Part shown: positions 1-64,000 of the stretch, piece by piece
Numbering within the stretch: the stretch's first letter is position 1
Layout of the letters: each line of letters starts with the position of its first letter
Assembly (NCBI GenBank): GCA_019426215.1
Contig: CM033392.1
Span: 53,805,149-53,869,148, forward strand
Direction: 5' to 3'
Source: Buddleja alternifolia
Taxonomy: Eukaryota > Streptophyta > Magnoliopsida > Lamiales > Scrophulariaceae
DNA length: 64,000 nucleotides
Made by a program: the position numbers and the translations under genes
Notes under the pieces: generated by a model
What the model was told of the DNA's origin: nothing
What the model saw: only the letters and a program-made list of their open reading frames with translations
The model's database searches: none

Positions 1-224
1 AGAAATGTTAATCGAACACTTTTTCACAATGAATAAAAAGTCATGGTATGTGCAATGAACAAAGCATTGACAATGCCAATAAGCCGTGGGCAATGTTTTG
101 GACATGCTTGCAAATACAACGACTGAAGCCGAGGCGAAACAGTTGTTAATCAATTTTGACCGTGGAAAAGGGACTTTTCACCATGACTAATTAACATGAG
201 AAAAAAATCAAATTTCTTGTAGTG
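1..224. mobile_element. CACTA-like element terminus
   Basis: The segment ends at 213-224 with TTTCTTGTAGTG, the reverse complement of the CACTACAAGAAA terminus typical of plant En/Spm (CACTA) elements. The sequence just inside resembles the block at about 397-612, as expected for diverged subterminal repeats. The body of the element would lie to the left, outside the window. No coding sequence is visible. The family call rests on the terminus alone. Confidence 0.5.
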
Positions 225-227
225 ACA

Positions 228-612
228 ATACTACAAGAAAATTAAGTATTGTTAAAAATATTTGTCATGGTTTATAGCAGTCTAAACCCACGAGTAATTT
301 GGCCATGATAGAAATTTCATATAGCCACACTGATTTCAACCGAGCTAGAAAAGAATGTTAACTATTTTAAACTCTAACTAGCCGTGGTGGAAAAATTGTT
401 AATGTATCATTTTTAATAATGGCTAAAAGTCACGGTCTTTGCAATTAACAAAATATTGACAATGACTATAAAGTTGCGAGCAATGTTTTGGCCAATGCTT
501 ACAAATTACCATGACTGATGCGAGGCAAAGTCGTGGTCAATTGATTTGGACCATGGCAAATGGGCTTTTCACTATTGTTAATTGACATGGGTTAAAATCA
601 AATTTCTTGTGT
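228..612. mobile_element. small CACTA-related element or duplicated terminus
   Basis: CTACAAGAAA at 231-240 faces the previous terminus across an 8-base spacer. A matching right end, AAATTTCTTGTGTCA, lies near 599-613. The right part repeats the sequence of 7-222 imperfectly, including AGCCGTGG-like and CAATGTTTTGG motifs. It may be a separate MITE-sized element abutting the first, or a duplicated terminal domain of one element. No clear 3-bp target duplication was found. Confidence 0.35.
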
Positions 613-2646
613 CATAATATTGACTTAATAAACATCGTATTATTAAAACATTGTTTGATATGGTCGACTAATTAAGAAAAATAAATTTATGATAGATATG
701 CTCAAATCTTTTTTTTTTTCATTCATTTTTTATTGTTTCTTTTATTTTACAAAGTTTCTATATTGTTTTCTAAATGCGTGAAAATTTTATAATAAATAAC
801 GGCTCTAAACACCCATTGAAAAAACTCTGAAAGTGCATATGGGAATACTTAATTAAATTGAAGCCCTAAAACTTGTGGAGTTTATAGATCTAATCTTGAG
901 ATTTTAATCCATTTAAAACTAAATATCCATACAAAACTTGACTCAGTTTTCAATTTTTTGGTCGGCCAGAAAACCAAACATTTTCCAAGTAAGATCAAAC
1001 TTGGGTCACTTTGATCCAGAATTGGAGTCCTAGCCTGGGTATGGAAGCAAGTGGGGCAACTTGAAGTTAAAACACATATATTAGTTAATTCCACTTTCAG
1101 ATTTTTAGAAGCAAATAAAAATCTACTGTGTTAAAATTAGACGAGATTTAGACTATACATGAGAACCTGCATTTTGCAAACTACCTGAGCTCAGTAATTT
1201 ATATTTAAGCCATTCATCAGGTATGTAAAGGTAATTTTCCCAAATCTAAAAGATAAATATGTCTTTTTAAAAATAAATTCATTTCTCTTAATAAATGTTG
1301 TATGAATCCATAATTCAACGATATCATGATTTATACATGTATGCACTTCAAAACTTTCAATTTAAGAATATAAATGCAAAGCGTAGCGAATAATTTTATG
1401 TTGGGATTCAAATATAAAAATAATGAAATATATAATTTATGATTGGTAATTAATAGATAAAAATAATCAAATAAGGATAATTTATACTATATAAAATTAA
1501 AAAGTTTGATTTAAATTTGATGACTATTATCGAAAAATTTATTTAAATGAGTATAAAATCAAATTATTTAGTTTAAAAAATAATAATATGTGATTGATAA
1601 ATTGAATAATATGAATATTAAGATATACCAATGATTGATTAAATAACATTAATAAGAAAAATAAAGATAGTAAAGTTAGTTCTTTATTTGAATTTAAACT
1701 AAATTGGTAACTACCTTATCTTGAATTTTAAATTTTGAATGTTTTAGATAAAGATTAATAACTATATTTTTCCAAGATAAATAAAACAAACACAAATTAA
1801 ATTAATTATGTAACAAAATTGAATGCAATTAGGTTATTCACATATGCGCTTACTTGGATGACATCAAAGGTTGTCTTTTACTGTATATAGATATATTTAT
1901 ATCTTTATATACTTTTTCTCTTTATATAAAATTTAAAAATTATTAGCTGCTTCTAAACATCATAATCACCATCATTGTCATTATTATTTGGCTTTCTATG
2001 GTGATTTAAACATCATAATCAACTTAAAAATTGAATGCCTATTTGAACATTTATTTATGCCTACATCGTGATTGATTTATAATATACTACATGAAATTGA
2101 TGGTGGTCAAAATAAAGTAATTTTCATTTCAAATCTGATATTTTGTCATTCTAGCTTGACATATTATGTATGCTTTATTGTTGATGATGCTCTAACATTT
2201 TCATTGGTGGGCTTATGCTTAGCATTTCATATAAATATTTAAAACTATTCAATTTTTAAATTAATGTACTTAATGGATATGTGATACAATGGTGAAAATA
2301 ATATAGTAACTTTTGATAGCACAAAAATAGTTTTAGAATTTAATTTGAAATTCAAAATATTTTTAAATTCGATGGAATATAAAAGCAAAAGTTGGAGCTG
2401 TTATAGTAACTTGTGAAGTGCCAATATCATTCCTCAATTAAAAAAATCAATTTTCTCATACATTTTGAAATAAGACGGTTGAAATAAAATAAAAACACAT
2501 CCAAACAAATCCTATATAATTCGAGATGGAAATATAAATTTTCAAAACAAAGCAAGAGAATTAAAGAAGTTCTCGTATTCTTCTCATTTTAAAAGAAAAA
2601 AAGAAAGAAGCAAGAAACACAGTTTAATTTCAAAGGCTTAAAGTAG
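613..2646. other. AT-rich intergenic, nothing recognised
   Basis: About 2 kb of strongly AT-rich sequence with poly-A/T runs. Short open frames here have neither domain similarity nor splice context, and I see no gene or element boundary. Confidence 0.6.
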
Positions 2647-3432
2647 AATTAAGTTGGGTTATTTGCATCCACCTCCCCTAAGGCATTGTGCCTTGACAAG
2701 TACCTCTTCTTATGAATTAAAATTCGGCATCCACCACCCCTATGTGTAAAAAATTATATAAAATACCTTTTTTACCCTTAATTTATATTTATTTCTTATT
2801 TTATATATTTCATTCCATTCCTTTCCTTTTCTTATTAAATAGGAAAAAAAGGAATATAAGTGAAGCTTATGAAATTTTTTAATTAAAAATAATTCTAATG
2901 AATAATTATATGGTGAATAATTATATTTTAATCGAAAATAATTATAATAAATAATATGATAAGGGAAAATTACAAAACCCCAAAAATAGATTTTTATAAC
3001 CAAAAATTTCATATCTATATATATATTTTTTCCATCTCAAATACCCATTTTACAATGTTTTTATGCGAATTAACATAATAAACAAAAATCTAAAAATTGA
3101 AATAGTAGTTTCCTTTTAATCTCTTTGCTTAAGGACCCGTAGATAATTTTGAAGTAGAAACTGATGAGGTCTTACGTATATTTGATAATTTAGGAATCTC
3201 ATTGTTTTGTTCACTATCATATTAGATATATTTTAAATGATAATATTTATTTTCAAGTGAATGTTCGTTTATATTTATTTTACTTCCTATTAGTCTTATT
3301 TCTACTTAGAACAAAAAAGAAGAAAAATATTAATTAAAAAAAAGAGACACGAATATATAGTGGGACATTGAAGTTAAAATGAAATTACTATATGGGTTTT
3401 CAGATTTTTGTCTATTACAATAAGCAATAATG

Positions 3433-3435
<3 letters not shown>

Positions 3436-3467
<32 letters not shown>
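3436..3467. repeat. (TA)n microsatellite
   Basis: About 16 uninterrupted TA dinucleotides inside the AT-rich body of the Mutator-like element. Confidence 0.9.
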
Positions 3468-3471
<4 letters not shown>

Positions 3472-3852
3472 TTTTATAAAAGTGATAAACCATCACTAAT
3501 TTATTAAAAAATTGTTTAAAATGTTAAAAAATATTATTCAAGAACCATACAAAGGGAATTGGAAAAAATACATATTTAAGTTTATTTAAATTAAGTTTGA
3601 TTTTAGTTTGCTATAGATATTTTTAAATAAAAGTAACTATCTGTTAAAATTTTGAAAAACTTTCTTTTTACTATTTAGTAAGAAAAATAAAGGAATGAAA
3701 TGAAAATAGAAAATAGAAAAAATATATAAACTAAGTGTAGAAAAGGTAGTTTATAATCTTTTGTATATATAGTAGTGGTGGATGCCAAAATATAATACAT
3801 GAGGGGAGGTGTTTGCCAAAGCGCAATAACTCAGAGCAGGTGGTTGCAAATA

Positions 3853-4623
3853 GGGTCTGGAATTTTGTTGGAAACTTCAAAATTTCAAGTGAAATCCAAA
3901 ATTTCCCAAATTTTTTGTCGAAACCCGAAATTTTCCGAAATTTAAAATAATATTCGCTAAATATCCATCGAAATTTTGACCGAAATCAAAATTTCTCGAA
4001 ATTTTTATCGAAACCAAAATTTTTCCAAAATTTAAAATAATATATTTTTTTATTTTCTGAAATATTTTATAGTTAAAAATTAGGGTCAAATGACCATTCA
4101 TATTAAAAGAAAAGATAATAAATGACCAATTATGTAAACCATTAAGAAATAAATTTTAATACGAATTTGAAAGTGATACTAGGCAATAAGTTAATAAAAA
4201 TCCGGGTCTGAACACAAAAATTGTTTAAATGAGATCTCATAAAAATCCTTTTAGAAGCTTGATGTGGTTTTGAATAATGATTTTTACTAAAATTTTAGCA
4301 CACTTTATTTTAATGAAGTTGTTATGATATTTTATTATTATTTTACTACTATTATTTTATATTTTTCACAGCAGGTTTTAGTCATTCTATTCAATAAGAT
4401 TTATTATGCATATACTATACATGAAATATTACTAATGTAAAAAATGCATAATTATGATATTTAAAGTTACACAAAGTTTTATTGTAGATTTTCAAATATT
4501 TTTATAAATTTCCATGATTTCTTTAAAATTGAAACTGAAATTTTGATTATCCCCGAAATTTCCATCGAAATTTCTGTAAATTTACCACCCCGATATCGAC
4601 ACTGATACCCAAATTTAATACCA
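3853..4623. mobile_element. 771-bp insertion of unknown class
   Basis: TGGTTGCAAATA occurs at 3841-3852 and again at 4624-4635, so this segment looks like an insertion into the right terminal repeat of the surrounding Mutator-like element with a target duplication of up to 12 bp. Its first third is rich in GAAATTTTCC and CGAAATTTT repeats on both strands. No convincing terminal inverted repeat and no coding sequence were seen, so the class is unresolved. Confidence 0.45.
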
Positions 4624-4648
4624 TGGTTGCAAATAACCCAATTAAGTT

Positions 4649-6208
4649 GACTAATTAAGGTAAATTTAGCCCAATGATTGAAAAAGTTAAAATTTGTGAT
4701 TACAATCCAAATACTATTTGAGTGATTGTTTGGTCCATTTTTTTATAATCTTATTTGGACTTTATTTGCGTTACAAATCCATGTTTATATATAATAATGC
4801 CCAACCTTAGTTAATCCTGTTTGACCCTGACTCACTCTTAGTATTGGGCTACGAGATTTACTGCTAAATTGTTAGTTATCAAATTTAGAAAAATAGCCTA
4901 ATTAACTGATAAATTGATGTACCGAAAACTACATTATCGGAATAGAGAAAATCTAAAAAGAAAAAAAAAAGAAAAAAGAAAAGGAATAAATAATTTTCAA
5001 AGTAATTGATTCCAGCCAGCTGCTAGAGTATAAATTATTAGCTAGGTGGTTAGTTTACATGTTTGATGGGTCTAATTCTTAATAAAAAAAATAAAAAATC
5101 TTGTCGTCTAATTAATAAAGAAATCATCCAAAATTCGTTAGAATGCGAAACAACCTGAATTTTTAGATAAAATAAGATTTTCGAGAGATGGGAAATTGAA
5201 CTATAACGTGTTAAGACTTTTGGGTAAACGTCATGTCTTCAATTGTACTCTTGGCAGGGATATTAATAAAAATTAGTTAAGTGAGCTACCGTGAGAATCA
5301 CGAGGGCTTCTCTCCGCTGACTAAAACACACCCAATCATCTTCCCTAAACCAATCAAATGGAGATTGACCGCGAGTGGAAGGACTTTGGTTTTCAAGTTA
5401 TTGGGTTTGCGACCTTGTGTAGCAGTATTGAGAAACGAATGCCAGGAGTAGTATCAGAATTATCTCTAGAGATAAATTTTAAACCTTCGAACATGATATA
5501 CTATTTTTTTACAACAGGAAGAAAGATGCTATCCTACGGTATTAGCCCCGCAAACCGAGTTCTAAAAGAACAATCATAGGCCAAGTGTGACCCGTTTGAT
5601 CCTGCTCTAGCATCCCAAGAATCTTCAAAAGTCTGGTCCAGATTCACCAGCATATGATGAATCTTGTGCAACTTGTGTGAGAAAGATAGATACATAATTT
5701 ATATTTGGACAATTGTACTCAATCTGATATAGAACTACCTGTACATCCCGTGTTGCAGGTGAAGTTAGCCATGTACAATTGCAAATGAAAAATAATATGC
5801 ACCTCCAGTATTTCGAACCCTGTATAATTGTAATTAAGAATCCAATTTTTTTTTTAAAAACTTTCTTTCGAGTAAAAAACAGTTTTATTCAAATAATAAA
5901 TCCGAGAAAATATAAAATTTAGGAACTTATTAGTAAAGATAACTTATTCGTTCCACACTTCCATTAAAGTCCAACTCATGCTACAAAGTAAATGCTCACA
6001 AATTTCTATTCCAAATGATAAGAAGCACGTGGTACAACATTTTTTAAGGGCATTTTATGTTTATGTACCACCTTCTTCGAGGCTTCGTTTGTCATCCATC
6101 TCCAAATAAATCTCGACTTTTAATAAGACCTACATTTTATATCGTTGGCTAAGAGATCTACAATGTATTGTATCAAAATTATGCAACTTTTGCACAATTT
6201 TGTTCTAG
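4649..6208. other. AT-rich intergenic
   Basis: No recognisable gene. A 73-codon open frame at 5358-5579 sits in locally higher-GC sequence, but it shows no known domain, no convincing exon borders and no continuation, so it is not called. Confidence 0.5.
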
Positions 6209-6218
6209 CTACAATAAA

Positions 6219-7743
6219 GAGAATTTTAAATAAATAATATAAAAATAAATCAAAATTAAGAAAATAATACAACAAAAATTCAGGTGCAAAAAATAATACA
6301 ATCTGCGCTGCCCGAACGTGGAATGGGCAGATTTCGAGCTCGGGCAGCGCGAAATGTAAATTTTTTATGTTTTTTTCAATATAGCTGCCCATTCCGCGCT
6401 GCCCGAGCGCGGAATGGGCATAAATATTTTTTTTATATATTATATATATATTAATTAAATCATATTTTTTCCCTTATTTCTTGCTCATTTTTCTCTTTTT
6501 TTCGTGCATGTTTTAGTTTCGACTTGAACATATTAATTGTAGACTTTCATATAGACTTTGTAACCACACAAAAATGAACTCATTCCAATACTTGAGTGAA
6601 GAAATATGACAAGTAAAAAAGGACACATTAGAGCAATTTTTTAAAGAAAATAATAACTTTGTCTGTTTCCAGTTCATTTTTCTCCCATTTTCGTTCAATT
6701 TTGAGTTTTGACTTGAACATATAAATTGTAGTTTTGCTTATAAACTTTGTAACCACGCAAGAATAAACTCATTCCCATACCTGAGTGAGGGAATATGACA
6801 AGTAAAAAAGGACACACATATACGGATTTTTTTTTAAAAAATATTTTTTCGTCATTTTCGAAATGATTTTTCGACCTTTTTTGTACATTTTCAGGCTTCG
6901 ACTTCAACACAAAAAATGTAGATTGACTCACAAAATTTGTAACGGTATGAGAATTGATTCATTTCGATATCCGAGTGAAAAAATATAACATGTTAAAAAA
7001 GATACACATTTCGTCATATTTTTTAACATGTTGTATTTTTTCACTCGGATATCGAAATGAATCAATTCTCATACTGTTACAAACTTTGTGGGTCAATCTA
7101 CATTTTTTGTGTTGAAGTCGAAGCCTGGAAATGTACAAAAAAGGTCAAAAAATCATTCCGAAGATGACGAATTTTTTTTTTTCTGAAAAATCCGTATTTG
7201 TGTGTCGTCTTTTACTTATCATATTCCTTCACTCAGGTATCAGAATGAGTCCATTCTTGTGTGGTTACAAAGTTTATATGAAAATTTACAATTTATATGT
7301 TCAAGTCAAAACTCAAAAATGAACGAAAATGGGAGAAAAATGAGCCGGAAACATAGACAAAGTTATTATTTTCTTTAAAAAATTGTTCTAATGTGTCCTT
7401 TTTTACTTATCATATTTCTTCACTCGGGTATCGGAATGAATCCATTTTTGTGTGGTTACAAAGTCTATATGAAAGTCTACAATTAATATGTTCAAATCGA
7501 AACTCAAAAATGTACGAATGAAGGAGAAAAATAAACGGGAAATAAGGAAAAAACATGATTTAATTAATAAATATATATGTAATATAAAAAAAATAAAAAA
7601 TTTACATTCCGCTCTGCCCAAGCGCGGAATCTGCCTATTCCGCGTCCGGGCAGCGCAGAATGTGCATTTTTCTGTACCCAAATTTTTTGTTGCATTATTT
7701 TTTTAATTTTGATTTATTTTTATATTATTTATTTAAAATTCCC
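6219..7743. mobile_element. fold-back (long inverted repeat) Mutator-like element
   Basis: Two arms of about 760 bp are inverted around a centre near 7004, where AACATGTTAAAAAA faces TTTTTTAACATGTT. The outer ends match over about 40 bp beginning (G)GGAATTTTAAATAAATAA. CTACAATAAA flanks both sides (6209-6218 and 7744-7753), a 9-10 bp target duplication. Each arm carries a GC-rich block of CGCGGAATGGGCAG-like repeats near its outer end and about three tandem units of roughly 200 bp. No transposase is present. Fold-back Mutator-like elements with 9-10 bp duplications are a known plant class; assignment is by structure only. Confidence 0.7.
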
Positions 7744-7753
7744 CTACAATAAA

Positions 7754-8196
7754 TTAGTTCAATGTTTGCATATTTTTTACACCAAAACGAATATTCTCTC
7801 TCTATATATTTTTTTAGAACTCATTTTATACTATTTTTTATATTTCACAAATAACACCCATTTTTAACTTTTTTTTATTACATATTCATCTAAGAAAATA
7901 TATTTTGTTATTTTATAATATTATATGAACAATATTTTTATTATTTAATAATAATACATAATGAAAATTAAATTTAAATCCATTTTGGTACTTTGTACAA
8001 TCAAATAAAAAATTAATTAAATTATATTTGTGAAGTAGTAATAGTATAACTGATATATAAAAAAAATTATAATTTGATATAAAAAAAACATATAAAACAA
8101 ACATTACATTGCTTACTTAACAATAATACAACACCGATTAAAAAAATCATATTTTTGATTAAAATCATTTATTTATTAATAAAGTCAAATCAAATA
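7754..8196. other. AT-rich spacer
   Basis: About 440 bases of AT-rich sequence between the fold-back element and the Gypsy LTR. Nothing recognisable. Confidence 0.6.
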
Positions 8197-8821
8197 TGAT
8201 ATGTCTGTAAATATCACACTTGTTATTTGGGCTTATGTGCGAATTGGGACCCGAGAAACATCAATTGCATGGGCCAACGAAACATTGGACACCTAAAGAA
8301 AGATCAAGATCAAAGCTCATCATGAGAAGTTCAAGGCACTAGCTACGTGGAGGCTCCCTGATCAAGCTATGTGGAAGCTCCTACGTCATACTAGGGAGAT
8401 TAAATAGATAGCTAGAAGATGGAAGGAAGGCTCAAAAGGTACAACTGACAATGAGATAAGATTGGACCAAGTCAAAATCCAATCACTACCCCCTAAAATA
8501 GGGGATATAATCTCCATATCTCCCCCCCATGCCCCACTACACCAAAAAAATGCCCAACCACCATGAAGAAGGAGAAACATCGGCCATTAGGCCATATTTA
8601 AGAGGATTTGATCCATTTTTTTATGTTTTTTACATTCACATTACAATTTCACTAAGTACTTGTATTCTCTCTCAAGAAATGTCAATAAAAGGTCAGTATT
8701 TTGTTCATCTTTGAGTTTAAGTATAAATTATATATTCTATCATATTATTTCGTAGTAGTTTTAGAGTGTATATCTGATTTCGATTTATACGTTTTCTTGG
8801 TGTAAATTTTGAACCGCATCA
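8197..8821 (+). repeat. 5' LTR of Tat-like Gypsy element (copy 1)
   Basis: Begins TGATATG and ends GCATCA, two bases before a TGGCGCCGTCTGTGGGA primer-binding site. The second Tat-like element (LTR 25049-25546) likewise starts TGATATG and ends in ATCA before the same kind of site, which supports the boundary. A TATA-like CCATATTTAAGA lies near 8591. No 3' partner is present in the window. The start is less certain than the end. Confidence 0.6.
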
Positions 8822-8823
8822 AG

Positions 8824-8840
8824 TGGCGCCGTCTGTGGGA
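8824..8840 (+). promoter_or_regulatory. primer-binding site, Tat-like Gypsy
   Basis: TGGCGCCGTCTGTGGGA directly follows the LTR. This sequence is typical of plant Tat-lineage Gypsy elements and marks where a tRNA primes minus-strand DNA synthesis. Confidence 0.8.
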
Positions 8841-8909
8841 AGATTTGAGCGAAAGACGTGAGTTTAACTGGATACTTTTGAAGAAAATCAACAAGTTTCG
8901 GTGCAATCG

Positions 8910-10118
8910 ATGGATTCAAGTGTGGTTACGCTGTCAAAAGACCTGGCGTCGGGCTCAACATCCCTCACCACGCATTTGGTCGGGCCGAGCGCTATGACTG
9001 GGCCGAGCGCCATCGTCTGCCAAAATGCAGACGGAGGTTCAAGTGTCTCCCATGGCCCAAATGTGGTCGTAGGGCTGAGTGCCTCCGTGCTGCTGCCTTT
9101 GGAGGCCGTGTCGCCGCCGGCTTTGCAAGGACCAACAAGGGGGAAAAGTATTTTAATGTACGTGCACCTACAAAAGAGGAGGTACCTGAGCTTGGCTACC
9201 TCAGAAGCATACGTGGAGCCGACAGCCAACATCATTCCAAGGATTGGAGCACCCCCAACAAGAAGAATTACCTAGCCTACAAGGCCGGCAATGGAGAGCA
9301 TCAGACTAAAGAAGGAAGGCGGGAGACCACGCTTGTCGTACCTGGAGGTATCTCATTAGAAGGAACGAAGGACGTCAACCCCCAAGCAATGGAGAGCATA
9401 TCGGGAGATGGACCTTCGATGTTCCCATCAGCTATTTCAGGAGGGTTTTTCCCTCTACTTACAGCGTCTATGGTTTGTATGTCGGGTGCTATCTCTCCAG
9501 CATCTCCACCAGTATTCCCGCCATCATTCCAACCAGCTGTTCCCATAATGTTGTTCCATGTGCAAGTACCTGCAGCTGTGCCACCCTTAATGGCACCTCA
9601 GGCTCTTGAGATCGAAAATAGCTCTCCTATCCCTGCCACAAGGGGGACTTATCACAATGTCACGGGGATGAATGCTCCAGGAAGAAGAGATAACCTCTTG
9701 GGCAAAGTTTTCAGAATCTGGGACCCATAGGGACGCCTCAAACGGAGATGATGAAGAGCTTTGAAAGCCCGCAAGAAGAGATGAGAGAAATGAGGTAGCA
9801 CCTCGAGGAAACATTCCACTCTTATCTAGGGGAGTCCCTTTCAGTCCCCAGGTGTTAGTAGAAGAGCTACCTCATAACTTTCATGCTCCTAATATCACGG
9901 AATCTGATGGCTCAGCTGATCCTATGGAGCACTTAGGAAACTTTGAGAACTGCGCGCTACTCCATCAATACACTAATGGAGTTAAGTGTCGAGTTTTCTT
10001 GACCACGCTAACCAGAGATGCACAACAATGGTTCAATCAGCTGGTGCCAAACTCCATCAATTCCCTTGAAGAATTCAGCTTAAAGGTCTTTATAAAATCA
10101 TGCATTATTCTTAAAAAT
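8910..10118 (+). pseudogene. gag: gag, Tat-like Gypsy retrotransposon (truncated)
   Basis: The open stretches in this interval encode the N-terminal proline/serine-rich region and then the retrotransposon gag domain (about 9852-10118). The gag domain contains VKCRVFLTTLTRDAQQWFNQL, a pattern also found in the second element at 26670-26760 (SVFLTMLAKSGQQWFNQL). Frameshifts and stops separate the pieces, for example at 9273 and 9728. The gag domain is cut off near 10118, where the sequence changes abruptly to SIRE-like spacer; no zinc knuckle, protease or polymerase of this copy remains. The product would have been the structural capsid-like protein of the element. Confidence 0.75.
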
Positions 10119-11894
10119 ATTTAGTGACGTGATGGATAGACTCAAAGATTTATTTCACGCGCTCCTATCACATCAAACTGGCGGGTAATCAAAAACTTTT
10201 CAAAATGATGGTTCAGAGTCAGTACGTGTTTGTGTACGCGTCAATGTACTATGAACGCGTGCGTTACACTCTGAAATTTCCAAATGTTTTTCAAAAAATA
10301 CTCTCGACGTGAAAATTTTTATACATGGGAGTTACCAAATGTAACTTTACTTATTCTTCGTGAAAATTTTTATACGTGAAAATTACTCCGGACAAGAAAG
10401 ATATTCTGCCAAAGTAATGTTTGTTGGCAAATTTCTATAGTAAATTTATTGAATGCAGAGTGGGAACGTTCAACAAGGTCACCCCACTACAATTTCAGAT
10501 GATGACAGCCATACACATGGATATCAAAGTTAACTAGAGTGAGTATGTTTTCAGGAGATTCAGGGATTGTTTGGAGATCGTCAACAAGCCCTATGGAGTG
10601 GTTCTGAGTGATCTGCTCTTCAGAGCAGATTGAATTAATTCAGTTGGCCAAGGTTAAGTTTTTGGGGAAGAGGATCGTGACCAACCTCCTCAACCCACCT
10701 AAAGTTGGTGGAGCAGTAAAGCCTTTGTCTGAGCACCAAGTAATGCGTGAAGTATCAGATGAAGAGGCTAAGCGCCGAATAGAACAGAAAGCCATGAAGC
10801 GTCCGGCTTAGCAAAAGAAGAGGGCTCCCAGAAAGCCCAAGGCTCCAAAAGTCCCATCTCCTCCAAAGGATGATGGTGATGAAAAAATAGATGAGGACGT
10901 GGAAGATAAGATTCCACTAATCAAGAGGCGAAAGTTGGTCTAGATTATTAAAAAGATAAATTTTGAAGAAGAGCCAACTATCCCTGATGCTCCTGCTACA
11001 GCGTCAAAACCTATAGAAGTGGTAAACATCAAGAGAATATTCAAAAGACCCCGAGGCTTAGGCAAGCGTCAATCAGTTCCCGTTCCTAAAGAGCCTAAGA
11101 CTGTTGAACCAAGCGTTCAAGTTCCAGAAACAGTTGCTTTTGAGACTAGTTAGGGTAAGTTTATTTCTTCCCACAGCATTTCTTTTCCTACATCTGTAGA
11201 AGATCCTGCTCTTATAGAGGATATATCTTATGCTACAACTCTTATTCCTGCTGCTGTTAAAGTATCAGTTGACGTTCATCTGGATGTTGACTTTGCGGAA
11301 GTGGTGGCTATTGCTAAAGATGTTGCAGCAGAGGCTCTCTCTGAATGTCAGAGTGTCTGGATGCAAAGAGACCTACTACTGTCTACAGAAGGGGCCCAAC
11401 TACCACAACCGAGGCATTTCTTCAAGCTGGATCCTTTGAAGACCATTGATCAATCGATCAATTACATGCCACCAGCTCCAGAAGAAGATTTCATTCCTGC
11501 AGGCTAAAATGAAGACAAATAAGTTATTGCGGAGAATGAAATCACCATGATGGTAGAGCGTGATCATTTACTCTGTCAGATGATATACAGGTTAGAGTTA
11601 CCTGATGTTGAGCATGCGTATTGTTTTTCCTTTGCCAACGGTGAGGAAAATGATCAAGTGCATGTGTTAGTTGCTATATATGAGAAGAGTCAACGCCAAA
11701 GAACTCACCTTGCTGATGTGGAGTTAGCATATTTCTTGGATAGGGGGCACATCAAGCAATCTGGATTTGCTCTAAGAAATTACAAAATCAGAGTTTATAA
11801 GTGTCTACCTGTTGAGTTCCTCAATCTATCAAAGGACATCTTGAACTAAGATGGTCATTTGTACTTTCCAGAAGTGGTGCATAGTGTTGCAAAT
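10119..11894 (+). pseudogene. SIRE-like Copia third ORF, 5' portion
   Basis: 10125-10290 resembles the spacer at 62870-63060, and 10440-10620 resembles 63865-64000; both of those lie downstream of the pol of the SIRE-like element further right. This is therefore the post-pol region and third ORF of a second copy of that family. The reading frame is broken by several stops (for example at 10809-10811 and 11152). It encodes a lysine/proline-rich segment with PKAPKVP and KRRKLV basic motifs, followed by acidic stretches. In SIRE/Maximus elements an ORF occupies the env position; I see no transmembrane fusion features and do not assign a function. The pol and 5' LTR of this copy are missing. The sequence is interrupted at 11895/11896 by an Athila-like LTR. 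Confidence 0.6.
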
Positions 11895-11895
11895 C

Positions 11896-13201
11896 TGATA
11901 AGCTCGTATTTTACGCCTTTTAGGCGCCTCTTTTCTTGTATTTTGATGCGGTCTTGAGTTTATTTATGCCACATATTCTTTGATTTTATGATTGGTTATG
12001 TTTCTATAGGTTATTTGAGAATTGTAGCAAAAATGAGTGAAAATATCAAAGAATTTCTCAAAATACACCTTTAGCCACGGCTATAATGACCCTTAGCCAC
12101 GATGATCATAAATGAACCTTCGTGCTTTGAAGATATGAAGTAACAAAGGCTAAAAAACGTGTAAAATGCGAACATCGGATTTTAGCCATGGTTACCGACT
12201 TTTTAACCGCGACTACGGGCTAATTTCAGCATCTATAAATACGCGTTATTAGGTCAAATTCGGAACTTTTGCCCACTTTTGAGGGTTTTGACACTTTGAA
12301 ACACACCAAGAGGGTTGAGAGAAGTCTGGGGAAGAAGAAGAATGCGAGGATACTCCATCTTTGTCTAAGAAGACGGAGAATTCAAGCAAGATCTATCTAG
12401 AAATGTTATGAGGGAATTTTAATTTCATGCTTTTAGATTTGTTTCATTGAACATATCCTTCAAGATGAATTATTGCTTTTCTTTTACGATTATGACTTAA
12501 TTTCCCTTTGATTGAGGCCATGTGAAATCCAATTACTATGTTTAATTTATGAGTATTATTTTTTCGGATTAAATCTGTTTTCGGTTATGTGTTTAATACT
12601 TGTTATATTAGCCTACGATTGCTTAGCTACCAATCGTATGAATTTGTGCTTAGTTTTGAGACCGAGGGGAGATAAACTAGGGATGCATCTAGGTAGTAAA
12701 CACCACAACGTAAAATTGACTAGAGATAGATTCAATTTCTTTGTGTGTGCTTTCCGTGAAAATGGGAAATTCCATGAATCTTTGTAATGCATTTTCATTA
12801 ATTTGAATTTCATATAGAGATATAGAAATCATTAATGAAAATAGAATTGCTATATCAAAAGATTGGATAGTGAGTAATTTAGGGAATTTCGCCTTAACCT
12901 AATCAATCTAATAATCTGGTAAGATAGAATCATAGTCAAATTGAATAGTTGGTTGAATCTTGTGCCTTAATCACTTTTCTCACTGATTAAAATTCAAAGT
13001 TGATTTCTCTCATTAGTTGGTAATTGTTATTTAGTATTTTAATTCATAATTCACACTGTTATCGATTGATTTAACTTGGAATTAGATTACACAGTAATTT
13101 CAGTACTTAAATACAATTGTCTCTAGGGTACGATAATCTGGACTTACATCCACTATATTACTTGCACAACCTAGTACACTTTCTAGGATTTTTGCGTGTC
13201 A
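11896..13201 (+). repeat. 5' LTR of Athila-like Gypsy element
   Basis: Begins TGATAAGCTCG and ends GTGTCA, and is closely matched by 17299-18599 over about 1.3 kb. It contains several copies of a TTTAGCCACGGCTA-type motif (near 12071, 12096, 12181 and 12211). A TATAAATACG promoter-like box lies at about 12233-12242. The PBS follows after six bases. The flanking five bases on the left are AAATC. Confidence 0.85.
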
Positions 13202-13207
13202 AGTTTT

Positions 13208-13225
13208 TGGCGCCGTTGCCTGGGA
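13208..13225 (+). promoter_or_regulatory. primer-binding site, Athila-like
   Basis: TGGCGCCGTTGCCTGGGA matches, with one change, the tRNA-Asp-type site TGGCGCCGTTGCCGGGGA characteristic of Athila-lineage Gypsy elements. Confidence 0.85.
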
Positions 13226-13315
13226 CAATTGTTTTATTTAATATTGAGATTCTCTTATCTATTCTAAGCTTAAGTCTTTTTTGTATATATTCTTTTTATT
13301 TTGATTCTTGAAGAG

Positions 13316-14142
13316 ATGAATGATTATAACTATAATTGGTCACAACGAAGATGGAGTGCAGGATCTTATGAGAGTCATGTTCAAGATTTTTGTTCATTGT
13401 GTGGAGGCGTTCATCAGAGTGACTACTGTCAGCAAGGATGGAGAAATCAGTAGGACTTGCTCTTGAGTTATTATGCAATGAGAGCTTCGCCAACATATCA
13501 TCAACATGATATGATCTCGAGTTTTGAAGAGCTGATGATCTAATGGATGAAGCAAAATGACACCATGATATCACGACTTGATGAGCGGGGTCAAAACATA
13601 GAAAAATGCATCATGAACGTCCATGCAGAACTGAATCAAATCTCCAACTTATTGGTAGAGAGGTCATCAGACACCACGTATATTAACACAGAAGAGAATG
13701 ATGAGGCTCCAGAAGCAACATCACTAGAGGACTCACAATTCAGCAATGATTCTTCCGAAATCCATTCCATCAGATGACCAAGAAAAGACATTAGAAATCT
13801 TCAAGAACCAAACACCGTCGACCACCATATCTCTCGATTTCTTACAAAAGTGTATCAATAACCAAAGAGACAGAGCGGAGGAGGTTGAAGTCAAGGTTTA
13901 CAACTCTAGTGATTCTTTCGATGCATATTTTGAGAACCAAAGTGATACTACGGTCGAGAATGAGAAAATCAGAGGATATAAATCACTTGGATATACCACC
14001 ATTTGAGTTGTCAAAACTAAGGATAGGGGAGTATGGGACAACTACATATGAGTTGCAATCATCCATTGAGGATTCTTTCTCACTTCCAATTAAACTTTCA
14101 TCTTTACACTTCAATTATGTATTTTTGAAAGAGACCTTATGA
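13316..14142 (+). pseudogene. gag remnant of non-autonomous Athila-like element
   Basis: An ATG at 13316 opens a frame encoding a short N-terminus with a zinc-knuckle-like CSLCGGVHQSDYC (C-x2-C-x3-H-x4-C), then a glutamate/serine-rich stretch with AELNQISNLL. A stop (TAG) interrupts at about 13452 and others follow. No protease, RT or integrase appears anywhere between the two LTRs, so the element was non-autonomous and would depend on proteins from a full Athila element. A second, slightly different copy of the same region lies at 18714-19330. Confidence 0.55.
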
Positions 14143-16143
14143 TCACTTCTAATTCTTTTAGGTTGTGTGATAGAGATTGGAGAGGAGAAGCCTCTACGCA
14201 ACTGGAAAAAGTACAAAAAAACTCTTCCATACAAAGTTGGCATTGCTCCTTATGATCCACCATGAGCAATGCAAGAGGGAGTCAAGCTAATGACTTAAAA
14301 CAAGCACTTCTTGGGAGGCCACCCATGTTTATTATTTTCTTTCATTTCTTTTGTTTTGATTTAGTTGAGTCGTTTGTTCTCTTTTAGTTTGTTTTGTATC
14401 TCAGGTATAGCATTATGGACAAGCGAGAAATTCTAGACGAGCGGCGTCACTTGCTTGAGAAAAGAAAAAAAAAAATTCTTTATGGTGTCAGGAATTTTAG
14501 CCGAAGCAATTCTGGATTTTAGCCATGGCTTAGCAATTAAAAAAAAATCGTATTTTGACTCTAGATCTTTTAGCCACGACTGCGGTTCATTTTAGCTGCG
14601 GCTTAACAGTACAAAGTTTTGAAATTTTTGCTCCCAGGTATTTTTAGCCACGGCTACGCATTTGGACCCTCTCTGTCTCGATAGCCGCGGCTACACCAAG
14701 TCTTAGCCATGGCGAAATGGCATTTTTAACCCCTAAAAAGAAAAATGTTCTGCTTTCCTGAGACTTTTGTTTTGTTTTTAGTTTCTGTTTTTTTTTCCCT
14801 TTTGAAGAACATGTCATGAATATTTCTCCTTATTACAAGTGTTTGTGTCTACTTTTTGGTTTATTTTGTTTATGTGTTTAGGTCACACCTATTCACCAGC
14901 TTCGCGAGTGCTTGTCGTTAGCTCCCATGCACTTTCTGTCTGGCCAACCTCACTCAATGATCAGGGCAGTATTCTTTCCCCTACTTACTTTTATTTTCCT
15001 TCATTTGGCTCATTGAGGACAATGCGCTAATTAAGTTTGGGGGTGAATACATGTTATGCATGAATTTTTTTTTTGATATGCCCAGAAATTGATGCAATGT
15101 ATACACATATGTATAAGTGAAAATGCCTTGAATAATTCTAATGAACTGTCATTTTTCTGATGAAGCTTGATGATTTTGCTATCTCATTTGTTTTTAGCTT
15201 CCAATTTTTTTCTTTGTGATCAACATGCTTTTCTGTGTCTTGATATCTTTTTTAGTCAAGCTTATGTAAATTTTTGAGGACTCGAGGCATGAACCTTCTA
15301 CGTTTGTTTAATTTTGAAGAGTGCACTGATATTGCATGACCATGATATGATTTAGGCCATTTTTGATTTGTCTTCAGCCTTGTATTAGCTTGCAGTATAT
15401 TCATTTTCTCTAGAACCTTTATTTGAGCCGTATTGATAAAGATGGGGTGTGCTAAGCATACCATAAACCACCATTCGCTTCTTGTTCATACACCACATCA
15501 ACTAACCGTTAGCCTAAAAGAAAAACAATATAATCACCCGGTTATGGGAGCTTACAGTTCGGTATTTTTTAGCTATGTTTGGGTGTGTGTTTTAGTTTTT
15601 TGTGCACATAAGGATAAGGAGGTTGGTGTTGGTTTATTTGGAGAATTGATGAAGATTTTGAGGTATACTAGATGAATAAGAAGGATGTGAAAAGCACTTG
15701 AATAAAGTTGAGCCGGAATAGTCGGAAAAAAATAAAAAAAAAAATGATCGAAAAAAAGAGAAGAAAGAAAAAAGGAAAAAAAAATTCGACTAGGCTATAT
15801 ATGTGATGCTTCAATGATCATTCATTAGGTATTTTCACTCGTACACAACCCGATATAGACAAGAAATAAGTTTGGGGGTTGTGAGTTTGAAAAAAAAAAA
15901 AAGTAAGAAAGAAAGAAAGAAAGAAAAAAAGGAGAAAGTGGGGAGAATTTTGAGTATGATGCTTAGTTAGTGAGTGTAATTTGAGGATATCGAGTTTTAA
16001 GCTCTCTAAACCTTTAGTCACTTTCTTCAATATATTTTTGTATCAAGCCAACACCCGAGCCTTACATTACAAGCCGAAAAAACCTTCTGATCGTGGTTAT
16101 TGTGTATTGTGCATTTGGTAAAAAAATTCAATTTCGAAGTTGG
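14143..16143 (+). other. non-coding interior of Athila-like element
   Basis: No polymerase domains. 14500-14720 contains another cluster of TTTAGCCACGGCTA-type motifs like those in the LTR. Polypurine-like TAAGTTTGGGGGTG occurs at about 15031 and again at about 15865, resembling the true tract at 17284. 15890-15930 is a GAAAGAAAGA-rich stretch. Short open frames here are not supported as genes. Confidence 0.6.
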
Positions 16144-17150
16144 TTTTTTTTTTTTTTTTTGCAATAAGCAAGCATATTTCATATAACTGCAAAACATACA
16201 CTTACACCAGGCATACCTGGGGGACAGAATCAGCAAATTTACAGACAATGAATCTCCAAATGGTTTCAGCAATAGTCTTACTATCATTACAAGTAGCAAG
16301 AAAAATTCTCCTATTCCTTTCTGTCTAAATCAAATAAATGGTGGCTAAAAACATAGCCCTTTTAAGGCAGCTAAACGTAGTCTTACCTCGACTAATTTTC
16401 TTGATCCATTCCAAGGCCCTGAGCCAGTCAAACTGTCTGAACTGGATTCCAATTCTGTACCACATTTGACTCACCACTTCTTTGGAGAACTCACACCTGA
16501 AGAACAAGTGGTCTCGAGTTTCGTCCTCCAAAGCACAAAAAACGCATTTTGTATCTTCTAAATACTTCCACTGAGCAATCCTATCTCTGGTCTTCAAACG
16601 ATTTTGGATAGCCATCCAAGCTATAATTTTATGCCTTGCAAAAGGCCCTTTACCCCATACAATTTTCCTCCAATTAACCTCCTCTACATGCTCCTGCACA
16701 TGGGCATATGCTTTTTGAATACTAAATCCACCCCCCTTCCAGGTATTATGAACCACATCTACAGCATCTAACAACACGTCTCTAATCCCCAGAAGCCTCT
16801 TCCACAACCAGGAACTTGTACTTCTCACCCCCACAGTCTACATTGACTCCGACTTTATGTAGTATGCATTCACCCATTTAACCCACATGGAGTCTGCTTT
16901 TGCTGCAATATTCCAGATGATTCTAAATATTGCAGCCATATTCCAATTTTGCAGCGAGATCAATCCTAGGCCACCTTCTTGTTTAGGTAAACAGACCGTA
17001 TTCCAGTTGACACTAGCATGATACCGCCCTGTAGTTTTACCGGTCCATATTGTTTGCATAATCTTGCCTAATGTGGATTCTAGACATATGAGGAAACGTG
17101 GGTGTTCATGATTTGGGATAGTCTTGCAGAAGTTTTGAGGCATATGAATT
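16144..17150 (-). pseudogene. 5'-truncated L1-like LINE, RT C-terminus with zf-RVT domain
   Basis: On the minus strand, 17090-16325 encodes the tail of a plant L1-type ORF2. It has a WTGKTTGRYHASVNW...CLPKQEGGLGL block, then a zinc-binding reverse-transcriptase domain with KCVFCALEDETRDHLFFRC (C-x2-C...H...C). A stop or frameshift near 16836 separates the two parts. The T-run at 16144-16160 is the poly(A) tail in this orientation. 5' truncation with a poly(A) tail is the normal outcome of target-primed reverse transcription. AATTTCGAAGTT beside the tail and AATTTGAAAGTT near 17147 may be a decayed target duplication. It lies inside the Athila-like element, so it inserted later. Confidence 0.75.
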
Positions 17151-17283
17151 TGAAAGTTTTTGATGAATAAGTGATTCTTCATAAGTCTTGTTCTAAGGTG
17201 TTTATCTTGCATTTGTGTATTAGTTATAGAATTTTTGAGCTTATCTGTTTGCTTTAATTTCTTTGCTCGAGGACGATCAAACT

Positions 17284-17298
17284 TAAGTTTGGGGGTGT
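17284..17298 (+). promoter_or_regulatory. polypurine tract, Athila-like
   Basis: TTAAGTTTGGGGGTG lies directly before the TG of the second LTR, the expected position for plus-strand priming. Confidence 0.75.
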
Positions 17299-18599
17299 TG
17301 ATAAGCTCGTATTGTATGCCTTTTAGGCGCCTCTTTTCTTGTATTTTGATGCGGTCTTGAGTTTATTTATGCCACATATGCTTTGATTTTATGATTGGTT
17401 ATGTTTCTATAGGTTATTTGAGAATTGTAGCAAAAATGAGTGAAAACATCAAAAAATTTCTCGAAAACACCTTTAGCCATGGCTATAATGACCCTTAGCC
17501 ACGGTGATCATAAAGGAACCTTCGTGCTTTGAAGATATGAAGTAAGAAAGGCTAAAAAACGTGTAAAATGTGAACAACGGATTTTAGCCACGGCTACCGA
17601 CGCTTTAGCCGCGGGTACAGGCTAATTTCAGCATCTATAAATACGCGCTATTAGGTCAAATTCGGAATTTTTCCCACTTTTGAGGGTTTAGACACTTTGA
17701 AACACACCAAGAGGATAATTGAGAGAAGTCTGGGGAAGAAGAAGAACGCTAGGATACTCCATCTTTGTCTACGAAGACGGAGAATTCAAGCAAAATTTAT
17801 AAAGAAACGTTATTAGGGAGTTTTAATTTCATGCTTTTAGATTTGTTTTCATTGAACATATCTTTCAAGATGAATTTTTGCTTTTGTTTTAGGATTATGA
17901 CTTAATTTCCCTTTAATTGAGGCCATGTGAAATCCAATTACTATGTTTGATTTATGAGTATTATTTTTCCGGATTAAATTTATTTTCGGTTTTGTGTTTA
18001 ATACTTGTTCTCAATGCCTATGATTGCTTAGCTACCAATCGTATAGATTTGTGCTTAGTTTTGAGACCGAGAGGAGATAAACTAGGGATGCATCTATGTA
18101 GTAAACACCACAATGTAAGATTGACTAGAGATAGATTTGATTTCCTTGTGTATGTTTTCCGCAAAAAAGGGAAATTCCATGAATCTTTGTAATGCGTTTT
18201 CATTAATTCGAATTTCATATAGAGATATAGAAATCGTTAATGAAAATAGAATTGCTATACGAAGAGATTGGATAGTGAGTAATTTAGGGAATTTCGCCTT
18301 GACCTAATCAATCTAATAATCTGGTAAGATAGAATCATAGTCAAATTGAATAATTGGTTAAATAATGTGCCTTAATCACTTTTCTCATTGATTAAAATTC
18401 AAATTTGATTTCTCTCATTATTTGGTAATTGTTATTTAGTATTTTAATTCATAATTCACACCGTTATCGATTCTTAGAATTAGATTAAACAGTAGTTTCA
18501 GTACTTAAATACAATTGTCTCTAGGGTACGATAATCCGGACTTACATCCACTATATTACTTGCAAGACCTAGTACACTTGCTAGGATTTCTGCGTGTCA
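17299..18599 (+). repeat. 3' LTR of Athila-like element (internal to a partial tandem)
   Basis: TGATAAGCTCG...GTGTCA, nearly colinear with 11896-13201. Unusually for a 3' LTR, it is followed by a PBS-like TGGTGTTGTTGCCGGGGA (18606) and more internal sequence. It is therefore the shared middle LTR of a partial LTR-internal-LTR-internal array. Confidence 0.85.
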
Positions 18600-19332
18600 T
18601 GTTTTTGGTGTTGTTGCCGGGGACAATTGTTTTATTTAATATTGAGATTCTCTTATGTGTTCTAAGCTTAAGTCTTTTTTATATGTATTCTTTTTATTAT
18701 GATTCTTGAAGAGATGAATGATTATAACTATAATTGGTCACAACGAAGATGGAGTGTAGGAGATTATGAGAGTCATGTTTAAGATTTTTGTTCGTTGTGT
18801 GGAGGCGTTTATCAGAGTGACTACTATCAGCAAGGATGGAGAAATCAGCAGGACTTGCCATTGAGTTATTATGCAATTAGAGCTTCGCCAACATATCAAC
18901 AACATGATATGATCTCGAGTTTTGAAGAGCTGATGATCCAATGGATGAAGCAAAATGACACCATGATTTCACGACTTGATGTGCGGGGTCAAAATATAGG
19001 ATCATGCATCATGAACGTCCAAGCATAACTGAATCAAATCTCCAACTTATTAGCAGAGATGTCATCAGACCCCATGTATATTAACACATAAGAGAATGAT
19101 GAGGCTTACTAGAGGACTCACAATTCAGCACTTATTCTCCGAAATCCATCCCATCAGATGACCAAGAAAAGATATTAGAAATCTTCAAGAACCAAACATT
19201 GTCGACCATCATATCTATCGAATTCTTACAAAAGTGTATCAATAACCAAAGAGATAGAGTGGAGGAGGTTGAAGTCAAGGTTTACAACTCTAGTGATCCA
19301 TTCGATGCATATTTTGAGAACCCAAGTGATAT
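18600..19332 (+). repeat. partial second internal region of Athila-like element
   Basis: Matches 13202-13940 including the degraded PBS, the ATG at 18714 and the CSLCGGVYQSDYY segment, where the last zinc ligand is lost. It ends abruptly near 19332, where SIRE-like sequence resumes. Unequal or illegitimate recombination is the likely origin. Confidence 0.75.
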
Positions 19333-19888
19333 TTTGAGATTTCATTCCCGCAGGCTATAATGAAGACAAATACGTTATTGCGAAGAATGAAATCGCCATG
19401 ATGGTAGAGCGTGATCATTTACTCTGTCAGATGATATACAACTCAGAGTTAACTGATGTTGAGCATGCGTATTATTTGTCCATTTCCAACAGTGAGGAAA
19501 TTGATCAAGTGCCTGCGTTAGTTGCTATATATGAGAAGCGTCGAGGCCAAAGAACTCACCTTGCTGATGTGGAGTTGGCATATTTCTTGGATATGGGGCA
19601 CATCAAGCCATCTGGATTTGCTCTAAGGAATTATAAAATTAGAGTTTATAAGCGTCTACTTGTTGAGTTCCTCAATCCATCAGAGAAAATCTTGAACCGA
19701 GATTGTTATTCGCACTTTCCTGAAGTGGTGCATAGTGTTGCAAATAAGAGTTCGAAAAATCAACTTTCGTCTTTGGAAAAATAAGAGCGTTCATATTGGT
19801 GAACGTGCAGCATCCATCGAGGATTGCATTCAGGAAGAAGCCGACGAATTCTTCAATCACTACTACAAAAATACCCAATTATAGCGCA

Positions 19889-20147
19889 CCTATTACAGCG
19901 GTTCCCAACGAACCGCTGTAATAGGGTATCTTGGTCTTAACCTATTACAGCGGTTCCGAGAAAACCGCTGTAATAGGTGGTCGAGGGACCTATTACAGCG
20001 GTTCGTTAGGAACCGCTGTAATAGGTGTATCTTGGTCTTAACCTATTACAGCGGTTCCCTCGGAACCGCTGTAATAGGTTAAGACCTATTACAGCGGTTT
20101 TCTCGGAACCCTATTACTGCGGTTCGTTGGGAACCGTTGTAATAGGT
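19889..20147. repeat. subterminal hairpin array of the 1.16-kb CACTA, left side
   Basis: Five successive inverted pairs, each CCTATTACAGCGGTT, a 6-8 base loop, then AACCGCTGTAATAGG (19889-19925, 19941-19977, 19989-20025, 20042-20078, 20085-20147). By analogy with En/Spm, such subterminal motifs are probable binding sites for the element's second protein. Two more pairs lie on the right side (20894-20926 and 20949-20980). Confidence 0.85.
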
Positions 20148-20319
20148 CAAAACCAAAAAATTTAAATCCCTTAAATTTAGATCTTCCCGCTTCTCTCTAT
20201 CTCTCTTAGTCTTTTTCTCTCTACTCTCTCTCTCTACACTCTCTCTCTCTCTCTCTCTCTTGAAGCACCACCGCCGCCGCCACCACCATATAACACCACC
20301 GCCGCCTCCACCACCACCG

Positions 20320-20815
20320 TATGTGTGGGTGTATTTATATTTGTGTATGTGTGGGTTTATGTATATTTGTGTATGTGTGGGTTTATGTATATTTGGGTTT
20401 ATGTATGTATATATGGGTGTATGTATATTTGTGTATATGTGGGTTTATATATGTATATGTGGGTGTATGTATATTTGTGTATATGTGGGTTTATGTATGT
20501 ATATGTGGGTGTATGTATATTTGTGGGTTTATGTATGTATATGTGGGTGTACGTATATTTGTGTATATGTGGGTTTATGTATGTATATGTGAGTGTATGT
20601 ATATTTGTGTATATGTGGGTGTATGTATATTTGTGTATATGTGGGTGTATGTATATTTGTGTATATGTGGGTGTATGTATATTTGTGTATATGTGGGTGT
20701 ATGTATATGTGGGTTTATGTATGTATATATATTTGTGTATATGTGGGTTTATGTAAGTATATGTGGGTATATGTATATTTGTGTATGTGTGAGTTTATGT
20801 ATATATTTTTGTGTA
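20320..20815. repeat. 26-bp minisatellite
   Basis: A GTATATGTGGGTGTATG/TATATTTGT repeat with successive units exactly 26 bp apart in the best-ordered part (ATATTTGTGT at 20601, 20627, 20653 and 20679). Units near the edges are of mixed length. It has no stop codon in any forward frame, so it creates artificial open frames of up to 234 codons. It appears unique to this CACTA derivative. Confidence 0.85.
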
Positions 20816-23489
20816 TTTGCGAATTTCGTGTCATTTCGACACGGTAAAATTATAAACGAAAAAGTGAAATTAATAAAAAAAAATAAAAAATACCCTATTA
20901 CAGCGGTTCTAAACCGCTGTAATAGGTCGAAACCCTATTACAGCACTGCCTATTACAGCGGTTCGAACCGCTGTAATAGGTCCAAAAAAACCGCTGTAAT
21001 AGGCATTTTTTGTAGTAGTGAATAGCGTCTGGAACTCTAATTACCAAGTGGATTGCTATCGATTTGAGGCTACAAGAGATATTCACCATGAAGGCATAAA
21101 GGCCATATGCAACGCTAGATCTGACTTTGGATGAATGAAGTGACTTAGTGTGAAGCTTGTGTGGGCAATAGATATTCTTTTCAGGAGTTGGTTAACGCTC
21201 CCCATCTATTTGGCATAGGCATGCATGACAAGAAGTGTCAGTTTGTTAAGTATTGCCTTCAGAAGCGTTCGATGCGAGTAGGACCAATTGCTGACTTGCC
21301 AAGGGTCAGAAAATCGGTTGAGACCTTTCTGTGAGCAACACTCAAAAGGCTTGTAGAAACTCCTCTTACCTTCACTAGTAAAGCGTCCAGTAGCGGTACT
21401 CGATCAATGTCTGATTTGACTATCTCTCCCAGTCATTGTGACGAGAATATATGACAGATGGTCAAGATTATGGCTCCAGTGAAGCACTTCGATCACATCT
21501 TCACTGCAAATCTGCGAAAAATAAATGGCTCAATCATCAATTCATTCAGGGGTTACCCATTACCCCCCTCCATCAAAAACGAATTGAGCGACCACTACTC
21601 ATACGTCATTTCTTTGTTGGAAAGAAATTGGGGCATAGCTTAGGCTGTTTATCCTTATTTGGAAGAGTATTACAGACTCTACCAATCCTCCTCGTCTTCC
21701 AACTAATTGCCTCATATCCTTCTCGCTGACTTATCGCACAGACGAACTCTTTCTCATTTCTCCAGTGAAGTCAAGGCTATTTCCTAACCATGTGCTGGAC
21801 ATCTTAGGTCCAATGTGGGTTAGAGCGGTGGACAGTCCTCTCCGCACATTCATTCACATCACCTACATGTTAACGCGTCGCATCTACGAGCTTCTTGATA
21901 GTGCTACTGATTTTCATACAGGTACAATGCTTGGTAAACTTAACTTTCAATTTGATTATTATCATCACATGCTGCCAGTGTCTGTGGAAGTACCTGTACC
22001 AGAAGAAGTCCCCTCAGTGGAGCCTATTGCTGATAATGCTCAGGTGGACTTAGTTTCTCAAAGCGTCCAAACTGAAACAGAACCTCAAGTGCCTGATGTG
22101 GCCGCTATTGCTGAAACTTCAATTATTCCAAAGGCTGCAAGTGTTTTTGATGCTGAGATTGAGCATGATCCCACAACTGCTGAAGCGTCTCTACCAAAGT
22201 TAAAACTTGATGCTAGTGTTGCTGAGGTTGCATAGTATGCTGATAATTTGGGACAAGTGCAAGGTAAAGCGTTTTGATTCAGCAACTCAAACTTCCTTTA
22301 AATCCTTGAGGATCACTTCCAAGTTTAAGCAGAAATCAGTTACTCAAATGGTTATTCCAAGTGAACCTGGTGGTCAGGAGTTTACTCCAATTCTACGAGA
22401 TGCATTAGAGGAAGTGCGCAATCATGTTGCAAATAGCGTTAATGCTCTCCATTGGATTCAAGAAGATCTTACCAAGATTGAATCAAAAAATTTGGATACT
22501 CAAATTGTCCACATGTGCGGAGCTGCTCAAGCTGTTGTTGCTGAAAGTCTTAAAGCATTTCAAGAAATTGCTGACGCTAATTGTGCAGCTCAGATTGAAA
22601 TGAAGGAGCACTTCGACAAGAGCTGTGATGATCTAGCAGGTTTTATTTCTCAGATTGCTCATTAGATCGGTATTCTTGCAGAATACATTCTAAAGAATGA
22701 TGATGGCAATAAGGGAGAAAAGAGGAAAGCACTGAGTTCAAAAGCTACCAGTTCATCTGCAAAGCGTCAAGAACTTCAGCCTGTGCTAACACAAAGTATT
22801 CTAAGTCAAACACTTCCTCCTCCGCTCAATATTGAATCCCGTTACCCAACTTGGGTTGATGCTATTGGAGCTCCTAGTCGTGCATCTGGGTTTCTTCCAA
22901 TTAAGTAAATAGCTGATTTTCCAGTTCCGTCGCAAGCGTACCTTGAACAATTCGACGTTATGATTGAACGAGCATCTTTCCCAGAGCCAACTGATTAGAA
23001 AGTAATTGCTATAGGAAAGCAGGTGCCAGAGTTCAACCAAGCATACAAAATTTGCCTAAGGTATATTGGCATTGATCCATCAGAATGGGATAAGCGCTGG
23101 ATTGCTTTCGACAAAAGAAGTAAAGAAAAAAAGAAAAGCATCGTCAATGCAGACCATGCTACAATAAAAGCTCTAGATGATCAACTCACTGAAATCAGAG
23201 CTGAAGTAGCCAGAAGATACAACTTAATAAAGAAGCGCAAGCGTTAAGAGACCTCTTCAAAAAATTATCTATATTCTTGTCTCTTTTGTCTCTTTTATTT
23301 TTTTAGTTGTAAATGCCCCGTACTTACATTGATCTATATAAGTGCATTTCTAGCTAAACATCTCGTTCAACTTTTAACTAACCTTAACTAACTTTATCTA
23401 ATCTTTTTCAAAGCTAATTTTTGTATTTTGGATGTCTAACTCTTGAACTATATAAGAGTGAGCATTGCCATCATCAAATAGGGAAAAAT

Positions 23490-24290
23490 TGTTAGGAAAT
23501 TTCTTGTTAGATGTATTGATCATGACAATTAGAATTTATGTTAGACCCCAAAATATGTAAGTTTGATTTTATTAGAAATCATGTATAGGCTCTGAGCATT
23601 AGATTTGTATAAGGCTTTATTTGTTTTTATTCTAGATTGTTAGGCTAAAAAATCTTAGGCTGAGCGTCTGATATTATTCTGAGTGAGTTTATCAATAGTT
23701 AGGTCAGAAGATTCAAGTGTCTGAAGTCTGAATGAAGATGAAGATTTCTAGCAAGCGTCGAAGCGTCAAGCTAATTCAAGCGTTGATGTAAAGATTCAGC
23801 TAAGGATCATTCAGTATTGAATGAGCATCTATCAAGACAAGATTTCACCTGAATTTATTCCGAAGTCCAAAAGGAGTTTAATGCAAATATTCTCAGAGCA
23901 TTATCATTTATTTCAAATGCATTAAATGCTGATAAGAACATTAAATGTGATAAGAAGTCCAGGACGTACGGAGAAGCCTTCCCATTAGACTGTCAACTTT
24001 ACAAGTCTGCGGCACCAACTTTTTGCAGCAGAATTTCAAGGAAAAAGGACGAAACTTGTTCACGCGCGAAAGTAAAAGACACGCACTTGACCATGTGTCT
24101 AACGAACATTTTTCCCGAGAAAATCTATAAATAGGACTTCAGCAACAAGCCAAAAAACACAACAAGCTTACAAGCCAAAACTCTGTTGCATTGAAGTCTC
24201 AATCCTTAAACTTTCAGAAAAGGTCGAATATTCAAATCAAACATTCTCTTTGCTTTTATCCAATAATAATAGAATCTTTTTTTGTGAGTC
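23490..24290 (+). repeat. 3' LTR of SIRE-like Copia (copy 1), truncated
   Basis: Starts TGTTAGGAAATTTC after a purine-rich AAATAGGGAAAAAT tract and is recognisably related to the LTR at 33034. It contains a TATAAATAG box at 24126-24134. Similarity to the other LTR fades after about 24270; the right end is lost. Confidence 0.7.
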
Positions 24291-25048
24291 AAGGCCTTGA
24301 GAGTGAATAATAATAATATAATTTTTTTTTGTGAGTCGGCTTACAAGCCGGTTGACAGGGGAGCCGAGCCACCGCAGGGGGGTGGAAATCACCCCCTTTT
24401 TCTCTTCCTTTTTTGTTCTTTCTTTTCCTCTCTTTTTGAAGACCCCTGCTTACTTTAGGGAACTTGACGGAGTTGTCAAAACTCTTCTCACCTCTAACCC
24501 CTTTTGGATTAGGAGAATCCTATCATTCCCTAATTTCAAGGAGCTTTAATACTTTCTCTTCAAGTTTCTTCTTACTTCTTTGACAAAAAATTCTCCCTCT
24601 TCCTTCATTGTAATTTTCGAAAATTGCCTACATATACATATAGCTTCCCCTTTTTTTTTATTGGCTTCCACATCATGACTGTAGAATTTTTTCAGCCCTC
24701 CTTTCCTCCTTTGCGAAAAATCAAGGTAACGATTTTTAATTTTTTTCTTCTTAGGTTTTTTCCAAATATATATATATATATATTCGTGAAATGTATAATC
24801 ATGCATCCATTAATAGATGAACTTTTCTCCTTTCCTCTTTTTTATCCTTGTAGCATACTTTTACCGTATAAGCGCAAAAATGATGTCTTCTTCTATTGTT
24901 GAGTCAACTGAACTAGTATCCCCTTTGTTAATCACCAATTTTTTAGCATGGCAAGGACGCCCCTAGGATAGACGACTCACTCCCCGAGGGGACCGAGCTG
25001 GGCGAGTTCGACTGTCTCAGTTCTGACACTGATGAGGACGAAGTTGCT
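24291..25048. other. unassigned sequence with a possible exon remnant
   Basis: 24291-24400 contains a duplicated TTTTTTTGTGAGTC and a small dyad around GGCTTACAAGCC. On the plus strand an acceptor-like TTTTTTAG before 24948 is followed by an open frame encoding an acidic tail (EGTELGEFDCLSSDTDEDEV) that reaches a stop exactly at the TGA of the Gypsy LTR. It could be a gene exon truncated by that insertion, or chance. No family was recognised. Confidence 0.3.
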
Positions 25049-25546
25049 TGATATGGGTAGAAATTCATCTTTGGGCCAAGCTGGGTAGTCAAATACCTTA
25101 TGGGCCAAGCCTAATGGTTTTATGGACTTGGATCCTCTTAGAAGAAATCCTATTCGGACATGCTTAGCTGGAGGCCCCGATGACCCAACCTGCAATCACC
25201 AACCTTGCCATATATAGACCTTCGGAGATCAAGCCTATGATTTTATATCTTTACCATTTATACCTAATTGATTATAGCTCAATATAGATAGATTATAATT
25301 TATTATTGCTACCAAGGGTATAATTAGTATAGTTGACTTACCCTTTTTAGCCCCCCCAAAAGACTTGTATAAATATCAACTCCTACATTAATAAACAGAT
25401 GGAACTCTTTACCCCCGTGGATGTAGGTCTGATTTTGGACAGAACCACGTATATCTTGTGTCCATTTTACATTATATTTGTACTTTATAATATATTTTCA
25501 TATATTATATTGCATGTTCTTATTGATGTGAAACCCACACATATCA
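25049..25546 (+). repeat. 5' LTR of Tat-like Gypsy element (copy 2)
   Basis: Bounded by TGATATG and CATATCA, which form a perfect terminal inverted heptamer. It is followed two bases later by a degenerate Tat-type PBS (TGAAGCCGTCTGTGGGA, 25549-25565). No second LTR copy was found downstream to 33 kb, so the 3' LTR is lost or unrecognisable. Confidence 0.75.
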
Positions 25547-25548
25547 AT

Positions 25549-25565
25549 TGAAGCCGTCTGTGGGA
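25549..25565 (+). promoter_or_regulatory. primer-binding site, degenerate
   Basis: TGAAGCCGTCTGTGGGA differs from the site at 8824 (TGGCGCC...) in the first seven bases, consistent with decay. Confidence 0.7.
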
Positions 25566-25637
25566 AATCTGAGCAAAAAAGGCGTGTGGTAATCTTATTT
25601 TTTCATAAAAATATTTTTTTTACTGTAACAATTTATC

Positions 25638-27756
25638 ATGGCAGAGCGAAACGTCATGGATTTGGAAAATGGAGACGAAAATGTCGAGAGAGGAAATAAG
25701 ACGACGGTTACCCTACCTGGAGTAGACTAGTCCACACCTGAGACGCCGGTGCACCTGGTGAGGCGTTTGGCGAACGACTTGCAAGGTCTGATGGTGGACA
25801 ACTCGTCGGAAGGCTTGATGGACAACTCGTCGAAAGGCTTGGTGGACGAAAATAACATTTTCCCTCAAAGTGTGTTGAGCATGGATCTCATCGTCTAAAG
25901 GCTAGAAGGAGTCATCAACAAAGTTGTCACCAAGGTAGTAGATTCTAAACTTGCAGGTGTGGCAGATCGTGCACGTAGGGACGATTTCGCGTCCCTTCTC
26001 CAAAAGAGAGAGTCTGAAGCTGGAAACGTGGAGGTTAGGGGTATTAACGATGTCACCCCTGATGGAAACTCAGGTAAGCGTGCTAAAAGGCTGGAATATC
26101 CAAAAGAGGAAGGAGAGAAAAAGAGGTACCACACCTCGGAAAAAGTACTTAGCTCCAGAGGAGCGTCACATTCGTCGTCTAGACCTGGAGGATGAGGATG
26201 ATCTGGCAGGTTGGGCACCCTGACCTGGGCTCAGAGAGAGCAAAAGCATGATGAGAAACTACACCAGCCGATGCAGCATTCGCATCACGGCATACATGAG
26301 AAAGATGACCCACAGAAATGTCAATATCGGGCTTTTGATAGGCGTGATAAAGATTTTGAGGATGATGCTAGCATCTTTGTGTCCGCCCGATCTGGTTGGG
26401 TAGACCTCGGCAGTCGGCAGGATGGCTAAAGCAAAGGAAATGCTGGAGCAGATGGAGCTCGTTGCAAAACGAATGGAAGAAATAGAACGTAAAATGGCAA
26501 GAGGCAAGATCCAAATGGATCGGGGGGTTCCATTCACGGAATGCATCATGAGGGAAGAATGGCCAAGGGACTTCAGGGCTCATTCCATCGTACCCTATGA
26601 AGGAACGACGGATCCAGAAGATCATTTATATACTTTTCGAAATTATGCTTTATTGCACAGGTATTCTGATGTTATCAAATGCAGTGTCTTCTTGACCATG
26701 TTGGCCAAATCTGGGCAGCAATGGTTCAACCAACTTCCTGATAGATCCATTGGATCCTTCTCGGAGTTCAGCTCGAAGTTCTTGCACTAATTTACTAGTA
26801 GCAAAAGGCACGAGAAAACTCCTTTGAGTTTGTTCAACATCAAGCAAAGAGGTGACGAGATCCTACGTGCGTATGTTAGGCGTTTCAATGCGGCTACACT
26901 GGAGGTACCATTTGCAACGTCCGACCTGAAAGTCAGTGCTTTTACGCAAGGCTTGAGAGAAGGAGATCTCTTCAAATCACTCACCAAGAGATAAGCCCTG
27001 AGCTTTACCGAATTACTTGGCCGGCCTGAGAAATACATCAACATGGAGGATGCGCAAATCATGAGGTGATCTGAACAAAAGAAAGACAAACCAGAGGAGG
27101 TTAATCGCAATAAGACTCACAGGAGTGGTTGGACATCTAATCCAGCCCAGGTAGCCTTATTTGGTCCAGGTTTGAATGGCAGACATAGACGTATACCTTT
27201 AAGAGGTAACTGGAGTGAACATCTAATGACTGTGGAAGAAAAAAATGTGGTGCAGTGGCCAGAAGGAGCAGACCAAGAACCTAAAAACCCATCTAGTAAC
27301 GTTTATTGCAGATACCATAGAGAATTCGGGCATCACACCGATGATTGCCAAGAGCTCATCGAGAAAATCCAACGTCTAGCTAGGATGGGCTACTTGAAGG
27401 AATTCATGATACAAACCAATGACGGGAACAATTCAGCCCCACTTCACGGAAGTGGTAGCTGGAGAGGCAAAGGAGGAAGATGGCAGGGCCGTGGAGGTGG
27501 TAGAACCAGACTTGCAGGGAGAGGAAACTTTTCTCAACCAATTAACAAACAGCTCAACTTGGAGACAGCACCGAAGGAGGACAATAGCATCGATCGTGAG
27601 GTCATTTACATGATCTTAGGAGGATTGGCTGAGGAGGAATCTAAGAGGCAGCTAAAGAAGCAGGTAAGGTCAGTAGAGACCGCCCTGTTTAAAAAGCAGG
27701 TAACAAAAGAGACACTTCGGCCCAGAGAAAGACGCTGTAATCAAGGCAGAGATTAA
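25638..27756 (+). pseudogene. gag: gag, Tat-like Gypsy retrotransposon (copy 2)
   Basis: The ATG at 25638 opens a frame interrupted by several stops (25726, 25896, 26790, 26992 and 27068). Order: a charged N-terminal region; the gag domain at about 26480-27070 with WPRDFRAHSIVPYEGTTDPEDH and SVFLTMLAKSGQQWFNQL; then a CCHC-like knuckle CRYHREFGHHTDDC (about 27310-27350), using the C-x2-H-x4-H-x4-C variant common in Tat gag; then a Gly/Arg-rich tail. The longest intact piece is 27172-27756. It would form the virus-like particle and bind element RNA. A protease domain expected between gag and RT is not recognisable, suggesting an internal deletion near 27740. Confidence 0.85.
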
Positions 27757-28846
27757 CAAGTTGCTGAAGGCAAAGCATATAGCAGACATTCAATTCCCGT
27801 AATGGATGTCTAATGTAGTCCTTGTACCTAAAGGAGGGACGAATTGGAGAATGTGTATCGAATTTCGTAACCTAAACAACACCTGCCCTAAGGATCATTA
27901 TCCGTTACCAGGAATCGATCAGCTAGTAGACGCCACAACTGGTTTTTAATTGTTAAGCACCATGGATGCATGAAACGGGTATGATCATCAGATACATCTT
28001 GATGTGGAAAACTAGAGGAAGGTTAGCTTCATAACCTCCTTTGGTACGTACTGCTACATAGTGATGCCATTCCGTCTTAAAAATGTCGGAGCTACATAAT
28101 AGAGATTGTTCGATATGATGTTCTGCGATCAGATCTGGAAGAACATTGAAGTGTACATGGACGCCATGGTAGTCAAAAGGCGGGCACGAGATCTGCAACA
28201 AACTTTTAAAACTCTTCAAAAGTATAAGATGAAGCTGAACCTAACTAAGTACGCATTCGGGATTAAAGGAGAGACGTTCCTAGGCTACATGGTCATGAAA
28301 AGTGGCATAGAGGCCAACCCTGAGAACATCAAAGCCATTCAAGACATGCAACCACTTAGAGATGTGAATAAATTACAACGACTAAATGGAAGGATCACGG
28401 CCCTAAGCAGATTCATCTCTGAATCAGCAAAAATAAGCTTACCATTTTTTAAGATATTGCGAAAAACAGACAACTTCAACTGGAGCGAGGAATGTCAACA
28501 AGCCTTCCCAGAACTAAAGGAGTATATGAATCAGATCCCTCTACTAACCAAACCTGTATAGGGTGAGCCATTGATGTTGTACATAGCTGTGACCGACAAA
28601 GCTGTCAACATCTTCCTAGTACGGGAGGAAGGAAAAGTGGAGAAGCCTGTGTACTACGTCAACAAAGTACTCTCAGATGGAGAATCAAGATACCCGAAGA
28701 TCGAGAAGATTGCTTTCGTGTTAGTCATCATAGCACGAACCATATTTTCTGACGTACAAGATAATTGTGAAAACCTCAACCACTCAAAACTGTGCTGGGA
28801 AAGGCAGAAACATTTGGCCGACTCGTCAAATGGGTTGTGGAGCTAG
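27735..28846 (+). pseudogene. pol: reverse transcriptase and RNase H, Tat-like Gypsy (copy 2)
   Basis: Begins with the RT N-terminal motif EINKLLKAKHIADIQFP and VVLVPKGGTNWRMCIEFRNLN. The catalytic box reads VYMDAMVV where Gypsy RT normally has Y-x-D-D, so the second aspartate is lost. The thumb/connection region (YAFGIKGETFLGYMV) and the start of the classical RNase H (PLMLYIAVTDKAVNIFLVREE) follow in open stretches at 28106-28561 and 28571-28846. At least six stops occur between 27800 and 28100. Inactive. Confidence 0.88.
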
Positions 28847-29727
28847 ACAAGTTTGAGATCGAGTATCCATCTCGAGCTGCAATCAAAGCACAAGTCCTGG
28901 CAGCTTTTGTCAATGAAATGACAAAACCTGAGCAGGTAGAGAAAGAAAACGACAAAATTTGGCTCTTGCATGTAGACGGTTCAGCTACGGAAAATGGAAG
29001 TGGCATAGGTGTGGTACTCACCACACCTGAAGGAGATCACCTAGAGTACGCAATTAAGTTCAAATTCAAGTCAAACAATAACGAGGCGGAGTACGAAGCG
29101 GTCATCATAGGACTCAAGATGGCACTCAAAGGAGGGGCTCAAAATTTGATAGCTTATTTAGATTCGCAGCTCGTGACAAAACAAATCGAAGGAACCTATG
29201 AAGCTAAAGAAGAGAGGATGGTGAAATATCTGGAAACTATAGAGACCTTGCAAAAGAGCTTTCAAAAGCTGGAGGTGCACCAGATACCGCGATCAGAAAA
29301 CCCAAAAGCTGACTACCTATCAAAGCTGGGCAGCTGGGTCATCGATTGTAAAATGAGGCATATCACCATCCAATCCATACCTGGATCAGGTACGGAGCAA
29401 GAAGTGCTGCGGTTAGAAGAAGACGAGGATTGGAGAGCCGAAATCATTCTGTATCTTAACCAGGGTGTACTTCCAGAAGAAAGGAATGCTCGGCTACATT
29501 TGCTAACCAGAGCTATTAGGTTCATCATGATCAATGGTATGTTGTATAAAAAACCATTTGTACAGCTGCACCTTAGACTTGTATCATCCGAAGAAAGAAA
29601 CTATGTACTAAGGGAGATCCATGAAGAAGATTGCAGCAGCCATATAGGAGGATCATCCTTAGCTGGAAAGACTTTGAGGGCCAACCTGAAGGAGGATGCG
29701 GCTAACCTGGTAAGGAAGTGCGCGTAA
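28792..29727 (+). pseudogene. second (archaeal-like) RNase H of Tat/Ogre type
   Basis: A 311-codon open stretch, the longest of this element. It contains WLLHVDGSATENGSGIGVVL, EYAIKFKFKSNNNEAEYEA and AYLDSQLV, the three acidic blocks of an RVT_3/archaeal-type RNase H; this additional domain is diagnostic of the Tat lineage, including Ogre. The acidic residues (D in VDGS, E in NEAEYEA, D in LDSQL) are present. A later ADYLSKLGSW block supplies the last aspartate. The C-terminal part grades into the integrase N-terminal zinc-binding region (EIHEEDCSSHIGG). Although open, it is detached from a working RT. Confidence 0.85.
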
Positions 29728-30761
29728 TCTCAGCTACACGCCAGCCTTATCTATCAAAATGCAGAGGTGATGCGTTCCATGAGTGTTCCATGTCCCTTCG
29801 TCAGATGGGGTATGGACACTGTGGGACCTTTTCCCATAGAAAAGGCTCAAAAGAAATTTCTACTGGTGCTAGTGGACTACTTCAGCAAGTGGGTGGAGGC
29901 CGAAGCCCTAGTTAGGATCACGGAAGCAGAAGTCATCAAGTTATTTTGGAAGAACATGGTTTGTCGATTAAACATACCTAGAGAGATCGTAGCTGACAAC
30001 GGAAGGCAGTTCAGTGGATTCAAGATAAGGAGATGGTTCAAAGAGCTAGGGATCCAGCAGCGTTTTAGCATGGTAGCTCACCCCCAAACCAATGGTCAGG
30101 TAGAAGTTACTAATAGAATAATCGTACTAGGTCTAAAGACCAGGTATGTCTACAACTTTTCTTTTCAATTACTTGTCTCTTTATTCCATGATTAGCATGA
30201 TCAATCCTATGAAGAGTACATCACTAATACATTCGTGGAAAATACCCAAACCTCGGTTGTAAAGACTAAAGGGAGCGGGTGAGAATTGGGTTGAGGAATT
30301 CGATCAGTGTTACGGTCATATCGGACCACCCCAAAATCTACAACAAGAGAGAGTCATTTCACTTGGTGTATGGAACAGAAACTGTCATACCTGCAAAGGT
30401 CAGGGTGCAAACCCACTGGGTCAGATACTTCGATCCAGAGCAAAATGAGGAGCGACTAAGGGAAGAACAAGACCTAATTAAGGAAAGCAGAGACAAGGCA
30501 TACCTGAGGATAGAGTAGTACAAACAAAGGATCATGAGGGATTAGGCAGCAAAGTTGAAGGCCAGATCTCTACAGGTGGGCGCTCTAGTGCTCAAAATAG
30601 TAGATGCAGTACGCACAGTGAAGAAGTTGGACCCTAACTGGGAGGGTTCCTACAAAGTGATCTGGGTGTTTGCAGGAGGAGCATACGAGCTGGAGGATAG
30701 CCAGGGAATATTACTCCCTTACCCATGGAACATGCAAAATCTGAAAAAGTTTTACATTTGA
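29718..30761 (+). pseudogene. integrase, Tat-like Gypsy (copy 2)
   Basis: The core catalytic domain is visible: WGMDTVGPF (first Asp), EIVADNGRQFSG (second Asp) and HPQTNGQVEVTNR (Glu). The first part is open at 29767-30195. A roughly 125-bp foreign stretch interrupts it at about 30144-30268, after which the frame resumes and shifts. The C-terminal region is recognised by FHLVYGTETVIPAKV and DPNWEGSYKVI, ending NLKKFYI at 30761. Stops at 30516 and 30543 break the tail. It would insert element DNA into the genome; it is inactive now. Confidence 0.87.
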
Positions 30762-31339
30762 TTATTTGAAGTTTGCTTTGTTTTACATTTTGATGTATCG
30801 ACTCACGAAACCACTAATATTTTTGGTTGAATTTATGATTGTGTTTTTAGGTAATACCTAAGAATGTAATGCCTTCTTTGCAATGTCAGATGCAAAGCTC
30901 CGGAAATCTAGTAAAATTTTGTTTTAATGAAAAATGTGGTATGATGTATATGTACATATAAATTGATGATTGAAATGTGAAGTAAGAATAGTTGGTGGAA
31001 GGGAGGTAGTCGGAGGACAAGGAATGTACCACCTAGGTAGGTAGCCGAGATCCGTGACGCCAGGTGTAATAATCGATGGCGGACACGAAGGCCCTACACC
31101 AAGAAGAAATAAGAAGGGACTGGGTGCGGAATCATCTTCGGGGTACTTCCGGGACCTTTCCTAGGCAGACCGGGGTTTGGAGTGACAAAGAGGAAAGAGT
31201 AGCCACAAGGTTGGAGAAGAAATAAGGAGGGAAGGTACAGAGAAATGTGGGAAACAAGGAAGGATACCTGGGGTAAGGGCTGGCCACCCTGGCCCGTTCA
31301 CGAAATTTTTGTATGGAGGGGGAGGAAAAGGTGTAATAA
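30762..31339 (+). other. 3' untranslated region of Tat-like Gypsy
   Basis: Non-coding sequence downstream of the integrase, becoming GC- and GGA-rich after 31000. No 3' LTR recognised. Confidence 0.5.
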
Positions 31340-31760
31340 GGCAGGTGATACGTGCAAGTCTCCATGATTGCATAGTTGCGATGCAAGTCCCAACGATTGT
31401 ACGCTCCTGTTAGTGGGTGTTCGATCCCGTATGCAAGTCTCCATGATTGCATGGTTGCGGTGCAAGTACCCACGATTGTATGCGCCTGTTGATGGGTGTT
31501 CGATCCGATGTGGAAGTCTCCATGATTGCAAGAGAGTAAGGGTGTTTGATCCTAACGCAAGTCCCCACGATTGCGTAAGAGAAAGTAAGGGTGTTTGATC
31601 CCGATGCAAGTCCGCACGATTGCATAAGAGAAAGTAAGGGTGTTTGATCCCGATGCAAGTTCCCACGATTGCATAAGAGAATATAAGAGTGTTTGATCCC
31701 GATGCAAGTCCCTACAATTGCACAGTGAAAGTGTAAGTCCACATGATTGTATGTTTCAAG
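31340..31760 (+). repeat. tandem repeat array in Tat 3' UTR (49-bp core)
   Basis: Units containing GTGTTTGATCCCGATGCAAG and CACGATTGCATAAGAGAAAG recur with GGTGTTTGAT at 31541, 31590, 31639 and 31688, a 49-bp period. More divergent, longer units with GATGGGTGTTCGATCC precede them from about 31340. Tandem arrays between pol and the 3' LTR are a known trait of Tat/Ogre elements. Overlapping open frames here follow from the repeats and are not genes. Confidence 0.9.
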
Positions 31761-33033
31761 AAGTTACTAAGAATTGACAAATATTTTGAGGCACAACCTC
31801 GTGACGAGAACTGCAACTATAGCTCAATTCAGGTCTGGTGATACTACCTGATTTCTAGCCAGTTTGTTTGATCTTAAAAGAAATACCTGGAATTTTTTCT
31901 ACAAATGTCAAACTCTGTAGGTATGGAGAAATGAGAATACTAATGCAGGTATGGTTGTGTCGTTTGATCTACTTTATTTTTTCGAATTGCACCAAGGTCA
32001 TAAATTTATACATGTGTAATGGACTAACCTACTTCCTTAAGGAAAGTCAGAATTTTTCGTGTTATTTAATTTTCGCAAAGTGTGCACATACAATCCAATC
32101 CTAAAGAATAATATTTTAAGTATGCCAAGCATAATATTTATCATTTATACAACAATTTTGTCATCTTCACTGTAATTTTCATAGCACCTACCCCGTGCCA
32201 GATTCTGCACACCAACATATAAAGTTTCAACACAACATTAATAAATTTAGTGATTATATAACTTTGAAGATATCCTAAAAGATTTTAAGTATGTGTTATA
32301 ATTTCTTTTCTAATTTTTTTGAAGAGTACTTAATTCACTTTCTTTGAAGTTTTACATTAGCATATCTACCTCCCAATGAATTTGGAGTTTTGGCTTTTAA
32401 CAAGTACCTTCATTTTTACATGCTAAACATTAAAGTAAAATTAATTAATTAGAATTTATTGTTAAAATTGCATTAGTTAAAAAGTAAGAACAACTTAATT
32501 GGAATATTTTATGAATAATTTGAGCACAATTCTTGCAAAGTAAATCCATCATGGTTTTGAAATTTTCCATAGGAGAAAAATGTGAAAAGGGCAGTGTAAT
32601 TTAGAATTTATCATAAATGGTTTACAAAGAAAAGATTCATACAAGAGTTTAACTCACTATTTTTAAGATGTTGCCCAACACCGGATTCTTACAAAATATT
32701 TAAAATCGTCTCCCAATATACAACTACTATATCTCAATATAATAGATTATGAATCTCAAGAACAACAAATAAAATACTTGCTTTTAACTTTTTTTGAAGA
32801 GATGTGCTAAAGTGAAAATACGCGATATTATTCATTAATAATTAAGGAAGAAAGAGATAGCTTGCACTGCAAAAATTAAATGAGAGTTTGCAGATGAAGA
32901 TTCTGCTTTGCTAAGAACAAGACAGAAGTGAAAACTGCATAAAAGAGAGGCTAGAAGATACTAAGTAAAAGTAAAGAGGCAGCTGGGGTTAAAGGGGTTT
33001 ATATAACACCACAAACCATAAAATAATAAAATA
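31761..33033. other. AT-rich spacer
   Basis: No gene, LTR or repeat boundary recognised between the Gypsy tandem array and the Copia LTR. Confidence 0.5.
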
Positions 33034-34502
33034 TGTTAGGAAGTTTCATGTTAGATGTTTTGATGATGACAATAATAGGATTTTATGTTAGACTCCAAAA
33101 GAATGTAAGTTTACGCTTTCATAGAACATTTGTATAAGCGTTTGAAAGTTTATTATTTTGTTAGAGCTTGTAATTTTTATCTTTGTAGATTTTAGACTAA
33201 CTATTAGATACCAAGTCGCTGATAGAATTCTAGGTGAGTCTATCAGAGATGAAGTTGAAGATCAGCGTCTGAAGTCAATTGAAGATGAAGATTTGTCTTA
33301 AGCGTCTATCAAACGCTAAAGGACTATTTCAGGATTTTTGAATCAAGCCTTCAATTTATTCAAGCGATTCAAAGATCAGATTCACTTGAAATCAATTATC
33401 AAGTCATGGAGGACTTAAATGCAATCATCAATGGACATTTATTTCCAACGAAAAATAAATTCAAAACGTATTAAATGCTTGATAAGTGCATTAAATATGA
33501 TAAGGCATTATGAATTGTGGACAAGTCACCTTTTGACTAAACTGTCAGAATTCAGAGTTCAAAGTCTGCTTTTGTCCGATCGGTAACAACAGAAATTCGA
33601 GAATATAAAAAAAGGGACTATTTATGCGCTGCGTGAGAGACACCCGCCTGCATGTGTCCAACGGACAAATCCCAAGAAATCTCTATAAATAGTACACTTC
33701 AGCAAAACCCTAAAATCAGAGAGAGAGATTACACGCGTACATACACAAGAAAGGTCAAAACTTTGCTGAATTTTTTTGAGAGAAAAGCTCATAAACTCCA
33801 TAGCCAAAATCTTTCACGCTTTTCATATACATTCCAAAGACAGTCAAACATCTTCATTGAAGAACCCTACACTCTTATTGAGATATTCCAAGTTGTTTGA
33901 AATTCCTAAAATCAAACGAACCCGTGATAAAAACCCTCAATTTCTTTCATCTGAGTGAGAAAATTGTTAATCTACAAGCAGTATTTCTGTGTGAGAGATG
34001 CTTGTTGAAGAAGGTCTTCATTAGAGCTGAAGTCTGTGTGATCAAGGAGCTCAAGATCATCTTCCCTTTCATGTATTTTGTAGAAGCCTCTGTGTGAAGA
34101 AGAAGAAGGACGTAGTTGGGATTACATCACCCAGTGAACCTTAGGTATCTTCTGTTATTTACTGCTTTATTGCTTTACTTTATATTTTCATATCATATCT
34201 TTGGAAAAACATTACAACGGATAAGCGACTATTTGGTTAAAGAGAACGTTAAGCTTAAAAAATCATTTCTGTTGTGCTAACTCTGATTATGCGATTGAAG
34301 CATTACCCTACATTGGTAATTGTTGAAATCACTAAGTCTAAGTTATCTTATCTTAAGCGCCTGACCTAGCGCTTAGCTTACCAAGCGTTCAAAATCTTCA
34401 AAAGTGATACGAATTTTTAAAAGCCAAAAAAGAATTTAGGGTCTATTCAACCCCCCCCCCCCCCTCCTTCTAAACCTTTTTGTATGCCACTTGAGACTAC
34501 CA
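33034..34502 (+). repeat. 5' LTR of SIRE/Maximus-like Copia (copy 2)
   Basis: Starts TGTTAGGAAGTTTC and ends near CTACCA just before a TGGTATCAGAG-type primer site. It contains a TATAAATAG box at about 33683, a C-homopolymer (34451-34464) in a CTATTCAACCCCC context common at the 3' end of SIRE-type LTRs, and similarity to the truncated LTR at 23490. About 1.47 kb. The 3' LTR of this copy would lie beyond the right edge. Confidence 0.8.
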
Positions 34503-34504
34503 AG

Positions 34505-34519
34505 TCGTATCAGAGTGGT
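34505..34519 (+). promoter_or_regulatory. primer-binding site (initiator tRNA-Met type)
   Basis: TCGTATCAGAGTGGT resembles the TGGTATCAGAGC site used by plant Copia elements, with changes at positions 2 and 12. Confidence 0.7.
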
Positions 34520-34613
34520 TGAAGTTGAAACCTAAGCATTTGCGAGCGTAACTGCTTGTTTAGATCCATTTTTAAAAAAATTAGTCGCTTTACTTTTTGA
34601 AAAATCTCATATC

Positions 34614-35600
34614 ATGGCTTCTAACAAAATGCCAAAGTTGATTGAGTCAAACTATGACTCATGAAAACTTAGAGCATTCTCTTATTTATGTTCATGCGAT
34701 AATGAGATGTGTGATGTAATTACAGATGTCCCCATTCAAATCATGAAAGTTATAACTCGAGCTCCTGAAGCAACTAAAGCGACTCCTGATGGTTATGTCG
34801 AGAAGCCAAAGTTGGAATGGACGCCAGAAGATCGTAAAAGAGCTAACTTGGATAATGTTGGACGAAACGCTCTTTACTCAGCGTTGATAGAAAATGAAGG
34901 ATTGTTCAACGAGATCAAGCTATGTAAGACTTCAAAAAAAATATGGGATAATTTGGCCTCTCATCATTATCAAAAGCTTCAAGAAAGTTGGATAATGTGA
35001 CTGAGGTAACCAGACTTTTTGGTGAAAAGACCGGTTTAGGTTGTGATAAATTTGGTAATAAATCAAAAGCACTAAGGTTACGACAACTAACAAAGGAAAA
35101 TGTGTAGCTTTTGTTGAGAAGAGTTCAAATAGTCAAACGCTGAATGAACCCAGAGATAATGGTAAGAGGCCAAATGAGAAGGTCAAAGCCAACTCAGGCA
35201 ACAAGGAGAAGACGAAAGTGAATGATTCACAAAAGAGGGTTTATCCAAATGCTCAAAAGGCTAAGGAGAAACCTTCCACAAGTGAATCAACGCTAAGCGT
35301 CAATCGCCAAAAGCGACTCCTAAGTCACTAACGAGGAAATACCAGTGTCAATATCCCCATAGATCTAGATCATATTATCGATACTATGATAATTATAATT
35401 ATGATTATGACTATGATTATTATTATAATCGAATATATTACTATACACCTAAGAAGCACACACAACACAAACCGAAACCCAAAAAGGCCAGTCCTCCCGT
35501 AATGAAGACAAGGAAAATATAGGTTCCAAAAGTTTTAATTCAGACTAACGTTACTAATATTGAAGGACCCAAGACAAAATGGGTACCTAAAAATAATTAG
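34614..35600 (+). pseudogene. gag: gag, SIRE-like Copia (copy 2)
   Basis: The ATG at 34614 starts MASNKMPKLIESNYDS, where a TGA stands in place of the usual tryptophan codon of the gag start motif. The open stretch 34707-35000 encodes the UBN2-type gag domain (NEGLFNEIKLCKTSKKIWDNL). Frameshifts follow near 35000 and 35105. The remainder is a lysine-rich segment and a tyrosine/aspartate-rich run encoded by a TATGAT/AATTAT repeat at 35385-35445, then a KWVPKNN tail leading into protease. No clear CCHC knuckle was found. Confidence 0.8.
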
Positions 35601-35613
35601 GACTGCCCTTTAA

Positions 35614-36229
35614 ATGCAGGTATCTAGAGCCAGCACCAATACATCAATTTGGTACATAGATAATGGGTCGTCAAGGCACATGACTGGCTCAAAGGATCTC
35701 TTGATCAACTATCGTGCAACCAATGATCCTCAAGTTATATTCGGTGATAACTCCATAGGTAAAACCAAAGGTATAGGTATCGTGCATAGGGGGAACGTCA
35801 TGATAAGTGACGTATATTATGTTGAGGGTCTTAAGCATAATCTTTTGAGCATTAGTCAATTTTGTGATAAAGGCTTTGAAATTAAATTTTCTAGTGACTT
35901 TTGCTATATTAACGACGCTAAGACTGGATCTACTAAATTATAAGGAAAAAGAACAAACAATGTTTATTTAGTAGATTGTGGTTCAACAATCGATAACAAC
36001 CTTACATGCTTTATTGCTAAAAGTCAAAATGAATTGGGTTGGTTATGGCATAAAAAAATGAACCACCTCAGCTTTAAGGAAATCTCTCAGTTAATATCGT
36101 TAAATCTTGTAGAGGGATTACCTAAAGATTTCTTTCAGAAAAATCGCTTATGTGACAAGTTAAACCATCCTTTAAGAAGAAGCCTCATCTATCTACTTCT
36201 AGAATCCTTGATCTATTGCATTTAGATTT
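35614..36229 (+). pseudogene. pol: protease and GAG-pre-integrase region, SIRE-like Copia
   Basis: WYIDNGSSRHMTG (about 35650-35690) is the Copia aspartic protease site, with Asn where the family has Ser/Thr (D-S/T-G becomes D-N-G). LKHNLLSISQFCDKG and the pre-integrase WLWHKKMNHLSFKEISQLI follow. There is a stop at 35941 and a frameshift near 36165, just before the integrase. Confidence 0.87.
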
Positions 36230-36875
36230 GTTTGGTCCTATTCGAATCATGAGTGTTAGTGGTAAAAAGTATTCGCTAGTGATATTTGACGATTTCTCAC
36301 GCTATACATGGGTAGAATTCTTAGCGTCCAAAGATGAAACTAGTGTAAAGCTCACAGCGCTAATTCATCAATTACAATCCTCAAAAGATCAAAAGGTGAC
36401 AAGAATTAGAAGAGATAGAGGAATTAAATTCACTAACCATATTGTTGAGAAGTTTTGTACAGATTTTGGAATACTTCATAAGTATTCTGCACTTAGAACA
36501 CCTCAACAAAATGGAGTTGTCGAGTGACGGAACAGAATGTTTAAAGAAGCCGCTAGGACAATGGTAGCCAAGTCCATGCTGCCTCAAAGGTCTTGGGCCG
36601 AAACAATCAATACTTCTTGCTACACTCAGAACCGGTGTATGATCAACAAGCAACATGAAAAGACTCCAAATGAGTTGTAAAAGGGACGTAAGCCTAACGT
36701 TTCATATTTTCATGTATTTGGTTCAAAATGTTTCATTCATAACAATAGATACCGCATTCTAAAGACATTTGATCCTAAAGCGGATGAGGGAATCTTTCTA
36801 GACCATGCCAAAAATGGGAAGATTTTTCCCACCCTAAATAAGATCAAATCGAAGGTTGAAGAATCCATTCATGTT
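36213..36875 (+). pseudogene. pol: integrase, SIRE-like Copia
   Basis: HLDLFGP (first Asp), RIRRDRGIKF (second Asp, in a motif normally SDHG-E-F) and TPQQNGVVE (Glu) define the DDE core at 36216-36527. A TGA follows immediately after the catalytic Glu codon (36525-36527). Similarity resumes with MFKEAARTMVAKSMLP, continues through another stop at 36677, and ends with the FGSKCFIHN region. Confidence 0.87.
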
Positions 36876-38019
36876 GTGTTTGATGATGCTAACCAAGAAC
36901 CAAGTAAGGTCAATGTTGATGATGTAGGAGTTGAAGATCTTACCCAACCAGCATCACAAATCAATCTTGGTGATGATAGTGATGATGATGAGGATGATGA
37001 GATCTTTGTGCCCAATCTTAAGGTTACTCGTGAGGTTATTAATGATGATATTGCAAGAAACGCTGATGATCATGAAGAGAATGGTCATCAAGAGCAAATT
37101 GGAACTGTGAATTTTGAAGCGACTGCGCAAGAGACAAATGAGGGTCAAGCGATTGATAATCAAGCGTCTCTCAACTCGTTCCAACTAGATCGAAAATGAG
37201 GCCATGTTCGCAAGTTTCCTGTCTGAAATGGAGCCAAAGAAGGTGGATGATGTGCTTAGTGATTCAAGTTGGGTAGAAGCGATGCAAGAGGAGCTTAATT
37301 AATTTGAGCGTAGTAAGGTTTGGACGCTAGTACCAAGACCAACTCACCAAGAAGTTATTGGGACTAGATGGGTTTTCAGGAACAAAATGGACGAAGATGG
37401 TATTGTTATACGAAACAAAGCCAGATTAGTTGTTCAGAGTTATTGTCAAGAAGAGGGTATTGACTTTGATGAAACTTATGCCCTAGTAGCCCATCTTGAA
37501 GCGATTCAGATTTTCCTTGCATTTGCCGCATTCAACAAGTTCACAATATATCAAATGAATGTGCAAAGTGCTTTCCTGAATGGTAAACTCCAAGAAGAAG
37601 TATATGTGGAATAAACCCCAAGATTCATGAACAACCATGGCAAAAGTATGGTCTACAAATTGGATAAGACACTCTATGACTTTAAACAAGCACCAAGAGC
37701 ATGGTATCACACTCTCTCTATCTTCCTTATAGGTAAAGGCTTTTCAAAAGGCAGCGTTGACGTTATTTAAAATTACCCATAATGAAGATATTCTTTTAGT
37801 CCAAATTTATTTTGATAATATGATCTTCAGATCTACTAATAAGCGACTGTGTGAGAAATTTTCGAAAATGATGCAAGATCAATTTGAAATGAACATGATG
37901 GGTGAATTAACTTTTTTCTTAGGATTACAAGTCAAACAGCTCCCTAATGACATATTTATAAACCAAGCTAAGTATACAAGAGATATGATTAAGAAATTTG
38001 GTATGGAAAATGCATCATC
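36876..38019 (+). pseudogene. pol: reverse transcriptase, SIRE-like Copia (N-terminal part, split by CACTA)
   Basis: An acidic linker (36876-37199) precedes the Copia RT domain: [56 protein letters not shown]. The catalytic box is altered: ILLVQIYFDNMIF in place of the canonical Y-V-D-D. Stops lie at 37197, 37300, 37612 and 37768. The frame runs to DMIKKFGMENASS and is cut at 38019 by the CACTA terminus; it continues at 61772. Confidence 0.9.
38017..38019 (+). repeat. left target duplication of large CACTA
   Basis: ATC, matched by ATC at 61769-61771. An extra TAT (61766-61768) lies between the right terminus and its copy. Joining 38019 to 61772 keeps the Copia frame in register. Confidence 0.6.
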
Positions 38020-38033
38020 GACTACTACAGAAA

Positions 38034-38160
38034 AGGTCTATTACAGCCGTTTTTTCCAGTTATTACAGCGGTTTTAACTGCTGTAATAGGCAACGTTGTA
38101 ATAGGGCTTAGGCCTATTACAGCGGTTTTTAACCGATCTAATAGGTACTCTATTACAGTA
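38034..38160. repeat. subterminal repeat array, left end of large CACTA
   Basis: Direct and inverted, partly mutated copies of CCTATTACAGCGGTT, for example TATTACAGCGGTTTTAACTG and CCTATTACAGCGGTTTTTAA, matching the arrays of the 1.16-kb element. Candidate binding sites for the element's own proteins. Confidence 0.8.
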
Positions 38161-38514
38161 CAGAGGTTCTAGCCTGAAGCGCTTTAAAAGTTTTTTTTTT
38201 TTGTAATAGGTAAGTTTTTTCCTGCCTACTAGTTTGGAACCTTCCTGTACAGTATTTAATAAACCAACACAACAAACCACATGCACAGTAAAACAAATTC
38301 AACATAAACAACAAAAACCCAAAACTTCAATATAACCAATTCTTTCCACCAACAACAAAATTTTATAATCTCCAACAAATGATCATGTGTTAATTTACAA
38401 TCAACTAATTAAATTACTCACAATTTAAATACAACAAATCAAATCACAATTTACAACAAGTCACAATGTACAAAAAATACATTATCTAATTTCTAAGGAG
38501 CTTCTACGAAAATG
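38161..38514. other. 3' non-coding region of CACTA second gene
   Basis: Untranslated and AT-rich, between the terminal array and the last recognisable exon of the second gene. Nothing else seen. Confidence 0.5.
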
Positions 38515-40045
38515 TATTATGCCACTTCACAGCGCACTTCATCAATTTGCTCTTGAGTATAGAAGGACTGAGAATCATCAAAGTACTGCAAGATATATAT
38601 AGAGATTGCAAACTCAAATGACGTTTCAGTTACCTACCAAAGGCTTAATAACTTCAAAAGGGAAATAAATTAAGTATTAGGATTAGGCATACCGTTGTTG
38701 GGATTATAGATTGTCTGTGGCTAATAACCTCTTTCGTGAATCTTACAAGAAGTAGCCACAATCAACCTCGTTTGTCTGTTGGGGGCACTACAAAAGTAAT
38801 CAAAGTTGTATTAGAACATTAACTTCTATAAGAATAATCTCTTGAAATTAGAAAATGCTAACCTTTGTACGAAATATGTGCACAACCATGTAAAAAAATA
38901 CAAAAAACAAGGAAATATGTCAAAAACAAGTAAATATGTGAAATCTAGGAAGATATATACACTTTAAAAAAATATTAAATATAATGGATACATTGATTGA
39001 ATGAAAAACTTACTGATTGATTTTTTCTTTCACGTCATAACGGTAATCCGGATCATTATGCAAAGAATTTAGATAGTAAACGACCTCTAGAAATGGATCA
39101 ATCACAAGCAATAACCAATGTCCCCTAAAAAATAACTTATTCGTTTGTGCACTCTGTATCATAGTACGTGCTATGTACTTCACTTGTTCAAGTTGCGTGC
39201 CTGATCCCGCAGATTTGGAATGTGGGCTAAGGAACCCGATAAGAACTTCTTTCCCTTCGGGGACCACGTACTTAACCCACAAACACCTAAATTGAGTATA
39301 AAAAATAAATTTCGAGTAACGAAAATAATCATAGTTCAGATGCAAAAAAAAAATTAAAGAACTTACTTTATGTACACTGAAATGAGAGAGGCTCACATCT
39401 CTTCTTGACGCAGAACGTGACAGATCTCATCCCTCCCAATAAACTCTTAGGATTCAAAATTCAAGATTCTTTCCTCGATGTATATCTGGTCATCAATAGA
39501 CATCTTCTTCATGTACTTTCCAAGAAATAAAAGGTCCTGAGGGAGTACAGCTAGTACAAGGTCTGCGCATCTGTCACTTTCACGTGCAGGCTTGGCCACT
39601 GGAGGTTTTGGTTTGACAGCTGAGTGCTTCGATGTCCCTAATTTCTGGTTTCCAGATGATTTGGATGGTCCAAGAGACTATTTAAGCAAAGAAAATAAAA
39701 CATGAATGTTACACACCAAAGTATGTTTAGTAACCGTAAACAATTATTATAATTTATTAATGACTAGCTATTAATTACATACCCGTGCATCAGTGACAAT
39801 GACAAGACTCACTGGTCAAGCAACAAAGGTACCCAAAGCATTAGAAATGGTGAGCACTTTATCAATGAGAGGGACGGGTAGGGGTGTATCCGCCTCAACT
39901 ACAGTGTCAATGTGCACTTTCACAAAGTTGGTGGCTAATGGACGGTTGTGAAATATTCTATCCGTCACTCGATTGTACATCTGTCCTTTAGCCACCGCAC
40001 GATATGACGGTGATGAAAGTGCTAATTGACATGGCACGATAACCT

Positions 40046-40082
<37 letters not shown>

Positions 40083-41604
40083 CAACATTATATTAGAAAG
40101 TTTTGTGTGTTTTATAGAAATAGAGAATTGCAAATTACATGGTCAATAAACAAGTTCAAATCATTACCTCAGGAAGCATCTTAACTGGTTCTGAGCAGCT
40201 ATCTTCCAAAGAAATCACCTCATCTTCATGTGGCTGACGCGATTTAGACGCTTCCATATCATCAATCCGGCGTTGCATGACAAACATTGATTCGGAGAGG
40301 CTCTTCACCATGTTTCTCAAGCTTTCCATCTCCATATCTTTAGAAGACTTTAGATCCGTAAAATACTCTCTTTGTGAGTTCCCAAAGCCAACACCCCTAA
40401 CGCGACCCGAATGCTCCTACTTTTTAAGAGCTTTAGCCAATAGATCATCTCGACTCCTCTCGTTTTCACTATGGGCTAGTACTCTCTTGTGAAATGCTCT
40501 CCTGTAATAATACATTTCAAAAATAATAAAATTAGTGAACTTTGTTCTTTCAATAGTATTTCAAAACAAACATACAACACATTATAGAACTAAAATTGCA
40601 AATAACCCATCATTTCATTCACTACTCTTCTAACATTGGCGTTATCAATTTGATTTTTTTTATCGGAACGCGCAATCTTCCACCCGAGTGCTCATGTCAC
40701 CTCTGTGCAATCGGACCCCGCATCTCTTCTTCTATTCATCTATATTTTGATTAAAAATATCTATATTTATTAACAAGGAATTTTTATTAAAAAAATTGTA
40801 AGGATTCACTGCTAAATGAACTACGTACCTCAATTTGCTCCACAAGAGCATGTCCAAGACGTGATCTCCTGTAATGATATTCAGGTTCCTTTGGTCTTTC
40901 CTGATTTTCCCTACTTAGTTGTTGTTTATTACATAATCAAAGTATTAGTTAAATATAAACGCAAAAACCAAAAATAAAATCGTAAATTAAAATGACTACC
41001 TGAAACTCTTCACTTAGGCGAAGATCTACAAATGTCGTCCAATCATCTTGAGGTATCTCATATTGTGAGGGTGGGTTGTAATTAATGTTCCCATCAACAT
41101 CCTGCACCCACACTCTACTCAAGTAGCTCCTGAAGTTACGTGCTAGCTTCCCAGCTTCTGCTAGTACGTACTTTTTTCTACTTTCTTCAATATCAAATGC
41201 CAACTACAAAAAACAAACAACAAATTATATATGAAATTATAATTTAGAGAAAATTAAATCAACAAAAAATACATTAACAATTAGAAACAGGATAATAATA
41301 TCCAAATTACCGTTGTTTCATCCCAAATTGCTCTTTTTGTTGGTGACGAGACTTTTCGCTAATCACTGATAGTAATTGGCACCTTCTGCTGAGCCAAGAC
41401 TCCTATATAACCAACAAATGTTGAATTAATTGGGTTAATTGCTTGACCTCTGTCATTTCATCCGACAGGTAGCCTGATGCCTTTACTTCTGGCATTGATA
41501 ACTTTTCTCATAGCTGTGAAACCTCTTTGTATCTCCTTTTCAGCACTACTATCTAACCCACGTACATCATCCTCAGGAAAACTACCAGTAGGATTTGAAG
41601 CCAT
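38515..41604 (-). pseudogene. CACTA second ORF: transposase-associated protein with Ulp1-like (C48) domain
   Basis: Multi-exon gene on the minus strand, starting MASNPTGSFPEDD at 41604. Then come SRVWVQDVDGNINYNPPSQ (about 41203-40990, En/Spm-associated Transposase_24-like), a long helical region (about 40500-40180), and a DUF8039-like segment (VAKGQMYNRV...VHIDTVVEADTPLPVP, about 40037-39820). The last part is a Ulp1-type peptidase fold: GHWLLLVIDPFLEVVYYLNSL (39130-39060) supplies the catalytic His but has Asn where the family usually has Asp (LDSL). An exon at about 38787-38700 supplies QQTNEVDCGYFL with the Gln and catalytic Cys. A terminal exon lies near 38590-38515. Stops (for example after DCGYFL) show decay. 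Such proteins accompany TNP2 in many plant CACTA elements. Confidence 0.75.
40049..40079. repeat. (TA)n microsatellite
   Basis: About 15 TA units in an intron of the CACTA second gene. Confidence 0.9.
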
Positions 41605-41689
41605 CGACCTACAAAAGCAAAAAATACAGAAGTTAGATTCATATAAATTTGGCAGATTCATTTGGCAATAATAATTTTCAAATAGAAGT

Positions 41690-41830
41690 AATAAATTAGA
41701 AGTTAGATTCATTCTCATTATTTTAGAAAAAATTTGGGAGTATAACAGCTCAAATATTTGTACCAAATTCTCGACTTAATCTTCCCCCAAACTTGTAACC
41801 AACAAAATTCGGATCTTTTAACAACAACAA
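41690..41830 (-). promoter_or_regulatory. 5' leader of CACTA second gene, shared with TNP2 leader
   Basis: The stretch around ACTTAATCTTCCCCCAAACT and ACCAACAAAATTCGGATC also occurs at about 60100-60170 and 60310-60400, upstream of TNP2. The two genes of the element thus have related 5' sequences. Confidence 0.6.
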
Positions 41831-41839
41831 ACCCAACAA

Positions 41840-42330
41840 CTATATAGATCACCAGTTGGATCACATAAATCACATAAAAATACAAATAAAGCATTATATT
41901 TTCAGCAACTAATTATAAATATTGATCACCAGTTGGATCACAGAAAGCATCACATTTCCAGTAACTACAAATATTGATAACCAGTTGGATCACATAAACA
42001 AAAGTAATTAAAAATACAAATAAAACATCGTATTTCCAGCAACTAAGTATAAATATTGATCACCAGTTGAATCACATAAAGCATCATATTTCCAGCAACT
42101 AAGTATCAATACTGATCACCAGTTGGATCACATAAATCACATAAAATACAAATAAAGCATCATATTCAAAAATTAAGTATAAATATTGATCACCAGTTGG
42201 ATCACATAAAACATCATATTTCCATTAACTACATATATTAATCACCAGTTGGATCACATAAATCACATAAAACTACAAATAAAACATCATATTTCTAGCT
42301 ACTAAGTATAAATATTGATCAAAAAATAAG
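41840..42330. repeat. tandem repeats (GATCACCAGTTGGATCACATAA)n between CACTA genes
   Basis: About seven copies of a 50-90 bp unit built on TCACCAGTTGGATCACATAA and CATCATATTTCCAGCAACTA. The same unit recurs about four times at 60450-60690, upstream of TNP2. Confidence 0.85.
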
Positions 42331-42366
42331 TCTATCATATAATTATCAAATAAGTTCAAATACCTT

Positions 42367-45062
42367 TCATCGTTTTCTTTTTGTCATTGGCTTAGCAATC
42401 TTTTGCATCCCATCGGTACGACCATTTTTTTTAGTACGCCGACAAACTGATAGATTTATCCATATCCCCTCTTGGTGATCATGTCGCATATACAATTCAT
42501 CATCACTTATATCCAAGTCCTCGTCACTATCAATTGATTGTGAATCACCTAAGATAGGATTTTCTCCATCATCTTCACTTTCTTCATAATCATCATAATA
42601 CAAGTATTTTTATTTGCCGATAAAACAATGGACCACCTCTTATCAATAGGATCGGTGACAAAAAATACTTGCTTAGCTTGTGATGCTATAATGAAAGGTT
42701 CATCTTTGTATGCCACCCTTTCAAGGTCTACTGAGTGAAGCCTATTTCATTACTTTGGACACCCGAATACAGGCACCCGAAACCAACTATAATCCAACTC
42801 CCATATACGTTCAATCACCCCATAATATGATAAATCGTCATAGATAGGGTTATTATCTTTCACACTTGAGATATGCATTGCTTGAGCTACAAGACTCACC
42901 CCCTATTCTACATTGTACTTCGTTCATCTTGGTCTTTTCTATAGAAGGTGCGACCATTTATACGATAACCTGAATAACAAAATACTAGTCTGTCTGGACC
43001 CATCGGCAACCGTGTCAATTTATCTGAAACTGAAAGTGGATTCTCTTTCTGTTTCTCTTCAATATGCTTTCGGAACCAATCAATGAAACTCTTGTTATGC
43101 TCTCTTGAAATCCAGCTCTCATTTTTAATTTGATTGAATCTCCTAAGTTGGTCCTTGTGCTCTTCAACATATGGGTCAACCTCGTCGGTGTTGTGGAGCA
43201 CATATAGGTGTCCCTGCTCCTTTTGTGTGCAAGTAACACTAACTAATTGCTTTCTAATTACGCTTTTTCGTTATGTTCTCCCTCCCACAACATGAGACTT
43301 TGGAAGCTCTGCAACATTAGAATTTGCCAGATACTCTGTGCAAAATGTAATGGCTTCATCAACTATGTACCGTTCAACAATGCAACCTTTCGGTCGACTA
43401 CGATTTTTCACGTAGCCTTTCAATACCTTCATATAATGCTAAGCCGGATACATAGATCTCATAAAAGCCGGTCCATATTGTTGTGTCTCTCTAACCAAGT
43501 GAATAGGTAAGTGATTCATTATATCAAAAAAACGCAGGTGAAAAATACATCTCAAGCTCACACAAAGTGATGACATTTTGTTTCTGAAGTACAGGAAATT
43601 GTTCAAGATCAAACACCTTGCTCCACATTGCTTTGAAGAAGAAACACAATCTAGTTATCGTGTCTCTTACCTTTTTTGGCAAAATGGCCCGTATAGCAAT
43701 TGGTAGCAAATGATCTATGATTACATGACAATCATGAGTCTTCATGTGCTTTAGCTTCAAGTTCTTCATTGATACAAGACTGCTAATGTTTGAAGAATAC
43801 CTTTTTGGAACTTTCACTCCATTAAGAAGCTCACATAGTGCAATTTTTTCTTTCCTAGATAGAGTGTGAGCTGTTGGAGGCAAATAAGTATGTTTCCCCT
43901 TATTTGTTGGTACCAATTTACCTCTTATATTCATATCAACCAAGTATAACCTTGCCTTTACGCCATGTTTTATCTTTCGGGCACATTTATAAGTGTACCA
44001 ATGACACTATCAAATACATTTTTCTCAATATGCATAATATCAAGAAGATGTCTAACATGTTAGGACTTCCAATACGACAACTCAAAGAAAATTGACCTTT
44101 TTTTCCACCCAGTTTTTGCAAGGCCACCTGAAAAAGTCTTTCTAAATTTGATATCCAAGTCTTTTACATTCTCAAACACATCTTCATTAGTCAAGCACTT
44201 AGGAGCTCGACCTTCTTCTATATTCCCATTGAAAGCTTTCTTCCATCGACGATATAGATGGTTCCGATTCAGCCATCTCCGATGCCTTTGTAATGCATAT
44301 TTCTGAGAGTGTGGCAATCAATATTGATCTATACTCTTGAAACATATGAGGCATCCACATTGGCCATGTACACCATATCCTTCAAGATTTGCTCTTCCCA
44401 GAAAATCATTGATTGTTCCAAATAACATGACTCTGAGATTGAAATTTTCTTCTCTGAACCCATCATATACTTCAATACCGATCTCCCACAACATCTTTAG
44501 ATCCTCAATTAAAGGAACCAAGTAGACATCTATATCATTTCCAGGTTGTTTCGGCCCAGAAATGAGTATATGCACCATTATATGCTCTCGCTTCATGTGT
44601 CGCGATAGGGGTAGGTTGTAGATCATCAAAATCACCGGCCATGTACTATGTGAACTACTTTGCAAGCCATGAGGGTTTATGCCATCCATATCTAATACAA
44701 GGCACATGTTTCTTGATTCTTCACCAAATTCAGGGAAATCATCATCAATCTTTTTCCATTGAGGAGAATCTGAGGGGTGTCGAATCTTGTCATCTTCAAT
44801 CCTTTTTTCAAGCCGTATATCAGCATGCCATGTCAAGTCCTTGGCAAACTATTGACTACTGTACATGCGCTTAAATCTAGGTATTATGGGTAAATACCAC
44901 ATTGTTTTAACAGGAGCAGATCCATTCTCCTTGTACCGGGAGGCGCCACATTTTGGACAGACCTTCAATGATGCATAAGCCATTCTAAACAATATGCTAT
45001 CATCGAGATAGACATGTATCTTCTCATATCCCATGCCAATTGAGGTTAACATCCATTTAGCC
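42367..45062 (-). pseudogene. CACTA TNP2-like transposase, C-terminal portion
   Basis: Reading downward from 45053: GMGYEKIHVYLDDSILFR and CPKCGASRYKENG (zinc-binding C-x2-C), MWYLPIIPRFKRMY, and the Transposase_21 core with RNMCLVLDMDGINPHG (44700) and CGCLICFKS (44340). Then come DUF4218 (about 43770-43530, HDCHVIIDHLLPIAIRAILP) and DUF4216-like sequence (LDYSWFRVPVFGC and SQAKQVFFVTDP on shifted frames near 42780-42640). The acidic C-terminus (DEDLDISDDELY) ends near 42367. Multiple stops and frameshifts. The N-terminal portion lies at 59461-59977, beyond the Mutator-like insertion. Confidence 0.9.
45054..45062. repeat. left target duplication of Mutator-like element
   Basis: CATTTAGCC, identical to 59452-59460. 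Nine bases is the standard Mutator duplication. Confidence 0.92.
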
Positions 45063-45099
45063 GGGAAAATTAAGCCAATAGCAACATTTTGCATAGCTT

Positions 45100-46415
45100 T
45101 TAGGGAAATAGCAGACTTTTGTCTTTTTTTTCATTTCTTTTATTGAGTTGTGGACCCATGCCTTTCTCCAAATACAAATATAAGCTTTTCTTTTAATATA
45201 AAAATAACAAAATAACTTAATTAAATGTGTAATGACTTATATAGCCTTTTAGTTCAAAACAAATAATAAACCCTAATCTTTCTCCCTTCTGATTGAAGCA
45301 ACGGGAAAAAACAAAAACAAAAAGAGAAGACGAAATCGTCGAAGAGAAGAAGAAGAAGAAACAGAGTCAAACTCGAGGTTGAAGGTCTCTCTCTCTCTCA
45401 CACGTCGATTTGGGGGTTAGGGTTTATGAATATATCTCTAATTTCACTGCAAATTAAACACGAAAAGCTTCATTTGGGTGTATTAATTGTTGACCTTTTG
45501 AAGTTTTTGCAGTCCTCTGCCGGTGTGGAGTTTGTGTGTAATTTGAAGTTGTGCATAAATGGTTGAGGTTTTGAAAATGGGAGAATCTTGTGCAGAAATC
45601 ATTTGGGTATACCCTTGGGTATATTAATTTGATTGAATTTTGGGGATGAAACTGTTATAGGAGTCGATTTAAAAGGTGATTGAAAAGCTCAATTGATTGT
45701 TGTTTGGTGTGTGATTGTTTGTGCAGAAATTATTGAGGTCTTGAAAATTTGAAGTTTGTGTAGAAATTGTTTGGGTGTATTGATTTGGTTGAATTTTGTG
45801 GGTGAAACTGTTATAGGATTCAATTTAAAAGGTGATTGAAAAACTGAATTGATTGTTGTTTAGTGCATTATTGTTTGTGCAGAAATTGTTGAGGTCTTGA
45901 AAATTTGAAGTTTGTGCAGAAATAGTTTAGGTGTATTAATTACATTGAATTTTGGGGTTGAAACGGTTATTGTATTCAATTTAAAAGGTGATTGAAAAGC
46001 TCAAATGATTGTTGTTTAGTGCGTTGTTGTTTTATCTTTTTTCGATTTTTGAATTTGGAAAGAATTTTAGTTTCATCTTTTAAACAGACGAAACTGTAAT
46101 ATGGTATTGAAGGAAGTGTTCGTGTCGTGAATGGGTGTTATTTTGTACATTTGGGCATAATATTTGAAAGTTAAAGTTTTAGTAAAGGAAAAAATGATGT
46201 TTGTTCAATTGAAAGCTCTTTGCTTAATTCTCCCATTTGGTGGTTATTATTATTATTATTATTAGATTCATAGTTTACACTAGTTCGTGTGTTGTTTTGT
46301 GTATTGGAGCATAAAAGTTTAAAGTAAAAGTTTATTGTAGGATAAAAACTAATTGTATTCAATTGAATCTGAATTGTGATTTTTCGACCTTTCTGCTTCC
46401 ATGCTCCATATAAAG
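45100..46415. other. non-coding 5' region with three 156-bp repeats
   Basis: GAATTTTG(T)GGG-TGAAACTGTTAT recurs at 45635, 45791 and 45947 (period 156 bp, block about 45575-46040), with GTTTGTGCAGAAATTGTTGAGG in each unit. Adjacent sequence with CT-rich and CTAATCTTTCTCCC stretches (45270-45410) looks like promoter or 5' UTR for the DUF1985 gene. A (TTA)n run lies at 46246-46264. Confidence 0.7.
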
Positions 46416-48420
46416 ATGCCACGGAATCGGTCTAGGCAGAACTCATCTACTCGGCCCACTCCGAATCTGAATCCCAATCCCGATCCAAATCCAAGGTTAC
46501 CGGGTCGTCGGATAGAATTTTCGTCTCCACTTGTAACCCAATCACCCACTCCCACTCTCAATCCCATCTCGGTAAGTAAAATGAAATGATTTCTACTTTA
46601 CTCTTAATATTATATCAAATTTGTCATTGTTTTTTGAAGTACATTGTATAACTTATTCTTAGGTTAATGGTGTAAATGTCATCCCTCGATCCAGTCTTAT
46701 ATTGACTCCCAATGAATTTAATTTCAAGTGTAAATTGGCGACTCATTGCAAATTGGCAAAAGAAGTAAAATTTATTGAAGATTGCTTGAAAGATCATCCC
46801 AGTGGGTTAAATTGGTTGAAGACTTCCCAATTTGGCCATCTCTTTGAAGTTGCTCCTTACATAGAAACGTGTTTAAGTCCATTGTGGATGCTTCTAAGTA
46901 GACAAGTGCAAATGAATAATAAACTTGAATTGTGGTTTGTTCTTAATGGCACCCCTATACGGTACTCTCTAATGGAGCATACACTTATTAGCGGGTTGAA
47001 TAGCTCTCCTTATCCGTCAAAGGTTTTACGTGGTGATGGTTTCGAGGAACGATTCTGCAAAAAAAAAATAACACTGAAAGTTGTAAGGAATATGCTTAGC
47101 AACTTCACTATCCCTGTTGAAGAGGTTGGAGGCATAAGTGGGAGTGTTAGGCAACAAGAGAGGGAGAGCCTTTTGTTAGACAAGTTGAAGTTAGCAGTGT
47201 TATTCTTTTTGGCATATGTTTTATTTAGTCGCAGGTCAGAAGATTGTGAAATAGATAAAGATTTGGTTGCAATTGTCGATGACATTGATGTTGCATGCAC
47301 TTATCCATGGGGTAGGATGAGTTATTGTTATCTAATAAAGGAAGTGCGGAATTTGAACATCAAACGTCTATGTAGTTCAGCAAATCCACAGTGGACATGT
47401 TGTGGCTTCATTCTACCACTAATAGTAATAAATTTTTGTATTCCATTGTTAAAACTTGTGTTTTAATTTATTCAGTTTGTTATGTCACAATTTTGAATGT
47501 CCATGTTTGTAGTTGCTGCCATTTGAATGTATTTCAGCACTGTCACCGAGCATTGGGCATGTGAGGGATGTTATCATTGGCCAATTGCCAAGAATTTGGT
47601 ATTGGGACACTCAATTCAATTTGAGAAAGCAAGCTCCATCTTTGGGCCAAATTCTACAAGTGGTTGGTAACTCGAAGGTTGGTGCTTTAATTTCAGCATG
47701 TTATATATTCTATGTTTTATAATATAGTATTGATTAGTTCTATGTTTTTGAGAGTTTCAGAAAAGGAGGAGCATACTTACACCGACGGCAGAGGAGTTGC
47801 AATCCAGCCACATGCAGGGTTTTGCTCCTATCGACCAATACATTCCCATCACTACTGTTAACACCACTACTGATCAGTGGACGATTGTACTTGAGAATGG
47901 GGACAGTATATTCTTTGAAGATATTTGGCGAGAAGATGTTGAAGGTCGACGTTCATTCCTTGAAAAAGTGATTTTGTCTGAACGCAGTGCACAGGACACC
48001 GTTCTAGGTGGTTAGACAATACCTTTCGAGTTTACAAATCATGTGCTTAAAATACTGGAATCCTTGATGGAAAATATGTCTGAGTTAAGAAATGATATGA
48101 ATCTTCAGAATGAAAGACTACAACGGTTGGAAGAGAAGGTAGAAGAGGTGGTAAAAAGGACTCGGCCTAACCACGTGGAAGAGGAGGAGCACCGAGAACA
48201 AAGTGTGCATAATCGGGATGACAATGATGATCGTGTTGGGAAAGAATATGGTGGGCAGGATTGGGATGTAGTCGTTGTGCAACCAGTAGTTGGGGATGAT
48301 GATGTTCCGGTTGGAGACAAAGAAAAGAGGTTGAAGAGGAAATCTAAATATACGCAGCCCCCATTCACGAGCCCCACTTATTTGACGAGGGGACGGAGGG
48401 TGTTGAGTAAAAGAAAATAG
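46416..48420 (+). pseudogene. DUF1985-domain gene of Mutator-like elements, one internal stop
   Basis: Four exons with consensus splice sites and phase-0 joins can be drawn: 46416-46571, 46663-47424, 47513-47677, 47761-48420. Exon 1 encodes a Pro/Asn-rich N-terminus (PNLNPNPDPNPRLPGRR). Exon 2 encodes the DUF1985 domain (FGHLFEVAPYIETC, ELWFVLNGTPIRYSLMEHTL). Exon 3 has SIGHVRDVIIGQLPRIWYWD. Exon 4 has an acidic segment, a coiled coil (LQNERLQRLEEKVEEVV) and a basic tail. One in-frame TAG at 48013-48015 interrupts an otherwise open frame. In plants DUF1985 is often fused to a Ulp1 peptidase within Mutator-like elements; no peptidase is seen here. Function unknown. Confidence 0.75.
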
Positions 48421-48506
48421 TCCCTGTCCCATGTAATTTACTATTTTTTAACTGAAATTTATTTATATTTTCACTTGTATTTTAGTTTTTTTGTGGACTG
48501 ATTTTA

Positions 48507-50303
48507 GATTGGGTGTCCAATCTGACCGGTATACATGTATACCGAATGGATTGGGGTACCAATCTAACCGGTATACATAATATCACTTTATTAAATAATA
48601 TATTATAGACGGATAAATATAGGTTTATTCCTGTGAAAATGGTGAGCTAAATAATTTACGTTTCTAAATTAATTTATTTTGTTAATTAAGTGTAATTCAT
48701 GTATGTAATACAAGTTGATATATCAACATTGATTTTTCCAATTTTTGGTAATTCATGAATATACCGGCTAGATTGGGTGTCCTATCTGACTGGTATACAT
48801 GTATACAGGATGGATTGGGGTACCAATCTAACCGGTATACATAATATCACTTTATTAAATAATATATTATAGACGGATAAATATATGTTTATTCCTGTGA
48901 AAATGGTGAGCTAAATAATTTAAGTTTCCAAATGTAATTTATTTTGTTAATTAAGTGTAATTCATGTATGTAATACAAGTTGATATATCAACATTGATTT
49001 TTCCAATTTTTGGTAATTCATGAACATACCGGCTGGATTGGGTGTCCAATCTGACCGGTATATATGTATACCGGATGGATTGGGGTACCAATCTAACTGG
49101 TATACATAATATCACTTTATTAAATAATATATTATTGACGGATAAATATATGTTTATTCCTGTGAAAATGGTGAGCTAAATAATTAAAGTTTCTAAATGT
49201 AATTTATTTTGTTAATTAAGTGTAATTCATGTATGTAATACAAGTTGATATATCAACATTGATTTTTTCAATTTTTGGTAATTCATGAATATACCGGCTA
49301 GATTGGGTGTCCAATCTGACCGGTATACATGTATACCGGATGGATTGGGGTACCAATCTAACCGGTATACATAATATCACCTTATTAAATAATATATTAT
49401 TGATGGATAAATATATGTTTATTCCTGTGAAAATGGTGACCTAAACAATTTATGTTTCTAAATGTAATTTATTTTGTTAATTAAGTGTAATTCATGTATG
49501 TAATACAAGTTGATATATCAACATTGATTTTTCCAATTTTTGCTAATTCATGAATATACCGGCTAGATTGGGTGTCCAATCTGACCGGTATACATGTATG
49601 CAGGATGGATTGGGGTACCAATCTAACCGGTATACATAATATCACTTTATTAAATAATATATTATAGATGGATAAATATGTGTTTATTCCTGTGAAAATG
49701 GTGAGCTAAATAATTTAAGTTTCTAAATTAATTTATTTTGTTAATTTAGTGTAATTCATGTATGTAATACAAGTTGATATATCAACATTGATTTTTCCAA
49801 TTTTTGGTAATTCATGAATATACCGGCTAGATTGGGTGTCCAATCTGACTGGTATACATGTATACAGGATGGATTGGGGTACCATTCTTACCGGTATACA
49901 TAATATCACTTTATTAAATAATATATTATTGACGGATAAATATATGTTTATTCCTGTGAAAATGGTGAGCTAAATAATTTAAGTTTCTAAATTAATTTAT
50001 TTTTTTAATTAAGTGTAATTCATGTATGTAATACAAGTTGATATATCAACATTGATTTTTCCAATTTTTGGTAATTCATGAATATACCGGCTAGATTGGG
50101 TGTCCAATCTGACCGGTATACATGTATACAGGATGGATTGGGGTACCAATCTTACCGGTATACATAATATCACTTTATTAAATAATATATTATTGACGGA
50201 TAAATATATGTTTATTCCTGTGAAAATGGTGAGCTAAATAATTTAAGTTTCTAAATGTAATTTATTTTGTTAATTAAGTGTAATTCATGTATGTAATACA
50301 AGT
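48507..50303. repeat. 265-bp tandem array, about 6.8 copies
   Basis: GATTGGGTGTCC starts units at 48507, 48771, 49036, 49301, 49566, 49830 and 50094, giving spacings of 264-265 bp. Units are highly similar over their whole length. Each unit contains a palindromic block, CCGGTATACATGTATACCGG in the intact form, then ATTGGGGTACCAATCTAACC. Several units carry a CCGG to CAGG change in the palindrome. The last unit is truncated. No coding potential. Confidence 0.95.
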
Positions 50304-50418
50304 TCAAACAACATAATAATTAAATACTCAATATTCTAGTTCAAGTCTCTAAATTCAAGTCCGTTCAATACGACATAATAAATTAATACATGTTGTGAAT
50401 TTTTGGAGTATCCGTGCA

Positions 50419-51979
50419 TCATAGGTAAGCCGCCCCTTTTATGAAATGAATTTGCACATTGTTTGACGCGGTAGCTTCATACGCCCTAATTATTGGCCTC
50501 TTATGCACACCAATTGGATCATCAAAAAATTGATGAACACAGTAGATATTTAGTATACCCAACTCAGTTGCTTGCGACAACACGTAGCGAATGTAGCTTA
50601 GCTCGCAATCAGAACCCGAGAAGTTGAAGATCGTGACCTCATTCAATGCCTCCAATCCCATTGCTTGCAACTTCCAGTCCTTTACGTAGTTGGATACACT
50701 AGTCCCCGCGTTTTCCCATGGTGCACCCTACACATGTTAAGTCAATTATTTTAGAAACCCAAACAAAGAACGTGTTAAATAAACCATGTAATAACTAATA
50801 AGCGACAAACCATAAAACTTAAAATATTACCACCAAATCAACTTTAAGCTCATTCAAGCCTGTACATCTACTGATGAGCACCAATGTGACAGCAAGATTG
50901 TCAAGCAGCTTCGAACACCTGATCTCTAGGCGGTGCATATTACCAAAAAAGTACCTCGCCATAATGCGATGTAGAGACTCCACATGCGCCAACATCTAAA
51001 CAAACGATTCAAAAAAAAAAAAACCAGGAAATCAAAAAAACTTCTTAAAAGCATTTGCACTTATTCAAACAATGATAGATAGATATACCCTAACAAAATC
51101 AACCGGGACACGTGCTCGTTGACTGGACAGCAATTCTTTCGTCATTTTTACAACCTCTCGAAGTAGTCGGTATGTCGAGCAAGTTGATCCGATGTAGTGT
51201 TGATGACGGTGTACTATCCACTGTAAAGAACGAGGTAACGGCCCCAATACTTGTAAATACCCTGGACCATGTTCGTCTTGTTTCAATAAAATAACAAGGA
51301 CATTTACATTGGGGAAGTGTACTTTATATTCACATTTCCTTGGGCCCGATTGAATGCCATCTTAAATATTTTTACAGAATGCAAATATGCCTCAAATTCT
51401 GTTAGTCCTCTAAAATCATAGTTGAATAACTGCAAATCATTCAACTCGGGACACCATTTTCCAAGGCGGGAAGAAATGTGTTATCATACAGCACAACATG
51501 CTTCAATGTAGTTCCCACCTAACAATGTAGTTCCGTAGATATAATTTTAACTGAACAAGAGTTTGTGACAAAAACATGCCGTTAGGGAGTGAAGTGGACA
51601 ACCGGCCGACTAATTTCAGTCTACGCACAGAAGGATCTACTCCAAACGCCACCCACTCTTGCCTTATCCGATGCAATGCCTCGGCCCCCATGTGTAACTC
51701 ATAGCTCAAGGTTTCAACCACACTTTCATTATGTTCAAGTATAGTGCGATTAACAAAATGAATAAAATCTAAACCATGATAACCCCTTTGTTCGAAACGG
51801 CTAATATCGAATAAAAGAGTAGGGATAGAATACCAACAATGTTGAAAATACTTTGATAAAAGACCCAATCGGGCTGCCTCCACAATGCATGCATCCCTTG
51901 ATAATCTTCCCATAACATGAAAAATTATATCCTCACAAAGGAAACTAAGCCCATTATTAAAAATTGTACCTCGTTCCAT
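50419..51979 (-). pseudogene. F-box/LRR/FBD-type protein gene, degenerate
   Basis: Minus strand from 51979. The first open stretch (51979-51503) encodes an F-box-like N-terminus (LCEDIIFHVMGRLSRDACIV, LLSKYFQHCWYSIPTL) and the start of leucine-rich repeats (LPNGMFLSQTLVQLKLYL). Further LRR-like pieces follow at 51470-51340 (CPELNDLQLFNYDFRGL) and at 51286-51065. An exon at about 50998-50830 encodes LHRIMARYFFGNMHRLEIRC. An exon at about 50730-50419 carries an FBD-like end (ALNEVTIFNFSGSDCELSYI). A stop near 51500 and frameshifts break the gene. Plant F-box/FBD proteins act as substrate adaptors of SCF ubiquitin ligases; here it is probably a captured host-gene copy. Confidence 0.7.
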
Positions 51980-52504
51980 GGTTGTTTATATGAACTATCC
52001 CCTGTTTATACTTTGTTTCTACTCGTGCAAGATGATCCCCTGTCTCCCCTGTTTATATCTTCCTTTTTTCGTGGAAGATGATCCTCACAAATATCCCCTG
52101 TTTATACTCTGAAAATTCTTTGTATAGTTTGGTGGGGGAAGAGATTGTTCGATTTTGAAGTCATTTTGGTTTGCTTTTGGTTGTAAAAAAGATGAAGACA
52201 AATGAGAAGGATTTATCTAGTCCCACAATTTTATATATTATTTTCCAAGTGAAAATGTAAGGGTTAAGTAATATGAAAAGACTTTCACTTTTTATTGTGG
52301 TTAATGGGTGGTTTCTTAATTATAAACATCCACCCAATCCCCTCACTCCACGTGTCCGTCACTTGTCTAACTTTAATTCCACTAACTTTAATTATACTAA
52401 CTTGAATTAACCTTAATTAACCTTTTCACTTTTCTTCTTGACAGAAATAGAATAAATATTTCATGAGAGTGGAAATTAAATCATCCAAGCAATTAAAAAA
52501 AATA

Positions 52505-53343
52505 TCAACTAACATTCTCCACCGGAACCTCTTTAGTTCCCACTACAAGAAGGTTTCTTTTCTTGTAATTAAGCTGAAAATATTTAAACCTTAGACTCTT
52601 TGTTTTTTCATCCAATTGCATGTTTGGAATCTCTTCCATTAATTTCATCTCTTGTTCCAATTTCTGCAACTCTCTCAACTTCCCATCTCCTTCCTCTTTT
52701 CCTAATTCCTGTTAAAACCACATTTAAACCACAGTGGCACACACATTCTAGAGAGAGAGAGAGTACAAATACATATACCTGGACATTCTTGATTAGGGTT
52801 TGAAGGCTCATGAGTTTTCTATGAGGCCATCTCCTAATTCCCAATTCCCTGCACCTTTTCTTCAAAAGGGTTAACCCTACATTCAATGCTATTGCTGCTT
52901 GTGTTATTGGCATGTAAAAATACTGCGAAATCGTTTTCCTCGACAATGTCTTCATTACTTCCCTTGATCTTTTAACTATTTTCCCAACTTCATCCACATG
53001 TAAATTCTCATCAAACGTCACCATTGTCGCGTTATTGATATTACCACCAAATAGCAACTGCTGCTGGTTTAGTTGATCTTCAAATCCTATTCTCACTTCA
53101 TCCCATAACCTTAATACATTCCCAGAGTTGCCCCACAATAGCTCTGCAATTAAACCAAAAAATGAAAATGAAAATGAAAATAAAAATAAAAATGAAAATG
53201 AAAATTTAATTACCTGGAATGTTAAAAGCAAGGTTATGTGGCGGACTGAAAGATGAATAAAAAGGGTCATCTACTATCATCTCCGTCAAAGGAAGAGCAT
53301 CAAATACAGTTTCACAAATGGAAATCTGGGTTGGAAATTCCAT
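52505..53343 (-). CDS. RKD (RWP-RK domain) transcription factor, intact three-exon gene
   Basis: Exon 1 53343-53214 (130 bp), exon 2 53143-52779 (365 bp), exon 3 52708-52505 (204 bp). Introns are GT-AG with a TTTAATTGCAG acceptor; the first splits a codon, the second is phase 0. The joined frame is 232 codons without a stop. Exon 2 carries the RWP-RK domain: ISQYFYMPITQAAIALNVGL, LLKKRCRELGIRRWPHRKL, SLQTLIKNVQ, including the RWPHRK core. Exon 3 gives a Glu/Leu-rich, probably helical C-terminus and KTKSLRFKYFQ, as in RKD proteins. Size fits small RKDs. RKD factors are nuclear DNA-binding regulators of egg-cell identity and early embryo patterning. It lies inside the Mutator-like element, in the same orientation as its transposase. 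An ATG at 53390 opens a short out-of-frame frame overlapping the start, so the true N-terminus may differ. The last roughly 17 codons are less typical of the family. Confidence 0.85.
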
Positions 53344-53434
53344 TCACTACTACAACCAGATAATAATCCATTGTTTTGCCCAATTTCCATCGTAGTTTGA
53401 TGATGAAAATTAAAATAATTTTTGATTTTCTGAT

Positions 53435-53457
53435 TATATATATCTATATATATATAT
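53435..53457 (-). promoter_or_regulatory. possible TATA region of the RKD gene
   Basis: On the minus strand a TATATATATAGATATATA stretch lies about 90-115 bp upstream of the chosen ATG. It is a plausible TATA box but also a simple TA-rich run; no transcription start can be inferred. Confidence 0.3.
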
Positions 53458-53471
53458 GGAAGAGAAGACAT

Positions 53472-54931
53472 TTATGGTTTTACTCAGCAAATATTTTTTA
53501 TCAGCCGTCGTGTGACTGTGCTCACTTTAATGTCAAGAGACGTCGTGTCCTTTAATGTGAAGAGTCGTGTGAAATTTTGATTATTTTGATTAATCACATG
53601 AGGTATATACCAATATGCAACTTTTCTAATTAAATAAACTCCTAAAAGCGTGGGATATGGAACTCAATGAGCAACTGCAAAATCGAGGATATGTAATTTG
53701 AAGATAAGGAAACAACTTTAGGGTACAAAGAATTATTATTAAATTAATATATAATAAGGAAATTAATATCGGAAAAATAGAAAGCTTCTTCCATTAATTA
53801 TAGACAACTCTTTGTGCTTCTTTTTCACCTTTAAAATGTCAAGTCACCTTTAAAAAAGAAATCATAGAAACAATAATGAGACAATTTTTACCACTTTTTG
53901 ACTTTTTTTCTTGACATAATTGAACATTGATATGAATGGAATATTTGCAGATACCCAATCGGTTTGAAATTTGAAATGAATTGAGGGGGAAAGTGTGAAA
54001 TGAATTGAAATTGTTCAATTTAAGGGTTTAGTTTAGGGTATTAACATATGAGCTTAGTGAAAATTAATTTAATATTGACAATATTGGGATTGTGTTTAAA
54101 TGGATTACACAAATATCACATTTTGATCATTTTTATATTGCATATAGGAGGTATACTATAGTGGTATAGTGTATATTAACATTTGAACTTAATTGAGCTA
54201 CACTATAATAGGTATATAAACTCAATATGGACAATGAAATTTAGTGAAAACTAATTTAATTTTGATAATATTGGGATTGTGTTTAAATGGATTAGAATAA
54301 TTTCATATTTTGATTGATAATATTTATTATTAATTAATTATTTTATATTAAATGAAAACTAATTCTATACAATTTATTATTAATTAATCACGCATATCAT
54401 ATTTATGTTTGGGCCTAACTTCTATGTGTAAAGGTGTCAAATGGGCCTAAAGGGCCAAATTGATCATTCTCGTTAGATAATTATCATAGTAAGCATGTCG
54501 GTCAAAATTATTTGTGCATTTGTCTTCAATTAAATGAGACTGAACTCGTTAATACTATCATATTAATTTGGACCGATTTCATTTATCATAGATAATTATT
54601 TGTGCATTTGTCTTCATTTCAACATTTGGTTCTCTACTAATTAATATATAATAAGGAAATTAATATTGGAAAAATAGAAAGCTTCTTGCATTAATTATAG
54701 ACAACTCTTTGTGCTTTTTTTCACCTTTAAAATGTCAAGTCACCTTTTGATTAGCCATCCAACATCTGTCTTTATATTATGTCATTACCATTCTTTAAAA
54801 AAGGCAAATTAAAGGGGGTCATAATATCGAATATATAATTATTGAAGATCACGTGGTCATCACCTTACAATCATAACATATATGTGATTTTTAAATGAAA
54901 AGGCAAATTAAATGAAGTTTGAAACCTTTAC
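53472..54931. other. AT-rich spacer with a 110-bp direct repeat
   Basis: GGAAATTAATATCGGAAAAA and the following ~100 bp to TGTCAAGTCACCTTT (about 53757-53852) recur at about 54653-54747, roughly 895 bp apart. AATCACATGAGGTATATACC near 53595 recurs near 55461. No gene. Confidence 0.6.
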
Positions 54932-55254
54932 CTATGTGTCTAGTTTCATTGGAAGAAAATGGTTCATGAATCCGAGCTTTTTACAATGAGTTATGAATTT
55001 TCTCGTAAAGACGCGCACAGCTATCTGCACAGCCGACAGATTTTTAGCTAACTTTGAATACAAAACTGCTTTGTTATAGACGTCTCCTGATTATGTACGA
55101 TATATGCGTGGATAACCCTATGTGTCTAGTTTCATTGGAAGAAAATGGTTCATGAATCCGAGCTTTCTACAATGATTTATGAATTTTCTCGTGAAGATGC
55201 GCACAGCTGTCTGCACAGCCGACAGATTTTTAGCTAACTTTGAATACAAAACTG
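54932..55254. repeat. direct duplication, about 135 bp, period 187 bp
   Basis: TATGTGTCTAGTTTCATTGG...CTTTGAATACAAAACTGC occurs at about 54932-55067 and 55119-55254 with few differences. The second copy directly abuts the transposase scrap. Confidence 0.8.
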
Positions 55255-55440
55255 CAAACAAGTAATATGCCCTTATACTTGGTCTTCAACCAAGTCCCAT
55301 CAATTGCAATTACCTTCCTCATACACTTGAAGCCTTCAATGCATGCTCCCAATGCAAAAAAAAAGAGAAGTGAACTCATTCTCCTCATTTTTAACCAAAT
55401 GATAGATTGTCCCACCCAAATATGAAAGACTCACATTCAA
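55255..55440 (-). pseudogene. duplicated fragment of Mutator-like transposase
   Basis: Encodes GACIEGFKCMRKVIAIDGTW and LKTKYKGILLV, the first-Asp region of the MULE catalytic domain, almost identical to 57070-56966. It starts and stops abruptly, so it is a local duplication rather than a second gene. Confidence 0.85.
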
Positions 55441-55749
55441 TTATTGGGGCCACAAGCCTTAATCACGTGAGGTATATACCAATATGCAACTTTTCTGGCC
55501 TTAACATGCAATAATGTGCAACAAAAAAGGGGCAAAAGAAAAGGAACCAAAGCAATAATGCAGACAGATTGTAATCTCCTTGCAATCTCATGTAATTACG
55601 CAATTGAACCTCAATACGCAACTTACACATCAATACTCAACTTGGAAACAAACAAAAATAAAAAGTGAACAAGATTATGAAATTGAGAAATGAACAAGAT
55701 TTAACAATTAATTCATTTACAAATTAACAACTAAAATAAGAAGTGAAGG

Positions 55750-58340
55750 GTAAATTACAACATCGATTTAAAATTTTGTTGGGTCTTTCTTCGATTTCTT
55801 GCGTTTTGGTTTTTTGGATATTTTCTTCGGAGGTGGTCGAGCCTCTCCAGCGGAAGCCTTTCTTTTCACCACAGGTCTTCCGGCCTTCACTAAATGAGGA
55901 GGAGGTTTCAACTCCTCGCTTTTATTTCATCGGGGATGACCCACTTTGATTGACTTGGAACGGGGTATATGGTCCGTACATATGACGATGCCCATGTATT
56001 TTTCCAATATAATTTTGAGCATAGCTCTAGCATAGACTAGCCAATTGGAACAGTTGCAAGGGCGTGAGAGCACGAGAGCTTGTCCAAGTTAAATACCTCG
56101 CAAGTGCACTGTCGATCCAAATAATTGACTAAGAAGCTTTCCCCTTTGTCAAAGACGAGGTACTCTCCTGTTTCCCTATTTAGTTCTTTATATGTCATTT
56201 GAAGGGACTCTTGTTTCCTTGCATACAACACACTTTCCACCGTTGGAGTTAGTAGTTGCGCCGAAGACCCCTCAGAAGCTGCAATCCGGTAATCATTGAA
56301 CCACATTGGTATTTTCTCCACGATCTCATCAATCAAAAGTATTAACGAATATCTTCAGGCATATCTCAATGTCGAGTTAATTGACTCAGCGCCATTGGTA
56401 GTGAGAATGTTGTAACGAACACCTTCAAAGAAGCACCTAGCCCATTTCTTAGGGTCAAGACTATTTTTGGGATTTTCAAGATACTTAACAGCTGCAGGAT
56501 GCCTATTCCCTAACACTTTATACAGTCGATCAAACTCATCTGAAGTATATGCTTCAGCACAAGCCATGAACAATTTAAAACAACTGTTTTGCGCATTTTC
56601 TCTGTCTTCAGGGGTCCTACCTATATTAATGGGGAAATTTTGAAGAGTAACATTAATGCATGACTTTAATATACTTTAGAAGATTGCAGTATTTTGAAAA
56701 ATAAATATACCTGACTTAACGCGTGACTTAATATTTTGAGAAATATGTCAAGCACAATAACCGTGTTGAGCCTTAGGGTAAACTTTAGGAACTGCATTAA
56801 TGAGGCCTTGGTTTCTGTCTGACATGATGACCAATTCATCATCATCGGGTACGAGGTCTGCAAGTTTCTCTAGGAACCATTGCCATGATTCTTCACTTTC
56901 TGATTTAACTATGCCAAAGGGAACTGGATATTGATGTTTATTCGCATCTTGTGTGGTGCAAACAATTAATATGCCCTTATACTTTGTCTTCAACCAAGTC
57001 CCATCAATTGCAATTACCTTCCTCATACACTTGAAACCTTCAATGCATGCTCCCAATGCAAAAAAAAAGAGAAGTAAACTCGTTGTTCTCATTTTTAACC
57101 AAATGATAGATTGTACCGGGATTCAACTTTTTCAAAGTATACAAATAACTAGGAAGAATAGCAAAACTAGACTTTAGATCTCCCCCCCTAATAATATTTC
57201 TAGCAATATTTTTATCATTCCACGCTTTGTAGTAAGTTACTTTCACGCCATAATTCGTTTGCATTGTGTATGTTATTTTCTTTGGCGTAGGTGTGTCCGC
57301 CTGACCTGGGAATTCCTTTGCCAACATATTAGCAACTAAACTTGAAGTGACTTCGCGTGTCTATTTTTTGTGGCACTAATAGGGGAGCATGTATGTACCT
57401 TATTATGAATACGCAAGGAGAATTTATCTGAGCCTTTAACCTTCGCCGCGTACAACCTCCACTCGCAATCCTTGATTTTACACTTCGCCAAAAATATTTT
57501 ATTGTTTGACCTCGTTATGGTAAAATCAAAACAATGTTTCAATGAAGAGGTTACTACCAAATTTCTCAACTCTGCTTCGTCAATGAATTCCGCTCCGATC
57601 AAAATATCAACACCATCACTAAAATTGAACTCTCGACGGCTGTCATCACTCACAAATGGTTCACAATGATCCTTAAAATCTTCAGCGTTATCTTCGTCTA
57701 CAAGTCGAATCTGTTGGATTGGAGTTGGGGAATCCGGAGTAGTATTAGAGGGAGTTGGAGCACCAACAATACAATTTGATGACTGAGATGCACCAGTAGG
57801 ACTTGACAAGAGAGTTGGGGCAGAGTCTATTGAGGTGTTATCTTGATGGAGGGCCAGGGACATTGGCTCATCAATATTTACACCCTCGCGATTTTGTGCA
57901 AATGCAGAATCATAAACCCTTATTTCTTCCATGTCCATGTTGAAATCATCATCTCTACCATTGTCAATATCAAAAAGCCCATTGTCAGTTTCATCTTTCC
58001 TCATTAGCTCAACATATAGAGTACTTCTATTTTTCGATGCATTACAACGGTCCTTAAGATAACACTTTGCATCAAAATTATTCTCGATATATACGTGACC
58101 CGAATCATTATATGACGATGGAATGTAACTCAATCTAATATCTATACTCGTCCGATCAAAAGGGGCCTTTTCAAATATCTGGTCATGTAAATGGGAAAGG
58201 GTTATCGTGTCTGGATCATCTACTATTAGCGCATTCTTCATTTGATTACCATTCCTTGAAACCCATCCATATGATCCATTTTATCCCTATTTTTCCTTCC
58301 ACTCACCATCATATCGATAATATAATGGAATCTCAGACAT
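55750..58340 (-). pseudogene. MuDR-type transposase of the Mutator-like element
   Basis: Starts MSEIPLYYRYDGEWKEK at 58340, followed at once by TAG (58289-58287) and TAA (58283-58281). The frame then runs 58241-57336: an acidic variable region, then the MuDR DNA-binding domain (VVTSSLKHCFDFTITRSNNK; C-x4-C...H-x-C as CKIKDCEW and HNKVHTC). Catalytic MULE domain: VIAIDGTWLKTKYKG, ELVIMSDRNQGL and NILTTNGAESIN, supplying Asp, Asp and Glu. SWIM zinc finger: CTCEVFNLDKLSCSHALA (about 56105-56055). A C-terminal basic tail reaches about 55750. Frameshifts near 57363 and at an A8 run (57060-57067), and stops after HGYCA and NSTLRYA, inactivate it. An intron of about 90 bp may lie at 56710-56625. Confidence 0.88.
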
Positions 58341-59409
58341 TTGCTTGAAAAACTAAAATAAAAATGAATATATTGAAAATATCAAAAACAAAAATTATTT
58401 AGTGAAGAAATAACTTAATTGATCTTCAAAGTAAATAAATAATGCCACTTACGACAATAGACTCATATCTCATATTTCAGAATAAAAAATCAGTTGTATA
58501 ATCAAAAGGTAAAACTAGTATTAAACTAATTATAAAGATCGACTTTGGTAAATGGTAGATTACTCACTAACTCAATCCCTTCAAATTAGCTACTAAACAA
58601 TGAATTATGTATATGAACCCTTCAACATGACAAAACAATTTATTAAACTAACAGTTCGGTTAAGCAAATGAATTAAGGGATAAACTATTAATTATTATTG
58701 GAAATTTAACTTAATCAGTTAAATATATGAGACTTAATCACATTGATGAATATTCAACTAAGAAGATCACGGTCTAATTAATTAACAAGAAGTTAATATA
58801 CCAATTCACCATATACTATAAAAGAGGAACAACCGGCTTATTGAAGAGGACCAAGGGCTAATTGTTAAATGAATGACAACATTTGAAGAAATCAGCCATC
58901 AAAATAGTTAACATAGGCAAAGAAGAAAAGCAGAAGGGTGTACCTACTGTGGAGGGGAAAGGTAATGGAATTGCTTGTGTGTGTATATATATGTAGTACT
59001 TTTCAATGTCAATTTTTCCTCCTCTATTCTTCCCGACGGCGTGCGTGGATGAACTTCCCGACGAGTTTCCCCGTGCCGCCGATGAATGTGTGCCCGTGCC
59101 GCAGACAGTGTGAGGATGTGGAGAGGGATAGAGATTTTTGGTAATTTTCCCGTGAGAGAGCAGCCGATCGAGAGAGTGAGAGCACAGAGATATTCAGTTA
59201 TTCATTTTGTTTAACAGGCCCATTTTGGTAATTAACAATTTCTTGATTTCTCTATTCATTTTAATTTCTATTTGGAAGCAAGGGTATCTCGGTCATTTCC
59301 ATTAATGGGTATTTTCTCAGCCCTTTTTTTCTTTTAAATGAGTTGGAGTGGACCCCATTTGACTTGCTATGCTATGCTCTTAAATATTTCCAATTTGGTT
59401 GCTATTTGA
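58341..59409. other. 5' region of Mutator-like transposase
   Basis: Non-coding upstream sequence of the minus-strand transposase. 59030-59200 is GC-richer with CTCTCACTCTCTCGATCGGC on the minus strand and looks like a 5' UTR or promoter. A 68-codon plus-strand open frame at 58938 lacks any domain and is not called. Confidence 0.5.
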
Positions 59410-59451
59410 TTAATAGAGTATGCAAAATGTTGCTATTTGCCTAAATGTCCC

Positions 59452-59460
59452 CATTTAGCC
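59452..59460. repeat. right target duplication of Mutator-like element
   Basis: CATTTAGCC, identical to 45054-45062. Confidence 0.92.
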
Positions 59461-59977
59461 TCATAAGTACGATTATGTAACACATTATCCTCGGGTAGCA
59501 TGATTTTTAATAGACCAAGTAAGTCTGTGAAACTCTTATCACTCCACCCATTGTTGGCTTTTAACTTGTATAGGTTTAGGACTGCTTTCAATCTTGTGAA
59601 TTTACTACCACTATACGGTGGTGTCTTTGAATCACTTGTCAAATTGTCAAACATTTTAGGACAATTTCGCAAGTCCTCCTAAATCACATTTGTCATCTCC
59701 TCCAAACGACCAGGCTCATAATCATTCATGTTAAAATCCTGTGATGGATATGATGTACCACCCAAATCATCTGACGTGACACTGCTTTCACTGTATCTTG
59801 TCCAACGTGTGTAGCTTTTATCAATTCCATTACACACCAAATGATCTTCCAACATAAACACAGGCAAGTGATTCTAGTTTGATCTGGTGCATGCTCAACC
59901 GCAAACTTGATGAACTCTTTAACCCCTTTCTCATACTGTTCCGACATACGATCCGCTAAAATCCAACTTTGATCCAT
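59461..59977 (-). pseudogene. CACTA TNP2-like transposase, N-terminal portion
   Basis: Starts MDQSWILADRMSEQYEKGVK at 59977, the transposon-associated N-terminal domain. After a frameshift near 59870 comes HLVCNGIDKSYTRWTRY. After a stop (TAG, 59679-59681) comes KLKANNGWSDKSFTDLLGLL and MLPEDNVLHNRTYEAKW, ending at the Mutator duplication. The next residues, MLTSIGMGYEKIH, lie 14.4 kb away at 45053. Confidence 0.9.
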
Positions 59978-60720
59978 CTTGATTCTGAATTAACTAAATT
60001 AAATAATTTTAACATCAGTTCATAGTTGAATTAATTAAATAATTTTAATTTTAATTTATTTTCCATTATTCTAGAAAAAATTCGGCAGAGTAACGACGCA
60101 AAAATTTCGACCAACTTCTCAACTTAATCTTCCCCCGGGTGGGTTGCAACCAACAAAATTCGGATCTTACGATACGATAAAATTCAACTTTGATCCATCT
60201 TGATTCTTAATTAAACTAAATAATTTTAACTTCAGTTGAGTTGAATTAATTAAATTATTTTTATTTTAATTTATTTCCCATTGTTCTAGAAAAAATTCGA
60301 CAGAGTAACGACGCAAAAATTTCTACCAAGTTCTCGACTTAATCTTCCCCCAAACTTGCAACCAACAAAATTCGTATCTTTCAACCACAACAAACCCAAC
60401 ATTCTAATCTTTCACCCACAACAAACATAAAATGTCGATCTCACTATACAAAAATATTGATCACCAGTTGAATCACATAAATCATCATATTTCTAGCAAC
60501 TACAAATATTGATCACCAGTTGGATCACATAAATCACATAAAACTACAAATAAAGCATCGTGTTATAAATACTGATCACCAGTTGGGTCTCTTAAATCAT
60601 CATATTTCCAGCAACTACAAATATTGATCACCAGTTGGATCACATAAAACTATAAATAAAACATCATATTTCCAGCAACTAAGTATAAATATTTCCACAA
60701 AAATAGGCAAACCTCAACTA
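59978..60720 (-). repeat. TNP2 leader: two ~200-bp direct repeats and (GATCACCAGTTGGATC)n
   Basis: CCATTATTCTAGAAAAAATT, AGTAACGACGCAAAAATTTC and CTTAATCTTCCCCC occur in two successive blocks (about 59974-60170 and 60186-60400). TCACCAGTTGGATCACATAA then recurs about four times (60461-60690). The same modules precede the second gene at 41690-42330. Confidence 0.75.
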
Positions 60721-61231
60721 CAAATATTTATCTAAAAACGTTATCCCCAATCCGCACAAATACAGACACATAGTACAAACTCTATATATGTGTGTGTACG
60801 ATGTGGCATGACGTGATGCACATATAAGTATATTGATTGGGTGTACGTACGATATACGTTTGATTTATGTATGTGGGATTGTGCGTATTAATGTAAACAC
60901 ATGCATATAAATACGTAATCTAAAGTATGTAGACTAATACGTAACATAAAATGTGTAAAAATACATGACATAAAGTATACATTTATGCAACAATATAATA
61001 TTATCTTATGTTTTACACATTATTAATTAGTATAATGAATTTGATAAATATTAATTAGTTATAACATATATATATATATGTATATATATATATAAAACTT
61101 ACCCCAAATTGCGGTGGTGGAGGCGGCGGCAATGCTTTATATATATATAGAGAGAGTTATATATATATAGAGAATATATACATATATATATATACACATA
61201 TATATATATAGAGAGAGAGAGATAGAGAGAG

Positions 61232-61262
<31 letters not shown>

Positions 61263-61520
61263 AATGAGCGGTGGCGATGAGTGGCGGACTGACGGCGATG
61301 TGTGGCGGTGGTGGTGGTGGTGAGTGAGAGAGAGAGAGAGAGACTGAGTAGAGAGACATATCGAGAAGTGGTGGTGGAGGCGGCAGCGGCACCGAGCGGT
61401 GGTGGTGGTCGTGGAGGGTTGTTGGTGGTGGTGGGGGAGAGTGAGAGAGAGTAGAGAGAGAGAGTTGAAAGAAAATGTAAAATGGGGGATGGGGGCAGGC
61501 GTCGGCCCTAGATGTAAGGC
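60721..61520. other. 5' non-coding region of large CACTA with GA- and CCG-rich tracts
   Basis: 60750-61080 is TATATG/TACGTA-rich. 61090-61480 has alternating GAGAGA and GGTGGTGG/GGCGGCGG tracts. On the minus strand this is CT-rich followed by CCG/CCACCAC, matching 20200-20320 of the 1.16-kb CACTA. No gene; open frames here are low-complexity. Confidence 0.7.
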
Positions 61521-61523
61521 CGA

Positions 61524-61750
61524 ACTTGCCTATTACAGAGGTTTTTTTTAGTTTTTTTATACAAAGGCCTATTACAACGGTTCGATCCGAACCGCTGTAA
61601 TAGGCCCCATTTTTTTTTTATACAGCGGTTCGGATTGAACCGCTGTAATAGGCTGACCTATTACAACGGTTTATTTTTGAATCGCTGTAATAGGCACCTC
61701 CGTTCAGCGGTTTTACCAAAATCGCTGTAATAGGTGCGCTGTAATAGTGT
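61524..61750. repeat. subterminal hairpin array, right end of large CACTA
   Basis: Inverted pairs of CCTATTAC(A)GCGGTT, for example CCTATTACAACGGTTCGATC with GAACCGCTGTAATAGG. Organised like the left end of the 1.16-kb element. Confidence 0.85.
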
Positions 61751-61771
61751 ATTTTTGTAGTAGTATATATC

Positions 61772-62507
61772 TTCAAAAATTCCAATGAGCCTAACTCTTA
61801 AGTTAGATAAAGATGATAGTGGGAAGAAAATTGATATCACTAACTATAGAGGTATTATTGGATCACTTCTTTATCTAACCGCTAGTAGATCTAATATTAT
61901 ATTTTCGGTATGCATGTGTGCTTGCTTCCAAGCTGATCCTAGAGAGTTACACTTAATTGCTGCCAAAAGAATCCTTAAATACCTAAATGGAACACAAAAT
62001 GTGGGCTTATGGTATTTAAGGGACTCTTCTTTTGAACTAATTGGTTATTCAAACGCAAATTTTGCAGGATGCAAAATAGATAGAAAAAGTAATAGTGGTA
62101 CATGTCAATTTCTAGGTAATAGATTGGTTTCGTGGCATAGTAAAAAACAACAATACATAGCGACTTCTACCGCCGAAGCCGAGTATGTAGCCGCTAGAAG
62201 CTGTTGTGCACAAATCCTTTGGATGAGGCAACAACTTAAAGATTATAGAATCCTCTTAGGTCCTACCGCAATCCATTGTGATAACCAAAGCGCTTTAGCT
62301 ATGACCCAAAACCCAGTCCTTCATTCTAGAACTAAACACATTGACATTCGCTACCATTTCTTTCGTGACCATGTTCAAAAGAAAGATATCTTCATGTATT
62401 TTATTGGAACTGACAAACAATTGGCAGATATCTTCACAAAAGCGCTCAATGAACAACGTTTTCTCACTTTGAGAATTGAATTAACTATGATTGATTTAAA
62501 CGCTTAA
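61772..62507 (+). pseudogene. pol: RT C-terminus and RNase H of SIRE-like Copia (after CACTA)
   Basis: Continues the frame cut at 38019: PMSLTLKLDKDD, YRGIIGSLLYLTASR, LHLIAAKRILKYLNGTQNVG. RNase H: LIGYSNANFAGCKIDRKSNS (first Asp changed to Asn relative to the usual YSDAD), STAEAEYVAA (Glu), and HCDNQSALAMTQNPV (Asp). It ends ADIFTKALNEQRF...NA with stop at 62507. This 240-codon part is unbroken, unlike the upstream pol. Confidence 0.92.
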
Positions 62508-63352
62508 TCATGAGGCATCATACTTTTATAGGCATATAATTTAGGGAGAATTCACTTTATTATAGTGTTTAAAGCGTTTTCAAAATTGAAATAAGTTCTC
62601 AATTTTGGGGGAAACTTTAAAATTGTACTTATTCTAATTTGTAAGCGACTGTGATAAAAAATGACTTTGAAAATTTTACGCATTGATCATTAGCATTTAC
62701 ATTTCTGCATGAAAATTTGATCGCTAATAAAATAAAGAGTATTATTTCTAAACAGCGATTCAATATTATTTACTTTAAAAATCAAAAAGACTTCAGCGTT
62801 AAGAATATTTCCACTTTAACGCTAAGCAACTTTCTCTGAAATGCATGCATTGTTTTCATCGCTAAAGGTAGCGTGTGGATAAGTCCAAAGATAAGATTTG
62901 ACAACTGCCCACACGTCCCTATCACATCAAATTGACAGTTAATGACCACTATCTCAAATAGGCGGTTTAGTATTTGTACTTGCCTGGGTACGTGTTAGTG
63001 TACCAACAAGCGCGTGCAATTCACGCTGAAAATTTTCAAACTCTCAAACGTTTTTGAAAAGGTAACTGCGGATTCCAAAATTTTATATTTACAGCATTTG
63101 GCCTAATTTTTTGCACCTTTTTACATCCGTCTTTATGAGTAAACGGCTCAAATTAAATGTGTTTCATTTTTGAAATAACTGCTTTCACACGTGGCATTTA
63201 TCTAGTAATTGAGGAGTTACTTTTTGCCCTTCTATTAAACCCTTCAAATCTTTTACAGAAAAACTTTATTACTGTCATATTCTCTTTGTTGTAAAAACTC
63301 TCTAAGGCAAAAAGCTCTCTTCTTCCTCCTTAAAAAGCTTACTATTTCTTCA
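62508..63352 (+). other. spacer between pol and third ORF of SIRE-like Copia
   Basis: Non-coding. 62870-63060 matches 10125-10290 of the other copy (CCTATCACATCAAA, GTACGTGT, GCGCGTGCAATTCACGCTGA). AT-rich elsewhere. Confidence 0.65.
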
Positions 63353-64000
63353 ATGGCGCCACCAAAATCTTCATCATCTACCGCCGGAAAAACCATAGGC
63401 GTTAAGCCGATTTTCTTCTGAACTGGGAAAACCTTTTTAACAACCAAAACTTTCCAATGAGAGTCATTCTTCCTCTCATTGAAGAATCTGGTCTAAGAAC
63501 CTTTCTCACCTCTCATTATCTTATTCATGAGGATGAAGTTAAGATTTTCTTTGAGAATGCCGTCATTTCTGACGATGCCAACTCAATCTCATGTTCGTTT
63601 CCATATGCAGAAACCCCTTTTGTGCTAACTTCAAAACTACTTGTGGATCTTCTGAAACTACCTACTAATGGGTGTGAAATCAAAGAAGTAACCATTGGAG
63701 CATCTACAAAGGTCTGGGAAGAAGTTTGTCGTTATGACGTTGATGCTGCTAATAAGTCAAATTTCAAAAAGAATGACATGAAACGCGAATATGTCATTCT
63801 GGCTGATATTTGTGCCAAGATGTCGAGTGCCAGAAAGGATCATTTGACAAAGTCTCCATTGTTCAATACAAGATGATGATCACCGTATTAATGAAGCTGA
63901 AGGTGAACTGGGCTGCGTATGTCTTAAATCGCTTTAAGGCAGCGTTGCAAAAGTCGATGAATCCCAAACCTTATGGGATTCTGCTTCGTTTTCTTTTAAG
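63353..64000 (+). pseudogene. third ORF of SIRE-like Copia (copy 2), runs off window
   Basis: The ATG at 63353 starts MAPPKSSSSTAGKTIGVKPI, then a stop at about 63419. The frame 63457-63876 is open (FLTSHYLIHEDEVKIFFENA; TSKLLVDLLKLPTNGCEIKE), and similarity to 10440-10620 continues to the window end in another frame. It sits where SIRE elements carry an env-like ORF; I see no membrane segment in this part and assign no function. Confidence 0.55.

Follow-up and report, generated by a model that had tools for sequence, protein, structure and literature searches.

The evidence strongly indicates that an RKD-type gene with an unbroken reading frame rides in a Mutator-like transposon of Buddleja alternifolia, and this transposon interrupts the tnp2 gene of a CACTA element. 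We consider it likely that the gene is a recently captured, intron-retaining passenger of the Mutator-like element which is most likely unselected and probably silenced. The window, that is the whole stretch of DNA analysed, has a length of 64,000 nucleotides, and all positions given below refer to it. The RKD gene consists of three exons.

53214..53343, minus strand: RKD exon 1 (gene model, open frame)
52779..53143, minus strand: RKD exon 2, with the RWP-RK domain (gene model and Pfam)
52505..52708, minus strand: RKD exon 3 with the stop codon (gene model)

Across these exons a single frame of 232 codons plus stop is open from position 53343 to 52505 (minus strand), with two GT...AG introns of 70 bp each. 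The introns are retained and the RKD copy is therefore not a retrocopy. Pfam recognizes the RWP-RK domain (PF02042) in residues 110-157 (80.2 bits; cut-off 29.3), and the RWPxRK motif is present as an RWPHRK core. A search with the protein gave 613 homologues at E<=1e-3 from 903 candidates, and the comparisons with homologues in this work draw on the best 120 of the 613. The top homologue is a protein of Paulownia fortunei with 63% identity over 94% of the query, followed by proteins of Sesamum, Handroanthus, Cornus and Fraxinus; for P0001, P0002, P0003 and P0006 the identity is 56-63% over 89-94% of the query. Judged by these similarities, the assignment of 52505-53343 to the RKD genes is far beyond chance. 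In a tree built from the window protein and its first 70 homologues (71 rows in total), the RKD copy belongs to a set of 18 (support 98/97) together with 17 rows which are all Lamiales by name, and the fork of these 17 has a support of 89/83. The three-exon structure, the unbroken 232-codon frame, the GT-AG introns and the RWPHRK core had already been proposed in the initial annotation and are borne out by the gene model, by Pfam and by the homologues. The RKD copy has the RWP-RK domain and the RWPHRK core in common with angiosperm RKD proteins, the nearest being a protein of Paulownia fortunei and RKD1/RKD2 entries of Sesamum. It differs from them in its short C-terminal tail, in an altered block at residues 166-219 and in its position inside a transposon. 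Solved structures related by sequence to the RWP-RK domain were not found up to E 1, none of 16 pattern stretches in viral contigs was confirmed as RKD, and Rfam gave no match anywhere in the window at gathering thresholds.

The transposon around the gene is delimited by the following features.

45063..59451: Mutator-like element, 14,389 bp (scan for target-site duplication and inverted ends; empty-site join)
45054..45062: left copy of the target-site duplication, CATTTAGCC (scan, 9 bp)
59452..59460: right copy of the target-site duplication, CATTTAGCC (scan, 9 bp)
45063..45113, plus strand: left terminal inverted repeat, beginning with GGGA and matching the right end
59400..59451, minus strand: right terminal inverted repeat, matching the left end

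The duplication CATTTAGCC is perfect over its 9 bp, the element ends agree at 26 of 30 bases and the local alignment of the terminal inverted repeats extends over 52 columns. Target-site duplications of Mutator-like elements measure about 8-11 bp; terminal inverted repeats are not found in every Mutator-like group. The scan looked for duplications of 8, 9 and 10 bp beside inverted ends in six region pairs, with three shuffled controls per scan. The pair of CATTTAGCC scored 22, whereas the runner-up in any of the 18 scans, an AT repeat, reached 12.5 and shuffled sequences up to 9.5. Self-BLAST (E<=1e-4) gave no convincing pair of inverted repeats flanking the RKD gene; the only pairs spanning the gene were short and low-complexity-like and matched 61.0-61.8 kb to distant repeats.

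On both sides of the element lie parts of one CACTA gene.

44318..45053, minus strand: downstream part of the interrupted CACTA tnp2 gene (Transposase_21 and join)
59461..59977, minus strand: upstream part of the interrupted CACTA tnp2 gene (Transpos_assoc and join)

In the flank that is downstream in gene order, Pfam finds Transposase_21 with 192 bits (44321-44836), and in the upstream flank Transpos_assoc with 33.9 bits against a cut-off of 27.7 (59729-59977); both domains are on one strand. When the element and one copy of the duplication are removed, a minus-strand frame is open for 143 codons over the join, 72 before and 71 after it, as against 20 codons and 1 codon in all for the other two frames. 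Taken by themselves, the two pieces adjoining the join give no transposase match in Pfam. Stops delimit the 143-codon stretch at both ends and therefore the tnp2 gene is itself broken. From the ends, the duplication and the joined tnp2 gene it follows that everything in 45063-59451, the RKD gene included, is one insertion in a CACTA tnp2 gene. The initial annotation had put the gene aboard a Mutator-like transposon enclosed by two further elements with broken genes. The transposon now has exact ends, 45063-59451, and a 9-bp duplication, and one of the two enclosing elements is confirmed as the CACTA element with its interrupted tnp2 gene. A search for CACTA terminal repeats gave one weak, unconvincing pair.

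Further repeats occur elsewhere in the window. At 6219-7743 there is a palindromic element of about 1.5 kb, flanked by a perfect duplication of 10 bp (CTACAATAAA); its ends match at 19 of 20 bases. The segments 11486-13947 and 17299-19745 are direct copies (90-92% identity) in which the parts, about 2 kb and 0.4 kb long, follow each other in opposite order. An inverted repeat of 126 bp (82.5%) at 20894-21019 and 38021-38145 spans 17 kb, with no clear target-site duplication found.

The Mutator-like element carries several components besides the RKD gene.

46416..48420, plus strand: DUF1985 gene, VANC-like (Pfam DUF1985, 78.7 bits; four-exon model)
46416-46571, 46663-47424, 47513-47677 and 47761-48420, plus strand: exons of the DUF1985 gene, with in-phase GT-AG introns
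48406..50292: tandem array of seven copies, spacing 264-265 bp (repeat comparison)
50419..51985, minus strand: remains of an F-box/FBD-like gene (open pieces)
55251..55413, minus strand: duplicated transposase fragment (95.6% to 56957-57114)
56037..58340, minus strand: MULE transposase, broken (Pfam DBD_Tnp_Mut, MULE and SWIM)

Compared with its unbroken relatives P0121 (718 residues) and P0123 (396 residues), the transposase has two frameshifts and three to six stops, the count depending on the introns. Its joined pieces match 4 of 6179 candidates, with 44% to P0121 over 100%; with the N-terminal part alone none of 532 candidates was confirmed, and neither were two pattern stretches in viral contigs. 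The duplicated fragment at 55251-55413 shares a frame change with the main copy. The region 53590-55496 between the RKD gene and the transposase contains several internal duplications, one of which is this fragment. The DUF1985 gene has 581 codons counting both stops, and within 1.74 kb there is one premature stop (48013-48015). Thus both genes are broken, as had been stated initially. In the array the first copy has an identity of 66% and the rest 90-98%. The sequence CCGGTATACAT is found ten times on the plus strand and twice on the other strand, every time inside the array 48406-50292. The DUF1985 gene together with the array is possibly a VANC-like anti-silencing pair outside Brassicaceae. 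The third gene which had been called broken, an F-box gene, is not confirmed by Pfam: five open pieces picked by eye gave FBD as the only match, below threshold with E 0.085. For 50419-51985 the label F-box is thus a tentative one, based on resemblance.

The initial annotation had also called the RKD gene intact. This is correct for the frame, but the protein is shorter than its relatives, clearly at the C-terminus and less clearly at the N-terminus. Past the NYKKR motif only 16 residues follow, compared with a median of 54 in the 115 relatives where the motif was found, five of which have a tail of 16 residues or fewer. A longer tail is common in close RKD relatives and is not a defining trait. 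Ahead of the RWPHRK core there are 147 residues (median in relatives 182), and 18 of 119 relatives have 147 or fewer. The start of the gene is overlapped by a second open frame.

53286..53390, minus strand: open frame of 34 codons that starts at ATG 53390 and runs over the RKD ATG (53343) in another reading frame

ATG 53390 has an A at -3 and a G at +4, and by the Kozak rule it stands in a better start context than the RKD ATG. Immediately 5′ of the RKD ATG there are three stop codons. The frame from 53343 fits the profile of the relatives from the second residue on (35.8 bits). A frameshift in exon 1 had been suspected by eye; in shuffle tests the observed score was equalled or exceeded in 41 of 300 and in 443 of 1000 cases, and the suspicion is unsupported.

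Is the RKD copy constrained? In a leave-one-out comparison of 121 proteins it is changed at 5 of 59 conserved sites, which is rank 2 of 121 with a median of 0; one of the five changes, E129A, is within the RWP-RK domain. Its end branch is the longest of the 71 rows in the tree (1.03, median 0.27). Conservation was scored by region against a consensus built from 60 relatives. At residues 110-165 the copy agrees with the consensus in 54 of 56 positions, and 51 of the 60 relatives agree in the same number or fewer. The following block, residues 166-219, which ends in NYK(K/R)R, is recognizable with 37 of 54 consensus residues, and only one of the 60 is as low. Residues 1-109 keep 46 of 108 (9 of 60 as low). 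The long branch thus falls mostly outside the RWP-RK domain, which is what a gene under constraint until recently should show. A gene unconstrained over most of this branch would have lost the domain, and constraint on the copy has therefore either ended recently or persists.

The neutral expectation was approached by several yardsticks, all of them rough since intron calls alter the lesion counts and the duplications may be older or younger than the capture. In five internal duplications of the element 23 of 518 bases differ, about 2.2% per copy if split evenly. A neutral 696-bp frame was simulated, assuming a transition bias and 0.12 indels per substitution: it stayed open in 24% of the runs when 1.4% of the bases were changed and in 12.5% when 2.2% were, with 1.8 and 2.6 changes, respectively, expected in the domain. 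Two are observed against the consensus; this corresponds to about 1.6% neutral change in the simulation and is near to the 2.2% per copy of the duplications. With the lesion density of the transposase, assumed to be six in 2.25 kb, 696 bp would be free of lesions with a chance of 0.16; with that of the DUF1985 gene, one in 1.75 kb, the chance is 0.67, and with both pooled 0.30. The open frame is compatible with neutrality and by itself neither shows nor excludes selection. The contrast drawn in the initial annotation between the open RKD frame and the broken neighbours says little, as the DUF1985 gene has a single stop and the neutral survival is about 0.12-0.67.

We suggest the following course of events. 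A Mutator-like element, probably of a Lamiales plant, would have encoded a MULE transposase and a DUF1985 (VANC-like) protein. By copying DNA (transduplication) it would have taken up a genomic piece containing the greater part of an RKD gene, introns included, and perhaps an F-box-like neighbour. The loaded element would then have inserted in the tnp2 gene of a CACTA transposon. On the element the RKD copy is most likely unselected and probably silenced; silencing is expected, and small RNAs against the donor gene are possible. The DNA-binding domain would be nearly unchanged because the capture was recent relative to a long earlier history under selection.

A rather unlikely alternative is that the RKD copy is a functional, selected gene, either on the element or co-opted by the host, whose product is a shortened, DNA-binding regulator that alters dosage or competes. 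The open 232-codon frame with its GT-AG introns would fit, and an RWP-RK region as well conserved as in most relatives is equally expected of a maintained gene. A frame which is open where the transposase is not, and whose neutral survival falls to about 0.12 on one of the yardsticks (0.16, 0.30 and 0.67 on others), leaves room for constraint, and the altered C-terminal block may stem from a donor paralogue and not from decay. On the other hand, the shortened tail, the longest branch, the changes at conserved sites, the three stops right before the ATG and the overlapping out-of-frame ATG upstream argue against a functional gene. The most far-reaching form of such a function, in which a VANDAL-like transposon maintains a shortened but working egg-cell regulator among its cargo, we regard as very improbable. 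Were it so, the regulator, together with the VANC-like protein, could be expressed in the female germ line and would aid the movement of the element where it is inherited, or would alter embryo initiation of the host.

The opposite proposal, that the copy is already a pseudogene with its true start upstream, a frameshift in exon 1 and a 232-codon frame that begins at a chance ATG, is in our estimate decidedly unlikely. The better context of ATG 53390 points in this direction, as does a peptide upstream in another frame, WNFQPRF, which by eye resembles WDFQREF of Paulownia; this peptide is third of 15 profile pieces with 3.8 bits, under the HMMER inclusion threshold. Yet the shuffles mentioned above reach the observed score, and the frame from 53343 already matches the profile at its second residue. 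Finally, the RKD gene and the F-box-like gene are neighbours with the same orientation, as they would be in a resident host locus lying amid chance transposon pieces. Such a locus is hardly credible when a perfect target-site duplication and matching inverted ends bracket everything and excision of the 14.4 kb joins both tnp2 parts in frame. We therefore favor a recently captured passenger.

A Pack-MULE is a captured gene in an element without transposase, and in the element described here a transposase remains. That Mutator-like elements capture sequence from host genes is documented in the accessible text of PMC13317346, and the element resembles the Pack-MULEs and other gene-capturing transposons treated there in carrying host gene sequence. 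Pack-TYPE elements are non-autonomous according to the available part of PMC8903248, whereas our element has its own, though broken, transposase. With the VANDAL or Kaonashi-type elements with VANC (DUF1985), as far as described in the available portions of PMC5735166 and PMC13317346, it has in common a MULE transposase, a multi-exon DUF1985 gene and a non-coding tandem array. The group carrying Ulp1 is non-TIR in the same portion of PMC13317346, but the element here has terminal inverted repeats of about 50 bp, and Pfam gave no Ulp1 match among the pieces scanned. The initial annotation had drawn a parallel to nucellar embryony in citrus. Both cases combine an RKD-type gene with a transposon; for CitRKD1, however, the accessible part of PMC6090715 describes a MITE-like insertion upstream of the gene, whereas here the RKD gene is inside the transposon. 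In the openly available portions of the literature on RWP-RK, MULE, gene capture and apomixis we found no RKD gene described as lying within a transposon, and PMC12577126 and PMC12595863, which touch on RWP-RK and MULE, do not in their accessible text concern RKD cargo.

Gene capture by Mutator-like elements is thus well known, while an RKD gene as cargo was not met in the accessible portions of the open-access literature searched. The RKD copy of Buddleja alternifolia is a concrete and testable case, with a nearly unchanged DNA-binding domain in a shortened protein; it should not be taken for a proven regulator. Since RKD proteins have been connected with the fate of egg cell and embryo, mobile copies of RKD genes would offer a new way in which dosage or silencing could affect reproduction.
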